From Amphibalanus amphitrite (taxonomy: Eukaryota > Arthropoda > Thecostraca > Balanomorpha > Balanidae): a stretch of 64,000 bases of DNA. The notes below the pieces were generated by a model. The model worked only from the letters and a program-made list of their open reading frames with translations, did no database searches and was not told where the DNA came from. Shown piece after piece: positions 1 through 64,000 of this stretch. Numbering within the stretch: position 1 is the first letter of the stretch; every line of letters starts with the position of its first letter. Location: NCBI RefSeq assembly GCF_019059575.1, contig NW_024881790.1:248001-312000 (forward strand). Reading direction: 5' to 3'. The position numbers were made by a program, and so were the translations under genes.

Positions 1-329
1 TCACGTTTCTATGTAACTGCCTTGTCAATGAAATGAAAACAGGGTTGCTAATTTTTCATGTTTATTAACACACCATAAAACAACAACTGACACCGTAAAA
101 CATGGATAAACATAAAACTCTTCATCAAACATCTAGTAGTACTACCTTCCTTAAAAATTAGGAGTTTGTTTCCATATAGACACACAAGTCAATAAATATG
201 TAAATGGGATTATGTAAATATCACAGGTCATGACGGGACGAGCCGTCGAGCTGAGGGACGTCACACAAAACATGGATATCGACCGCAACTTCAACAGCTT
301 CGGATATCGACCTATATGGACATATCTGT

Positions 330-690
330 CATACCAACAGTATTGGCCATGCCATACATATCTACCATACATCACAAACATTATCGACCGTACCATGGAC
401 ATGTCTACCATACCAACAGTATCGACCGTACCATGGACATATCTGCCTACCATACCAACAGTATCGACCGTACCATGGACATGTCTACCATACCAACAAT
501 ATCGACCGTACCATGGACATTCTGCCTACCATACCAACAATATCGACCGTACCATGGACATTCTGCCTACCATACCAACAATATCGACCGTACCATGGAC
601 ATTCTGCCTACCATACCAACAATATCGACCGTACAATAAACATATGTCATACCAACAGCTCCGGGCATCGAACGTACTATAAATATCTGT
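330..690. repeat. Minisatellite, 38-42 bp unit
   Basis: About eight imperfect units, each containing ATCGACCGTACCATGGAC and a CATACCAACA word. The first words of successive units lie 38, 42, 38, 41, 41 and 41 bp apart. Every unit carries a CCATGG palindrome. The open frames over it on both strands simply read the repeat, so I call no gene. The preceding 1-329 is AT-rich with nothing recognisable. Confidence 0.9.
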
Positions 691-1520
691 CATACTAACA
701 GCGCTGCCAGCAAAAAAAGAGCAAATGAGCACACTATAACATCTAAACAATATGTGCAATTGCAGTGCAGAGCGGCAGGGAGGAGGCGGAGCACCACAAT
801 GGAGCCGGCCGGAATCTGGGAGGCACCTGACGGGCCGTCCCGGGGCGCAGGGCTGGCTCTAACCGGGCAGCCACCTAGTGGACAGACCGAGGCACGCGGA
901 CACCACAGCCGCACAGCGCATCACCGGCACTGCCAGCCCCTGGCGCACGAGAACGACTAGGAAAACGGCATACAGATTACAGTGATAGATGGTGCCCGGC
1001 TGAGGAGCCGGCTGCGACCGGGACGGCCAGGCCCTGCAGGCGGCACGGTTTGAGCGACGAATGACCAAGCAGATACCTATGCCAATCGGATACAAACTTT
1101 TTTGCTATACTGATACCAACTTGATTTTTGATATTTCATTTTCAATCCTAGTCTTTTGGCATTTTGGTGGTATAAAACTTCTAATTTGTAAGACTTAAGT
1201 TAAACATTACACTCAAATTTTCAAGCTGGTTCTGTTTTGGGTGTTGTCATATGGTTTTTGGTGCTATTTAATTAGGTATTAGTGTCCCAATTATCTGTAA
1301 TTGCCACCACTGTGGCCGAAAACAGCAGCCGCTGCATTGGCACCGCGACTTTCAAGAGCAACCAGACCACACAGAGGTAGGTGAACGAGACAAGTGAATG
1401 TAGGATCGTGCAGTCGAATAGGTCATCTAAAGCTAAATGCGTCACAACACTTAGCTACAGAAAGCGGTATGCACCGACACGACGTGGCCAAACGATGGCA
1501 TCTGGTAGCCAGACTGTGAC
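691..1520. other. No gene recognised
   Basis: A GC-rich block (750-1060) is followed by an AT-rich block (1080-1280). Short open frames on both strands show no family motif. The stretch lies downstream of the minus-strand bHLH gene and could hold its 3' untranslated region. I see no clear AATAAA signal on the minus strand close to the stop. Confidence 0.4.
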
Positions 1521-1525
1521 GCTGC

Positions 1526-1632
1526 TGCCCGGTCTCAGCACAGTCGAGCCGGCTAGCTGCTGCCCGGTCTCAGCACAGTCGAGCCGGCTAGCTGTTCCCC
1601 GGTCTCAGCACAGCCGAGCCGGCTAGCTGTTC
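1526..1632. repeat. Three 35-bp repeats at the 3' end of the bHLH gene
   Basis: The word GGTCTCAGCACAG occurs at 1531, 1566 and 1601, exactly 35 bp apart. Each unit also contains GAGCCGGCTAGCTG. In the unit nearest the gene, the CTA of that word is the complement of the bHLH stop codon (1623-1625). The array therefore appears to have grown from the last codons and stop of the gene. Confidence 0.9.
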
Positions 1633-2174
1633 CTCCTGAGAAGCTCCTGCAGCGCCGAAATGTAGGTCTGCGCCATCTGGAGCGTCTCAAACTTGGAGAG
1701 CTTCTTGTCGCTGCCCAGACAGGGCACCACTTCCCTGAGGCGCTCGAAGGCGTCGTTGAGGCCGTTCATCCTGCGCCGCTCGCGGGCGTTGGCGGCCGTG
1801 CGCCGGCGCCGCACCACCTCCGTGCTGGGCGGCTGGTGGCTGCGCCGGCGGCCGGCCCGGCGCCGCTCGGGCGCCTCGGCACGTGCCGGCCCGCCGTACG
1901 CGCCGGCCGCCGTGTACTCGGAGTAGTAGCCCTCCTCGATGTAGCCTTCAGAGAAGCCGTCCGGGTACCCGTCAGCGAACCGCTCCGGAAGCCGATCCGC
2001 GCCGAAGAAGGAGCCCTCGGAGTCGGAGCCGGCCAGCAGAGGCGGCTTCTGGTTGGCCTGACCGGCAAACGGCGCCACCGGGGGGCCGCCGGCCGGCGCC
2101 GCCGGGTAACCGGTGAGCTGCAGAGGCGGGACGCACCCGAACGCCGCCGCCGGCGACAGCTCGTAGACGGACAT
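1623..2174 (-). CDS. Atonal-family bHLH transcription factor (ATOH/ato-like), single exon
   Basis: A 183-residue protein starting MSVYELSP at 2174. The open frame runs upstream to 2378 but begins there with GTG, so the first usable ATG is at 2174, with G at -3. Residues 122-177 form a bHLH: a basic region with ANARERRRM, helix 1 [11 protein letters not shown], a loop with a CLGSDKKLS word, and helix 2 [19 protein letters not shown]. These are the signature of the atonal/ATOH1/ATOH7 proneural group. Such proteins dimerise with E-proteins such as Daughterless, bind E-boxes in the nucleus and specify sensory neurons. As in fly atonal, the bHLH sits at the extreme C-terminus and the gene has no intron. 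The N-terminal part is Ala/Pro/Gly-rich with an acidic Tyr-rich stretch near residues 88-108. Codon use is very GC-rich compared with the surrounding repeats. Family assignment is firm; which orthologue (ato, cato, amos, ATOH7) is not resolved. Confidence 0.9.
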
Positions 2175-2372
2175 GGCCGGGGCACTGGGAGCCGCACCCG
2201 CCCAGCGCTGCAGAGCCGGAGGGTGCGCCCGTGCCGGTGTTTCAGCTGGTGCTGCCGTCCGGCAGACGCTGCTGGCGAGCAACCCGCAGGTGCCTCCGTG
2301 CCTGGTCGGCCCGCTGGTAACACTGAGCGCCGGCCGCCTGCCAGCTGCCGGCCGCCGCCTCCTCAATGGCTC

Positions 2373-2408
2373 CGTCACGTGACCGTCGAGTCAGCCAATC
2401 CGATTGGC
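2373..2408 (-). promoter_or_regulatory. Probable upstream region of the bHLH gene: CACGTG E-box and paired CCAAT boxes
   Basis: About 200-235 bp upstream of the ATG lie a CACGTG palindrome (2376-2381) and two oppositely oriented CCAAT boxes (2395-2399 and, inverted, 2403-2407). This suits a GC-rich TATA-less promoter. CAGCTG E-boxes occur nearby at about 2342 and 2450 and could allow bHLH autoregulation. Function is inferred from motifs only. Confidence 0.4.
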
Positions 2409-2570
2409 CGGTGGGCGCCTGCGGGCCTGTCAGAAGCTGCCACTGCTGTATCAGCTGCTGGCTGGGACCGGACCGCCGACGGTCCACCAACACACACCGC
2501 TGCAATTATTCGCTGGAAGTCCTAGTTCCGACTCTTGAAACCTGTTCTTTTTGTTATCTTTCTACACCTT

Positions 2571-2735
2571 TTTAGGCGCAAATTAATCTAACTGAAGACC
2601 AAATTAAAACAAGTGAAATCCAATTTAAGACAAGTGAAGCCCATATTAAAACAGTTGAGATCCAAATTAATCTTTGTGAAATGCATTTTAAAACAATTGA
2701 AATGCAGTTTAAAACGCTTGAAAGACCGCAGAATA
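2571..2735. mobile_element. Solo left end of a CACC-TIR transposon
   Basis: After a TA, the sequence begins CACCTTTTTAGGCGCAA, identical to the terminal repeats of the complete element at 6659-7790. It continues with about 22-bp subterminal repeats of AATTAAAACAAGTGAA type. I found no matching right end before 5260, so this copy is truncated or its partner has been lost. Confidence 0.75.
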
Positions 2736-3627
2736 TACGAACTGCAGAAAGCTATTAGTGTCGCAAATGATTGATTGCCAATGAGTGATCAATTTGCTTA
2801 TGATTTCAAGAAGAAAATGTAAAATCAAATACCAAATGACATCGTCTTTATTTGTATTCTTTCCAGGACGAAGACAAAAACCCTGACCGGGCAGGAGGTA
2901 ATATCGCTGTGGGAAACCAGTGCCATCGTATATTGGTACGGTACAAACATCACTGATCATGCTCAATACCAATAAATGTCGGTGTAATTCATTGACAAGT
3001 GCGCTGTTTACATTCTTACGGTAATTCATGGGCGATGCTGGCCCCCGGTGCGGCACATTGGAGCGGCCGCGGAAAACCTGGCACCGTGACCGCCTCCCCC
3101 GGCCGCACCCGGTAGTTCTCGTTCCATGCAATCCGATAATCATTGCACTACGAGTGTAGCGCTCACACGCCCATCGCCAAGTCCATGAGTGCCAGACACC
3201 CAGCGAAGTGCCTTTGGACGTGATTGCAAGCGTGCATGCACATGATGGGTGTGATGCGAGGCATGGCGGCATCAATGTTGCGCTCGAGATATCGAAGCCG
3301 GTGCTCGGTCTGTGAGATCCCCGTCTCTGGCGTCATCATCTCCTGAAAGCTGGCTGTCATGCTGTTCTTCATCGCCGCCTTCATCGCCGACCAGCACTCC
3401 TCAATGGGGTTAAGGGGTGCGCTGTAGGGAGCGGTGCGGAGGACTTGGACGCCCTCAAACTCTGGCTCCGCTTGGATGGCCTCCAGGTCGGTGTGGGCTG
3501 GCGCGTTGTCGCACACCACCACGACATTCTCCATCGGCTCTGGACAGTGTCGAAGAGCTCGCAGGAGCCATTCGCAGCCGGCCCCCGCCAAAGTTAGTTG
3601 GTAGCACTGCTGCTCCACGGCGTACAT

Positions 3628-4207
3628 TTCCTACCAGCCCATAGGGTTTACATGTTAAATGGCCTGTTTTCGGCGAGCGATATCTCGGTCAACCTTTGAA
3701 GGAATCAATGGTTCTTCGCCTCAAATGATAGATCGATGAATTTTCTTTCGACAATTCCTCTAGCATTTTTCACGAAACCCAGCCGATCTTCTACGGCGTA
3801 CAGGGTAAAGATTTCTCTGCACGCCAGCACCCGCGATCCGCCTCTCCGAGCGACGGCGCGCGGTCCGCGGTAGCGCAGTCGGTAGCGTATCGGGCTACGG
3901 ATCCGAGGGTCGTGAGTTCGAATCCTGGGAGCGCCGCGTGATTTTGGCTAGAATTAAATGATGTAGATTCTTGAATGTTTGCATAATCAATTATTAATAG
4001 CTAATTGAATGTATCTGCCCACTAATCGGCCCCTTAAACCTTTTATTTAAGGAATTTAAGAAATGAATGTCACGTGCGCGTCACGACTGCCAACCATAAG
4101 CGCTACCATATGCTAGTTTGAACTAACTTTTTGCTAGTCCCGACCACATATAGTAGGTTTTCTAGTAGGTATACTAGAAATTCCTACCAAAGTTCGTCCT
4201 ACCCTTC
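3628..4207 (+). mobile_element. SINE-bearing insert in the mariner transposase
   Basis: This 580-bp non-coding block interrupts the transposase frame. The same block, with 45 bp of adjoining transposase sequence, recurs at 9060-9702 with a few percent difference. It contains a tRNA-Arg(ACG)-like part and an 8-bp-arm inverted repeat, TTCTAGTA...TACTAGAA, near 4155. On the transposase strand it is bounded by possible GT and AG splice signals, so it might behave as an intron. Confidence 0.65.
3863..3937 (+). repeat. tRNA-Arg(ACG)-derived SINE head
   Basis: An A box (TAGCGCAGTCGGTAGCG) and a B box (GAGTTCGAATCC) flank an anticodon arm with a TCGGG/TCCGA stem and loop CTACGGA, giving anticodon ACG. 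The D-arm pairs well. The T-stem (GTGAG against CCTGG) and the acceptor stem pair badly, so this is a tRNA-derived pol III promoter in a repeat and not a working tRNA gene. Confidence 0.65.
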
Positions 4208-5821
4208 ACTCAATATACCCTGATTCGCAGCAGTCCTCCTTGCGGAACGATCCGCGCCGCCGCTCCCAGTACACCATGCCCGTTTGGCTTATGGCACCGA
4301 TGACATGGATGTTGTCGCCCTTACCTGTGGCGACCTTCACGCAGCACCGTTGGCCGCGGCGGGACCGTCCCTCTGAACGTCGGAGAAACAAATTTACATT
4401 TGTTTCGTCCATGTACAGGATCGTCTTGCCAGCACCAGTGGCGTCCATTACCTTTCGCACAAAGGTTTAGGTGGCTCTTCTGTCTTTATTTGTCGCACTG
4501 TTCATTGTTACCGGCTCGGGCAAGACCTTCTTAACCGTGTACATGCGACCACTCAGGTGCTTGTGAACAGTGTTAGTGGACAGCTGCACACCAGTCTCCT
4601 CGCGCAGTTTGTTCGCGATCTCCTTCAGAGTGAGCTGAGGGCTAGCTTCCACATAGCCCACTAAAGTGTCAATCATTGCCGCGTCCACCTTGCAGACCGT
4701 TGCGCCACCTCGCTTCCTTGGTGGCCCGTCACCGTCACCCTCGCCTCGCCGAATGTAGCCGTAAGCAGTCTTCACGGCAACTCCATTGGCAGTGGCGGCC
4801 TGCTTCCAGTCGCCGCCAGCTTTGAAGCAGTCTATAATCCGCTTCCGAGCATCACGTGGGACTCGGACGTAGTGCCCACGCCGGGTTCCTGGTTTGACTC
4901 CACGTCGATTCGGCGTGTTTGCCGGCGCTGGTTGGTCAACTTCCTGATCCGTGTCTTCTAAGACCTGAAAGTCACCCTCCATGATGCAATGCAATTGCAT
5001 GGTACAGAAGTTATTGGCATTTACAGAAGAAATAAATATTACATAGACTATAAAGCCAACTTTTCACACCAATCTACATCAAGTGAGTGAAATAAGCAGG
5101 ACTCAAAGGAGCCGTCGTCTTCAGCTCATAAAAAATGTCAGTAAAATTAGTTTTTTTTTCACGTGCAATTTAACTGTGCAAAAACATGCACCTTGTTTTA
5201 GTAAACCTCCGTTAGGCACATCAGTGCACCCACCTGTATAGGCATAGGTTAATTAAATATCTACTATTATAAATCTTAAAAAGTTCCACGCCGCCCACGT
5301 CGGGGTTACTCCCTAAAAGGCTTATTACGGCGCCGTCGATTGACGCAGGAAGGTGAAATTTTCACGACTCGTGGGTCACGTCATTCAACAGGTCGTATTA
5401 AATTTTGGGCACGATGCGGCCGGGGGTGCGCCCGTGGCACGTGCTCATGTGCGCCATAGGGTTAGCATTAGAATCGGCATAAACACTTATTAAACAGGCT
5501 ATTGCTCGGAAACGGTGAGGGCTACGGGGGTGAAATTTTCATGCCAAGTCGAGCGCGTGCACTCATTTGTCGTATTAAATTTTCGACGGTGTGGGTTCAG
5601 CGGTGTGCACGTGGTGGGGCCGCGACCGGTGCCGAGCAGAAGGCACGTGCTTTAGGCTCAGTTGTTCGCTTAGAAAACTGAGTGAAAAGCATCAGAGCCA
5701 ACGAAGGCCGACACAAGGCACCGCTCGCCAAGGGGATTCGCCAGTAAAAACAATTAATTTGTTTTTGCAATATCTCAGCCGTTTCTGGGCCGATTTAGCT
5801 GAAACTTGGACTGTCGGTGGT

Positions 5822-6458
5822 AGTGTAGTGTAGGGTAGGGTAGGGGATTGTAGGGTAGGGTTGGGTAGGGGATTGTAGGGTAGGGTAGGGCAAAGGGTAG
5901 GGTAGGGTAGGGGATTGTAGGGTAGGGTAGGGTAGGGTAGGGTAGAGTTAGGTAGGGTAGGGTAGGGTAGGGTAGGGTAGGGTAGGGTAGTGTAAGGGTA
6001 GGGTAGGGTAGGGTAGGGTAGGGTAGGGTAGGGTAGGATAGGGTAGGGTAGTGTAAGGGTAGGGTAGGGTAGGGTAGGGTGGGTTAGTGTAGGAGTAGGG
6101 TAGGGTAGGAGTAGGGTAGGAGTAGGGTAGGGTAGGGTAGGGAATGGTAGGGTAGGGTAGTGTAAGGGTAGGGTAGGGTAGGGTATGGTAGTGTAAAGGT
6201 AGGGTAGGGTATGGTAGGGTAGGGTAGGGTAGGGTAGGGTAGGAGTAGGGTAGGGTAGGGTAAGGTAGGGTGGGGTAGGGTAGGAGTAGGGTAGGGTAGG
6301 TAGGGTAGGGTAGGGTAGGTAGGGTAGGGTAGGGTAGTGGTAAGGTAGGGTAGGGTAGTGTAGTGTAGGGGTATGGTAGGGTAGGGTATGGTAGGGTAGG
6401 GTATGGTAGGGTAGGGTAGGGTAGGGTAGGGGTAGGGTAGGGTAGGGTAGGGTAGGGT
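5822..6458 (+). repeat. (TAGGG)n pentamer array in Helitron H1
   Basis: Over 600 bp of slightly degenerate TAGGG/TAGTG pentamers. The long complementary open frame reading LPYPT is a by-product of the pentamer. The same array occupies the same place in every Helitron copy here. Confidence 0.95.
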
Positions 6459-6658
6459 TGCGTTCAGTAACATCTTAACTTACAAAGGGCTCGAAGAACT
6501 CGCATGCATCACCATCATACTTTACAGTTCAATTAAAAGCAGTTACCCACTTCTACAAAAATCATACCAATAAAAATGCAAGTTTCTACACCCAAACTAA
6601 TGCATCCGTTAATCATACATATCAAAACATACAGTTATCGCGTAAACCTGTACCTCTA

Positions 6659-7790
6659 CACCTTTTTAGGCGCAATTTCAAAAAGTTGAAGGTCAAATTC
6701 AAAAAGTTGAAGTTCAATTTCAAAAAGCCAAACACCAATTTCAAAAACCTTAAGTCCAATTTCAAATAAGTTAAGTCCATTTTCAAAAAAAATTAAGTCC
6801 AATTTCAAAAAGATAAAACACTATTTCAAATGATATGCTATGAACTATTACATTTAGTAACATTTAGTTTTTAGACCGTCATTTCCATGTAAACGATGGA
6901 AATGCAGCTTGCAAGTGAACATTTTAAATGACTCACAATAGCCAGGAGTATGTTGAGATAAACGGCTTCATACAAAAGAACGTGCAATATTAGAACGAAT
7001 GCTATTGTTGATCGTAGTTTTACTCGTTTTTACTCTGGTTGCCTCAAATGTTCAAATGGTTGCTAACTTCGAATTCAGCTAAAAAAAAAACTAGCCTAGA
7101 AGCATGTAAAACCCAAAAAAGTGAACCGGGGTCACCAAAGGTAATGACCTGGCCTGACCTTCAAGTGACCTTGACATCTACCCTAATGCTTGGGAGCAGC
7201 ATCAAATCACATGTTTGAACGTTTGAAACCACGGAAAGCTTGCAAACGCGCGGCTAATGCGAGCCGACATACGCCGAATAGCGATTCCGGCCAAACATGG
7301 TCTCGGAAAGTAGGTCACAGGTCAAAGGTCATTTGGGTCAGAGTCATTGAAATTTACAGGGTAGGTGTAAAATTGATCAATGCGAGGGTACTGAAAGTTT
7401 CGTCGCAATCGGCCGCTTTCCACGTGAGTTATTCGCGAAAAACCTTAGAGGGGTGCATCAACCTCCCCCCCCCCCCCCTGTGCCGACCGGGTTAAAGACA
7501 AAATAATTATGATACCAATCGTTACCCTACATCTTTCATCGAGTGAATCTAACATCTCATCATGTTTGCTATGGCATAAAAAGGTTATATTATCTCTTAT
7601 TGCATCACTCAACAACTCGTTTGAAATTGTATTTTATCTTTTTGAAATTGGACTTCACTTATTTGAAAATGGATTTAAGTTTTTTGAAATTGGACTTAAG
7701 CTCTTTGAAATTGGTGCTAAGCTTTTTGAAATCGAACTTCAACTTTTTGAATATGGTCTTTCACTTTTTGAAATTGCGCCTAAAAAGGTG
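6659..7790. mobile_element. CACC-TIR transposon with TA target duplication
   Basis: Inverted ends CACCTTTTTAGGCGCAA...TTGCGCCTAAAAAGGTG are flanked by TA (6657-6658 and 7791-7792) and split the CTAG end of Helitron H1. Behind each end lie mirrored subterminal repeats of about 22 bp built from AATTTCAAAAAG. The interior includes a relic of a piggyBac-like family-B MITE with AGGTCA words, ending GGG-TTAA near 7493. There is no transposase. TA duplication suggests the Tc1/mariner superfamily. Confidence 0.85.
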
Positions 7791-8192
7791 TAGTCTAGTA
7801 TTATAAATCTTAAAAAGTTCGCCGCCGCCGTCGGGGTTACTCCCTAAAAGGCTTATTACGGCGCCGTCGATTGACGCAGGAGGGTGAAATTTTCACGACT
7901 CGTGGATCACGTCATTCAACAGGTCGTATTAAATTTTGGGCACGATTTGGCCGGGGGTGCGCCCGTGGCGCGCGCTCATGTGCGCCATAGGGTTAGCATT
8001 AGAATCGGCAAAAACAGCCTATTGCTCGGGAACGGTAAGGGCTACAGGGGTGAAATTTTCACACCAAGTCGAGCGCGTGCACTCATTTGTCGTAGTAAAT
8101 TTTCGAGGGGGTGGGTTCAGCGGTGTGCACGTGGTGGGGGCGCGACCGGTGCCGAGCAGAAGGCACGTGCTTTAGGTTCAGTTGTTCGCTTA

Positions 8193-8612
8193 TAGTTCGT
8201 TTTTCTTAAGTTTGCCCCTCACTGTAAACATCTTTTTGAACATAGCACGAGAATTGCTAGCTGAATTACTGAGAAAACTGGTTCGCGCACATTGTATTGG
8301 AGATTTGAATAATATTTTCAAAATAAGTTTTGAACACCGACGATGTAACGATAATGTTAAACGCCGTGCAATTTATAAATTAGTTCAGACATAATTCCTG
8401 AGAAGTCGTCTATCACTGTGGAGCTGTAGGTATGGGCAAATACGAGCAATGAGTCTGTGAAATAGTAAACAAATTTGATGAAATTGATCGTCTGTGAAAT
8501 CTGGTGGAATCAATGTGCGCCAACCAGTTTTCTCAGTAATTCAGCTAGCAATTCTCGTGCAATGTTCAAAAAGACGTTTACAGTGAGGGGCAAACTTAAG
8601 AAAAACGAACTA
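8193..8612. mobile_element. Foldback MITE, TA target duplication (TAGTTCG family)
   Basis: Roughly 110-bp inverted arms start TAGTTCGTTTTTCTTAAG and enclose about 200 bp of non-coding DNA. It is flanked by TA (8191-8192 and 8613-8614). The empty site is visible in H1, where GCTTAGAAAACTG is uninterrupted at about 5670. A second copy is at 28353-29993. Confidence 0.92.
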
Positions 8613-8762
8613 TAGAAAACTGAGTGAAAAGCATCAGAGCCAACGAAGGCCGACACAAGGCACCGCTCGCCAAGGGGATTCGCCAGTAAATACAACTAAT
8701 TTGTTTTTGCAATATCTCAGCCGTTTCTGGGCCGATTTAGCTGAAACTTGGACTGTCGGTGG

Positions 8763-9059
8763 CAGTGTAGGGTAGGGTAGGGTAGGGGTAGGGTAGGGTA
8801 GGGTAGGGTAGGGTAGGGGTAGGGTAGTGTAGTGTAGTGTAGTGTAGGGTAGGGTAGGGTAGGGTAGGGTAGGGTAGGGTAGGGTAGGGTAGGGTAGGGG
8901 TAGGGTAGGGTAGGGTAGGATAGGGTAGGGTAAGGTTAGGGTAGGGTAGGGTAGGGTAGTGTAAGGGTAGGGTAGGGTAGGGTAGGGTGGGGTAGTGTAG
9001 GGGTACGGTAGGGTAGGGTAGGGTAGGGTAGGGTAGGGTAGTGTAAGGGTAGGGTAGGG
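8763..9059 (+). repeat. (TAGGG)n array in H2, left part
   Basis: Pentamer array as in H1, cut at 9060 by a segment matching the mariner/SINE locus. Confidence 0.95.
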
Positions 9060-9702
9060 TCGGCCCCCGCCGAAGTTAGTTGGTAGCACCGCTGCTCCAC
9101 GGCGTACATTTCCTACCAGCCCATAGGGTTTACATGTTAAATGGCCTGTTTTCGGCGAGCGATATCTCGGTCAACCTTTGAAGGAATCAATAGTTCTTGG
9201 TCTCAAATAATAAATCGATGAATTTTCTTTCGACAATTCCTCTACCATTTTTCACGAAACCCAGCCGATCTTCTACGGCGTACAGGGTAAAGATTTCTCT
9301 GCACGCCAGCACCCGCGATCCGCCTCTCCGAGCGTCGGTTCGCGGTCCTCGGTAGCGCAGTCGGTAGCGTATCGGGCTACAGATCCGAGGGTCGTGAGTT
9401 CGAATCCTGGGAGCGCCGCGTGATTTTGGCTAGAATTAAATGATGTAGATTCTTAAATGTTTGCATAATCAATTATTAATAGCTAATTGAATGTATCGGC
9501 CCACTAATCGGCCCTTAAAACCTGTTATTTAAGAAATTTAAGAAATGATTGTCACGTGCGCGTCACGACTGCCAACCATAAGCGCTACCATATTCTAGAT
9601 TGAACTAACTTTTTGCTAGTCCCGACCATATATAGTTGGTTTTCTAGTAGTTATACTAGAAATTCCTACCAAAGTTCGTCCTACCCTTCACTCAATATAC
9701 CC
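9060..9702 (+). mobile_element. Copied mariner/SINE segment inside the Helitron pentamer array
   Basis: It matches 3578-4216 nearly base for base: 45 bp of transposase coding sequence plus the whole insert with the tRNA-like head. TAGGG pentamers abut it on both sides. This suits capture by the Helitron or another copy event after the SINE-bearing insert had entered the transposase. Confidence 0.85.
9342..9417 (+). repeat. tRNA-derived SINE head, second copy
   Basis: Same A and B boxes as at 3863-3937, with the anticodon loop changed to CTACAGA. The T and acceptor stems pair poorly, so it is not a functional tRNA gene. Confidence 0.6.
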
Positions 9703-10008
9703 TGGGGTAGGGTAGGGTAGGGTAGTGTAGGGGTAGGATAGGGTAGGGTAGGGTAGGGTAGGGTAGGGTAGGGTAGGGTAGTGTAGGGGTAGGGTAGGGT
9801 AGGGTAGGGTAGTGTAGGGGTAGGGTAGGGTAGGGTAGGGTAGAGTTAGGTAGGGTAGTAAGGTAGGTTAGGGTAGTAGGGTAGGTTAGGATAGTAGGGT
9901 AGCGTAGGGTAGTAGGGTAGGGTAGGGTAGTAGGGTAGGGTAGGGTAGGGTAGTAGGGTAGGGTAGGGTAGGATAGGGTAGGGGTAGGGTAGGGTAGGGG
10001 TAGGGTTG
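9703..10008 (+). repeat. (TAGGG)n array in H2, right part
   Basis: The pentamer array resumes after the captured segment. Several TAGGGTAG hybrid units are present. Confidence 0.95.
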
Positions 10009-10612
10009 AGTTCAAAAGGGCCCAACATACAAAACACTTGAACACCCCGCAACTATCACCATCCCTTACAGTTCAATTAAAAACAGCTACCCAAATCTAC
10101 CCAAATAATACACCTAAAAATACAAGTCAATCACCCAAACTAATGCACCCGTAGCATAACATAAATCAAAACATACAGTTATCGCGTAAACCTGTACCTC
10201 TAGTCTACTATTATAAATCTTAAAGTCCGCCGCCGTCGGGGTTACGCCGGCGGCGTGACGCCCAAAAACGGCTATTTCGGCGCCGTCGATTGACGCAGGA
10301 CGGTGAAATTTCGACGACTCGTGGGTCACGTAAATGAACAGGTCGTATTAAATTTTGGGCACGATGCGGCCGGGGGTGCGCCCGTGGTGCGTGCTCATGT
10401 GCGCCATAGGGTTAGCATTAGAATCGGCAAAAACAGGCTATTGCTCGGAAACGGTAAGGGCTACGGGGGTGAAATTTTCGCTGTAAGTCGGACGCGTGCA
10501 CTCATTTGCCGTATTAAATTTTCGAGGGTGTGGGTTCAGCGGTGTGCACGTGGTGGGGCCGCGACCGGTGCCGAGCAGAAGGCACGTGCTTTAGGCTCAG
10601 TTGTTCGCTTAA

Positions 10613-13407
10613 AGGGACCATCCCACCTTAACATTAGTTTTGAGTTGAGATAGCCAAGTTTGCGGCCAGGCTCAGAAACCACCATTTATCCTGGTCGCAA
10701 CCCCCGCAGCTTTATGGTGTTCAAGAAATTTCTTCCCTTTACTTGCAGGGTGGGACCAGCTTAGTCCCTATCTCTTAACCATTAGCGGTTTTTTGATGAC
10801 GTCAGCAGTCATTTCAACGCCCGCCATTCCTTGAACCCGAGTTTTGCTGACCTTGAGCTCCCTTTTTTATTAACGTGAAATGAGAAATCCGTCGTCGGCG
10901 CTTGGTCGGCGCTGAGAAAGCCTATTGCTTTTCATTTTAATTTGAATATTAGAAGATACCCACCACTCGAACTTGGACTGATATTATACCAAGGCCGAAG
11001 ATGATCAAGCTGCCTGCTATATCTGGAGCTTGGTGTTCAACTTCAACATGGAATAAAAAACAAAATATCAAAGCAAACTGGATATGGTACTGCAAGTTAA
11101 AGTCCAAAGAAATTTGAAGAGCTGACAATTGACATTAATTCTTTTCCTGCAAGGTTTCCATATGGAGATCACACCATGAAGAAATATTTTTTGATGTTAA
11201 CAGTTAAAAGGGGATTGATCTTCCAGTTTTGACGAAAGACGCTGCTGACTGTCTTTGGAAAAGGATGTCGGCATGAGGTGCAATTTTGCTTGTGAAGTGG
11301 TTATAACTGGTCTTTTCACAGTATTAAATTGAATGTGCCATTGCAGCCAAGTGTGTTATCATGTAAGGTAAAATCAAAACTACAATGTTGGTTTTACGAG
11401 CATTGAGAAGGCTGGTAGGTAACACCTGCCTGTGCTCGTAAATCATGCTGCCAAAGTATTCTAAATTAATTTTATCATACACTTTTGTTGTCCAGAATGG
11501 TTGCACTATTGTTTGGTATCATATTATTTCATGTAAGTATGGTAGTGTAAAGTCCGACCAACATGTTACCAGATTTGAAGCTGTTACGTTACCTAAGTAG
11601 GTACCTGTTTTTTACTGGCATGGTGAATGTCACCTGGATTTTGTTTTGAGGTGCAGACCTAGTAACTCTGACTACATGGGTTTGAAGCTATTATCTATTC
11701 TGTTTTTACTGGCCTGGTGAATGGCGACTGATGTTGTCCGTGGATGGCACTGAAACAAATTTTGAGTGTCATGTACAGTGTTTTAATACAATGCTGAGGG
11801 CTGAAAGTTGTCTTGTTTAGAGTGGTGAAAGTTCAGGATATGCCAGCCACCATGGTGGGTCAGAGTTAATGTGTTGCAGTCAGTTCGGCTTCGGCAAGCA
11901 CACGGATGGGCATACGCATCAAGACCTGCTCTGCCATACTTTCAGCCAATTTTACCTAGGTAAGTCTTTTCTTTTTTTTTTCTGCCAAAAGCTATGACAT
12001 TGTGAATTTCAGTGCTGTGGCCTGTGTGTAGCTTTCAGGAAAGCAATTCTAAATAAAGCTCTGATAAAGTGCAAAATCAGCAATGCAGCCCTCTATTACA
12101 TTTTCTACAACATCTTACTTGTTCCTTGCATGGAGAGAAAAATGCAATGTTATGAATTCGTTTATTCACATAATTTGACAAGCATGCAGTTACCTGCTAC
12201 TATCACTGCACAAAACAGAGCAGAAAACATCAGTTGATCAAACACAAGACACAACAGAAGTTTACAACATAGGGCTGCCGAACCTGCTTCCTCCCACCAC
12301 AGTTGATGCCATTTCCTAGCCTGGCTTGATGTGAGCACTGAATTGCTGCTTTGTCTAATTACAGCTCACTACCATTCAACTTAAACTACTCTCTTTAAAG
12401 TAAGAGTGAGAGCGTTCAGTGTTCATAGCAGCTCGACAGACGACAGACAACAAACATCTTGACAAACCAACCAGTGTTTGATTTGGCTAATGATTTATGT
12501 GCTTGTTGTATCATGGCCAAACTACTTTAAAAGCAATAATCCCTGTTTCATCTTGATCTTGCTTTTATTTCCATTTGAACTCAGATCTTGAAACAATCAT
12601 CTGAAGTGATATCAGATACTGGCTTCTGTTTCTCTTGAAAGCAAGTTAAAACAACAATGATAAACTAAGGCAGGAGATGTGAGTTGTGGCAGTAGATTTT
12701 TGATTCAACATATGTCAACCTTATATTGCTTGAGACCTCTGTGACAGACAAACAAATATTTATAGTTTTTTGATAGTTTGGATTCTTGGCTTGATTTAGC
12801 AGATCAGCTGAGAACCTTGACTTTGAAATCACATAAATGTCATGGTACCCGAACGAATCCTCGCATGACATTTCTTCGTAGCACAATTTTTTCGTCCGCA
12901 TTTCTTCGTCTACAAATCTTCGTCGGTGCATTTATTTGTCCCTCAATGCTTACTCTTGCATATATTTGCGTTGAAGAAGAAATGCGAGCCGATTTTCATA
13001 GACCCTGATGCGAGACAAAGTAATGCGATACGAATAAATGCCCTGACGAAGATTTGCAGACGAAGAATTGCGATACGAAGAAATGCCATAAGAAGAATTG
13101 TCCTGGAATCCTTTATTGGCCATCATATATTGACCTTGATAAGATAAACGCATCATTCGCGCAATATTTGTCGCACTTTGATACCAAACTATTGCTTCCA
13201 AATGCCGAAGTAAAGAAAACCTTTATGTGACGTCATAGAAACAGCGAAGAATTCCCAAAAAGTAAACAAAAATAAAAGTCTTATATCTCGAAAACGGGTG
13301 AATATTTTCCGGTAAAATTTGGTAGATGTTCATTTTCGCTCTTTGTGATTCACGCTACATCACTTTTATGCCAATTCATTAACTTTTTTGAAGGTGGGAG
13401 GGTCCCT
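10613..13407. mobile_element. TTAA-flanked element with AGGGACC inverted ends
   Basis: Ends AGGGACCATCCCACCTT...AAGGTGGGAGGGTCCCT are flanked by TTAA (10609-10612 and 13408-13411). The empty site is the CGCTTA(A/G)AAAC junction of the other Helitron copies. The 2.8-kb AT-rich interior contains no recognisable gene in either strand. TTAA duplication is typical of piggyBac-type integration, but these ends do not start CCC, so the superfamily is uncertain. Confidence 0.75.
12858..13105. repeat. Imperfect palindrome of about 13-bp GACGAAG(A)ATTTGC words
   Basis: The left half repeats the complement (TTCTTCGTC, CAAATCTTCGTC); the right half repeats GACGAAGATTTGC and TACGAAGAAATGCC. Open frames over both strands are low-complexity. 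Similar words recur at 56120-56220. Confidence 0.65.
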
Positions 13408-13544
13408 TTAAAAAACTTTGACAACGAAGGCCGACACAAGGCACCGCTCCCCAAGAGGATTCGCCAGTAAATACAATTAATTTGTTTTTGCAATATCTCA
13501 GCCGTTTCTGGGCCGATTTAGCTGAAACTTGGACTGTCGGTGGT

Positions 13545-13942
13545 AGTGTAGAGTAGGGTAAGGTAAGGTAAGGTAGGGTAGGGTAGGGTAAGGTAAGGTA
13601 GGGTAGGGTAGGGTAGGGTAGGGCAGGGTAGGGTAGGGCAGGGTAGGGTAGTGTAGGGGTAGGGGTAGGGTAGGGTAGGGTAGGGTAAGGGTAGGGTAGG
13701 GTAGGGTAAGGGTAGGGTAGGGGTAGGGGTAGGGTAGGGTAGGGTAGGGTATGGTAGGGTAGTAGGGTAGGGTAGGGTAGGGTAGTGTATGAGTAGGGTA
13801 GGGTAAGGTAGGGTAGGGTAGGGTAGTGTAGGGGTTGGGTAGGGTAGTAGGGTAGGGTATGGTAGGGTAGTAGGGTAGGGTAGGGTAGGGTAGGGGGTAG
13901 GATAGGGTAGGGGTAGGGTAGGGGTAGGGTAGGGGTAGGGTT
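13545..13942 (+). repeat. (TAGGG)n array in H3
   Basis: Pentamer array with TAAGG and TAGGGG variants, in the same position relative to the Helitron 3' module as in the other copies. Confidence 0.95.
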
Positions 13943-14139
13943 GAGTTCAAAAAGGGCCCAACATACAAAACACTTGAACACCCCGCAACTATCACCATCC
14001 CTTACAGTTCAATTAGAAACAGCTACCCAAATCTACCCAAATAATACAGCTAAAAATACAAGTCAATCACCCAAACTAATGCACCCGTAACATAACATAA
14101 ATCAAAACATACAGTTATCGCGTAAACCTGTACCTCTAG

Positions 14140-15541
14140 TCTATATTATAAATCCTAAAAAGTCCGCCGCCCACGCCGCCGTCGGGGTTACTCCCTAAAA
14201 GGCTTATTACGGCGCCGTCGATTGACGCAGGATGGTGAAATTTTTACCAGTCGTGGGTCACGTAAAAAAACAGGTCGTATCAAATTTTGGGCACGATGCG
14301 GCCGAGGGTGCGCCCGTGGCGCGTGCTCATGTGCGCCATAGGGTTAGCATTAGAATCGGCAAAGACAGGCTATTGCTCGGGAACGGTGAGGGCTACGGGG
14401 GTGAAATTTTCACGCCAAGTCGGTCGCGTGCACTCATTTGTCGTATTAAATTTACGACGGTGTGGGTTCAGCGGTGTGCACGTGGTGGGGCCGCGACCGG
14501 CGCCGAGCAGAGGGCACGTGCTTTAGGCTCAGTTGTTCGCTTAAAAACCTGAGTGAAAAGCATATCGGCAGGTCGTTGACCTTTGACAATGAATACCGAC
14601 GCTGGGCACCGCTCGCCAAGAGGATTCGCCAGTAAATACAATTAATTTATTTTTGCAAAATCTCAGCCGTTTCTGGGCCGATTTAGCTGAAACTTGGACT
14701 GTCGGTGGTAGTGTAAGGTAGGGTAGGGTAGGGTAGGGTAGGACAGGGTAGGGTACGGTAGGTTAGGGGTAGGGGTAGGGGTAGGGGTAGGGTAGGGTAG
14801 GGTAGGGTAGGATAGGGTTAGGGTAGGGTAGGGTAGGTTTGTGTAGGGTAGGGTAGGTTTGTGTAGGAGTAGGGTAGGGTAGGGTAGTGTAGGGGTAGGG
14901 GTAGGGTAGGGTAGTGTAGGGTAGGGTAGGGTAGGGGTACGGGTATAGGTAGGGTGGGGTAGGGTAGGGTAGGGTAGGGGTAGGGTAGGGTAGGGTAGTG
15001 TAAGGGTAGGGTAGGGTAGGGTAGGGTATGGTAGGGTATGGCCTAGGGTAGGGTAGGGTAGGGTAGTGTAGGGTAGTGTAGGGGTAGGGTACGGTAGGGT
15101 AGGGTAAGGGTAGGGTAGGGTAGGGTAGTGTAAGGGTAGGGTAGGGTAGGGTATTGTACGGTAGGGTAGGGGTAGGGGTAGGGTAGGGTAGGGTAGTGTA
15201 AGGGTAGGGTAGGGTATGGTATGTTAGGGTAGGGTAGGGTATGGTAGGGTAGGGTAGGGTAGGGTAGGGTAGTGTAGAGGTAGAGGTAGGGGTAGGGTAG
15301 GGTAGGGTAGGGTAGGGTAGGGTAGGGTAGGGTGGGGTAGGGTTGAATTGAGTAACATCCTAACTTAAGGGCTCGAACAACTCGCATGCATCACCATCAT
15401 ACTTTACAGTTCAATTAAAAGCAGTTACCCAGTTCTTCACAAATAATACCAATAAAAATGCAAGCTTCTACACCCAAACTAATGCACCCGTTAATCATAC
15501 ATATCAAAACATACAGTTATCGCGTAAACCTGTACCTCTAG
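14140..15541 (+). mobile_element. Helitron copy H4 (last of the tandem array)
   Basis: It starts TCTATATTATAAATCC right after the H3 CTAG and ends CTAG at 15538-15541, followed by T. With the A before H1, the whole array occupies a single A/T target. The copy is uninterrupted at about 1.4 kb: 5' module, pentamer array, 3' module. It is the best reference copy of the family. Confidence 0.87.
14711..15345 (+). repeat. (TAGGG)n array in H4
   Basis: About 635 bp of pentamers with interspersed TAGTG, TAAGG and TAGGGG units. Confidence 0.95.
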
Positions 15542-15794
15542 TTATGTTTAAATATCTTTAGTCCGCGCCCCGATCGTGCTGCTGGATTCCCTCGCCCTGC
15601 TGGGAAGGAGTGTTTCAACAAGCGCACCCTCTAGCTTGGCTCATGGGCGATACGCGGTAGGCGCGGCGTTAAAAAAGCGTCAATAAAAATAACGACGGAA
15701 TTATTTAAGACATTGTTCACCTTTTTATTACATACTATCTTCACAACAATGCTCCACACCCATACGTAAATGTTGGTTACAGCACAGTACCATA
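15542..15794. mobile_element. Degenerate left end of a type-F2 piggyBac-like MITE
   Basis: CCGCGCCCC...CTCGCCCTGCTGGG, then a diverged hairpin and the GATACGCGG-to-GCGTC stretch, align with the left 150 bp of the intact copy at 28790. The hairpin and TTAA ends are eroded, marking an old insertion. Confidence 0.6.
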
Positions 15795-15798
15795 TTAA

Positions 15799-16973
15799 CC
15801 CGCGCCCCGTAGGGCTACCGGCGGACCCTACCACCCGTAGGGGGGGGGGGGGGGCGTTTCGGCCCCCCCCCTAAGATCTCGGAAAGTTACCGTCCGATTT
15901 TCAAAATTTAAACGGCGTTCGATAGACCCACCCGGGAACTACCTTGTGACCAAATTTCATTGACCTAGGTCAAACCGATGACGTCACAGGTCAGATCAAA
16001 GGTCAGATTTTCACCGTTCACAGGCATTTCAAGAAATGTGTTGTGAAATCGAGTAAATTGGTAATTTATTGATAACCATCGATGGTACATTGTTCGTCAA
16101 ACACATACTTTGCTATCTGAGGTCACTGATACCAGGTCAGGTCACAGCGAGGTCAGGTCACCGGGGGTCACAATATGAAAGTGTCGTGTGATACATGTTT
16201 TATGGTCCATTTTACATGACAAATGCGATTATGTGGGTTAGGCAGCCTTTGGGGCCAGCCTAGGTCACGTTTTGGTGAAGGTCAGGTCAAGGTCAGGTCA
16301 AATTAGGTCAAATTTCAAAGTTGATATTTTTGCATAAAATGGGTATCGATTCGATGCAGCTCGTCACGGGGAGTCTAATGGTGGTCTTTGTTTTGCTCTA
16401 CGAGGTCTAGAATTGCCAAAAATTGAGTTTGAAAATTTGACGTCATCATTTTTGAACAGTTTTTTTCGCTATAACTTGGCCAAAAAACGAGGTATCGATC
16501 TGAAATTTGGTATGTAGATAGAAGACGGTAGGTACTATCACATATATTCCGGTTTTTTCGAAACTCAAAAAACTTTTTTGGATTTTTTGGCTAATATATC
16601 CAAAAAAATGCTTTTTTGATTTTTGGGGGCCAAAACTCCAAAATTTCAAAAATCCGAGATAGCAGTTTTGTAACCCTGTTAATTCTACACCTTTTATGTC
16701 TTGATCATTTTTCTGTATCTTCAAAGCTGTAGGCGTGACAGGTCTTCTCGCGAAGGTCTTTTTTCGGTCGAAAATGACAGAACATGACGTCACTCTGACG
16801 TCATTTGTGGCCAACCTATCATAGCCTCTGGAAAATTTTTTGGTCACAATGTGTAAAATTGATGTCCGGAGGGGTCCTGAAAGTTTGGTGGCGATATCTC
16901 CAGCAGTTTAGGAGATATCGACCGAAAAGGACAGGGGGGGGCCGTTTCGCCCCCCCCCCCTACGGGGCGCGGG
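15799..16973. mobile_element. piggyBac-like MITE, type F1
   Basis: Inverted ends CCCGCGCCCCGTAGGG...CCCTACGGGGCGCGGG are flanked by TTAA (15795-15798 and 16974-16977). A G-run/C-run hairpin with a CGTTTCG-type loop lies just inside each end. The interior is non-coding with many AGGTCA/TGACCT words and paired TGACGTCA-like sites near 16790. CCC ends with TTAA duplication are the hallmark of piggyBac; no transposase is present. Confidence 0.9.
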
Positions 16974-16977
16974 TTAA

Positions 16978-18095
16978 CCCGCGCCGGGCCGGGGGGTGTT
17001 TGAACACCCCCCATGCGGTTTTTTTCGCAGATATCTCAAAACTTTTTGGCACACCTGTTAATGCATATTTTCCGCACATGTTGTGAACATTTCAGACCCA
17101 GGGCTTTCAAGGTCAGATCACCAGGTCACGTCAAGTGACCTCACCTCAGAAAATGTTTCAATCCTCGTCAGAGCTACAGCGGCAGAACGATCGCCTTGAA
17201 ACATTCAGTGATTGATAAGAGTAACAGGATGTATAAAACGTATATCTCGGAATATTGATATCGGTGACCTAAGGTCAGGTTTATTTTGCGACCTCTTCAT
17301 TATAACTCAACGAGAGAAAATTGAAATGCGCCTCTTGTGGACGAATGGTATTCAAAACCCTCTCAAACATCGATTCATGGGTAAACATGACACAATGAAT
17401 CGGAAAAATGCACCTGTGAACCCTCTGTGTGCCCATGAGGTCATCTCAGGTCACGAACGGTCACCAGCAGTTTTTTGGCTATAACTTTTGATAGAGACGT
17501 GCAAGAACATGAAAACACGTTAGATGTATTCAGCTTGACGATACCTACGGATCGACCGACATGCAACATGACCCTTTCCGGTCAGGTCATGACCTTGACC
17601 TGAGGTCAAATTTTCAAAATGACCTTTCAAGACCAGCGAGAAGTTCATTCGACACGTCTCGACGAGAGGAACACGATGCTGGCAAAAGTAATGTCGTGGC
17701 TTGCTTGAATCAAAAGTTATTACTGAAAAACTGTTTTAGGTGAAAACGGTTGTTTTTAGGTACAGTTTTTGCTCTCTGGAGGCTAAACCGTTGACCTGAA
17801 GTCAAATCTGAGAAAAATTCTCAGAAAGGTCTGTGTAAAAGGACTATCGAATGCGCTTTTTCGCGGCGCTGTAGCTCTATTGCTTCCCGAGTTGGCAGTT
17901 TCCAAGATTGCTGAAATGGCCTACATTTGACCTTTTATGACCTCTGGCGACCTGACCTTTGACCTGACCCGAAAAATGACCGAAGTGTTTCCGTCATTAT
18001 TTTTGACGTTCTTTTGAATGCCGCTTACCGCGTGTCGCTACGTGGCCCAGGAGCCGAGTTAGACGGAGGTGTTCAGACACCAATCAATGTTACAT
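16978..18095. mobile_element. piggyBac-like MITE, type F2, right end degraded
   Basis: It shares the TTAA at 16974-16977 with the F1 copy. The left end CCCGCGCCGGGCCGGGG is followed by a hairpin with loop TGTTTGAACA. The body matches the F2 copies at 28790 and 31276 through the GAGCCGAGTTAGACGG stretch, then ends without a clear terminus near 18095. Confidence 0.8.
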
Positions 18096-19634
18096 CCCGC
18101 ACCAGCGCACACTGGGCCGATCGCCAGGTCTATCACGACATGGGTAAAAAAATCGAACTTTGTGGATGTGCAATGAAACCTATACCAATTTGTTCAAAAA
18201 TGATCATACTACATTGCTGTGGTCTTTGTTTTCCAACACAATTGCTATTTCATGGCGAAAACTCCAGTGGCGGCGCTTGGGTTAAAATTCAGGTGAGGCA
18301 CTCGTATATGGACTTATAACTTAATTAGTAGGTACAACAACACCCGCAGAATATCTATATTACTATTTGAGGAGGGTGCGTCTGTCCGTTACCGAGGTCC
18401 CGACATGGTGATGCTTTGCGTGGACTACAGGCCAGACCGTTGCACCTAGCCCGGTGAAATTTGCACAACTTATAGATCAAAGATAAGCGACGTGCCTTTG
18501 AGGGGTCTCAGCTCGATCGGGTCGTTAGTGAGCGCGTGGCGCGTGCTCAAAAAGTGCAAATTCGCGTCATAGACTATACATGTATAAATCGGCTTGCAAA
18601 ATCGGGCGAAAATGGCTAAATTTGCCCGACACGGGTCCGATCCCCGTGCAATATCTCGGTAACCGTGGGCCGGATCGGCACGGGGAAAACAGCATCATGT
18701 AGATAATTGAACAGGTTATCGAATGATATGCAGTACAGGGGATGGCACGTGCCACGTGCACCCGTGAGGGTGCTTTGGTTGAAAAAAATGCGGTTTTTGA
18801 CGGATTTTGGAATTGATTTTATTTTTAGGTGACCATTAAACGGAGCGAGTTGGAACAGCGCCTATTGGCAAGAGAAATGTACCGCCTCTCATGGAAAAAT
18901 TGTGGAAAGCTGATTGATCCAAATCAAGGTGGTACAAATCACGGGAGAAAATGGTGTTTGTCAATTTTGTGCCACTTTATTAATCACACGGGTTTTGCTC
19001 CATGATCTGATATCTCTGGCAATTAAAAATGGCACCGTTGGAAAAAGCATTCAATTCTGTCCAATATTCACTCATCATTTTTGCATGATGAGCAACAGTA
19101 TTCTTAAAAATGTAAATGTTCCAAACCATTACATTGTCATTTTTAGCGAAATTCATCGATGGCCCTCAAAGGACTTTACGCCAGTTTTCAAATCATTCTT
19201 GAAAGCATGATAATACGACACGGGCACCTCGATGCGATGTATCTTTTTTGTTTTATTACAAAATACTTGGCCTTCAAAAAGGAATCGAACGAAATGGATA
19301 CCAACCAAATCGATACAGACCAACCCAATACCCACGGGTCAACAATAACCCTTCTTCGCGTTGCGGAGCACGCGGGTAACCCTAGTATTCCTACTACTTT
19401 TGTATAGTAATAAAATATACATGACACTTGGCCCACTTTACGTGACGATATGTCTTGCAATGGTTGGGGCATTGTGCAATGTGCATTGCTTACCGATGGA
19501 ATTACTGATTGTCGTAACCGCGCCAAAAACGTACTCGATCTAAGTGAGCTGCCGATGTGCCATATCAAAAACGCCTAGGTTTTTAGTCTTTAGGCTGTGA
19601 GGCACTGTTTCACAGCCCAAGTTTTTCCAACGGA

Positions 19635-19663
19635 GGTCGCTGCTCCCTTTGGGAGCAGCGACC
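19635..19663. other. Perfect 13-bp-stem hairpin followed by T-run
   Basis: GGTCGCTGCTCCC and its exact complement are separated by a TTT loop and followed by ATTTTTT, then repeats of TTTTTTAAGAAAAAA. The shape is like a terminator or foldback end. It is longer than the histone mRNA stem-loop. Confidence 0.6.
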
Positions 19664-20016
19664 ATTTTTTAAGAAAAAAGTACATTTTTTAAGAAAAAAA
19701 AGTACATTTTTTTTCATTAACATTTTTTAAGAAAAAAAGTAAGGCATAATAAGACAAATCCCTGAACTATTTAATATAGAATTATTTTTCATTTCTAGCA
19801 CGGTAAGACCTTACCAAAAATACTGAACATAATCTACAGTTTCATATTTAAAATCACAATAAATCGATCTTGGCTATTTTCGGCAAGGCTGTGTCTCACT
19901 TGATTCTCCCATACAAAAGCATTAGGCCACCAAATTGGCAACTATTATGTAGCATGGTAAACATCCAAGGTAGCAACATTGCTGTGCCGATTCATGGAAG
20001 CTATATGGCCTAAGCC

Positions 20017-20349
20017 ATGAATGAAATTAAGGAAGCAACACCCAATAAAAGCTTTTTTACCCAAAAGCTGGTGAGGCACTGCCTCAAGTGCCTTAATGGA
20101 AGAACCGCCACTGGAAAACTCAGCTTAAACATGAACTTCGGAATCGTTTGGACCGAACTCGTCCCCCGCTCTCTTCGACAGCGTATCTTTGATCCACGAA
20201 AACAATCACAATTTGAGGAGGAATTCCACATTTATATACATCGAACGATAGCTCCGGGTCTGCAGAACACACATAACCACATGAAAATGGCGAACTCGTA
20301 CTTGGTTATGATGTACTTGTACCACAAAGATTTAAAGACGAAAATATAA
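20017..20349 (+). CDS. Hypothetical 110-residue protein
   Basis: Reads MNEIKEATPNKSFFTQ through HKDLKTKI, stopping at 20349 just before a TTAA piggyBac-like insertion. Composition is protein-like: mixed charged and aromatic residues with a Cys-x2-Cys (HCLKC) and several His residues. It belongs to the AGGTCA-free island. No family is recognised, and it may be one exon or a chance frame. Confidence 0.25.
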   Translation: MNEIKEATPNKSFFTQKLVRHCLKCLNGRTATGKLSLNMNFGIVWTELVPRSLRQRIFDPRKQSQFEEEFHIYIHRTIAPGLQNTHNHMKMANSYLVMMYLYHKDLKTKI

Positions 20350-20387
20350 TTTCACATAATTGATGTCACACACAAATAGACTATTAA

Positions 20388-21398
20388 CCCGCGCACCGAC
20401 GGGGGGGGGGGGCGGATATCCGCCCCCCCCCCCCTGAGGTTTTTCGCGAATAGCGGGAAAACCGCGGCGCGTAGCGCCGCGAAATTTGGTATGACTATTC
20501 CCTTATCAATTTTACACATGGTGTGCAAGTTTGAACCTCCTACCTTTCAAGGTCAGGTCACCAGGTCACTTTGAATGACCCAACCTCAAGTCCCTTTTTT
20601 GTAACTTTGTCACCGTGCCAGAGCTACAGTAGATGTCGGAGGCCTTTGAAAGTCGCAGGATGTTATTAGGTCATTAGTAGCTACAATTTGTTTATCTCGG
20701 AATTTTGATATCGGTGACCTAAGGTCAGGTCAATTTCGCGACCTCCCCATTATAAGTCAATGGGGGAAAAATCAACTCCCTGTTTTTACCACTAAAACGG
20801 GTCGGAATGGCCCCATATACCATACATGACTTCATATACGATCAACCTTCACTACCTTGAGGTCTGTTTTGCTGTTGGGCAGCTGTGAGGTCATGTGACG
20901 TCATCAAAGGTCACCAAAGGTTTTTGGCCAATAACTCCGTACAGGAACAAGATACAGACGCGTGGATGGTCTCATTGTGTTCAGCTCGTCAAGACGCATC
21001 GAATGATATACATGATGACCTCGAGGTCACGTGACCTGAGGTCAACCTTTGACCTTGACCTTTCGAGGTCAACATATATGTCATTCGATGCGGATTGACG
21101 AGAGGATCACGATGCTGCCCTTAGTTTGTTCCTATCTTGACTAATTCGAAAGTTATTCGAGAAAAACTCTCTCCATATTATGCGCCGCCATTTTGACTTT
21201 TTCGACCCCTGTGACGTCATCTTTGACCTGACCTGAAAATGACCTTTGTAAAAATTGTAGATCTTGACCGTGCGTATCCGATGCCGTTTGCCGCTTGTCG
21301 CTATCCTGCTTCGTTCTCGAGATCTCAGGGGTGGGGGCGGTCATCCGCCCCCCCCCCCGTCGGTACTAAGTTGGCGCAGACCCCCGTCGGTGCGCGGG
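20388..21398. mobile_element. piggyBac-like MITE, type F3
   Basis: Ends CCCGCGCACCGACGGGGG...CCCCCGTCGGTGCGCGGG lie between TTAA duplications (20384-20387 and 21399-21402). The subterminal hairpin loop is GGATATCC on the left and GGTCATCC on the right. The 1011-bp non-coding interior contains AGGTCA words. Confidence 0.9.
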
Positions 21399-21554
21399 TT
21401 AAAAAAAGTACCGCAAAGTACCGCTTCGAAAATCTCGCTACATGTCAATGAGTCATTGCACTACAAGATCCAACAGTCATTTCTTGCGACTTTTTGCGAC
21501 TTTGGATGTAGCAGCCAAACATCAATCCGCGCCGGACCGATGCTCGGGCTCGGC

Positions 21555-21968
21555 GTCAAACGCGCCGGGCCGGGAAGTGTTGATTGAACACTCCCCTTCT
21601 AACTCGGCTCCTTGGCCACATAGCGACACGTAGTAAGTGGCATTCGAAAGAGCGCCCAAAATTCCAGATAGAGTAATCAGTCATTCTTTATTCTTTATTT
21701 CAATTCAACACCAACGGGCAGCATACCCAGTAACAGGTGCAGTCATTTCATAAAACTCAGACTAGGTAAAAAAAACTCATTTCTAGGTCAGGTCAAAGGT
21801 CACGTCACCAGAGGTCATCAAAGGTAAAATGTTGCATATAACAACATTTCTCGAAAGACCGGCCCTTACCTCGGGGACCAATAGAGCTACATCGTCACGG
21901 AAAAGTGCATTCCATTGCTCTTTTAGCGGTCTTTCTGAAATAAGCCCTCAGATTTGGCTTAATTCACC
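21555..21968. mobile_element. Fragment of inverted type-F2 MITE with an inserted LINE tail
   Basis: CGCGCCGGGCCGGG, a degenerate hairpin (AGTGTTGATTGAACACT) and GAGCTACA...TCTGAAATAAG match F2 elements. A 3'-end LINE-like piece (CACCAACGGGCAG...ACAGGTGCAGTC) lies at about 21665-21780. It faces the degraded F2 end at 18095, so the intervening 3.5 kb may have entered or rearranged within one F2 copy. Confidence 0.6.
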
Positions 21969-23035
21969 CTCGCCCCTAGTGGTGTTTTTCCAGCCGCGAA
22001 CGCATAGAAGGGGTCCGTTGGACCCCCTGCCGTTTTATTTATGTTATTTATTTATTCAAGTGATCACCAACAGGGCGGACCCCCACTGACAGGCGAAGTC
22101 AAACTAACACTATACATGATAAACAATGACATACGGGCAAACAATGCAGAGTAAACAGTAGGTAAATATTACGATAAATATAGCTAAAAATATAATGCAC
22201 AAAAAATAAAAAAATCTGTGAGTTAAGATGAATCTAAAAAAACGGAGCTTGTAAAAAGGCTCTATGACTTTAAAAAGATGATATATACTTCAAAACATGA
22301 GATTTAAAAGTCCCAGTGGCATCGGTAAAAAAAATCTGCGTTTCGCCCCTGGTCGAGCTAGAGCTTCGCGGAAAAGACGAGCGTGTTGCCCGTGACAAGA
22401 GGAAGCTGATGATACCCATTTGTAAGGTCCTAGGTCATCGGTTGATCTTCCAGGTCAGGTCAATGACCCAAAAGTCGGGAAAATCGGGACCTGTTAGAAC
22501 GTCGTAAAGGGTGGCTGCTATGTTTTTTTTTTTTGGGGGGGGGGTGCTGATCACGAATTCATATAATGTTATTTATGATCATAGATGATGTCTTCATGCA
22601 TTTAGGCCAGGTCGGGTAGGTCAGGTCAGGTCAACCAGTAAGGATGTTGCCGGGTATTTGTAGAAGGTGGCAACCGCCTCTGACAGCTTCGTAACATGTT
22701 ACAAAGGCACCAAAGCTACATAGTAAATGTTGAAATGGTTGCTAGTTAGATTCGAATTTAGCTCCAAAAACTAGCCTAGAAACATGTAAAACTCGAAAAA
22801 TTGAACCAAGGTCATCAAAGGTCAATGACCTTACCTGACCTTCCGGTGACCTTGACACCCACCCTAATGCATGGGAGCAACATAATACTCCATGCTTGAA
22901 CGCTTTAAACCACGAAAAGACTGCAAACTTGCGGCTAATGCGAGCCGACATACGCTGAATCGCGATTCCGGCCAAACATGGTCTCGAAAGTAGGTCACAG
23001 GTCAAAGTTACATGGGGTGTCATATCACGGAAATT
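21969..23035. mobile_element. piggyBac-like family-B MITE interrupted by a LINE 3' tail
   Basis: The left end CCCTCGCCCCTAG is followed by GGGGTCCGTTGGACCCCC. The body (ATCGGTTGATCTTCCAGG..., CTTCGTAACATGTTAC) matches copies at 24837-25385 and 44811-46859. At about 22035-22337 it is split at a CGTTT site by a non-coding LINE/SINE tail (CACCAACAGGGCGGAC). A 12-bp T-run plus G-run lies near 22525. Confidence 0.7.
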
Positions 23036-23079
23036 TTGGCGGCCGTAATTGCCCTTCGTATCAGGCCCGGAGTCGGAGT

Positions 23080-23140
23080 CGAAGTCGGAGTCGGTCAGGA
23101 GCCCGGAGTCGGAGTCGGAGTAGGAGTTGAGACAGCGTTA
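23080..23140. repeat. GGAGTC hexamer microsatellite
   Basis: Imperfect tandem GGAGTC/GAAGTC hexamers, about ten units. The flanking 23140-23570 is GC-rich with no supported gene. Confidence 0.85.
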
Positions 23141-23570
23141 CCACAACTCCGAAACCCTGTTTTTTGATCGCCCATTTGGTGTAATGCTACCAACTGTTAC
23201 TGGCTACCCCCTGGCTACAGTAGCTACCTATAGTACCCACAGTGCTGATACTACAATACCTGCCGGAATGGGTCCGCTAGAATGACGACTGGGCCGCCCG
23301 GCCGTCTCAAGCCGTCTCCGTCTGTCCGGCCGGCGCCTGCTCGTGCTATCTGCTGGGAATCTCCGGAAAGGCCGTGGTATCACCTGGCCTGGACGACCCG
23401 GCCAACACGTGTGCACCGCCGACTGATCGCATCGATCGCGACACGGCCGACCGGCGAAAGGGACAGGACAACAAATTACAGTCCCAGGGGCAGTCACAAC
23501 TGGCCGAGCCGCCGCCGTCCTCCCGGCTGGCCGAGCCGCCGCCGTCCTCCCGGCCAGTCGAGGCGCCGTC

Positions 23571-24815
23571 CTACCCGCTGGTGGAGGCGCCGGCCGCCTG
23601 ACTTTCAGGACATGACACGTCCGTCACCTCGGATGGGGTGTAATCCTCCTCTGCAAAGACATCCCTGTCCGTGGGATATACATATGCCGCATTTCCTGAA
23701 GGCGTTGATAGCTGTAGATGGTGCCGCAGCCCTGAGGTATGCCTGACAGAATAGGCGCGCCACCTGGTAGAGAGTGACCACTCGGCCTGGATTTTGCCGG
23801 AGGAACTTCTCGATAGCCTGAGTGTACAAGCTGTAGAAGTAGAGCTGTAGCTGTAGAAGCTGTAGAAGGTGCTGAGCGGTTTCATGAAGCCCACGTCCAG
23901 CGGCTGCAGCCGATGGCTTGTATGCGGCGGGATGACCACGATGGTGACGTGGTTGTCCCTCGCGAGCTCAATTAGGTCCAGATTTCTGGTGTGCGTGAGC
24001 GTGAGATGGCCATTCAGTATGAGAAGAACTGGTTCTTCCGCACTGGGTTTGGCATGTCGTAGAAAGTGTTGGAACCAGCGCGTGAAGATGTCCGTCTGCA
24101 TCCACCCCGACCGGTGATACACGAAAACCGTCCCGGGCGGTGCTCCTTCTTCCAGATTCTGGTTCTCTTTTGTTCTCGGGAGTATCATCATCGGCGGCAC
24201 GAAGTTTCCGACAGCCGACATACACACTACCGCCGTGGTCAGCTCGCCTCTCTCAGCAGACGTCACGCTGCCGACCTGTTTCTTCCCCCTCCGGGCAAAA
24301 ATCCTGTTTGGCTTGCTCTGGACGGTTGTTATGCCGGTTTCGTCCACATTGTAAACGGCATGCGGACCCTTGACATTCTTACTGACCTTCTCCAGAATGT
24401 CAAAGAACTTCGACACCATTTGTTTGTTGAACCCTTTCGCGCGTGCCGCCGATGTCGCCTCAGGGGTTCTGAGAGCCAGATCCTTGTGTCGGGAAAGGAA
24501 ACCCTGCAGCCAGTCCATCCCCGCGATGCCGTTCTTCAAGCCATGTGGAAATTTATTTATTTCGGCGTACTGGAAGGCGAGGCTGCGAACGTCCTTCGGA
24601 GTCAGGCCGAAGAACATCTTCTCCATCTTCAAGATGTGCTCCTTCAGCCGGATTTCCTGAGCTGGAGTGAAGACTTGCTTCCTTGGCCCGAGCGCGACCT
24701 TCACGTTGCATTTCCCCCAAACTCTGCGCTGCAGCGAACTGCGGGGGACGCCGTACACTCTGGCTGCCTGGAGCGTCGTCATGCCATGTTCTATGTACAG
24801 CCACCGTGGCCGCGC
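23571..24815 (-). pseudogene. pogo/Tigger-type (CENP-B/jerky-like) DDE transposase, inactivated
   Basis: The frame opens inside a psq-type helix-turn-helix (TLQAARVYGVPRSSLQRRV). A CENP-B-like DNA-binding part follows (IAGMDWLQGFLSRHKDL), then a DDE_1 core. Counting from the ATG at 24782, the first Asp is residue 147 (NVDETGI) and the third lies in LQPLDVGFMKPL (Asp296). The second acidic residue, normally in LxLDGH, is Asn257 here (LLILNGH). After residue 305 a GCTGTAGAA-type microsatellite shifts the frame; the true C-terminal part continues in another frame at 23829-23605 (AIEKFLRQNPGRVV...). The HTH is 5'-truncated where family-B MITE sequence begins at about 24837. It would have moved a pogo-like DNA transposon but is dead by substitution, frameshift and truncation. 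Confidence 0.9.
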
Positions 24816-24836
24816 TCATCGACTCCCGCGACCATA

Positions 24837-25385
24837 AGGTCAGGTCAGGTCATCGACCTTTGATGACCTCGGTTCACTTTTTCGAGTTTTACATGTTTCT
24901 AGGCCACTTTTTGGAGCTGAATTCGAATTAAGCAACCATATGAGCATTTACGAAGTAGTTTTTGCACATTCGTAACCTGTTACGAAGCTGTCAGAGGCGG
25001 TTGCCACCTACTACGAATACCCTTACTGGTTGACCTGACCTGACCTGACCCGACCTGGCCTAAATGCATGAAGATACCACCTGTGATCAAAACTAACATG
25101 ATATTCATGATCAGCACCCTGAAAAACCACATAGCAGCCACGCTTTACGACTTTCTAACAGGTCCCGATTTTCCCGACTTTTGGGTCATTGACCTGACCT
25201 GGAAGGTCAACCGATGACCTAGGACCTTAAAATTGGGTAGCATCGGCTTCCTCTCGTCACGGGCAACACGCTCGTTTTTACCGCAAAGCTCTAGCTCGAT
25301 CAGGGGCGAAACGGCAAGGGGGTCCAACGGAACCCCCCCCTTATACGTTCGCGGCTGGAAAAAAAACACCAATACGGGCGAGGGT
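24837..25385. mobile_element. Family-B piggyBac-like MITE, inverted fragment
   Basis: Runs from AGGTCAGGTCATCGACC to the terminus CAATACGGGCGAGGG, with the GGGGGTCCAACGGAACCCCC hairpin near 25330. It holds the uninterrupted site GGACCTTAAAATTGGG at about 25223, the empty-site counterpart of the F6 insertion at 45537. Sequence 25386-26157 beyond it shows no gene. Confidence 0.75.
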
Positions 25386-26161
25386 AAACATCAACACTTT
25401 GGTGTGTGTGTGTGGGGGGGGGGCGGGTCCAACGTGGTGGATACTGACCATTGGAACGGTGGGTAGGTACGGCTCTAGCGAGATTAAGCGGTAGGTTTTA
25501 CACTTTCACATTTCCGGTTATATCTCAGAATCTAATTGATCTACGATGAAGCCATTTTACACGATCATGGCCGGCTTGTTACCCAACAAGTCGATCGCAT
25601 CTTCAACACTTTAAAGCTTAGACGACGAAGGTATAGCCTGAGGTACACTAATTTTTCTAGGTGCAAAACCTACCGCTAAAACCCGCGAATCCTGTACCTA
25701 AGGTCCGAATTAACACCCAAAATCCAAATCCAAATCAACATCCGAATCAACATCCCTGGTTCAGTGGAACTTATACCTGTCATTTTCCTCATGAATGGCA
25801 CCGAATAGCTTCGAAATATGACAAAAAACGTTTAAAGATTCTTTAAGAGCTGTTGCTAGAGATGTTTCACTTTCTATCCGTATTTTAAATACAAAAGTGC
25901 GCGATAATAGTTTGGTGGGGTAACACGGGCATTTTTTCCATTATTGCCCGTCTTACCCCATTTAGACATCGACGAGAAAAATTGCGGCCGCCAGGCGCCA
26001 TGTTGCTTGGTCAGATCGCCGACATCCACAGTTCAACGGAACTCCATAATTAAGCTTATCTCACAGTTTCAACGGAAAGGATGGAACAGAACAATCACAA
26101 TATCCAATGAATCCAATTTTTTACATTTCGAATGCAAGTCACGATTTTAGTTTTCACTTAA

Positions 26162-27339
26162 CCCGCGCCCCACTGGGGTCTGCGTATAACACGCCCTACG
26201 GGGGGGGCTATTCATAGCCCCCCTCCTAACTCCGAAACTGCTGGGCCGATCGTCAAAATTCAAACGGCGTCTGATAGCCCCGGGAAAACTGTCGAGCGGA
26301 ACCTAATTTCATTGACCTCGAGGTCACCGATGACGTCACAGGTCAGGTCAAAGTAAAAGTTATTAGCATTTTGGCTTGTTCACGTTTTGGGCTCTGGCCG
26401 CCGTCTTACAAGTCAGATCGGGCTCATTTTTGGTTCACACACTCGTGAACAGATGCTCTAGGTACCCTGAGGGTACCAAACTTGTACTTTGATTTTCAGG
26501 TCAAGGTCAGGTCATCACAGGTCACGAAAATATTATATCATGCGTCGGTCACGTGACACATGTTTTATGGTCCATTTAGGCCAAAGATTTCGAATTTGAT
26601 GTCGTCTGAGTCATTTGAGGTCATTTTGAGTCGAATTTAGCTTAGGTCAGGTCACTTTCAGGTCAAAAAAGGTCAAATTTTGAAGTTATAATTTTTCAAC
26701 AGAAAAGGTGTCTATTGGATGCAGTTTGAGCTCAGGAACACGATGGTGCTATTTATATTGGCGTACGATGTCAAATACGTGGTGAAAATTGATTTGAAAA
26801 ATTAATAATTGTGAATTTTTTGCAATAATGCGTATAACTTGGCCATTTTTGAAGAAATTTAGCTAAAACTTGCTAGAGTTAGACATAATAACGCGTTCTA
26901 TCACATATATTCCGTTTTTTTTTCGAAAAGTCAAAAACTTTTTGAAAAAAAACGTAAAAATGTAAATTTTGAATTTTATTATGTAAAATTTTCGAAATTT
27001 TCAAAATTTCGAAAATCCGAGATAGCAGTTTGATAGCGCAGTCTATTCTGAGTCCTCTCATGCAAAGAAATTGTTGGATCTAGCTTAAAAACTGAGCCCT
27101 TGGGAGCGATTGCCGTGGTTCAATGTTTTGCGTCGAAATCGGCCGAACATGACGTCACTCTGACGTCATGTCTGGCCGACCTATGGTAGCTATGAAGTTC
27201 AAATTTTGACACAAGGTGTCAGATTGATGCAGCCGAAGGTACTGAAAGTTTGACGTCGATACGTCAGGCGGGTTGGAAGTTATTGCAGAAAAACGGGAGG
27301 GGGGCTATAAATAGCCCCCCCCCCCCAGTGGGGCGCGGG
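26162..27339. mobile_element. piggyBac-like MITE, type F4
   Basis: TTAA (26158-26161 and 27340-27343) flanks CCCGCGCCCCACTGGGG...CCCCAGTGGGGCGCGGG. Hairpin loops are CTATTCATAG (left) and CTATAAATAG (right). Non-coding, 1178 bp, nearly identical to the copy at 60639-61818, so both are comparatively recent. Confidence 0.92.
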
Positions 27340-27721
27340 TTAATATCTAAAAAAGGACGGAGATTCAATACCCGACCGTTCGCCACCAGAGAGAGGATCA
27401 GCTGACTACTTTCCTGACCAATTTGCTAATAGATGTCACTACTGGTTTAGGCTACAGTGATGGTGCCCGTCTTACCTACCATGCCCGTCATATCCCACTT
27501 TCCCCTATGTACCAGAAATAACATACTAACCTCAGTTTAAAACTTAGTCTTAAGCTAGTTGAAAAGGGTATAGTTGCCAGAGGGGGCAAAATGGGCATTT
27601 GCCCCTCCCAAACGGCATAATTTTAACATTACGCCTATGGACGAGGCATGGACAGAATTGATAAATTGTTATGGTTTGCCCCCCCCCCCCCAAAAAAAAA
27701 CTGAGCTGGATCCGCCTCTGT

Positions 27722-28068
27722 TCAGCGCCGCCCCCGGCCGGCGCGGCAGTCAGTAGCGTCCCCTCCAATCCGCCGGGGCTCCCTTTGTGACGTCATACCC
27801 ACCCCGGCCGGCGGTCAGTAGCGTCCCCTCCAATCCGCCGGGGCTCCCTTTGTGACGTCATACCCACCCCGGCCGGCGGTCAGTAGCGTCCCCTCCAATC
27901 CGCCGGGGCTCCCTTTGTGACGTCATACCCACCCCGGCCGGCGGTCAGTAGCGTCCCCTCCAATCCGCCGGGGCTCCCTTTGTGACGTCATACCCACCCC
28001 GGCCGGCGGTCAGTAGCGTCCCCTCCAATCCGCCGGGGCTCCTTTTGTGACGTCATACCCACCCCCGG
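27722..28068. repeat. 65-bp satellite with a CRE in each unit
   Basis: About 5.3 units; GTGACGTCA begins at 27787, 27852, 27917, 27982 and 28047, exactly 65 bp apart. Units are almost identical and GC-rich. Each ends with the palindrome TGACGTCA. The preceding 27344-27721 includes a possible degenerate hAT-like end (GGATCCGCCTCTG) and no gene. 28069-28350 shows nothing recognisable. Confidence 0.95.
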
Positions 28069-28352
28069 CGGCGCCTGGCGGTAGGTCCGCAGTGGGACCG
28101 CGTCAGTGCCGGTAATAGTTTGATGCGGGAGGGCACGCCATGTCATGCCCACGAGGATATGGTGTCTCGGGACTTCCGAGGTCGAGGAATAAAGGTCGTC
28201 GGACATTTGAGCCTGACAGCCTGAGTGCCCTGCGCTTTCAAGAAGGAGAACAATTATAATGTATTCGCACACAGGGTCCGTGGCGTCTGCACGACTAAAG
28301 TGCATGTACTAACTTGAACACATTTTATTCAAAGGTGAGTGGAAGTCGACTA

Positions 28353-29993
28353 TAGTTCGTTTTTTTAAGTTTGCCCCTCACTGTAAACGTCTCTTTGAAC
28401 ACAGCACGAGAATTGCTAGCTGGGTATGACGTCACAAAAGGAGAATTGCTAGTTGAATTACTGAGAAAACTGGTTAGCGCACATTGTATTGTAGATATGA
28501 ATAATATTTTCAAAACAAGGTTTGAACACCGACGATTTAACGTTATGTTAAGCGCCGTGCTATTTATTTTATAGTTCAGACATAATTCCTGAGAAGTCGT
28601 CTATCCCTGTGGGGCTCTAGGTATGGCAAATACCAGCTACGAATTTGTGAAATAGTAAATAAATTTGATGAAGTTGATCGTCTGTGAAATCTGGTCAAAT
28701 CAATGTGCGCCAACCAGCTCTCTAAGTAATTCAGCTAGGAATTCTCGTGCTGTGTTAAAAAAAACGTTTACAGTGAGGGGCAAACTTAACCCGCGCCCTG
28801 CTGGGGGTCCTGGATTTCCACGCCCTGCTGGGGGGGGGGGGGTGTTTGAACACCCCCCCTTGTAACTCGGCTCCTGGGCCACGTAGCGATACGCGGAAGG
28901 CGGCGTTCGAAAGAGCGTAAAAAATAATGACGAAATCACTTCGGTCAATTTTTTGGTCAGGTCAAAGGTCAGGTCACCAGAGGTCATTGAAGGCAAAATT
29001 TCGCCGATTTCCAGGTCGAATGTCGAAAATTTCCAAGAAGCCAACGCATAACTCGGGAACCAATAGAGCTACAGCGCCGCGGAAAAGCGCATTCGATAGC
29101 CCTATTAACGCCCTTTCTGAGTAATTCTCTCAGATTTGACCTAACGTCAACGGTTTTGCCTGCAGGGGGCAAAAACTGCAAAAATAACCGATTTTTTCGA
29201 AAACAGTTTTTCTGCAATAACTTTTGACCCAAGCCTTGTACGAGCTTACTTTTACCGGCATCGTGTTCCTCTCGTCAAGACGCATCGAATGAACTATAAC
29301 TTGACCTTGAAAGGTCAACTTGAAAATTTGACCTCAGGTCAAGGTCATGACCTGACCGGAAAGGGTCATGTTGCATATCAGTCGATCCGTATCGTCGAGC
29401 TGAACACATCTAAGGAGTTTTCATCGCTCTAGCATGCCTCTATCAAAAGTTATTTGCGAAAAACTGTTAGATACCATACGTGACCTAAGATGACCTCAGG
29501 GCATAAACAAGGGTCACGGACACCATTTTCAAGTTCAGTGTGTCTAAACCACTTGTAATTCGGTGTTTGGGAGTGTTTATAATGTCTTTCATCCAAAAGA
29601 GGCGCATTTCAATTTTCTCCCATTGACTTATAATGGGGAGGTCGCAAAATTGACCTGACCTTAGGTCATCGATATCAAAATTCTGAGATATACATTTTGT
29701 ACATGCTATTGCTCTTAGCAATCGCTGAGAGTTTCAAAGCGATCGGTCACTCGGTGTAGCTATGACAGACATTGAAAGTTTTTATGAGGTGAGGTCACTT
29801 CAAGTGACCTGGTGACCTGACCTTGAATGACCTTGGTCTGAAATTTTCACAACATGTGTATAATTGATGTATGATAAGGTATACCAAAAACGGCGGCGCT
29901 CCGCGCCGCCGTTTTTGAGATATTCGCGAAAAACCACAAGGGGGGGGGGGTGTTCAAACACCCCCCCCAGCAGGGCGCGGGTTAAACGAACTA
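28353..29993. mobile_element. TAGTTCG-family foldback MITE, second copy, split by a piggyBac-like MITE
   Basis: It is flanked by TA (28351-28352 and 29994-29995), with the same arms as 8193-8612. The F2 element at 28790-29981 sits at the TTAA in its right arm; the unsplit CAAACTTAAG site is visible at 8591-8600. A 30-bp internal duplication lies near 28430. Confidence 0.88.
28790..29981. mobile_element. piggyBac-like MITE, type F2
   Basis: TTAA duplications at 28786-28789 and 29982-29985; ends CCCGCGCCCTGCTGGGGG...CAGCAGGGCGCGGG; hairpin loops TGTTTGAACA and TGTTCAAACA. The left end contains a second inner copy of the CGCCCTGCTGGG motif. A perfect DR1-spaced pair of AGGTCA lies at 28959-28971. 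Non-coding. Confidence 0.93.
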
Positions 29994-29995
29994 TA

Positions 29996-30343
29996 GTGGC
30001 ACCGTCGAAGAGTCACAGAAAGGGTCAAAAGGGCCATCCATCGAATCTTTTCCGCGGCGCCGTGTAGCTGAAGCTCTATAATTGGTTCCCGAGTTGTGTG
30101 CCGGTGTTTCAAAAAAAAAAGTTTAAATAGGCAATATTTTTTCCATTTAATGGCATCTGGTGACCTGACCTTTGACTTGACCTAAACAATGAATGACATA
30201 TTTTTGTCCTTATTTTGGGCGTTTTTTCGAATGCCGTTTACTGCTTGTTACTACTTGACCCAGGATCAGAGTTGAAAAAGCAAAGTGTTGGACCCCCAGC
30301 AGGACGTGGAAATCAAGGACCCTAAGCGGGGCGCGGCTTAGAC
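29996..30343. mobile_element. Old type-F2 MITE relic (right end)
   Basis: GGTGACCTGACCTTTGACTTGACC to CCAGCAGGACGTGG...GGGGCGCGG matches the right end of the F2 copies, but with many changes and CTTA in place of TTAA. The next 600 bp (30344-30961) is non-coding with nothing recognised. Confidence 0.6.
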
Positions 30344-30961
30344 CAGGCCCATGTCACTCCACTTTTGATGACATCATATGGGGGCCTCAGGACAATAATG
30401 GCGCGGCGCGCCACAATTGCTTCAAAGCTACTTGCCAACAGTTGCCATTTTTGAAAATATTATTTTGAGATAAAGTTCAAAGTAATAAAAATATTGTAAT
30501 AAAGTTGTTGAATAAATCGATACCATATCTAAAAACTTACTGAAAAATGATTTATTCATAGTAAAAATATAAGCTCGATGCGTTTTTACGTTGCTTTCCT
30601 GCTGCTGCAGAGGGTTTTTAAATCGTCCATATCTTCAAAACCGGCCATTTCTTAGCATATTGCTGCTCTTTTTTATCGCTAGAAAATTACCTGGACTTTC
30701 TAATGACATCAATAGATGAGCGATATGTGTAGAGTGTCACCAACAATCTTCAAATGAAGTTAGTCATTTTTACGTTGTAAAGGAACGGAGTACCCCTTTC
30801 GAGCATCAGGGGTGACGTCACTCAGGATCTGTCTCTGATTGGTCGGCGGGGGAGTGACTGTACCTTCTATAGATGGCCTTGGGTTAGACATCTTTAGTCG
30901 ACAACCAAATAAGCCTGTTTTCCTTCGGACGACAACCACAGAAACACTTTTTCAGCCCTGC

Positions 30962-32545
30962 AAAAGTCTGATATCTTGCCCGTGGTATCGTGGTACGATC
31001 GGCGAGTACCTTTCTACGCATTGTCCATGGCTATGCGAAGTCTAAGGCTGGCCTACATAGCCTTGGGTTTGCCTATGGTATTGCCTGTTTATCCTATTTC
31101 ATATCGTATCTATGAAAATGAAGTGTTCCCGATCGCATAGCCAAACTGAGAGCAAAATATTTATTTGCAAAACTCCAGCAATACCCCTCGCTCGATACTA
31201 TAAAAAATATTGCACACGATCATGCGAAGCCGTGAATCCTACCACCTTTATTTAGCGCCGGCGTTCCCGCGTTAACCCGCGCCCTGCTGGGGGGGGGGGG
31301 GTGTTTGAACACCCCCCCTTGTGGTTTTTCGCGAATATCTCAAAAACGGCGGCGCGGAGCGCCGCCGTTTTTGGTATACCTTATCACACATCAATTCTAC
31401 ACATGTTGTGAAAATTTCAGACCAAGGTCATTCAAGGTCAGGTCACCAGGTCACTTGAAGTGACCTCATCTCATAAAAACTTTCAATGTCTGTCATAGCT
31501 ACACCGAGTGACCGATCGCTTTGAAACTTTCAGCGATTGCTAAGAGCAATAGCATGTACAAAATGTATATCTCAGAATTTTGATATCGATGACCTAAGGT
31601 CAGGTCAATTTTGCGACCTCCCCATTATAAGTCAATGGGAGAAAATTGAAATGCGCCTCTTTTGGATGAAAGACATTATAAACACTCCCAAACACCGAAT
31701 TACAAGTGGTTTAGACACACTGAACTTGAAAATGGTGTCCGTGACCCTTGTTTATGCCCTGAGGTCATCTTAGGTCACGAATGGTATCTATCAGTTTTTC
31801 GCAAATAACTTTTGATAGAGGCATGCTAGAGCGATGAAAACGCCTTAGATGTGTTCAGCTCGACGATACGGATCGACTGATATGCAACATGACTCTTTCC
31901 GGTCAGGTCATGACCTTGACCTGAGGTCAAATTTTCAAGTTGACCTTTCAAGGTCAAGTTATAGTTCGTTCGATGCGTCTTGACGAGAGGAACACGATGC
32001 CGGTAAAAGTAAGCTCGTACAAGGCTTGGGTCAAAAGTTATTGCAGAAAAACTGTTTTAGAAAAAATCGGCTATTTTTGCAGTTTTTGCCCCCTGCAGGC
32101 AAAACCGTTGACGTTAGGTCAAATCTGAGAAAATTACTCAGAAAGGGCGTTAATAGGGCTATCGAATGCGCTTTTCTGCGGCGCTGTAGCTCTATTGGTT
32201 CCCGAGTTATGCGTTGGCTTCTTGGAAATTTTCGACATTCGACCTGGAAATCGGCGAAATTTTGCCTTCAATGACCTCTGGTGACCTGACCTTTGACCTG
32301 ACCAAAAAATTGACCGAAGTGATTTCGTCATTATTTTTTACGCTCTTTCGAACGCCGCCTTCCGCGTATCGCTACGTGGCCCAGAAGCTGAGTTACAAGG
32401 GGGGGTGTTCAAACACCCCCCCAGCAGGGCGTGGAAATCCAGGACCCCCAGCAGGGCGCGGGTTAATAATTTCTCCTGAATCGGAGGACCAATAATCAGC
32501 TGACGCACCGTTGTTTTGATGTCGGCGGACCGTGCCTCCCTGGAT
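30962..32545. repeat. Dispersed repeat shared with 54093-54480, split by an F2 MITE
   Basis: 30962-31275 and 32467-32545 together match 54093-54480 closely. The latter copy keeps the unbroken CCCGCGTTAACAATTTC junction, which is the empty site for the MITE at 31276-32462. Confidence 0.85.
31276..32462. mobile_element. piggyBac-like MITE, type F2
   Basis: TTAA at 31272-31275 and 32463-32466. It is the inverted counterpart of the copy at 28790, 1187 bp and very similar. The internal site GGCGTTAATAGGG at about 32146 is the place where another copy (36640-59004) took a further insertion. Confidence 0.93.
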
Positions 32546-33060
32546 CAGGTCAGGTCAACCAGTGGGCGTCCTGCCAGCTATCCGTAGGTGTAAATCACCA
32601 CCGACGGCCTCGAAACATGTTACGAAAGCAGCAAAACTACTTAGTAAGTGTTCCATGCTCAAACGCTTCAATGTAGTCACGCTTACTAGATGAGTAGACA
32701 ATGCTCCTAGCATCAGACGAGCATAGCGCTACCGCAGTGTCAGTGCGTATGCTTTTTGAAAGGCCTACGCTCTCTCCCGTCTTTCTGGGCCATGTGTCTG
32801 GTGCAACAACTGTATGGCGCCGACCATTCAGCGTTGCATCCACTCGTCGACGCACGGGGAAGGGTCTTTCACAAGGAGGTGAAACTCGGAAAGTACCAAC
32901 TGGCATGTCTCAGATATTCCATTCCGGTCACCTGAGGTTATGTCGTTCACGTGGTTGTGACCTATTGTTTTGGGTCAATGGGATAAATATGAAAACCGAG
33001 TCAGAATGATCATCGCCAGTCACACCCCGGCAAGACCTCACCCGGCCAAACCTCGGTAAC
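32546..33060. mobile_element. Diverged family-B MITE relic
   Basis: GGTCAGGTCAACCAGTGGG, CGAAACATGTTACGAAAGC and similar words correspond to family-B elements at 22620-22720. The ends are lost. A 102-codon open frame at 32701-33009 has no recognisable motif. 33061-33551 is non-coding, with a C-run near 33475. Confidence 0.5.
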
Positions 33061-33559
33061 ATTCAATAGCGCAAGTGGCGGCAACAAAACCAAGATAGGT
33101 ATCAAGTTTGGACGTCGCTACTGAAACCGCAAGGTCAACTCGAAATCACCGTCATTCGAACTTGCCAATCCCGCATAATGCATTTTCGCGAGGGTGTAGC
33201 GTAGAACGCAGTTCGCTACGCTAACGCAGTTCGCTAGTCATTGTAGAAATTTTCAAAATGTGCATGAAACTAACGTGTGGGATTGTGTTATTAGAAATGA
33301 GAGAGCAGCCTGCCCTGAAAGTGCTGTTAGATGGATGCTACCCATCGTCATCGTCATCGTTTTGCCTATTTGTTCGTGATAGCAAACCTTGCTTAGAAGA
33401 CGCCCAATAAAAATTAAGGTTTTTAGTACCAGGGCATATCTATGTTATAAGATCTCTATGGTACCAACTATCACCCCCCCCCCCGCCCCCCGGCCGTCCG
33501 GGTTATGAAAATGCCGTGGCCTGGCGGGGGTTAAGAGCGCTCAGTATGTTGGTGCCCAT

Positions 33560-33822
33560 TAGAGATGTCAATCGGATACCAACATTTTGGTATACCGATA
33601 CCAAACCGATACCAACTTGGTATTTGGTATTTCAATCGTAATATGTTTGGTATTTTGTTGGTATCATAAGCCCTCACTTATGTATAAGAGGCTAATAAAT
33701 CGGTAAAAAGTTGGTATTTCCCTCAGTTACCCATGGTTGGTTTGGTTTTGGTATTTTCCCGTGGTTTGGATTGGTATTTGGTTTGGTATCGGTATTCCGA
33801 TTTTCCATAATTGACATCACTA
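33560..33822. mobile_element. hAT MITE with 8-bp target duplication
   Basis: It is flanked by GTGCCCAT (33552-33559 and 33823-33830). Ends TAGAGATGTCAAT and TAGTGATGTCAAT are inverted repeats. The interior is rich in GGTATTTGGTATC words that can fold. The following GC-rich block 33880-34010 has overlapping open frames but no motif. 34131-34400 is AT-rich with no gene. Confidence 0.9.
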
Positions 33823-34602
33823 GTGCCCATAGTTAGTGGTTCTGAAGGTGTGCTAGTTGGTCAGGTGGGTCACCGTGACGGAGCGGGTGTCGCGCACCTG
33901 GCGCGCCGCTCTGCGCTGAAGGGCCGCCGCGCCGCGCCGCGGACCGGGCCGCGCCGGCGGCCGGCGCGCGCGATGGGCCGTGACGGAGAGCCGGCGACAG
34001 CACGCAGCGCCAGCCACACAATGGGGCGGATGGCGGCTGGTCATCGGCACAGAGCAGTCACCCTCCACGGCGCCGACCAGGCTGCACAGTGCACAGTGCA
34101 CACACATCAGACCCCACCATAGGGCATGACGTATTAAAACTTTTCCTTCTCAATCACGGTCCTCCTGTGACTTCCCTTTACTCCTGAATGGTAGAAGGTC
34201 AGCTGTACAAGAAAAAACTTACGGAAAAATAATTTCTGATTCTGCCCCATCATTCAGTTTCGAACAAAACAGTTTCCAGATTCCCAAAATTGTATTTTGG
34301 CTTGGGTGTCAAAGGGAAACTTATTCAAAAAGGGGATGAAACTCAAGAATTGCGGGGCAGATAAGGCCCAAAATGACAGGAAATGATCATTTATATATAA
34401 CTAGAGGTACAAGTTTACGCGATAACTGTATGTTTTGATATGTATGATTAACGGTTGCATTAGTTTGGGTATAGAAACTTGCATTTTTATTGGTATTATT
34501 TGTGAAGAACTGGGTAACTGCTTTTAATTGAACTGTAAGGTATGATGGTGATTGGTGATGCATGCGAGTTGTTCGAGCCCTTTGTAAGTTAGGATGTTAC
34601 TC

Positions 34603-35036
34603 AATTCAACCCTACCCTACCCTACCCTACCCTACCCTACCCTACCCTACCCTTACACTACCCTACCCTTACACTACCCTACCCTACCCCTACCCCTACA
34701 CTACCCTACCCAACCATACCCTACCCTACCCTACCCTTACAGTACCCTACCCTACCCTACCCTTACACTGCCCTACCCTACCCTACCCTACCTTACCCCT
34801 ACCCCACCCTAACCTACCCTACCCCTACACTACCCTACCCTACCCTACCCTACCCTTACACTACCCTACCCTACCCTACCCTACCCTACCCTACCATACC
34901 CTACCCTTACACTACCCTACCCTACCCTTACTCTACCCTACCCTACCCTACCCTACCCTACCCTACCCTACCCTACCCTACCCTACCCTACCCTACCCTA
35001 CCCTTCCCTTCCCTACCCTACCCTACACTACACTAC
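34603..35036 (-). repeat. (TAGGG)n array in H5 (CCCTA on plus strand)
   Basis: Same pentamer and same position within the Helitron as in H1-H4, inverted with the element. Confidence 0.95.
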
Positions 35037-35504
35037 CACCGACAGTCAGAAGTTTCAGCTAAATCGGCCCAGAAACGGCTGAGATATTGCAAAAAACAAA
35101 TTAATTGTATTTACTGGCGAATCCCCTTGGCGAGCGGTGCCTTGTGTCGGCCTTCGTTGTCAAAGGTCAATGACCTGCCGGCTCTGATCAAACGTCCAAC
35201 TGTCATACCACAATATTTCCACTCAGTTTTTTTTAAGCGAACAGCTGAGCCTAAAGCACGTGCCCTCTGTTCCGCGGTTCTAATGCTAACCCTATGGCGC
35301 ACATGAGCAGGCGCCACGGGCGCACCCCGGCCGCATCGTGCCCAAAGTTTAATACAATCTGTTCAATTACGTGACCCACGAGTCGTGAAAATTTCACCCT
35401 CGTGCGTCAATCGACGGCTTTGAAATAGACGTTTTTGGGCGTCACCCCGACGGCGTAACCCCGACGGCGGCGCCGCGGCGGCGGACTTTTTAAGATTTAT
35501 AATA

Positions 35505-35736
35505 CCGTAAGGTGGGGCTATTTGAGACAGTGGGGCTATTTGAGACAGTATTTAAAATTGTTATAAAATAAAAACCGTTTGAAATTTATGCTTAATTTTT
35601 TCTCAGGCGATTAACCGCTCGATTCCACACCTTTCTGAGCAAAAATATTACATAAAAATCAAACGCTCTTCATTTTATAGCGATTTTAAATACTGTCTCA
35701 AATAGCCCCACTGTCTCAAATAGCCCCACTTTACGG
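35505..35736. mobile_element. Foldback MITE, TA target duplication (CCGTAAGG family)
   Basis: Inverted ends CCGTAAGGTGGGGCTATTTG carry two copies of GGGGCTATTTGAGACAGT in each arm. The element is flanked by TA (35503-35504 and 35737-35738) and lies in the first bases of Helitron H5. Non-coding, 232 bp. Confidence 0.88.
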
Positions 35737-38459
35737 TAGTAGCTTTCCGGTGCATTCCCTGGAAATTTAGCGTGTTTTAATTGGAGGCAAGTGTCAACCA
35801 ATGCATAAATCGTTGGATTTTGAGCGTGCGATTTTTTGCAACAATACTTTTTTCTTTTCTTTTTTCTTTGAATGAAACAGCCATGATTGGACAGTGATTT
35901 TTCGTTCAGAGCCTTACCCATCTGCTCGCTGCTAGCATTATTGCGCTGTGAGGGTGAGCACCTTTTAGTTAAATGTTTATCGTAAAATACAGTGGAATCT
36001 GCTTAATAAATCCACCTTGGTGACGAGGTGTTTTGGATTTATTAACTGGTGGCTTTATTAACCGAAGTCAGTTATTTTCATCAAAAAAGCATGTATCGCA
36101 GCTGCACATTCCGTTCTCCCGCATTACAAGCGTATAGGCTAACATTTCTCATTGCCTTGCTTATTACAATGAAAGTGACCGCGGGGCTCCACCACTGGTG
36201 AAGTCACGAGGGTCCGGACCCCTAATAATTTGACTTTTGTAATGCACCATAATGTATAAAGGCAGGTTTTAGGGTTGGCGTGGGTTGGATATGCCCCCGA
36301 ACCTGCGACCGTAGAGACCGTAGTGCGGGAGCATGTCCCCCTAAAAGGTACCAGCGCACACTGCAAAGCTGTCGCAGTGATTAAGTCAACATATCCATCC
36401 ACGATCACTCCCCGTCATGCCTGCTATGCCAACGAAACAGTCGAACGTGCCTGCTTCTCGGGAACATTTCTCTGAAGTGCACAGTAATTGCGCTCTTGAT
36501 AGCCCTGAACTCCTGTTTTTAGAACTCCAACTGCTGCAGACCGCTGCTCCAGCACGGTTCTTTAGGAGCGGGTTGGATGCCACATTTCGAATGGGGAGAC
36601 GTTACTGCGGTCTCCGGAACTCCCAAGTGGCTTTATTAACCCGCGCCCTGCTGGGGGGGGGGGGGGGGTGTTCCCTTGTGGTTTTCCGCAAAGCGCCGTC
36701 GTTTTTGGTACACCTTATCATACATCAATTCTACACATGTTGTAAAAATTTCAGACCAAGGTCATTCAAGGTCGGGTCACCAGGTCACTTGAAGTGACCT
36801 CACCTCATAAAAAGATTCAATGTCTGCCATAGCTACACTGAGTGACCGATTGCTTTGAAACTTTCAGTGATTGATAAGGGTAACAGTATCTATAAAATAT
36901 TTATCTCTGAATTTTAATATCGGTGACCTAAGGTCAGGTCAATTTTGCGACCTCCCCATTTTAAGTCGATGGGAGAAAATTGAAATGCGCCTCTTTTAGA
37001 CGAAAGACATTATTAACACTTTCAAACACTGAATTACAAGTGGTTTAGACACACTGAACATGAAAATGGTGTCCGTGACCCCTATTTATGCCCCTGAGGT
37101 CATCTCAGGTCACGAATGGTGTCTAACAGTTTTTCGCAAATAGCTTTTGATAGAGGCATGCTAGAGCGGTGAAAACGCCTTAGCTGTGTTCAGCTCGACG
37201 ATATGGATCGACTGATATGCAACATGACCCTTTCCAGTCAGGTCATGACCTTGACCTAAGGTCAAATTTTCAAGTTGACCTTTTAAGGTCAAGTTACAGT
37301 TCATTCGATGCGTCTTGACGAGAGGAACACGATGCCAGTAAAAGTAAGCTCGTACAAGGCTTGGGTCAAAAGTTATTGCAGAAAAACTGTTTCCGAAAAA
37401 AATCGGCTATTTTTGCAGTTTTTGCCCCCTGCAGGCCGTTGACGTCAGGTCAAATCTGAGAGAATTACTCAGAAAGGGCGTTAACCCTCGCCCCGTTGGG
37501 GTGGGCCATTTTGGCCCCCCCCTGTGGTTTTTCCTGAATAGCAAGAAAACGGCGGCGCGCAGCGCCGCCAAATTTTCAGTACCTTCCTGGGCATCAATTT
37601 GATACCTTCACACCAAATTTCAAGTCTTAGGTCACCTTAGGTCAGGAGTTATTGAGGTCAAACTGAGGTCATGTTCGAGCAAAAATGAGCAAAAAACATG
37701 CAATCTTGAAACGCTCACCAAATCTACAGTTACCAAGCAATTTCAAAGTTCTTTATATGGTCTAGTAAACAAAAAGCGGCCCTACAAAATTATTATCTCG
37801 GATTTTCAAAATGGTGGATTTTGACCCCAACAAATTCAAAAAATTGATTTTTTTAGAAAAACTAAGAAAAAAAACAATCCAAAATTTTCCCGAATTTCGA
37901 AAAAAAAACGGAATATATGTGATAGTCCCTGCGCTCTTCTATATACATACCAAATTTCAGATCGATATATCGTTTTTTGGCCAAGTTATAGCGAAAAACT
38001 GTTCAAAAATGATGACGTCAAATTTTTGAACTCAATTTTTAGCGATTCTAGACCACGTACGGCAAAACAAAGACCACCATTGAACTCTCCGTGACGAGCT
38101 GCATCGATTCAATATCCATTTTATGCAAAAATATTAACTTTGAAATTTGACCTAATTTGACCTGACCTTGACCCAAGGGCGGATCCAGCCGGCCGTCTTG
38201 GGGGGGGGGGGGGGCAACCGGTTGGGACTAGCCAAACTTAGGGTAGGTACCCCCAAATCTAGTTTTCTCACCGGTTTTAGGCCACTCATTTTTCACCCTT
38301 CGCCTTTTCATCGAAAAAAATAAACGAAAACATTTGCAAAAAGTGAGATTTTTGTCTCAGCTGAGTCAAGGAACTTATACCTTTTTGGTAACGTAGAATA
38401 AAGGCTTAAATCTCCACATGAGCTGTCAAGCCAGGTAAAGAGGGGGATTTTTTTCTTAA

Positions 38460-39364
38460 CCCTCGCCCGCACATGCCATTTTCCCATCCTAGAACGCACA
38501 TGGGGGGGGGGGGGGGGTTGCCACCCCCCCCGCGCCATTTCGTTCCTGTTGGAGATAGAGCTTAGCGGTAAAGACCAAAAAGATTCTTTGGGAAGAGACG
38601 AATCCAATGATACCCAGTTTTACCTTCTCAGGTCAGTCATTGACCTTCCAGGTTAGGTCAAACTAAAAAATGTTGCTGTTTTGGGTCACCGTTGGATATC
38701 AAGTGTGCTGCTTATCAAATACCGATGACGATGCTGTTTTCTGGTGCCAAGCCAGCTAGAACCTCTTTGTCACACTACCCGACCAGAATTTTGCTGCTGA
38801 GGTCATTTCAGGTCAAGTTAGGTCAAGGTCAATTATATGTGTTTGTATGTCTGTGTGTGTCTGTGTGTATACTGATGTGTGCACCGATTGTTTTTGGGTC
38901 CATATTACATGAAATCATGATCTGAGAAGCTTTTACCAAAAATGCAGTAAAAAAAACTTCAAAAAAGTAAATTCAGCTTGCCTAAAACGCAATTATCTTA
39001 GATGACCTAGGTTGACCTTGACCCTGACCTTGACCCCTGTACATCGTCGAACAACATGTTCCATGATAGGTGGGAGGTAAGACTGGCAAAAAAGGCCGAA
39101 ATCAGGGTGTCAAAAGCTCATAAGGCCCATGGCAAACGCAATATGTTGAGAATTGGCCATTTGGGTCATGACATGACCTGACAAACAAGGTCATATCTCC
39201 GAAACCAAAAATAACAGAAACTTGAAATTTTCAGTGGACATCAAGAAAGGATAGAGGAGCAGCTATACGAAAAATCAGCCTTCTAGCTTTAAAAATGTTG
39301 AGTGCAGAGCAGAAAGACTACCTGGGGGGGGGGGGCAACCACCCCCCCCATGTGCGGGCGAGGG
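38460..39364. mobile_element. piggyBac-like MITE, type F7
   Basis: TTAA at 38456-38459 and 39365-39368; ends CCCTCGCCCGCACATG...CATGTGCGGGCGAGGG; hairpin loops GGTTGCCACC/GGCAACCACC. It contains TGACCT words and a short TGTG microsatellite (about 38840-38880). Non-coding. The flank 39369-39710 has no gene. Confidence 0.9.
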
Positions 39365-39710
39365 TTAAATGTTTTCTTCCCTTTAGTTTTCCTTTGTGAC
39401 CCACAACCGCTAATTCAGGGAGGGCAAGCTGCCCCGACGGTTCCTAGCCCTATAAAAAGTTGTGGGGCAGCGCCCCCACGGCCCTAGAGTTGTGGGGGCA
39501 GGCTGTCCCCAGTGACCCCCAGCTCCCGCGCCCATGACCACAAAGTTCAGGCCCATGGCCCGGCGTCGAGCTCAAATTCAGACTCGGCAATGTTGATGGT
39601 GTGTCCGAGTTCAGACAAGCTGAGCTTATGCTGGGTTCAGCTAGGACGATTGAAGAGGCATCCTGTTGGGCTAAATGCCGGACAATCTCAAGCTCTAATT
39701 TTGCATTTGA

Positions 39711-40496
39711 GGGTCTTTCATAATGAATGTTACTTTTGAGCATTTAGTTAGGAGATCTTAATTTTTCACTTCCGCGTGAATTTTATATGCGTATTGTTGC
39801 AAATTGGTTAGGGTTTTGTCCCAAAAAATAAAAAAATCACAACGCCAATTTTCCTTCACGCAAAAGCAGAGTATGTCGACACCACTAAAACGCATTACGG
39901 ATTACGGTCGACGGACAAGTCTTCATCCATTGGCTCTCCCCTGGGTCAACACTGAACGGGATGGCTTACCTCAGGCTGCTCAAGGAATGCTTCTGCCTCA
40001 GGTCAGAGACAAGGTTCAAAGAGACGGCCTGTGGTTCCAGCAGGATGGTGCCACAGTGCACACCACGGCAGCTGTTGCGCCAGTGGCTGATCGAAAATTT
40101 CGAAGAGCGCGTTATCAGCCGCCTCACCGAGCGACCATGGCCACCACGGAGTCTTGACCTCTCCCCGCTGGACTACTGGTTTTGGGGAGTCGCATTGGCA
40201 GATCTGAGACAAAACGCTCCTGCAGCCATCCACTGCGAACCACAGTGGAGAGGTTTTCTGGAAGCCTGGACCCAGACGTTGTGAGGCGCGGGGTGCGACA
40301 CCTTCGTCAAAGGGCCGAAACGTGTATCTTAATTAAGGGCGATACAGTGGAAAATTCCTGAGGAGCATTAAAATGAAAGTTGTGTGTGCAAAAACGCTAA
40401 TGTGTTTCTGTTTCATGTGATGGTAAATATTACATGAGGAACATATATGTCCTGAGAAATAGCTCTTTCAAAAGTAACATTCATTATGAAAGACCC
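39711..40496 (+). pseudogene. Mariner-superfamily transposase relic with terminal repeats
   Basis: Inverted ends GGGTCTTTCATAATGAATG at 39711 and its complement ending at 40496 enclose remnants of a plus-strand transposase. One frame (39804-40157) reads LWFQQDGATVHTT, carrying the second catalytic Asp. Another (39961-40284) reads WPPRSLDLSPLDYWFWG, carrying the third. At least one frameshift separates them. The N-terminal DNA-binding region and first Asp are missing, and at 786 bp the element is an internal-deletion derivative. I could not confirm a TA duplication. The following 40497-40692 holds nothing recognisable. Confidence 0.82.
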
Positions 40497-40786
40497 ATGT
40501 TGAGTGAAAACTACCCATGTGTACTACCCAGGTATAACTTCAAATAGTGGGTTTAGTTAGTGACATATGGTGGAGCATTAGGGGTTTTAGGGGTGCACAT
40601 GCACCCCCTAACTGAATAAAGCACCTTCTCAAAATGACGGTTGAAACACTTCAAAAACAAGTACAGGTAAGGGGAAATTGTGTCCTCCTCTGTTAACCCT
40701 CGCCCGTCCCTAGTGAAAAAATCTTACAGGGTAGCCCTGTATGGTTGACCCTATACAGGATTTTTGACGAAATTGTTACCATGGTT

Positions 40787-41275
40787 CCTACAGGGTGTCG
40801 TACAGGGTACCGTGCACGGTGTCGTGCATGGTACCGTGCACGGTGTCGTACAGGGTACCGTACACGGTGTCGTACACGGTGTCGTACAGGGTGCCATACA
40901 CGGTGCCGTGCACGGTGTCGTACAGGGTGCCGTGCACGGTGTCGTACAGGGTACTGTGCACGGTGTCGTACAGGGTACCGTGCACGGTGTCGTACAGGAT
41001 ACCGTGCATGGTTTCGTACAGGGTACCGTGCACGGTGTCGTACAGGGTACCGTACACGGTGTCGTACACGGTGTCGTACAGGGTGCCATACACGGTGCCG
41101 TGCACGGTGTCGTACAGGGTGCCGTGCACGGTGTCGTACAGGGTGCCGTGCACGGTGTCGTACAGGGTACCGTGCACGGTGTCGTACAGGATACCGTGCA
41201 TGGTTTCGTACAGGGTACCGTGCACGGTGTCGTACAGGGTACCGTGCACGGTGTCGTACAGGGTATCGTAAAGGA
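40787..41275. repeat. 24-bp minisatellite with 192-bp higher-order period
   Basis: About 20 units beginning GTGTCGTACAGGG, each containing GTGCAC and GGTACC palindromes. The variant GTGCCATACACGG recurs 192 bp apart (8 units), as does GGATACCGTGCATGG. The unit is a multiple of three without stops, so five overlapping open frames appear on both strands; none is a gene. Confidence 0.95.
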
Positions 41276-42390
41276 TCTTGTATAGGGCAGCACACTCGCC
41301 ATTCTATAAGTATTCCGCATCAGGCTCAGCACACCTCCGACTCGGGCATCTCCGACTCGGGCATCTTGAGCGGTTGACCAGGAATGCTAAAAAGACCCAC
41401 GAGTTCCCGCGTTACCGACAAAGTCAATATTCGGAATAAATGTATTTCTGGGATAAATACACAACCATTTCCGGGTCACATCCCGTCACATTACGACACA
41501 CGTCGTCGCGTCGCGGCTGCCGCTCCGTCCATCGATCTACGAATCTCGAGTGGTGGTGTCGCCCGACGATCCTCGCATCCTGCGTTCCTGTAACAAGGTG
41601 GATATTCACATGTTACAATTTTAATAGATTGATTGAAGGGACCCCTGCCGTCGAAAGTAACTAATCGGCATAAAAGTGATACATACAACGCGATACAAAG
41701 TGATCGGCATACAACATTGTTTTGATGTTGTATCACAATATTGCGTATCAATCTCTTATCAACCAAATCCAACGCAAATTCAACGTAAAATAAATGCTGG
41801 ATCGATGTCGAAAAACGGTTGATCCTCAATGTTGACAATCAACCTGGATTCAACCAATTTTTAATATTGAATTAATGCTGTGTGCTACTATGTAGTAGCG
41901 TCGACGCTACTAATGCGCTCTGGTATCTGATAGTAGATATTTAAATGTCTATTTTTTCAGCTATTTTTTTCGATCAGCTATTTTTGAATGAACGTTTCGG
42001 CGCCGTTTTTTTTTTTGTCTGTAATGCTGCAAATATTGAGAACAATTTTTTATTGTTACACAGCAATACAGCATGGCAGAAACTTACCTTCAGGTTGGAA
42101 GAGGAGACGGCAGATGACACCGCACGGCACACACTCGACACTTCCGTCGGCTCTCCGCACATCGCGAGCGGGCAGTGAATGGGACGGACGGAATGCGGCG
42201 GAGGGGGACGCGCGCTCCCCTCCGCCCCAGGCGAGGATCGGGACGCCCGCCGCCGACCGTACGGTCTCTAAAACGGACAGTGGTCGCTAAATTCCAGTCG
42301 GTACAGTCTCTGAAAGATCACCACAGCGCACAAATGCACACTTAAGTCCCCGAATAATACAGTACAGCTGACAGCAACGCGTCAAATTAA

Positions 42391-43315
42391 CCCGCGAGTT
42401 GCTGGGGGGGGGGGGGGCGTTAAACGCCCCCACTTTTTTCGCCGGGCCATAGCATAAAAACGGCGCGCCGCAGGCGCGCCAAATTTTGGGTACCTGTAGG
42501 GAATTGATTGAAGTTTATTGTGACAAAGTTTCAAAAAAATCGGTCGGAAATTTTTTGAGATATCGAGGTTTTAGTGACGTCATGATTTCTGAGTTTTCGA
42601 CCAAAAACGGCATATGTTCAAAAAATCATATAAAATCACAGAATAGATATACAGACATGCCGTAAACGCCATTAGACTGCCAATACCATGATCAATCAAA
42701 TGGCTATCTTCGATTATTGATTATCGTTCCGCATTTTCCATAATCTTGAACTGAATCTTGGCAATTTTTCGTGACTACTTCACGACCATGATACATGCAT
42801 TTCTTAAATTGAACTTTTTGAGCCAAACACGTACACATATGATAAAATGAATGTCACCATCGTGTTCTACGCCCCAAATTACCTATAAAACATGTGTCAC
42901 AGGCTGCGTATATCAGTTTTGATTTTCGGGGATATGTGCCTACCCGGTTGACCTGACCTTGACCCTGACCTATGCTTGACTGACCCCTACATGGAGCTGA
43001 CACTCTTGTAAGCCTTATATGATGGATTGTGCACCGTTTGGACAGAGTTTATGACGAGAGGCGCCCATTGCGAAGTCCTGAAGTCCATGCTACTGAAAGC
43101 CCGATTTCAGGTGTTTGACCTGACCTTGACCCGACCTGTGACCTCAAAATTCAACTTTAAAGTACTCGTCTGAAGCGTCTCGTCGCGCTCTTTCGTTTGC
43201 CGCCTCGTGCGTTTCGCTGCGCCTATTGGTTCTCGAGTTATCGGCTGGGGGCGTTTAACGCCCCCCCCCCCCCCCAGCAAACGGTGGGTGGCGAAATACC
43301 CCAGCAACTGCCGGG
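42391..43315. mobile_element. piggyBac-like MITE, type F5
   Basis: TTAA at 42387-42390 and 43316-43319; ends CCCGCGAGTTGCTGGGG and CCCCAGCAACTGCCGGG; hairpin loops GCGTTAAACGC/GCGTTTAACGC. The 925-bp non-coding interior includes TGACCT words. Confidence 0.9.
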
Positions 43316-43593
43316 TTAAGATGATAATGTTATGAAAGGATTAGGGAGTTATGAAGTGAATCGATTCTTTTATAGGGATCAATTCACAATTCGTAATTCC
43401 CTATATATCGGGACAATGTTGACAACAACATTCGAATGTTTATGTCCCCGCCAGTTCTAATAATGAGCAGTACCGTCCTGAGTAGATGAATAAATCCCGG
43501 TAGGTTGCAGATTGAGAAAAATGTCCATCGTCCAACATATCAGCGCACTGCGGCGAGGCATTTCTCCCTAGGTAGGTACTCCTCAGTCCTCAT

Positions 43594-44071
43594 CAGGCGC
43601 GGATACAAGGGGGGGCCATGGGGGCCATGCCCCCCCCCCCCTTGGCCGATTTTTTTTCAAAAATAAAATAAAAAGTCAAAAAGTTAAAAAGCTGAAAAGG
43701 GGGCCTCCTGAAAATAAAGTGGCCGAAATCCGATGAGTTTTTTTTTTTAACCTACCCACTTAGTTATTTCTTAGAAGACTAGCTGAGAAGACTTCTTTGT
43801 TAGAAGATTGGTAAAGCTTTTCATAACTTGGAGGTCTCTTATACTCACAAAGATGACCACTTTTACAGGGCTTCCTAACCTGCACAGAGGGCCTCCAAGC
43901 CTGCACAGATGTTGAGATGTTGCCTGAACAGCTAGATAAGCTCAATAGACGCAGTTTTTTTGGGGGGGCCCAACAAGTGGGAAGATGGGGCCTCCAACAG
44001 GTGGGATTATGGGGGGGGGCCTCCTGGTTTCTAATGGCCCCTCCCTTGGAGATTTTCTGGATCCGCCCCTG
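43594..44071. mobile_element. hAT MITE with 8-bp target duplication
   Basis: GTCCTCAT flanks it exactly (43586-43593 and 44072-44079). Ends CAGGCGCGGATACAAGG and GGATCCGCCCCTG fit the hAT CAGGGGCGGATCC type. Non-coding, with G/C runs inside both ends. 44080-44430 has degenerate CTTATAAGAT words and no gene. Confidence 0.93.
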
Positions 44072-44431
44072 GTCCTCATACTTTACTTGACAGGTGCATC
44101 GTTTACAACTGTTCTCCACGTAGTCCGTGTGGAGCAAATGATCGCATTTGCTTGAGAGTTAAGCGAGCTCTTTAATTATGATTTATGCGAAAAACGTTTA
44201 GCGGAAGTAGCCTTCCATGAGATCAGCACATTCTTGTAAGATTCTTCAATCTTACCAGAATCAGCATTCTCGCGAGAATCTGCCTATGCCAGATTCTTAT
44301 AAGCTCTGTATGACGTTGGCCAATCTTGTACAAGCTCTGCTAGGCCTTGCAAGACTGTCTTCAAAATCTTATAAGATCATGCAAGATAGTGAAGATTCTG
44401 GTAAAATCTTATAAGACTTTTTCACATGGGT

Positions 44432-44560
44432 GCGTACATGGCTCCCTGTATGACTGCGTACAGGGCTCCCTGTATGAGTGCGTACAGGGCTTCCTGTATG
44501 ACTGCGCACAGGGCTCCCTGTATGACTGCGCAGAGGGCTCCCTGTATCATTGCATACAGG
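44432..44560. repeat. 24-bp minisatellite, GTACAGGGCTCCCTGTATGA type
   Basis: Five or six units, each a near-palindrome TACAGGGCTCCCTGTA. It decays into irregular copies up to 44760. It is related in wording and unit length to the array at 40787. Confidence 0.85.
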
Positions 44561-45536
44561 GCTCCCTGAAGGATTCCCTACAGGGCCCTGTAGGATTCCC
44601 TATAGGGCTCCCTATAATCAGATGCCGTACAGGGCTCCTTGTAGGATTCAGTACAGGGTTCCCTGTTGGATGTCGTGCAGGGCACCCTGTAGGATTCCAT
44701 GTACAGCCATAGTTACCTGCATGAAATCCTGTACGGCTACTCCAGCAACCCTGCACGACCCTGTGGGGACGTACAGGATTTCGGTACAAATCCTGTAGGA
44801 TTTTTTCACTGGGGGTATAGGGGGGAGGGGTCGAACAGACCCCGACCCCCCCGGTTTTTCGCGAATAACTCGCGTAAAAACGGCTAATCGCGACGAAACT
44901 TTCAGTACCCTCGAGTTAATCAATTTTGCATCTACCCTAAAACTTTAATTACCCTGACCCAAGTGACCTTTGACCTGTGACCTATTTCTCGAGGCCATGT
45001 TTGGCCGGGATCGCGATTCGGCGTTTGTTGGCTCGCATTAGCCGCGCGTTTGCAGTCTTTTCGTGGTTTAAAGCGTTCATAAATGTGATATGATGTTGGT
45101 CCCATGCATTTGGATGGGTGTGAAGGTCACCTGAAGGTCAGGTCAGGTCATTGACCTTTAATGACCTCAGTTCACTTTTTCGAGTTTTACATGTTTCTAG
45201 GCTAGTTTTTGGAGCTGAACTCGAATTCAGCAACCATTTGAACATTTACGAAATACTTTTTGTGCCTTCGTTACATGTTACGAAGCTGTCAGAGGCGGTT
45301 GACACTTGACACGTACTACGAATACCCGGCAGGACCACTACTGGTTGACCTGACCCGACCTGGCCTAAATGCATGAAGACATCTTCTGGGATCAACACTA
45401 ACACGATATTCGTGATCAGTACCCCGAAAAAGCTCAGCCACACTTACGACGCTCTAACAGGTCCTAATTTTCCCGACTTTTGGGTCATTGACCTGACCTG
45501 GAAGGTCAACCATGAACCAATGACCTAGGACCTTAA

Positions 45537-46701
45537 CCCGCGCCCCGATGGGGGGCAGAATCTGCTCCCCTCCCGTTTTTCGCCAATAACTTCTAAACGC
45601 GTTACGCCAGCGACGTCAAACTTTCAGTACCTTATTATGCATCATTTTGACACGTTCTCTGAAAATTTGAGCGAAATCCGTCGGAAAATTTTAGAGAAAT
45701 TGGCGTTTTAGTGACGTCATTTTCGCCATTTTCGCCTAAAAAACGGCAAAATTTCAAACGCCACTAACATCTTCATTTTTAAAGGAATCAAGACGTAACA
45801 AAAAAGGTTATACGTGATTCTACTTTGTCTATCAAATGGCTATCTCGGTTTTTTGAAAATTTTGGATTTTTGTCCAATTTTTTTCAAAAACTGACTTTTT
45901 TGGGAAAATAATTATAAAATCCAAAATTTTGGGTGTATCGAAAAACCGGAATATATGTCAGAGAAGTGGTCTATCTGCACCTACATACCAATTTTCAGAA
46001 GAATCGGTTCAAAAATGTGGGAGTTATTCAAAATTTGATGACGTCACGACACACAAAAATTTTGAAAAATGATTTTTTGGAAGTTCTAGACCTCGTACGG
46101 AAACAAAAATAGCACCATTCGATTCGCCGTGAAAAACTGCATCAGATAGACACCTTTTTAGGCCTTAACAACCAACTTCAAAATTTGACCTCACTTGACC
46201 TGACCTTGACCTGACCTCGACCTGAAATTCATCCAGAGGTGGTCCATATCACTTATTGAGTGTGCCGATTGAATTCTATGAGTAAAATGACCCATAAAAC
46301 ATGTGTCGCACATGCCCTTTTCTATATTTTGTTTTTGGTGACCTGACCTGACCTGACCTGACCTTGACCTTGACCTTTGAATGACATTGTATGCAACGAA
46401 TATTGCCTTGGTAGTCTAAGAACACGTTTTGGGCAATCAGTCTCAGTCCATTCTTCGGCAACTACGGTGTAAGGCCGATACTGTAGAAACTTGCATTTTG
46501 TACCCTTGACCTGACCTTGACGTGACCTCTGACCTACTTAAGCAAAACATTTTGGGCTCTAAAGATCCGCCTTGTTGAGAGCTTTCGATTGCCGTTTTCC
46601 CCGTCTTTCTACGACCATCGGTTCGGAAGTTAGACAAGGGGGGCAGAATCTGCCCCCCCCCAGCAGGGCGCGTATGGCTGAATAGCCCAGCGGGGCGCGG
46701 G
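45537..46701. mobile_element. piggyBac-like MITE, type F6
   Basis: TTAA at 45533-45536 and 46702-46705; ends CCCGCGCCCCGATGGGG and GCCCAGCGGGGCGCGGG; hairpin loop GCAGAATCTGC at both ends. It sits in family-B sequence; the empty site GGACCTTAAAATTGGG is seen at about 25223. Non-coding, 1165 bp. Confidence 0.93.
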
Positions 46702-47493
46702 TTAAATTGGGTATCATCGTCTTCCTCTCGTCACGGGCAGCACGCTCGTTTTTTTCGCGAAGCTCTAGCTCGATCAGCGGCCAAATGGCAATGGGGGTAA
46801 CGGACCCCCCCCCCCCCCCTATACGTTCGCGGCTGACAAAACGCCAATACGGGCGAGGTTTAAATCCATACGATAGGCGTTATCACAAGTGTATTCGCGG
46901 CCATTGGGGCGACGTAAGAAAAGAAGAAACCAACTGGCCCCAATAACTTTAAATTATCAGTTAGCATGCACCTTTTCCTTGATGTGTGGAGAATTTACCA
47001 TTACTTGTTACAGAAAATTGCATTTAAAATCTTCCATTTATGCTTTTTTCGTCGTTTGCGAAATATTTTCTTTTACTAAGCTAGAAACACTAATTAGAAA
47101 TAGTTCCCGCATCATCAAGAACAATAGGGAAGGCTTGAAGTGACTAAAATAATTTAAACGGTTTTGTAATATATGTGAAGGCACTTCTAAAATTGCCTGT
47201 AGAAATATTGAAGGCAAAAGTTCAACTTTTTCACAAGAAGGATGCCTATAAACCTATTTGTGACAACTCAGACGGTGATTATTTGAATTGGACAAATTAA
47301 TTCGTATATGATGTAAGATAAAAACACCAAAACCACCCAACGTTTCGTGTTATTCACTTTTTCAAGGGTGATATGACACATTTTACCTATCGAGTCAAGT
47401 ACGTTTTTTCGGTTTCGTTCGAATATAGCGCGGGCACTTTTTCACAAATTTCCTCTGTCTTGCATGACATATTCACACATACATACACACATA

Positions 47494-48203
47494 CTACAAA
47501 TTAACGTCTTTCCTAGCCAACAGAGCAGACACTGAAGCTAGTCTGAAGAATCCACTCGAAGTGTTCAAAACATCACCTTTCGCAATAAACGCTGCTTCTA
47601 TAATTCTCCGTTGGGTTTTAGAAAAGTTTTGATCTACATGTGTAGCCCGCGTCCAATCAGGTAAATGCCCTTCTTTCTCAGCGTGAATAACAAATGCATT
47701 AGAAAGTCTGTGATTACGTAAATCCCCCCTGTGTTCACGGACCCGTGTTTTGAGACCCCTACCAGTTTCCCCGTAGTACACCCGCGGGCACCCACCACAT
47801 GGAATTTTGTAAACTACGCTGTCTCTGTTGCGAGACTGCTTCCTTTTTTACGCATCATCCCACCTATCTTCTGCCCCCCTACAGAGACTATGCCCAGCGC
47901 AGGACCTATCAGTTTCTGAACCGTTTCATTCAAAGGAGAATGCGGAGCTATTACCATTGGTTTGGTTTCTGCCACAGGCTGATCAGCTACAGCTGAGGGC
48001 TGGTTATCTGAGGTGACAGATCGGGACCATATCTTCTTTGCCTTGTCTCTCAGAGATAAAAGCATGATTAAAGGGAATTTAAGTTTCATAAACGTTTGAA
48101 CCACATAATCGATCTCGTCACGTAAAAAGTCTTCGGAACATATTCTGAAGGCGCGCAAAAAGAAACCAATAACGACCCCGGATTTAACTCTCTGACTATG
48201 CCC
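47494..48203 (-). pseudogene. PLE C-terminal part: linker and GIY-YIG endonuclease
   Basis: 48158-47814 continues the RT frame after a TAA at about 48204 (RICSEDFLRDEIDYVVQTFM...). A frameshift near 47815 then leads into VYKIPCGGCPRVYYGETGRG with KTRVREHRGDLRNH, the GIY-YIG nuclease core. The end is AAFIAKGDVLNTSSGF...LARKDVNL. The nuclease nicks target DNA for PLE insertion. Most core residues are present, including the Arg of the helix and His of the REH motif. Confidence 0.87.
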
Positions 48204-49307
48204 TTAAAAGTAATGTATAAGGTCATCCTTGTTTGTTGGCTTTCGGTAAACAGTGAACTTAAGTGAGTCCCCCGTTCTGATCAATAGCGTATCTAAGAAG
48301 GGAAGCCTGTCGTTCTCTTCCTCCTCCACTGTGAATTGTATAGCGGGATCTACTGCGTTTAGTTCATGGAGGAGGTTTGTGATATTAGTTTCTGATGGGA
48401 TACATGCCAGTACATCATCGACGTATCTAACCCACAAGTTATGCTCCCCCACTATGCGTTTGAACTGGTCTTCCTCCATTTTCTCCATATATAAGCACGC
48501 TAAAACGGCACTTAGAGGGGAACCCATTGCTAATCCGCTAACTTGCATGAATTCTTTGTCATCGAAGGTAAAAGGGTTGAAGTTGACACAGAGCCGAATT
48601 AATGCCATGAAGTCTGCCTTTGGGATCGGAAGATCCTCATCACTCACGTTAGATAGCGCACTGCCTACGGCATCTAAAGCCCCGTCTACTGGAACGTTCG
48701 TAAATAGGGCTTTGACATCAAAGCTCACCATCTTCTTGCCGGTTACGCGGAGATCTCTGATGCGCCTCAAGAGATCACCTGAGTTCTTGAGATGAGCTGA
48801 GCTTATAGTGCCAAGAAGGTCAGATAGCGGCTTAGCCAAGACCTTAGCGAGCCGATGAGGGGCGCTGCCGATACCGGATGTTATCGGCCGCATTGGAGTG
48901 CCCGATTTGTGTGTCTTCGGCATGCCTCTCATCGTTGGTGTCCTAGGGCTTTCTTCCAAAAGATGGAGAAGTTTCTTTCCCTTTTCTGAACGGCGCAGTA
49001 TTTTTCGTGCTTCCTTGTTAAAGACGTCAGATGATTTCTTCCCAGATCCCAATTTGACTGGTTTGTAAGTGGCAGTTTCGGAAAGGAGAGTCATCATCTT
49101 CTCATTATATGCAGTCATGTCCATTATGACGACACCCCCACCTTTGTCTGCAGAGGTGATAATGATATCTTCATTCTTCGCCAGGTTTTGCAGCGCTCGA
49201 ATGTATCTTCGAGGTAGCGAGTGGTGGTTAGAGTGGGCAAGAGCAAAGAGACATGTCAATATACCTTGCTTGAAACCTTTATCAATGTCACTATCGCTCA
49301 CGGTCAT
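48204..49307 (-). pseudogene. PLE reverse transcriptase
   Basis: A 367-residue open part with canonical PLE RT motifs: ADKGGGVVIMD (54-63), IGSAPHRLAKVLAKPL (146-161), SFDVKALFTNVP (195-206), GLAMGSPLS (258-266), catalytic YVDD (295-298), FLDT, and VYRKPTNKDDLIHYF at the end. The next codon, expected to be Ser, is a TAA, so the RT is severed from its endonuclease. The ATG at 49307 may be an internal Met, because PLE proteins usually have a longer N-terminal part. Copying would start from a nicked 3' DNA end. Confidence 0.92.
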
Positions 49308-49320
49308 AGAATACTAAGGT

Positions 49321-51440
49321 AACACGGAGCCGAAGCTTCAAGCCAGGGGACACGGGAGGCATGCCGTCAGCTGTCCTTTTATAAACAATCGGTTTCTTTG
49401 ACTTAATTTCTAATGTTTTTCTGATGTTTTGCATCAATGAGGTACATCAAAAATTAAGTTTTATTTTTTATGAGGTGGGAAATATTTTTCTGTCCAAACC
49501 ATACCCGTTTAAAGAAAATAGACAAGGGGAGAGTTTACCCAGGACCCTATGGAGGTTGTTTACATGAGTTTACCCAGGGCCCTATGGGAGAGAATTAACA
49601 CGTGCTTCTATGGGGCGAATTCGATGCAACAAATGGCGCAGTAGCGACATTACTTTTGTTCGATGTCTCTCGGACGACAAAGATTCTACGCCGTTTAGCC
49701 AATCACATTCCATAATCGCAGCCGAGCCCGTTGACCTAGAACGGGATTCGCCGGACGACGTACAATCTTCGTCGTCCGAGAGACATCGAACGAGGGGTAC
49801 ATCCAAGGCTATATAAACCGGTACATCGACTGAATATACATTGCGATTCAATATTCAGTAGGTATTTTAAGACCGTGATTGCAATTTGCATTTGAGCTGA
49901 GCAGTCGAGTAAGTTGTGCCAAAAATACCAGAAGTGTTGCATGCCCTGGATGCAGAAAAACAAGATTGAGATGAGTGGATCAAGATGTATCTTTCGTGCA
50001 GATCAAGATGTATCAAGATGTAGGTACCTTTCACTTAAGATCCATGCAGGTGAGGTTCCAGTGAAATTTGAATTCGATAGGTAGCCATTTTTGCTTTGGC
50101 TTTGATACTTGTGGTAAGGAAACATGATTATTGTTGCATGAACCGCCCACTGCCCATTGCTGTCTTGTCTCGCGTTCGATATCCGATCACCATTCTTAAA
50201 TAGCTCACCTTACCATATGGAAATCAGGTTTTAGGAGGCCACTAGGCCTGTGGGGCCTGGTCTCAATGAGCTCCCAGTGCTTAGGACAGTCAGGCTCATA
50301 TGTTAGGTATGGTCAGGTTCAGGTAGGCCAGTATGCACTCTGCAAAGCATTGCAATTTCGACAAGATCTCATCTGTGCTGGCTTGTCCGGCTGGTGAGGC
50401 TTTGGTGTGGCGTGGATTTAGCTTGGTGCAGTGCGGATTTTGTGTAGCGCGGTGCGGATTCGGCCTGGTGTGGTCAGGTGGTGGGGGGATGTAGTGTAGT
50501 GCATTTCAAATGTGGCTTGGTGATGGACATGATGGACCCAACAAAATTGATGGCCAAAAATTGAAAAAAGTATTAATGGAGCTTTAACATGCAATTTAGT
50601 GTGCTCTCGGGCTGATGGGTGTGCGGTGGTCAGAACGGATTGTGCCAGTGCTGGTGCCTGGTGGTCCCACCAATCACTGGTGTCATCTCCTGTTGTGACC
50701 CAGGGGGTCTAGTCAAAACCTTACCTATTTCTGCTAACCTTAACCTATTTCTTACAAATTAGGCAAAAATGTGATGATGGTATAATGATAAAATGATTCA
50801 AAAGTCTTCATTTCACTCAAATATTAAACCTGGCCCTTTTCAGGCGCAAGCTCTGGATGAACTTCTGCGGTGACGTCGGCATTCTTACAGGAGAACCCAA
50901 GATTCGCTGTACCTGTATGCATTTCAAAACTGAATAATTGATAGCAGCAAGTAAATATTTGAAGTTGCAGCCAAATGCTGTGCCTTCTCTGCTGCAAGAA
51001 CTACATGTCACCATTGAAGCAAGGTAAGTGTTGAAAGAAATTGTTCACCTTCTGTGAATAATTTGATGAATAAAATTTAAAAAGATGTGTTAAAAATGTG
51101 ATGAATAAAATTTAAATGCATTCTGACTTGGAACTACACACTTCTTCTAAAGGGATTTCATTATTTTAATGATTGAAGTTATGAACACGAACAGCTGAAC
51201 AACCTATCAGCTGCAAGGGATTCTGCTCCTGTAAGTGCTCTCATCGCTGATTGGCCACTGTGTGTTGAAGAGGTTTCTGCTAGCTGTAAATGAGCACTAG
51301 GTAGAACATGAATTTAAGCACCAATATTCACTGATAAAAGGTGAATATCTCAAACGGTTCAAATATAAGGCATACGCAAATCTGCTCTATCAGACTGCTA
51401 TCTCAGTTTAAAATCCCATGTTAAAGGTGAACTATTTCCT
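49321..51440. other. No gene recognised; contains a small inverted repeat
   Basis: AT-rich sequence with short, motif-free frames. At 49658-49791, arms starting TTCGATGTCTCTCGGACGAC and its exact complement (21 bp perfect, about 35 bp with mismatches) enclose about 64 bp, probably a tiny MITE. A GTGCGGATT/GTGGTG-rich patch lies near 50400-50500. Confidence 0.5.
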
Positions 51441-51444
51441 CGAC

Positions 51445-51665
51445 AGGACCAGCTCGACTCCTGCAGTAGGAGTCCAGCCTCGTCCAGTCGTCCCCGCTCG
51501 CCAAGACCAGCCGGACTCCTGCAATAGGGGTTCAGGCTGACCCGTTCGTCCAGTAACCGCCGCTCGTCAGCACCAGCTGGGCTCCTGTAGTAGGGGTCCA
51601 GCCTCGTCCAGTCGCCGCCGCTCGCCAAGACCAGCTGGGCTCCTGTGGTATGGGGCTAGGATGGC
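51445..51665. repeat. Alternating 58/66-bp tandem repeat
   Basis: CTCCTG words at 51458, 51516, 51582 and 51640 mark four units containing CGTCCAGTC and GACCAGC(T/C)GG. The minus-strand frame across it is repetitive (YYRSPAG). The following 51666-52746 has no gene I recognise; a 97-codon frame at 51823-52116 lacks motifs. Confidence 0.8.
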
Positions 51666-52754
51666 CCTTTCATCAACCGGTCCCGAAGTCACATCGCTGT
51701 CAGCCAGCCGAACTCAGTACATAAGTCACCAACCCTGAATGTTGCCAGCCAAAGTCGGCAGTTTCCTTCGGACAGTCATCTCACCAGTGTTGTACAGTGT
51801 ACAAGGTTAGTGACGCAATTAAATGCGTCAATTAAATGCGAGGACGTGCGCTTGTATGCAGCGTTTTGTCATGTTGAGCTACATGGGTGTCGATTTTCAC
51901 CGAATTGAGGGTGCCCAGTGCCCACTGCCCGGGCGCAGCAAATCCGCCGCCGCCTTAGCGGTGACCTTGACCTGCACCGTCTGTTGGGGCTCCAAAGCCA
52001 AGCCAGCCGAGCCGGCGGGGAATTTAGACAGCTTGAGCACCCCCAACCCGGCGGAAATTGACACCTATGTTGAGCTGTATGGATGCGTTTTAGCCTTCCG
52101 CCGTGGTGGTAAATAGCAGCCTACATGCAGAATTAGCCAGGCTTATTGGCGGACTCATTATTGGATTCATTGTGTCACGTTTGTCGGCACGTGTAAGATG
52201 TGCTTAACTGCCATTGGCTCTCGGCCTGGCGACTTCTGGGGACCACGTAATGGGGATGACAATTGGGATCCTGTGCCTTAAGCCGGCCATTTACGTCCAT
52301 GGCTATATACCCCCGTACTAGGGCCAGTTATGACGTATATAGGGATCCACGAGATCTTTTTTGATGAATGGGTTGTGCAGTGTTGAGATCCGCGTGTAAC
52401 GTCACTGTTTGGCCAGTCTGCCCTCAAACGCGTCATCTTTACTCGTATTTTATTTACACGAACGCCTTGCATGGTCCAGTGGTTTATATAGACATCTTCC
52501 TTGCACTAGCTAGTTTTATGTGGCCAGGTTGATTGCCTGTCAGCGCGGTCACGCTGTCGTCTTTCGATTGTTGCGCTTAAATGCGGCGAGATGAATATAG
52601 GATTTCCTTTGATGCTATTTAGTACCTGCGCCCAGCTCAACTGGAGCCTTCGGACGGCGCACCTCTTGGCCGGCGTCGTTATCTGAAACTTATTTTCCCG
52701 GGCGTATGTTGCAACTTGTTGATTGCCAGCGTCGTTGTATTACGTACGCGAAAG

Positions 52755-52909
52755 CAGTAGCGGCGGAACACCTTCAATTAAGGGGAAGGGGGGGGGGGCA
52801 CTACTGACTTTTGGTCCCATTCTTTCCATGTAACCATAGAGCCCATGTTAAAATGCCAAAATCAAAGGGGGCACGGTGCCCCGGTGCCTTCCCCGTTCCG
52901 CCGCCTATG
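52755..52909. mobile_element. Short hAT MITE, copy A
   Basis: Exact 8-bp duplication CGCGAAAG (52747-52754 and 52910-52917). Ends CAGTAGCGGCGGAACAC and the complement of CATAGGCGGCGGAACGG. 155 bp with an internal G-run and GGTGCCCCGGTGCC. Confidence 0.93.
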
Positions 52910-53431
52910 CGCGAAAGTACCAACAGTTTCCAGTTGTTTGTGTCTCAATGTTTTTTATGAGTTGGACGATTGGGCTTTTCCCGTCGCTCATAGGTTATGA
53001 AATTATTTTGTTAAGCGCTCTAAATTGTTTCTCTACAAGTCATTAGAAACAACAAATCCAAAACCAAATCCAACAAATAGATATTGATGGATACGATCTC
53101 AAGGGGGCCGATAAGAAGGAAGAGCGCGCGGCGCAATGATTGTGGAGCACAGCACACGATTAATGTGAGGCGCATTTATTAAGCGAGAAATAACTTAATT
53201 AAACAGAAATGAGCAGAGTACCAGCATTGAAACTGCACCAGTACCAGCATCGAAACTAAATATAAGATATCTCAGAAGGTTGCGCTTTTGGAGTGAATTG
53301 TGGTGCTTTACGCCGTACATCATGTGACCGTCGTGTTTGTGGGATCCCCGTCGGTACTAGTCAGCCCCACGAATCGTGGTAGATCATAAAATAGGCATTG
53401 ATTTTAAAAGCGATTTTCCACGGCCTCTCAG

Positions 53432-53592
53432 CAGTAGCGGCAGAACACCTTCAATTAAAGGGGGGGGGGGGCACTGCCGACTTTTGGTCCCATTCTTTCC
53501 GTGCAACGCCCATAGGGCTAATGTTAAAATGCCAAAATTAAAGGGGACACGGTGCCCCGGTGCCCGCCGCCCGGCCCGTTCCGCCGCCTATG
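53432..53592. mobile_element. Short hAT MITE, copy B
   Basis: Exact 8-bp duplication CCTCTCAG (53424-53431 and 53593-53600). Same ends and body as 52755-52909. The intervening 52918-53423 and following 53601-54092 contain no gene. Confidence 0.93.
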
Positions 53593-54092
53593 CCTCTCAG
53601 GGTTGGTTCGAAAATGGGCACGGCCGAGGATAATCTTTGCCTCCGGTTATCATTTTGATATATCTACGAAACGGGTGCTGGGTGGTACACGAAAGCAGCT
53701 TTTTCAGGTGAGTTGAAAGGGGAAGAGGTTCTTTGAATTACCATTTCGGACCATGGTTCTAAAAAGCGCTAGGTTAAATCTATTGTTATAATTCCTATCG
53801 TAAACCATCGGACGCTCGACGCTCCATTGGCATTGGTACGATGTGCCGGTAATCGCTCGCCGAGAATGATAACTTGGCAGCTTTACTGATATGTAGAATT
53901 ATCAATTAAATGTAATAGAAACGATATTAAATCCACTACCTCTTTAGAAGTTCTTGAAATCAACCTGGCTATCTGGTTGTCGAAGCCAGGCAAATTATAT
54001 GCTTGGAATGACTAAATGTCCATTGTCCATGACATCATTAAATTGAATTATTTTCCTTCTTAGCACTTAAAATACATTCCAGCGACACAAAA

Positions 54093-54480
54093 CTCCCAAA
54101 AGTCTGATATCTTGCCCGTGGTATCGTGGTACGATCGGCGAGTACCTTCATACGCAATGTCCATGGCTATGCGAAGTCTAAGGTTGGCCTACATAGCCTT
54201 GGGTTGGCCCATGGTATTGCCTGTTTATCCTATTTCATATCGTATCTATGAAAATAAAGTGTTCACGATCGCATAGCCAAACTGAGAGCAAAATATTTAT
54301 TTGCAAAACTCCAGCAATAACCCTCGCTTGATACTATAAAAAAATATTGCACACGATCATGCAAAGCCGTGAATCCTACCGCCTTTATTTAGCGCCGGCG
54401 TTCCCGCGTTAACAATTTCTCCTGAATCGGAGGACCAATAATCAGCTGACGCACCGTTGTTTTGATGTCGGCGGACCGTG
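54093..54480. repeat. Dispersed repeat, copy with intact TTAA
   Basis: Matches 30962-31275 plus 32467-32545. The TTAA near 54409 is unoccupied here. It abuts PLE sequence at 54481. Confidence 0.85.
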
Positions 54481-54885
54481 CCAGCCTGCTATCGCTGAAC
54501 TTGTTCTTTGCCAACAAGTCCATGTACTTTGAGTTGCTCTTCCCTGTGTCGAATTTGAGACCTAAAGAAACCCAACGGAGAATTATAGAAGCAGCGTTTA
54601 TTGCGAAAGGTGATGTTTTGAACACTTCGAGTGGATTCTTCAGACTAGCTTCAGTATCTGCTCTGTTGGCTAGGAAAGACGTTAATTTGTAGTATGTGTG
54701 TATGTATGTGTGAATATGTCATGCAAGACAGAGGAAATTTGTGAAAAAGTGCCCGCGCTATATTCGAACGAAACCGAAAAAACGTACTTGACTCGATAGG
54801 TAAAATGTGTCATATCACCCTTGAAAAAGTAAATAACACGAAACGTTGGGTGGTTTTGGTGTTTTTATCTTACATCATATACGAA

Positions 54886-55640
54886 TTAACTCAGACGGTA
54901 TTTCGTCGCCTACAGCCCAGCTTTCCCTAGTGACCGATAGAGGCGCTGCTATCGATGTCCGCCCGTGTCGCCTAACGATACATTCAGGCATGAGACAAGA
55001 AAGCTCCTGGGTAATAGTGTTAATGAACTATGAAGAAGCTTCAGCTATTAAGAAGCTTCTGAGATCTCTCAAGCTGAAGTTGGTTATACTCAGTGTTGTT
55101 ATGATCATTCCTCAGTTTTCTGACAAGAATCACACATTTGACCATGGCAAACGTTGAAACTACCTTTTTCTTTAAAAAGAAGTGCCTAATGACAATCTTA
55201 TTTTCCAACAAATTTGCAATTAAAACCAACCAGTACACAATATGCAGAACAGACTTGTGACAGCTCAAGAAAAAAGTGAGCTCGCTCAGCTCAACTCAGT
55301 CTTATCCGCTCCCGCTCAGCTCCCGCTCAGTTTAACGCGGCTCAGCTCAGCTCACGTTCCGCTCAAACCGGCTGCGCTCCGCTCACGCTCAGCTCAGCTC
55401 AGCTCAATTTCCGCTCAGCTCAGCTCAGCTCAGTTTCCGCTCAGCTCAGCTCAGCTCAGTTTCCGCTCAGTTCAGCTCAGTTTCCGCTCAGCTCAGCTCA
55501 GCTCAGTTTCCGCTCAGCTCAGCTCAGCTCAACTCAGTTCCCGTTCAGCTCAGCGTTAGGCGGCACGGGCGGATATCGATAGCAGCGCCTCTATCGGTCA
55601 CTAGGGAAAGCTGGGCTGTAGGCGACGAAATACCGGCTGA
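54886..55640. mobile_element. TIR element carrying a CTCAG array
   Basis: About 90-bp inverted ends starting CTCAG(A/C)CGGTATTTCGTCG, with matching CGATAGCAGCGCCTCTATCG inside. It lies within the PLE 3' copy. The interior includes an AT-rich non-coding part and the CTCAG pentamer array. The target duplication is unclear. Confidence 0.75.
55275..55556. repeat. (CTCAG)n-rich array
   Basis: CTCAG/CGCTC pentamers with TTTCCG interruptions; the plus frame reads AQLSFRS repeatedly and is not a gene. A smaller patch of the same wording is at 56040-56115. Confidence 0.93.
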
Positions 55641-56115
55641 GTTGTCACACGTTGAATAGGTTTATAGACATCCGTCTTGTGAAAAAGTTGAACTTTTGCC
55701 TTCAATATTTCTACAGGCAATTTTAGAAGTGTCTTCACATAGATTACAAAACCGTTTAGATTATTGTATTCACTTCAAGCCTTCCCTATTGTTCTTGACG
55801 ATGATGCAGGAACTATTTCTAATTAGTGTTTCTAGCTTGGTAAAAGAACGTATTGTGCAAACGATGAAAAAAGCATAAATGGAAGATTCTAAATGCAATT
55901 TTCTCTAACAATTAATGTTAAATTCTCTACAGATCAAGGAAAATATGCATGCTAACTGATAATTTAAAGTTCTTGGGGCCAGTTGTTTTCTTCTTTTCTT
56001 ACGTCGCCCCAATGGCCGCGAATACACTTGTGATAACGCCTATCGGCTCAGTTTCCGCTCAATTCAGCTCAGCTCAGTTTCCGCTCAATTCAGCTCAGCT
56101 CAGTTTCCGCTCAGA

Positions 56116-57520
56116 AAAAATGTACCGACGAAAAAATGAACGGACGAAAAAATGTACAGACGAAAAAAATGCGAGACGAAAAAAGTCGGACGAAAATCTT
56201 CGAGACGAAAAAAAAGGCATGGAATCATCTCAACTAGGCGGTGTTTCACGGCCGCGAGCAGCACGCCCACGCCGCCATCCGCTCTTGGCACCCTGCCGGG
56301 GTGTTCACGGGCACCGCACACTCAAGGCCATATATAGTAGGTAGCGACACTGAGCGATTTGTTTACAGCCAGTTTCGATCCCGATGACGCAAATGTGTCG
56401 TCACGAGACAAAACAATATGGCCACCTCTAATGAGAACCAAGTGCAATAAGTTCCCGGATGTAGACAGCACTGACGTCACCGGGATCGAAACCGACGACA
56501 TCAGTACTGGACCTATGGCGAAGCAAAGTAGTGACATCCCCCTGCGCACACTGCTGCGTGCGGTGTGTGCGGTGCGTCCAGCAGGCGTGGGGGTAGGGGA
56601 TGGGTAGGCGGTTATGACGTCACCGCTGCGTGCGGTGGACGGTCCGCTGTGGCCAGTCCCGACCGGCCACAGCGACCTGCCACAGCGATCGCTGTGTGCG
56701 GTGACGGAAGGCTGACGTAGGGACGCAGTGGGCGGAGCTTGGAGGCTGTGTGCGGTCCGACCGCACACAGGGCCCGTGAACAGCCCTCAGCAGCAGAGGG
56801 AGCTGACGTTACATTTTGGGGTAGTGTTGGAACTTGGAGATAAGAGTTTATTTACATCTCCATGGAAACCCCATTTGACACGTGTGATAGCAGCGTGCTG
56901 TTATCAATGAAACCTATAACACCACCCTGATCTCAACCAAGGCAATGTCAACACTATTAGAATTCATAGTCGGCGTGTGAAAAGGGAGCTTTTCCCATAC
57001 AATGGACATCAGAAGGTGAGAGTTCCAGTTAGCGCCTCTGCCCCACCCCACTTTCAATAGGATATGGTTGCTTAGCCCACATTCAACCAACGAAGAGGAG
57101 CTTTATTTGCTAATTCCTAATTGTAAATATTTTATGCAGAGGTAAGAACCCTTATTGATACAATTAATTTAAATAACTGCTTAAATAACAAAGTGAAGAA
57201 TGCTGAATTGTACATTGCGGAGCAGAGTGTCAAGGCGAAGCATCAAAGCCTGACAGTAGGTATTCATCTTGCAGTCAGACTTGAAACTTGAGACTGGCTG
57301 TATTAGCCTGTAAATTGGCCAAGACCCTGGTCTTCCAATTTCCATGCAATATGGGTGAAAGAAATTAAGCTTGATTAGTGATTACTATTGATTTCTTTAG
57401 AGTTTTGATATTTTTAAGTGCGATCACGAAGGCAGTGTAATTGCTCACTCCATAGCTAGCTCATAGCTGAAGCATCAAAGCCTGAGTTAATTTCCAAGCA
57501 TGAACTGAAAAGAATTAGAA
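56116..57520. other. GACGAAAAAATG patch, then palindrome-rich non-coding DNA
   Basis: 56120-56220 repeats GACGAAAAAATG-like words. 56500-56790 has several palindromes, including CACAGCGATCGCTGTG (56681-56696) and an 11-bp-arm hairpin at 56746-56770 built on GTGTGCGGT. No coding motif on either strand. Confidence 0.5.
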
Positions 57521-57524
57521 CTGG

Positions 57525-57900
57525 ATCAGCTCAGCTCAGCTAAATCAGCTCAGCTCAATCAGCTCAGCTCAGCTCAGCTCAATCAGCTCAGCTCAGCTCA
57601 ATCAGCTCAGCTCAGCTCAATCAGCTCAGCTCAGCTCAATCAGCTCAGCTCGCTCAGCTCAGCTCAGCTCAGCTCAGCTCGCTCAGCTCAGCTCAGCTCA
57701 GCTCAATCAGCTCAGCTCAGCTCAATCAGCTCAGCTCAGCTCAGCTCAAGCTCATTCAGCTCAGCTCAGACAGCAGCTCAGCTCAATGCATTACTGAGCC
57801 GGCTCAGCTCACAGCTCAACAATTTGGCAAAATGTTGAGCCGGCTCATGAGCTGAGCTGATTTTTGAGCCGGCTCAACTGAGCTGATCACAAGTCTGATG
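57525..57900. repeat. (CAGCT)n pentamer array
   Basis: CAGCTCAGCTCAGCTCAAT-type units with CGCTCAGCT variants, ending in GAGCCGGCTCA palindromes near 57840-57880. The following 57960-58120 begins TTAA-CCCTCGCCGGCACA, a probable lone piggyBac-like end. Confidence 0.93.
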
Positions 57901-59008
57901 CAGAACACGTGCCTATGAATGTGAATAACAATGTGATATCATGTCGATTTCTCCTAATGTTAACCCTCGCCGGCACAGGCCATTTTGACTCTGGTTGGCA
58001 GAGTTTTTCACGTTTGCCCCAAGGTCACTCAATCATCAAAGCAATATTTCAGTTTTTCAGCATGGGAACTTTGAGAATGTTTATTTTTTAGTTTTCTTGA
58101 CTTATGTCTTGGGGGGGGGGGGGGCAAACGATAGTATGGCCCCCCTTTTAACCGTCTTGGGGGGGCCATGGCCCAGTTGGCCCCCCTTGGATCCGCCCTT
58201 GCCTTGACCTGACCTTGACCTGACCTTGACCAAAACGTGACCTAAGCTGGCCCCAAAGGCTGCCTGACCCACATAATCGCATTTGTCATGTAAAATGGAC
58301 CATAAAACATGATTCACACGACACTTTCATATTGTGACCCCCCGTGACCTGACCTCTGTGACCTGACCTGGTATTAGTGACCTCAAATAGCAAAATTTGT
58401 TTTAGAAGAACATTTCCCCATCGATGACTTTCAATGAAATACATTTTACTCGATTTTACAACGCATTTCTTGAAATGCCTGTAAACGGTGAAAATCTGAC
58501 CTTTGACCTGACCTGTGACGTCATCGGTTTGACCTAGGCCAATAAAATTGGGTCACAAGGTAGTTCCCTGATAGGGCTATCCAACACCGTTGGCCGCTTG
58601 TCGCTAGGTTGCGTGGTTCTCGAGATCTTAGGGGGGGGGGGGCAAGATGCCCCCCCCCAACAGGGCGCGTTGCTCGGCAGAGCCCAACGGGGCGCGGGTT
58701 AATAGGGCTATCGAATGCGCTTTTCCGCGGCGCTGTAGCTCTATTGGTTCCCGAGTTATGCGTTGGCTTCCTGGAAATTGTCGACATTCGACCTGAAAAT
58801 CGGCGAAATTTTGCCTTCAATGACCTCTGGTGACCTGACCTTTGACCTGACCAAAAAAGTGAACGAAGTGATTTCGTCATTATTTTTGGCGACGCCGCCT
58901 TCCGCGTATCGCTACGTGGACCAGGAGCCGAGTTTGAAGGGGAGTGTTCAAACACCCCCCACCCCAGCAGGGCGTGGAATTCCAGGAGCCCCAGCCGGGC
59001 GCGGGTTA

Positions 59009-59822
59009 AGCGGAGTACGTGGATTTATTAAGCGGATTTGTTAACTATAGGTATCTATGGGGAAAATCCATTAATAGCTCAAGCGGCCACAATAAGCGGC
59101 TGGATTTATTACGAGCGAGCGAGCGCAGCGAGCGAGCGAGTTCATACTGAATTAAGGGAAAATCCTGAGTACATATGAGCGGCCGGCCAGCCGTGGGGAC
59201 GCTCTTCAAAAGCTAATATCTTAGGAACGGGACATCCGATTGACAAGCGGTCTTCTTTACTGAATGTCACTTGGACGTAAAAGTTCTGTGGTGTGATGGC
59301 CACCATGCGTTCTTGCCAACCACCGCACGTGGCGCGTGGTAAAGTTGGACATTTTTTAAGAACCCCCAAAATTGCAACCTCAATAACGGCACAACGGTTG
59401 GGCCGCGTGAATTGAAACTCGGTACACAGTTAGGTCTCCATCAGATAATTCATCTGCATGTGTTAAGTTTGGGGTGCTACAGCACGTGCGCACGTGCAGG
59501 GGGCGCTCCCAGATCTCTAGAACGGCTGGGCCGATTGCGCGCTCAAATTTGGTACACGGTTGGGGACCAGTTAGTAGGGTACCGTGCAAACGCCATTTTG
59601 GACCCCGCTTGCACGTGCGCACGTGCAGAATGCCGCTTCCAGATCTCAGGAACGGCTGGGCCGATTGCGTTCAAATTTGGCACACCGCTAGCGACCGGTT
59701 AGAAGGGTGCTTTGCACAAGCCCGTTGGAAGTACCCTCTCGCCCTTGCGCACGTGCAGGGCTCACTATCTCGCTCGCTCGTTCTTCGCACAAAAGGCGTT
59801 TTACTGGTTATCCGTGGATATA
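59009..59822. other. Internal part of the pogo-like element with E-box palindromes
   Basis: It contains TTATTAAGCGG words, a GCGA tetramer run (59110-59135) and roughly 125-bp repeated modules of the form CTGGGCCGATTGCG...TTTGG(T/C)ACAC. Palindromes GCACGTGCGCACGTGC (59482-59497) and TGCACGTGCGCACGTGCA (59610-59627) separate the modules. Overlapping frames on both strands follow the repeats; no gene called. Confidence 0.55.
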
Positions 59823-60427
59823 TTAACCTTCGCCCCAGTGGGGGGGGGGGGGGGCATATGTTACCACACTGACGCGTTTTTTGCGTGTAGATAAAAACCG
59901 CGGCGCGTACGCGCCCGCTTGGAGTAGCTATTTGTACATCAATTTTGGACAATGTGTTAAATTTTTGACCCCAAGTCATGTCAGGTCAGGTCACCAGGTC
60001 AAGTTAACTGACCAAGCCTAAAAAAGTTTGCAATCATGTCTAGCCTGCAGTGTTTGTCAGAAAGGTTTTAAACTTGGTGGATTGCACGATGTTATGGGCG
60101 CCTACAAGTTGTATATCTCGGATTTTTTATATCCGTGACCTAAGGTCAGGCCAGTGGCGTGATTTTACCATTAAAAGTCAATGGAGAAAAATGAAAATGC
60201 CTCTAGATCCGTGTGTACGCATAGGAACAGTCCAAATATTTCATAATCACAATGATTTGGACCATTTGTGACGACCTAGGTGTCATTTTTGCTGATAGCC
60301 TCTAGAAAGGTCATCCGAGGTCATTTGAGGCTACAAACAGATTTTTGCCAATAACTCTCGATTGGAAAGAGATAGGACGCTGGGGTTGGCCTCATTGTGT
60401 TTGTCTTGTTGAGACGCATCGACTGAT

Positions 60428-62250
60428 TGTTTGTTTATTTGCTCATCACCAACAGGTACAGATAAAACCCGGTTACAGGTGAAGTCATGGATAAATATAA
60501 GATAAATCTATATAATACACGCAACCCTTCGGACGGACAAAAGCTCAATAAAAGCCAGCTCGTGCAGCATGGAGCCTTACAGAGGCCTTGTACACTGATA
60601 TCGGAGGATAAAAGAAGTCTAGATATGTGTTCTCTTAACCCGCGCCCCACTGGGGTCTGTGTATAACACGCCCTACTGGGGGGGGGGGGCTATTCATAGC
60701 CCCCCCTCCTAACTCCGAAACTACTGGGCCGATCGTCAAAATTCAAACGGCGTCTGATAGCCCCGGAAAAACTGTCGAGCGAAACCTAATTTCATTGACC
60801 TCGAGGTCACCGATGACGTCACAGGTCAGGTCAAAGTAAAAATTATTAGCACTTTGGCTTGTTCACATTTTGGGCTCTGGCCGCCGTCTTACAAGTCAGA
60901 TCAGGCTCATTTTTGGTTTCCACACTCGTGAACAGATGCTCTAGATACCTTGAGGGTACCAAACTTGTACTTTGATTTTCAGGTCAGGGTCAGGTCATCA
61001 CAGGTCACAAAAATATTATATCATGCGTCGGTCACGTGACACATGTTTTATGGTCCATTTAGGCCCTAGATTTCGAATTTGATGTCGTCTGTGTCATTCA
61101 AGGTCATTTTGAGTCGAAATTAGCTTAGGTCAGGTCACTTTCAGGTCAAAAAAGGTCAAATTTTGAAGTTAAAATTTTTCAACAAAAAAGGTGTCTATTG
61201 GATGCAATTTGAGCTCAGGAACACGATGGTGCCATTTATATTGGTGTACGATGCCAAATACGTACTGAAAAAGTGATTTGAAAAATTAATAATTGTGAAT
61301 TTTTTGCAATAATGCGTATAACTTGGCCATTTTTGAAGATATTTAGCTAAAACTTGCTAGAGTTAGTCATAATCATGCGTTCTGTCACATATATTCCGGT
61401 TTTTTCGAAAAGTCAAAAACTTTTTGAAAAAAATATAAAAATATAAATTTTGAATATTATTATATAAAATTTTCGAAATTTTCAAATTTTTGAAAATCCG
61501 AGATAGCAGTTTGATAGCGCGGTCAATTCTGAGTCCTTTCATGCAAAGAAATTGGATCTAGCTTAAAAACTGAGCTCTTGGGAGCGATTGCCGTGGTTCA
61601 ATGTTTTGCGTCGAAATCGGACGAACATGACGTCACTCTGACGTCATTTCCGGCCGACCTATGGTAGCTACGAAGTTCAAATTTTGACACAAGGTGTCAA
61701 ATTGATGCAGCCGAAGGTACTGAAAGTTTGGCGTCGATTCGTCAAGCGGTTTGGAAGTTATTGCAGAAAAACGGGAGGGGGGGCTATAAATAGCCCCCCC
61801 CCCCCAGTGGGGCGCGGGTTAAAAGCTCATTGCACCCCGATCGGGGATACGGCAGAAGGTATTGTTTTTTATCGTTGCCACTCGAGCAAACGGCACATGC
61901 CAAAGAGCTGGGGACCTGTTGCGTCTGACAGGTGTCGACAGCTGAAACTGATGTAGCAGCTGAAGACAGTCAATGTGGCCGTGAAACACACCGTAAAGGA
62001 ACATCAGGTCATGTTGCATGAGACGTGATTACTGATTTGATCGAGGGAACGTTAAAATGCTGAAGTAGGTGATCATAGCTAAGATTTTGTAAGCAAGTGT
62101 CACTAGAACAGGCCAGCCAGATGAGAAATGTGTGCTGAATACGTTCGAGTCTTTTGAGGTGAGTCACAGTGCACCCGACCAGACCACACTGCCGTATTCG
62201 ATGATGGAGCGAACATGAGCGTAAAACACAGACAGTAAAGTATTAAACCT
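60428..62250 (-). pseudogene. Non-LTR retrotransposon (LINE) 3' fragment
   Basis: On the minus strand, sequence from about 62240 encodes the C-terminal tail of a Jockey/CR1-like reverse transcriptase. It reads RSIIEYGSVVWSGAL, then after a frameshift HLKRLERIQHTFLIWLAC, then MFLYGVFHGHIDCLQLLHQF and RRNRSPALWHVPFAR. A 3' untranslated region (60634-60428) ends AGCAAATAAACAAACAATC. A type-F4 MITE (60639-61818) interrupts it at TTAA. It is 5'-truncated and frameshifted, so inactive. Related 3' tails (CACCAACAGG, ACAGGTGAAGTC) occur at about 21665 and 22035. Confidence 0.8.
60639..61818. mobile_element. piggyBac-like MITE, type F4, second copy
   Basis: TTAA at 60635-60638 and 61819-61822. 1180 bp, almost identical to 26162-27339 including both hairpin loops. 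It is inserted in the LINE 3' region. Confidence 0.93.
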
Positions 62251-62850
62251 TTTGACATGACATGACCTTTTCCGGTCAGGTCATGACCTTTCAAGTTCAA
62301 ATTTTCAAGTTGACCTTTCAAGGTCAAATTATAGTTCATTCGACGCGTCTCGGCGAGAAAAATACGATTCTGGCAATAGAAATGTCGTGACTTGTTTTAG
62401 TCAAAAGTTATTGTCGAAAAACACTTTTCGTAAAAACAGCTATTTTTGGATTTTTTGCCCTCTGGAGGCTAAACCGTTGACCTGAGGTCAATTTTGATGA
62501 TGACCTTATCAAAAGAAGAGTTTAAAAGCTATCGATTGAGTTTCCATGCGTTCTTCTAGCTATCATAGTTCCTGAGATGAATGCATGTTTTCTGAAAAAT
62601 ATGATGACATTTGGTAAATTTTGACCTTTGATGACCTCCAGTGACCCCAATATTGCTCTGAGATGAAAAAATGACCGAAATACTTTCAAACGTACGCATT
62701 AAGAGCTATGGACTGCTTTTTACCGCGTCTTTCTAGCCCTCTTAGTTCTTGAGTTAGAGGTGGGTGGTAACATATGCCCCCCCCCCCCCCCACTAGGGCG
62801 AAGTTGGCTGAGACCGCCACTGGGGCGCGGGTTAAGCGGATTCCACTGTA

Positions 62851-63286
62851 GTAAGATAGTTCAAAAAGGAACAAGGTAAGAAAGTCAATGAATGAATGAC
62901 AGCCAGAAGACATGGACAGTGAACTGCCAAGTTCGCAAATGGATGAAGACCAGTCAAAAGAATAAGACAAAAAACGCCGCGCAGGGTGGAACCGTGAACG
63001 CCACCCGCTTGGCAATGAAAAGGTGGAATGACTGGTTTGAAGTTTAAAAAAAGAAATTAGTCCGAACCAGTCCAAACCTTAGGGAGGATTCACAAGGACA
63101 GAGCCACCGCTAAGCGAAACTTGTTGCGCTGACCTTGCCATCTACCATCCGATCGCGCAATTCCGGTTCTATGGCAGAATTTAGAGTCCAAAGTTTAACG
63201 TGCGCACATAGCCGCGCTCGGCCGGTCCCCTCACTGACTTCGCCTGGCTACGGCCTGCCACCAACCGCAACCATACCTGTCAGGAC
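62851..63286. other. No gene recognised
   Basis: A plus-strand stretch near 62985-63042 reads KNAAQGGTVNATRLAMKRWNDWF-like residues. It vaguely resembles the N-terminal core of Crypton/KCTD1-type recombinases, but it is short with stops in all frames around it. Nothing else identifiable. Confidence 0.3.
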
Positions 63287-63480
63287 TGCATTGCGAGTCG
63301 GCATAGATTCAATTGACCGTAACTATTGGCGGCCCAGTTCGGTAAATGAGCATTGTGTTAGACTTACTTTGGACTGTTCGACAGTTTTCATTTCGTTAGT
63401 TTATCCGCTGTTCATTTTCGAACGGTGTCACAGTATATCGACAAGGGCACTTTATATCGACGCTGACAATAGATTTAGTC
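63287..63480 (+). repeat. 190-bp direct repeat, unit 1
   Basis: CATTGCGAGTCGGCATAGAT through GATTTAGT recurs at 63637-63830 with few changes. Both units hold the same open frame (VGIDSIDRNY...), which has no recognised family. Confidence 0.9.
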
Positions 63481-63636
63481 TTAGGTCACTTAATTTAGTC
63501 GCTTTGCGATTGAATTAGGCAATACAAAATTGATTTCGTTAACATATAATTCGATTTTTATATTTGTTTTTTTTTCATCGGACGATGAAAATATTAGGCA
63601 TGTGTTTTTGTGTTGATAAACTCATGTACACCTTTT

Positions 63637-63830
63637 TTCATTGCGAGTCGGCATAGATTCAATTGACCGTAACTATAGGCGGCCCAGTTCGGTAAATGAG
63701 CATTGTGTTAGACTTACTTTGGACTGTTCGACAGTTTTCATTTCGTTAGTTTATCGGCTGTTCATTTTCGAACGATGTCACAGTATATCGACAAGGGCAT
63801 TTGATATCGACGCTGACGATAGATTTAGTT
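63637..63830 (+). repeat. 190-bp direct repeat, unit 2
   Basis: Second copy, 350 bp from the first. The spacer is AT-rich with a TATTTGTTTTTTTTTC run. It could be a long-unit satellite or the terminal repeats of a small element. Confidence 0.9.
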
Positions 63831-63905
63831 GAGTATCCATGACAGGTTGGATGATGATGTAAATAATAAACCAAATTATTACAAATGCATTCAAATATAT
63901 TCAAA

Positions 63906-64000
63906 AAGACACACAAAGCTTTCGGTTCATGGAACCTTGATCACTGTGCAAAATTTGCACAGTGATCAAGGTTCCATGAACCGAAAGCTTTGTGTGTCTT
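63906..64000. repeat. Perfect palindrome, 47-bp arms, one-base centre
   Basis: From 63906 to 63952 the sequence is the exact reverse complement of 63954-64000, with a single A between. The palindrome reaches the last base of the window and may continue beyond it. Confidence 0.97.

What the first reader, a model, noticed from the sequence alone, without database searches (positions are those of the whole stretch)
5260..15541. Four Helitrons in exact head-to-tail tandem
Each unit ends CTAG and the next begins TCTA immediately, with no bases between (7793/7794, 10203/10204, 14139/14140). The outer flanks are A and T, one canonical Helitron target. Exact tandem arrays fit rolling-circle read-through or repeated insertion at an existing terminus. 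Here each unit has since acquired its own insertions.
Basis: partly seen in the sequence, partly recalled or inferred. Interest (0 to 1): 0.75.

Follow-up and report, generated by a model that had tools for sequence, protein, structure and literature searches.

The report
Helitron arrays joined end to end
Four copies of a small jumping DNA element sit tail-to-head with no base between them, and the same exact join occurs hundreds of times in this genome, apparently because new copies are added at the front end of old ones rather than being run off one template in a row.

Summary
The tandem is real. Four non-autonomous canonical Helitrons (TC...hairpin...CTAG, outer flanks A and T) lie head-to-tail at 5260-15541. 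Two junctions are exact CTAG|TCTA. At the first, unit 1's CTAG is split by a later 1,132-bp TA-flanked inverted-repeat element. Unit 4 carries no insertion.

Genome searches (807.6 Mb) show a common arrangement. The exact 20-base junction occurs 271 times; the same head preceded by A, 201 times. Of 705 exact tails, 397 are followed at once by TCTA. One cluster has an A-flanked head and nine further exact junctions. The exact head-to-head word: 0.

Units of one array do not look like copies of one donor. Window tails are of two types 20% apart, in order A-B-B-A. Among 13 units compared, U4 and U1 have their closest mid and tail on another contig (tails 0.0% and 0.5%). Over 12 array units, within-array differences are not clearly lower than between-array ones.

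I favour unit-by-unit addition of different family members at a resident 5' end. Read-through blurred by later exchange is not excluded. Tandem Helitrons are known; scale, orientation and array comparison are the additions.

The parts
5260..7793 (+). Unit 1 (U1): non-autonomous Helitron, 5' TCTACTATTATAAATC; own sequence 5260-6658 plus G at 7793; tail type A
6659..7790 (.). 1,132-bp inverted-repeat element CACC...GGTG inserted in U1's 3' terminus (CTA^G), TA at 6657-6658 and 7791-7792; it sits on the U1|U2 junction and so postdates it
7794..10203 (+). Unit 2 (U2), ends CTAG at 10200-10203; tail type B
8193..8612 (.). 420-bp inverted-repeat element in U2, TA duplication; a relative (84% identical) lies at 28351-28789
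9061..9704 (+). about 645-bp repeat with a tRNA-Cys-like stretch inserted in U2's minisatellite; relative (96%) at 3579-4222
10204..14139 (+). Unit 3 (U3), exact junctions on both sides; tail type B
10613..13407 (.). 2,795-bp insertion in U3 with TTAA duplication and terminal inverted repeats AGGGACC...GGGTCCCT
14140..15541 (+). Unit 4 (U4), uninterrupted, 1,402 bp, ends CTAG, then T; tail type A
6630..6652 (+). 3' hairpin of U1 (TACAGTTATCGCGTAAACCTGTA)
10174..10196 (+). 3' hairpin of U2
14110..14132 (+). 3' hairpin of U3
15512..15534 (+). 3' hairpin of U4
5819..6458 (+). GGTAG minisatellite core of U1
8767..10006 (+). GTAGG minisatellite core of U2 (8767-9060 and 9705-10006), split by the tRNA-bearing repeat
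13542..13941 (+). GGTAG minisatellite core of U3
14707..15343 (+). GGTAG minisatellite core of U4
34401..35743 (-). U5: solo relative, T after its CTAG and A before its head; first base of the head changed; interrupted near its 5' end by an element at 35505-35736 with TA duplication

Best explanation
These are non-autonomous canonical Helitrons (about 1.1-1.6 kb when uninterrupted) that are very often joined to each other. SHOWN: exact CTAG|TC joins, several hundred genome-wide; no exact head-to-head join found; in the arrays read, neighbours are different, mosaic family members, and U1 and U4 are closest in mid and tail to units of another contig's array. INFERRED: arrays grow one unit at a time. 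The likely step is that the Rep (HUH) transposase supplied by an autonomous Helitron nicks a resident copy at its 5' boundary A^TC, as it does to start transposition, and the incoming copy's CTAG-3'OH is joined to that TC. This is the reaction that closes a Helitron circle, but between two copies. The A stays with the newcomer, so no base is left between units, orientation is fixed, and the oldest unit should be the 3'-most. Later exchange between copies, and occasional duplication of sub-arrays, blur the units.
For: Exact junction 271, reversed control 0; 201 exact heads preceded by A; 397 of 705 exact tails followed by TCTA; of the 100 tails listed, 26 are followed by the exact 16-base head. 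Orientation: exact head-to-head word 0; junction pairs within 5 kb 77 same strand, 0 opposite, over the 100 of 271 places listed; tail pairs 79 same, 0 opposite, over the 100 of 705 listed. Of 54 clusters with a junction among listed places, 31 begin with an A-flanked head and 48 have no A-flanked head except at the start. Different donors: tails A,B,B,A about 20% apart; informative sites in heads 12|34 = 8, 14|23 = 2, 13|24 = 1; mids 12|34 = 1; tails 14|23 = 32, others 0; 0 of 20,000 label shuffles as clean. U4 vs V2 on contig C124: tail 0.0%, mid 0.8%; U1 vs V1: tail 0.5%, mid 0.8%. Nearest unit in own array for 3, 3 and 2 of 12 units in heads, mids and tails, where array sizes 4, 6 and 2 would give 4 of 12 by chance (my arithmetic). 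RepHel genes are present: 148 PF14214 matches, frames up to 1,960 codons, 0 of 14 control genomes. Chemistry: Helraiser joins its own TC to CTAG and prefers AT targets (PMC4778049, passages).
Against: Exchange between copies is strong and could have erased an original one-donor signal. Mean differences in mids are a little lower within arrays (5.8 against 6.7%; 595 of 5,000 shuffles as low), and adjacent units are a little closer in heads (6.9%; 771 of 5,000) and mids (5.5%; 670 of 5,000). U2 and U3 tails are 1.5% apart; V2 and V3 heads are mutually nearest. Tail spacings on C48 recur with a 4,571-bp period, as if a sub-array had been duplicated. Only three arrays (12 units) were compared unit by unit, plus one divergent pair. 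Six of the 54 clusters have an A-flanked head inside or at the end. On C310 an A-flanked head on the + strand lies 142 bases from a junction on the - strand, and one search found one opposite-strand pair of A-flanked heads within 5 kb (9 same-strand) over the 100 of 201 listed. The nested insertion that joins with an extra TCTA suggested was not confirmed. The head-to-head word needs both heads exact, and perfect palindromes can be lost from genomes or assemblies. That a nick at a resident 5' end is the target is not shown. Age order was not tested; private substitutions (U1 14, U2 12, U3 20, U4 23) lean the right way but prove nothing.
Confidence: 0.58

Rival explanations
1. Rolling-circle read-through: the transposase misses CTAG and a multimer of one donor (or of a circle) is inserted in one event; later gene conversion and exchange among copies made the units look different.
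For: Exact CTAG|TC joins, direct orientation and the A...T outer flanks all follow. Bypass of the end is the published reading of bat and silkworm arrays (PMC4067079 passage). Exchange among copies is evident. Mids are slightly closer within arrays.
Against: Without later exchange it predicts units clearly more alike within than between arrays; heads 7.5/7.5%, mids 5.8/6.7%, tails 15.6/12.3% do not show that. Neighbouring tails differ by 20% while a unit on another contig is identical in tail.
Confidence: 0.25
2. A circle with joined ends (CTAG-TC) is inserted by homologous recombination into a resident copy. The crossover gives head of resident + tail of circle | head of circle + tail of resident.
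For: It gives exact, direct-only junctions and head/tail mosaics at once. U4 and V2 share mid and tail but have 17 differences in the first 300 aligned columns. Helitron circles are documented (PMC4778049, passages; PMC13286980, passages).
Against: The solo copy U5 is also a mosaic, so mosaicism needs no array. No reciprocal pair was identified. No circle was looked for.
Confidence: 0.25
3. Passive independent insertions: the 5' boundary A|TC is simply an AT target, hit by chance or because Helitrons favour AT-rich sites near other Helitrons.
For: AT is the preferred target (PMC4778049, passages); a near-miss CTAG|TAA|TCTAC on C23 looks like an insertion at the next AT.
Against: AT is its own reverse complement, so head-to-head joins should be about as common; the exact word was found 0 times against 271 direct joins. 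The window alone has 4,229 AT sites, so 397 of 705 tails abutting TCTA by chance is not credible.
Confidence: 0.04
4. Ordinary tandem duplication by unequal crossing-over of one or a few units, as in a satellite.
For: A 4,571-bp recurring spacing on C48; U2 and U3 tails 1.5% apart; adjacent heads and mids slightly closer than average.
Against: Adjacent units are not clearly more alike than shuffled pairs: heads 771, mids 670, tails 4,153 of 5,000 shuffles as low. It cannot start an array, since it needs a first exact junction.
Confidence: 0.06

Closest known systems
Tandem Helitrons of bat, maize, rice, Drosophila and silkworm (Pritham and Feschotte 2007 not read, known through PMC2267711; passages of PMC5148889, PMC4067079, PMC5876387)
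   Same: Head-to-tail Helitron junctions and tandem arrays; in bat, perfect CTAG-TC junctions as told in PMC2267711
   Different: Here TCTA follows 397 of 705 exact tails, one cluster has nine exact junctions after an A-flanked head, and units were compared between arrays. A term search in the silkworm Helitron paper PMC3789558 found no 'tandem' or 'array'
Two adjacent maize Helitrons at r1 (PMC2267711, passages)
   Same: CTAG|TC with a G/T junction; two different elements, read as consecutive insertions; the host-A/element-T explanation is discussed there
   Different: One pair there, hundreds of junctions here; orientation test and array comparison added
Helraiser circles (PMC4778049, PMC5876387, passages)
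   Same: TC joined directly to CTAG; AT target; hairpin before CTAG
   Different: Within one element and extrachromosomal there; between different chromosomal copies here
Helentron/HINE elements with central tandem repeats (PMC4067079, PMC7492417, passages)
   Same: Non-autonomous rolling-circle elements, some with tandem repeats inside
   Different: Those insert at TT and have subterminal inverted repeats; this family has A|T flanks and CTAG
Mothra of rice (PMC4683698, passages)
   Same: High-copy canonical non-autonomous Helitron, TC/CTAG, with tandem-repeat blocks
   Different: No joined arrays in the passages I read

Membership tests
Canonical Helitron (non-autonomous) | 5' end TC | tested here: met
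   TCTA at 5260, 7794, 10204, 14140
Canonical Helitron (non-autonomous) | 3' end CTRR (CTAG) | tested here: met
   U2, U3, U4, U5 and L009, and U1 when the element that splits it is set aside. The 705 tails were searched with CTAG in the pattern, so they are no independent test
Canonical Helitron (non-autonomous) | Hairpin near the 3' end | tested here: met
   Short hairpin TACAG...TGTA ending 7 nt before the end in all five window copies, weak: -2.1 to -2.2 kcal/mol
Canonical Helitron (non-autonomous) | Insertion between host A and T without target duplication | tested here: met
   Array flanks A/T; U5 A/T; 201 heads preceded by A genome-wide, a few of them with the A of an extra TCTA. No empty-site comparison was made
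Canonical Helitron (non-autonomous) | Autonomous RepHel partner in the genome | tested here: inconclusive
   148 PF14214 matches (lower bound), frames up to 1,960 codons, 0 of 14 control genomes; which of them shares these termini was not tested
Helentron / Helitron2 | Insertion at TT | tested here: not met
   A before the head, T after CTAG
Helentron / Helitron2 | Short subterminal inverted repeats | not tested
   One search listed only inverted repeats of 25 nt or more
Single-donor rolling-circle multimer | Units of one array nearly identical or closest to each other | tested here: not met
   (three arrays, 12 units); divergent pair X|Y

The most novel reading that the evidence does not exclude
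The family is self-targeting: the transposase joins the 3' end of one Helitron to the nicked 5' end of another, circle closure in trans, so resident copies act as preferred landing sites and the genome accumulates one-way arrays that grow at their 5' end.
Probability: 0.33. Interest if true: 0.75.

Novelty: new member of a known kind. Interest (0 to 1): 0.55.

Why it matters
Whether head-to-tail Helitrons come from rolling-circle read-through or from successive insertion was argued over a maize pair and bat tandems in 2007-2008 (PMC2267711 passages). This genome offers several hundred exact junctions, long arrays, single copies and distinguishable unit types, so the question can be tested by comparing units and individuals. 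If copies are joined in trans, Helitrons build satellite-like arrays by targeting themselves.

Tried and rejected
Rejected: segmental duplication with flanking DNA; Helentron placement (A|T, CTAG); nested insertion at TCTA^TATT as the cause of CTAG|TCTA|TCTAC, since its other half CCTCTAGTATTATAAATC was found 0 times. The bare 8-mer CTAGTCTA is no evidence on its own: 6 seen against 11.5 expected in 351 kb. Led nowhere: Rfam on the window (0 matches at gathering score); 80 kb from contigs C2-C9 (no tail match; weak head matches, best E 0.0021). A regular expression for junctions was wrong and printed nothing; the motif scan replaced it. A control asking for joins with 1-30 bases between tail and head did not complete, nor was a search for tail A followed by TCTA (asked once). 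Scripts only waited. The report was held back once for checking; I then corrected the within/between wording, the U4-V2 comparison, the Helentron row and the CTAG terminus argument.
Full report
What is there. The window (G000:C293:248001-312000 of an unnamed 807.6-Mb genome in 2,644 contigs) holds four related units in direct orientation at 5260-15541. Each has a 5' head of about 0.4 kb starting TCTA, a 120-bp mid segment, a GGTAG minisatellite and a tail of about 0.2 kb with a short hairpin and CTAG. The junctions 10203/10204 and 14139/14140 read CTAG|TCTA. The first reads GTAG|TCTAG because a 1,132-bp inverted-repeat element with a TA duplication sits inside unit 1's CTA^G. Unit 2 holds a TA-flanked inverted-repeat element and a repeat with a tRNA-Cys-like stretch; unit 3 a TTAA-flanked element; unit 4 nothing. 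The outer flanks are A and T. A solo copy, U5, lies at 34401-35743 on the minus strand, flanked A and T.

How common the join is. The 20-base junction occurs 271 times genome-wide (149 forward, 122 reverse; reversed control 0). The same 16-base head preceded by A occurs 201 times; heads preceded by anything else were not counted, and a few of these A's belong to an extra TCTA (below). The 28-base tail occurs 705 times and with TCTA directly after it 397 times. Each listing shows only the first 100 places. Of the 100 tails listed, 26 are followed by the exact 16-base head and 35 have no other listed tail on their strand within 5 kb. From 100 junctions and the 72 A-flanked heads up to contig C346: 54 clusters hold a junction, 31 of these begin with an A-flanked head, 6 have one inside or at the end, 30 clusters hold only A-flanked heads, and the median step is 1,452 bp (77 steps). 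A cluster on C124 has an A-flanked head and nine further junctions, with steps of at most 3.1 kb; I read 10 kb of it. A divergent subfamily on C1 (L011, minus strand, 1629/1628) also shows CTAG|TCTA.

Orientation. Because AT is its own reverse complement, insertion at a resident A|TC should give head-to-head pairs as readily as head-to-tail ones. The exact head-to-head word was found 0 times; it needs both heads exact, so it is somewhat stricter than the direct-junction word. Junction pairs within 5 kb were on the same strand in 77 cases and opposite in 0; tail pairs 79 and 0; A-flanked heads 9 and 1, none opposite within 60 bases (100 of 201 listed). On C310 an A-flanked head and a junction on opposite strands lie 142 bases apart. 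Loss of perfect palindromes from the genome or assembly could contribute to the zero.

Are the units one donor's copies? In the window, tails are A,B,B,A with about 20% between types, while heads group U1 with U2. Informative sites: heads 8 for 12|34, 2 for 14|23, 1 for 13|24; mids 1 for 12|34; tails 32 for 14|23 and none other; no shuffle of 20,000 was as clean. I read six whole units of the C124 array (L031: tails A,A,B,B,A,B, the third 11-13% from the other B tails) and two of a C246 array (L032: B,A). U4's tail is identical to V2's on C124 and its mid differs by 0.8%; U1's tail and mid differ from V1's by 0.5% and 0.8%. U4 and V2 have 17 differences in the first 300 aligned columns, then 0-2 per 100 in most windows, but up to 6 in 85 within the minisatellite. 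Over the 12 array units, mean differences within and between arrays were 7.5 and 7.5% (heads; 2,176 of 5,000 shuffles as low), 5.8 and 6.7% (mids; 595), 15.6 and 12.3% (tails; 4,970); adjacent units 6.9, 5.5 and 15.9% (771, 670 and 4,153 shuffles as low). The nearest unit, ties counted, lay in the own array for 3, 3 and 2 of 12; array sizes alone would give 4. The array units look much like a draw from the whole family. In the divergent pair X|Y on C1, hundred-column windows differ by 4-14% over most of the body and 22-33% towards the tail.

Results against this reading. Mids, and adjacent heads and mids, lean slightly towards likeness within arrays. U2 and U3 tails are 1.5% apart, V2 and V3 heads are mutually nearest, and V5's nearest head is V4, though V4's own is W1 on C246. 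On C48 the tail spacings 1316, 1670 recur after 1585, and two A-flanked heads lie 4,571 bp apart, as if a three-unit sub-array had been duplicated. Joins with extra bases exist: CTAG|TCTA|TCTAC on C12 and C48 and CTAG|TAA|TCTAC on C23. For the first I predicted a nested insertion whose other half was not found. Exchange between copies is strong and could hide an older one-donor origin. The control for inexact joins did not complete.

Mechanism. Shown: exact, direct joins, no exact head-to-head join, and neighbours that are different family members in the arrays read. Inferred: the Rep nuclease, which in Helraiser acts at the 5' TC and joins TC to CTAG to close circles (PMC4778049 and PMC5876387, passages seen), joins the tail of one copy to the nicked head of another. 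This leaves no host base, fixes orientation and needs no chance hit. Recombination of a joined-end circle with a resident copy is a close rival. RepHel genes are present (148 PF14214 matches), but the partner was not identified.

Known work. Tandem Helitrons are reported for bats, silkworm, maize, rice and Drosophila (passages of PMC4067079, PMC5148889, PMC5876387). The authors of PMC2267711 (passages) described one maize pair with the same G/T join and argued for consecutive insertion, against the rolling-circle reading of bat tandems. In the titles and abstract starts of my seven answered literature searches I saw no paper that compares units between arrays or tests orientation genome-wide; most subscription papers are not held, so this is a weak negative. 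I file this as a new member of a known kind with unusually good material for an old question.

Noticed in passing
window 9061-9704 and 3579-4222; L009 about 3845-4029: A repeat of about 645 bp with a tRNA-Cys-like stretch (ARAGORN, anticodon ACA) and apparent 8-bp duplications (gggtaggg, attcgcag, seen by eye); the copy in L009 lacks its 5' part and has the same 3' end, as in a retroposon.
   Followed up: partly
window 6659-7790; relative near 2562-2714: Inverted-repeat element with 21-bp repeats near its ends and a TA duplication.
   Followed up: partly
window 35505-35736: 232-bp inverted-repeat element CCGTAA...TTTACGG with TA duplication inside the head of the solo Helitron U5 (read by eye).
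   Followed up: partly
G000:C48:1063710-1075974: Tail spacings 1316, 1670, 1585, 1316, 1670: a possible 4,571-bp higher-order period of three Helitron units.
   Followed up: partly
L034 (C12), L033 (C48); by coordinates also C174:492512-492559: Joins with a four-base TCTA between CTAG and the head; unexplained.
   Followed up: partly
G000:C72 and C246, first 60 bases: Contigs that begin inside Helitron arrays (junctions at bases 29 and 38), so arrays may break the assembly and be longer than seen.
   Followed up: no
L011 5700-7400 and L021 1400-3100, minus strand: A shared repeat of more than 1 kb (by eye) that carries a Helitron-like tail with TTATCGCG but no CTAG.
   Followed up: no
L011/L022, C1:182003-185081 minus strand: The divergent two-unit array has TCACTGTCTAGCC at both outer edges; unit X lacks its 5' end and unit Y lacks CTAG at the expected place.
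   Followed up: partly
genome, PF14214 matches: Many RepHel matches with equal scores and open frames of 1,847 or 1,960 codons on several contigs, suggesting recent autonomous Helitrons.
   Followed up: no
window 1623-2390 -, 23571-24815 -, 48204-49313 -: A helix-loop-helix frame, a DDE_1 transposase frame and a reverse-transcriptase frame (Pfam).
   Followed up: no
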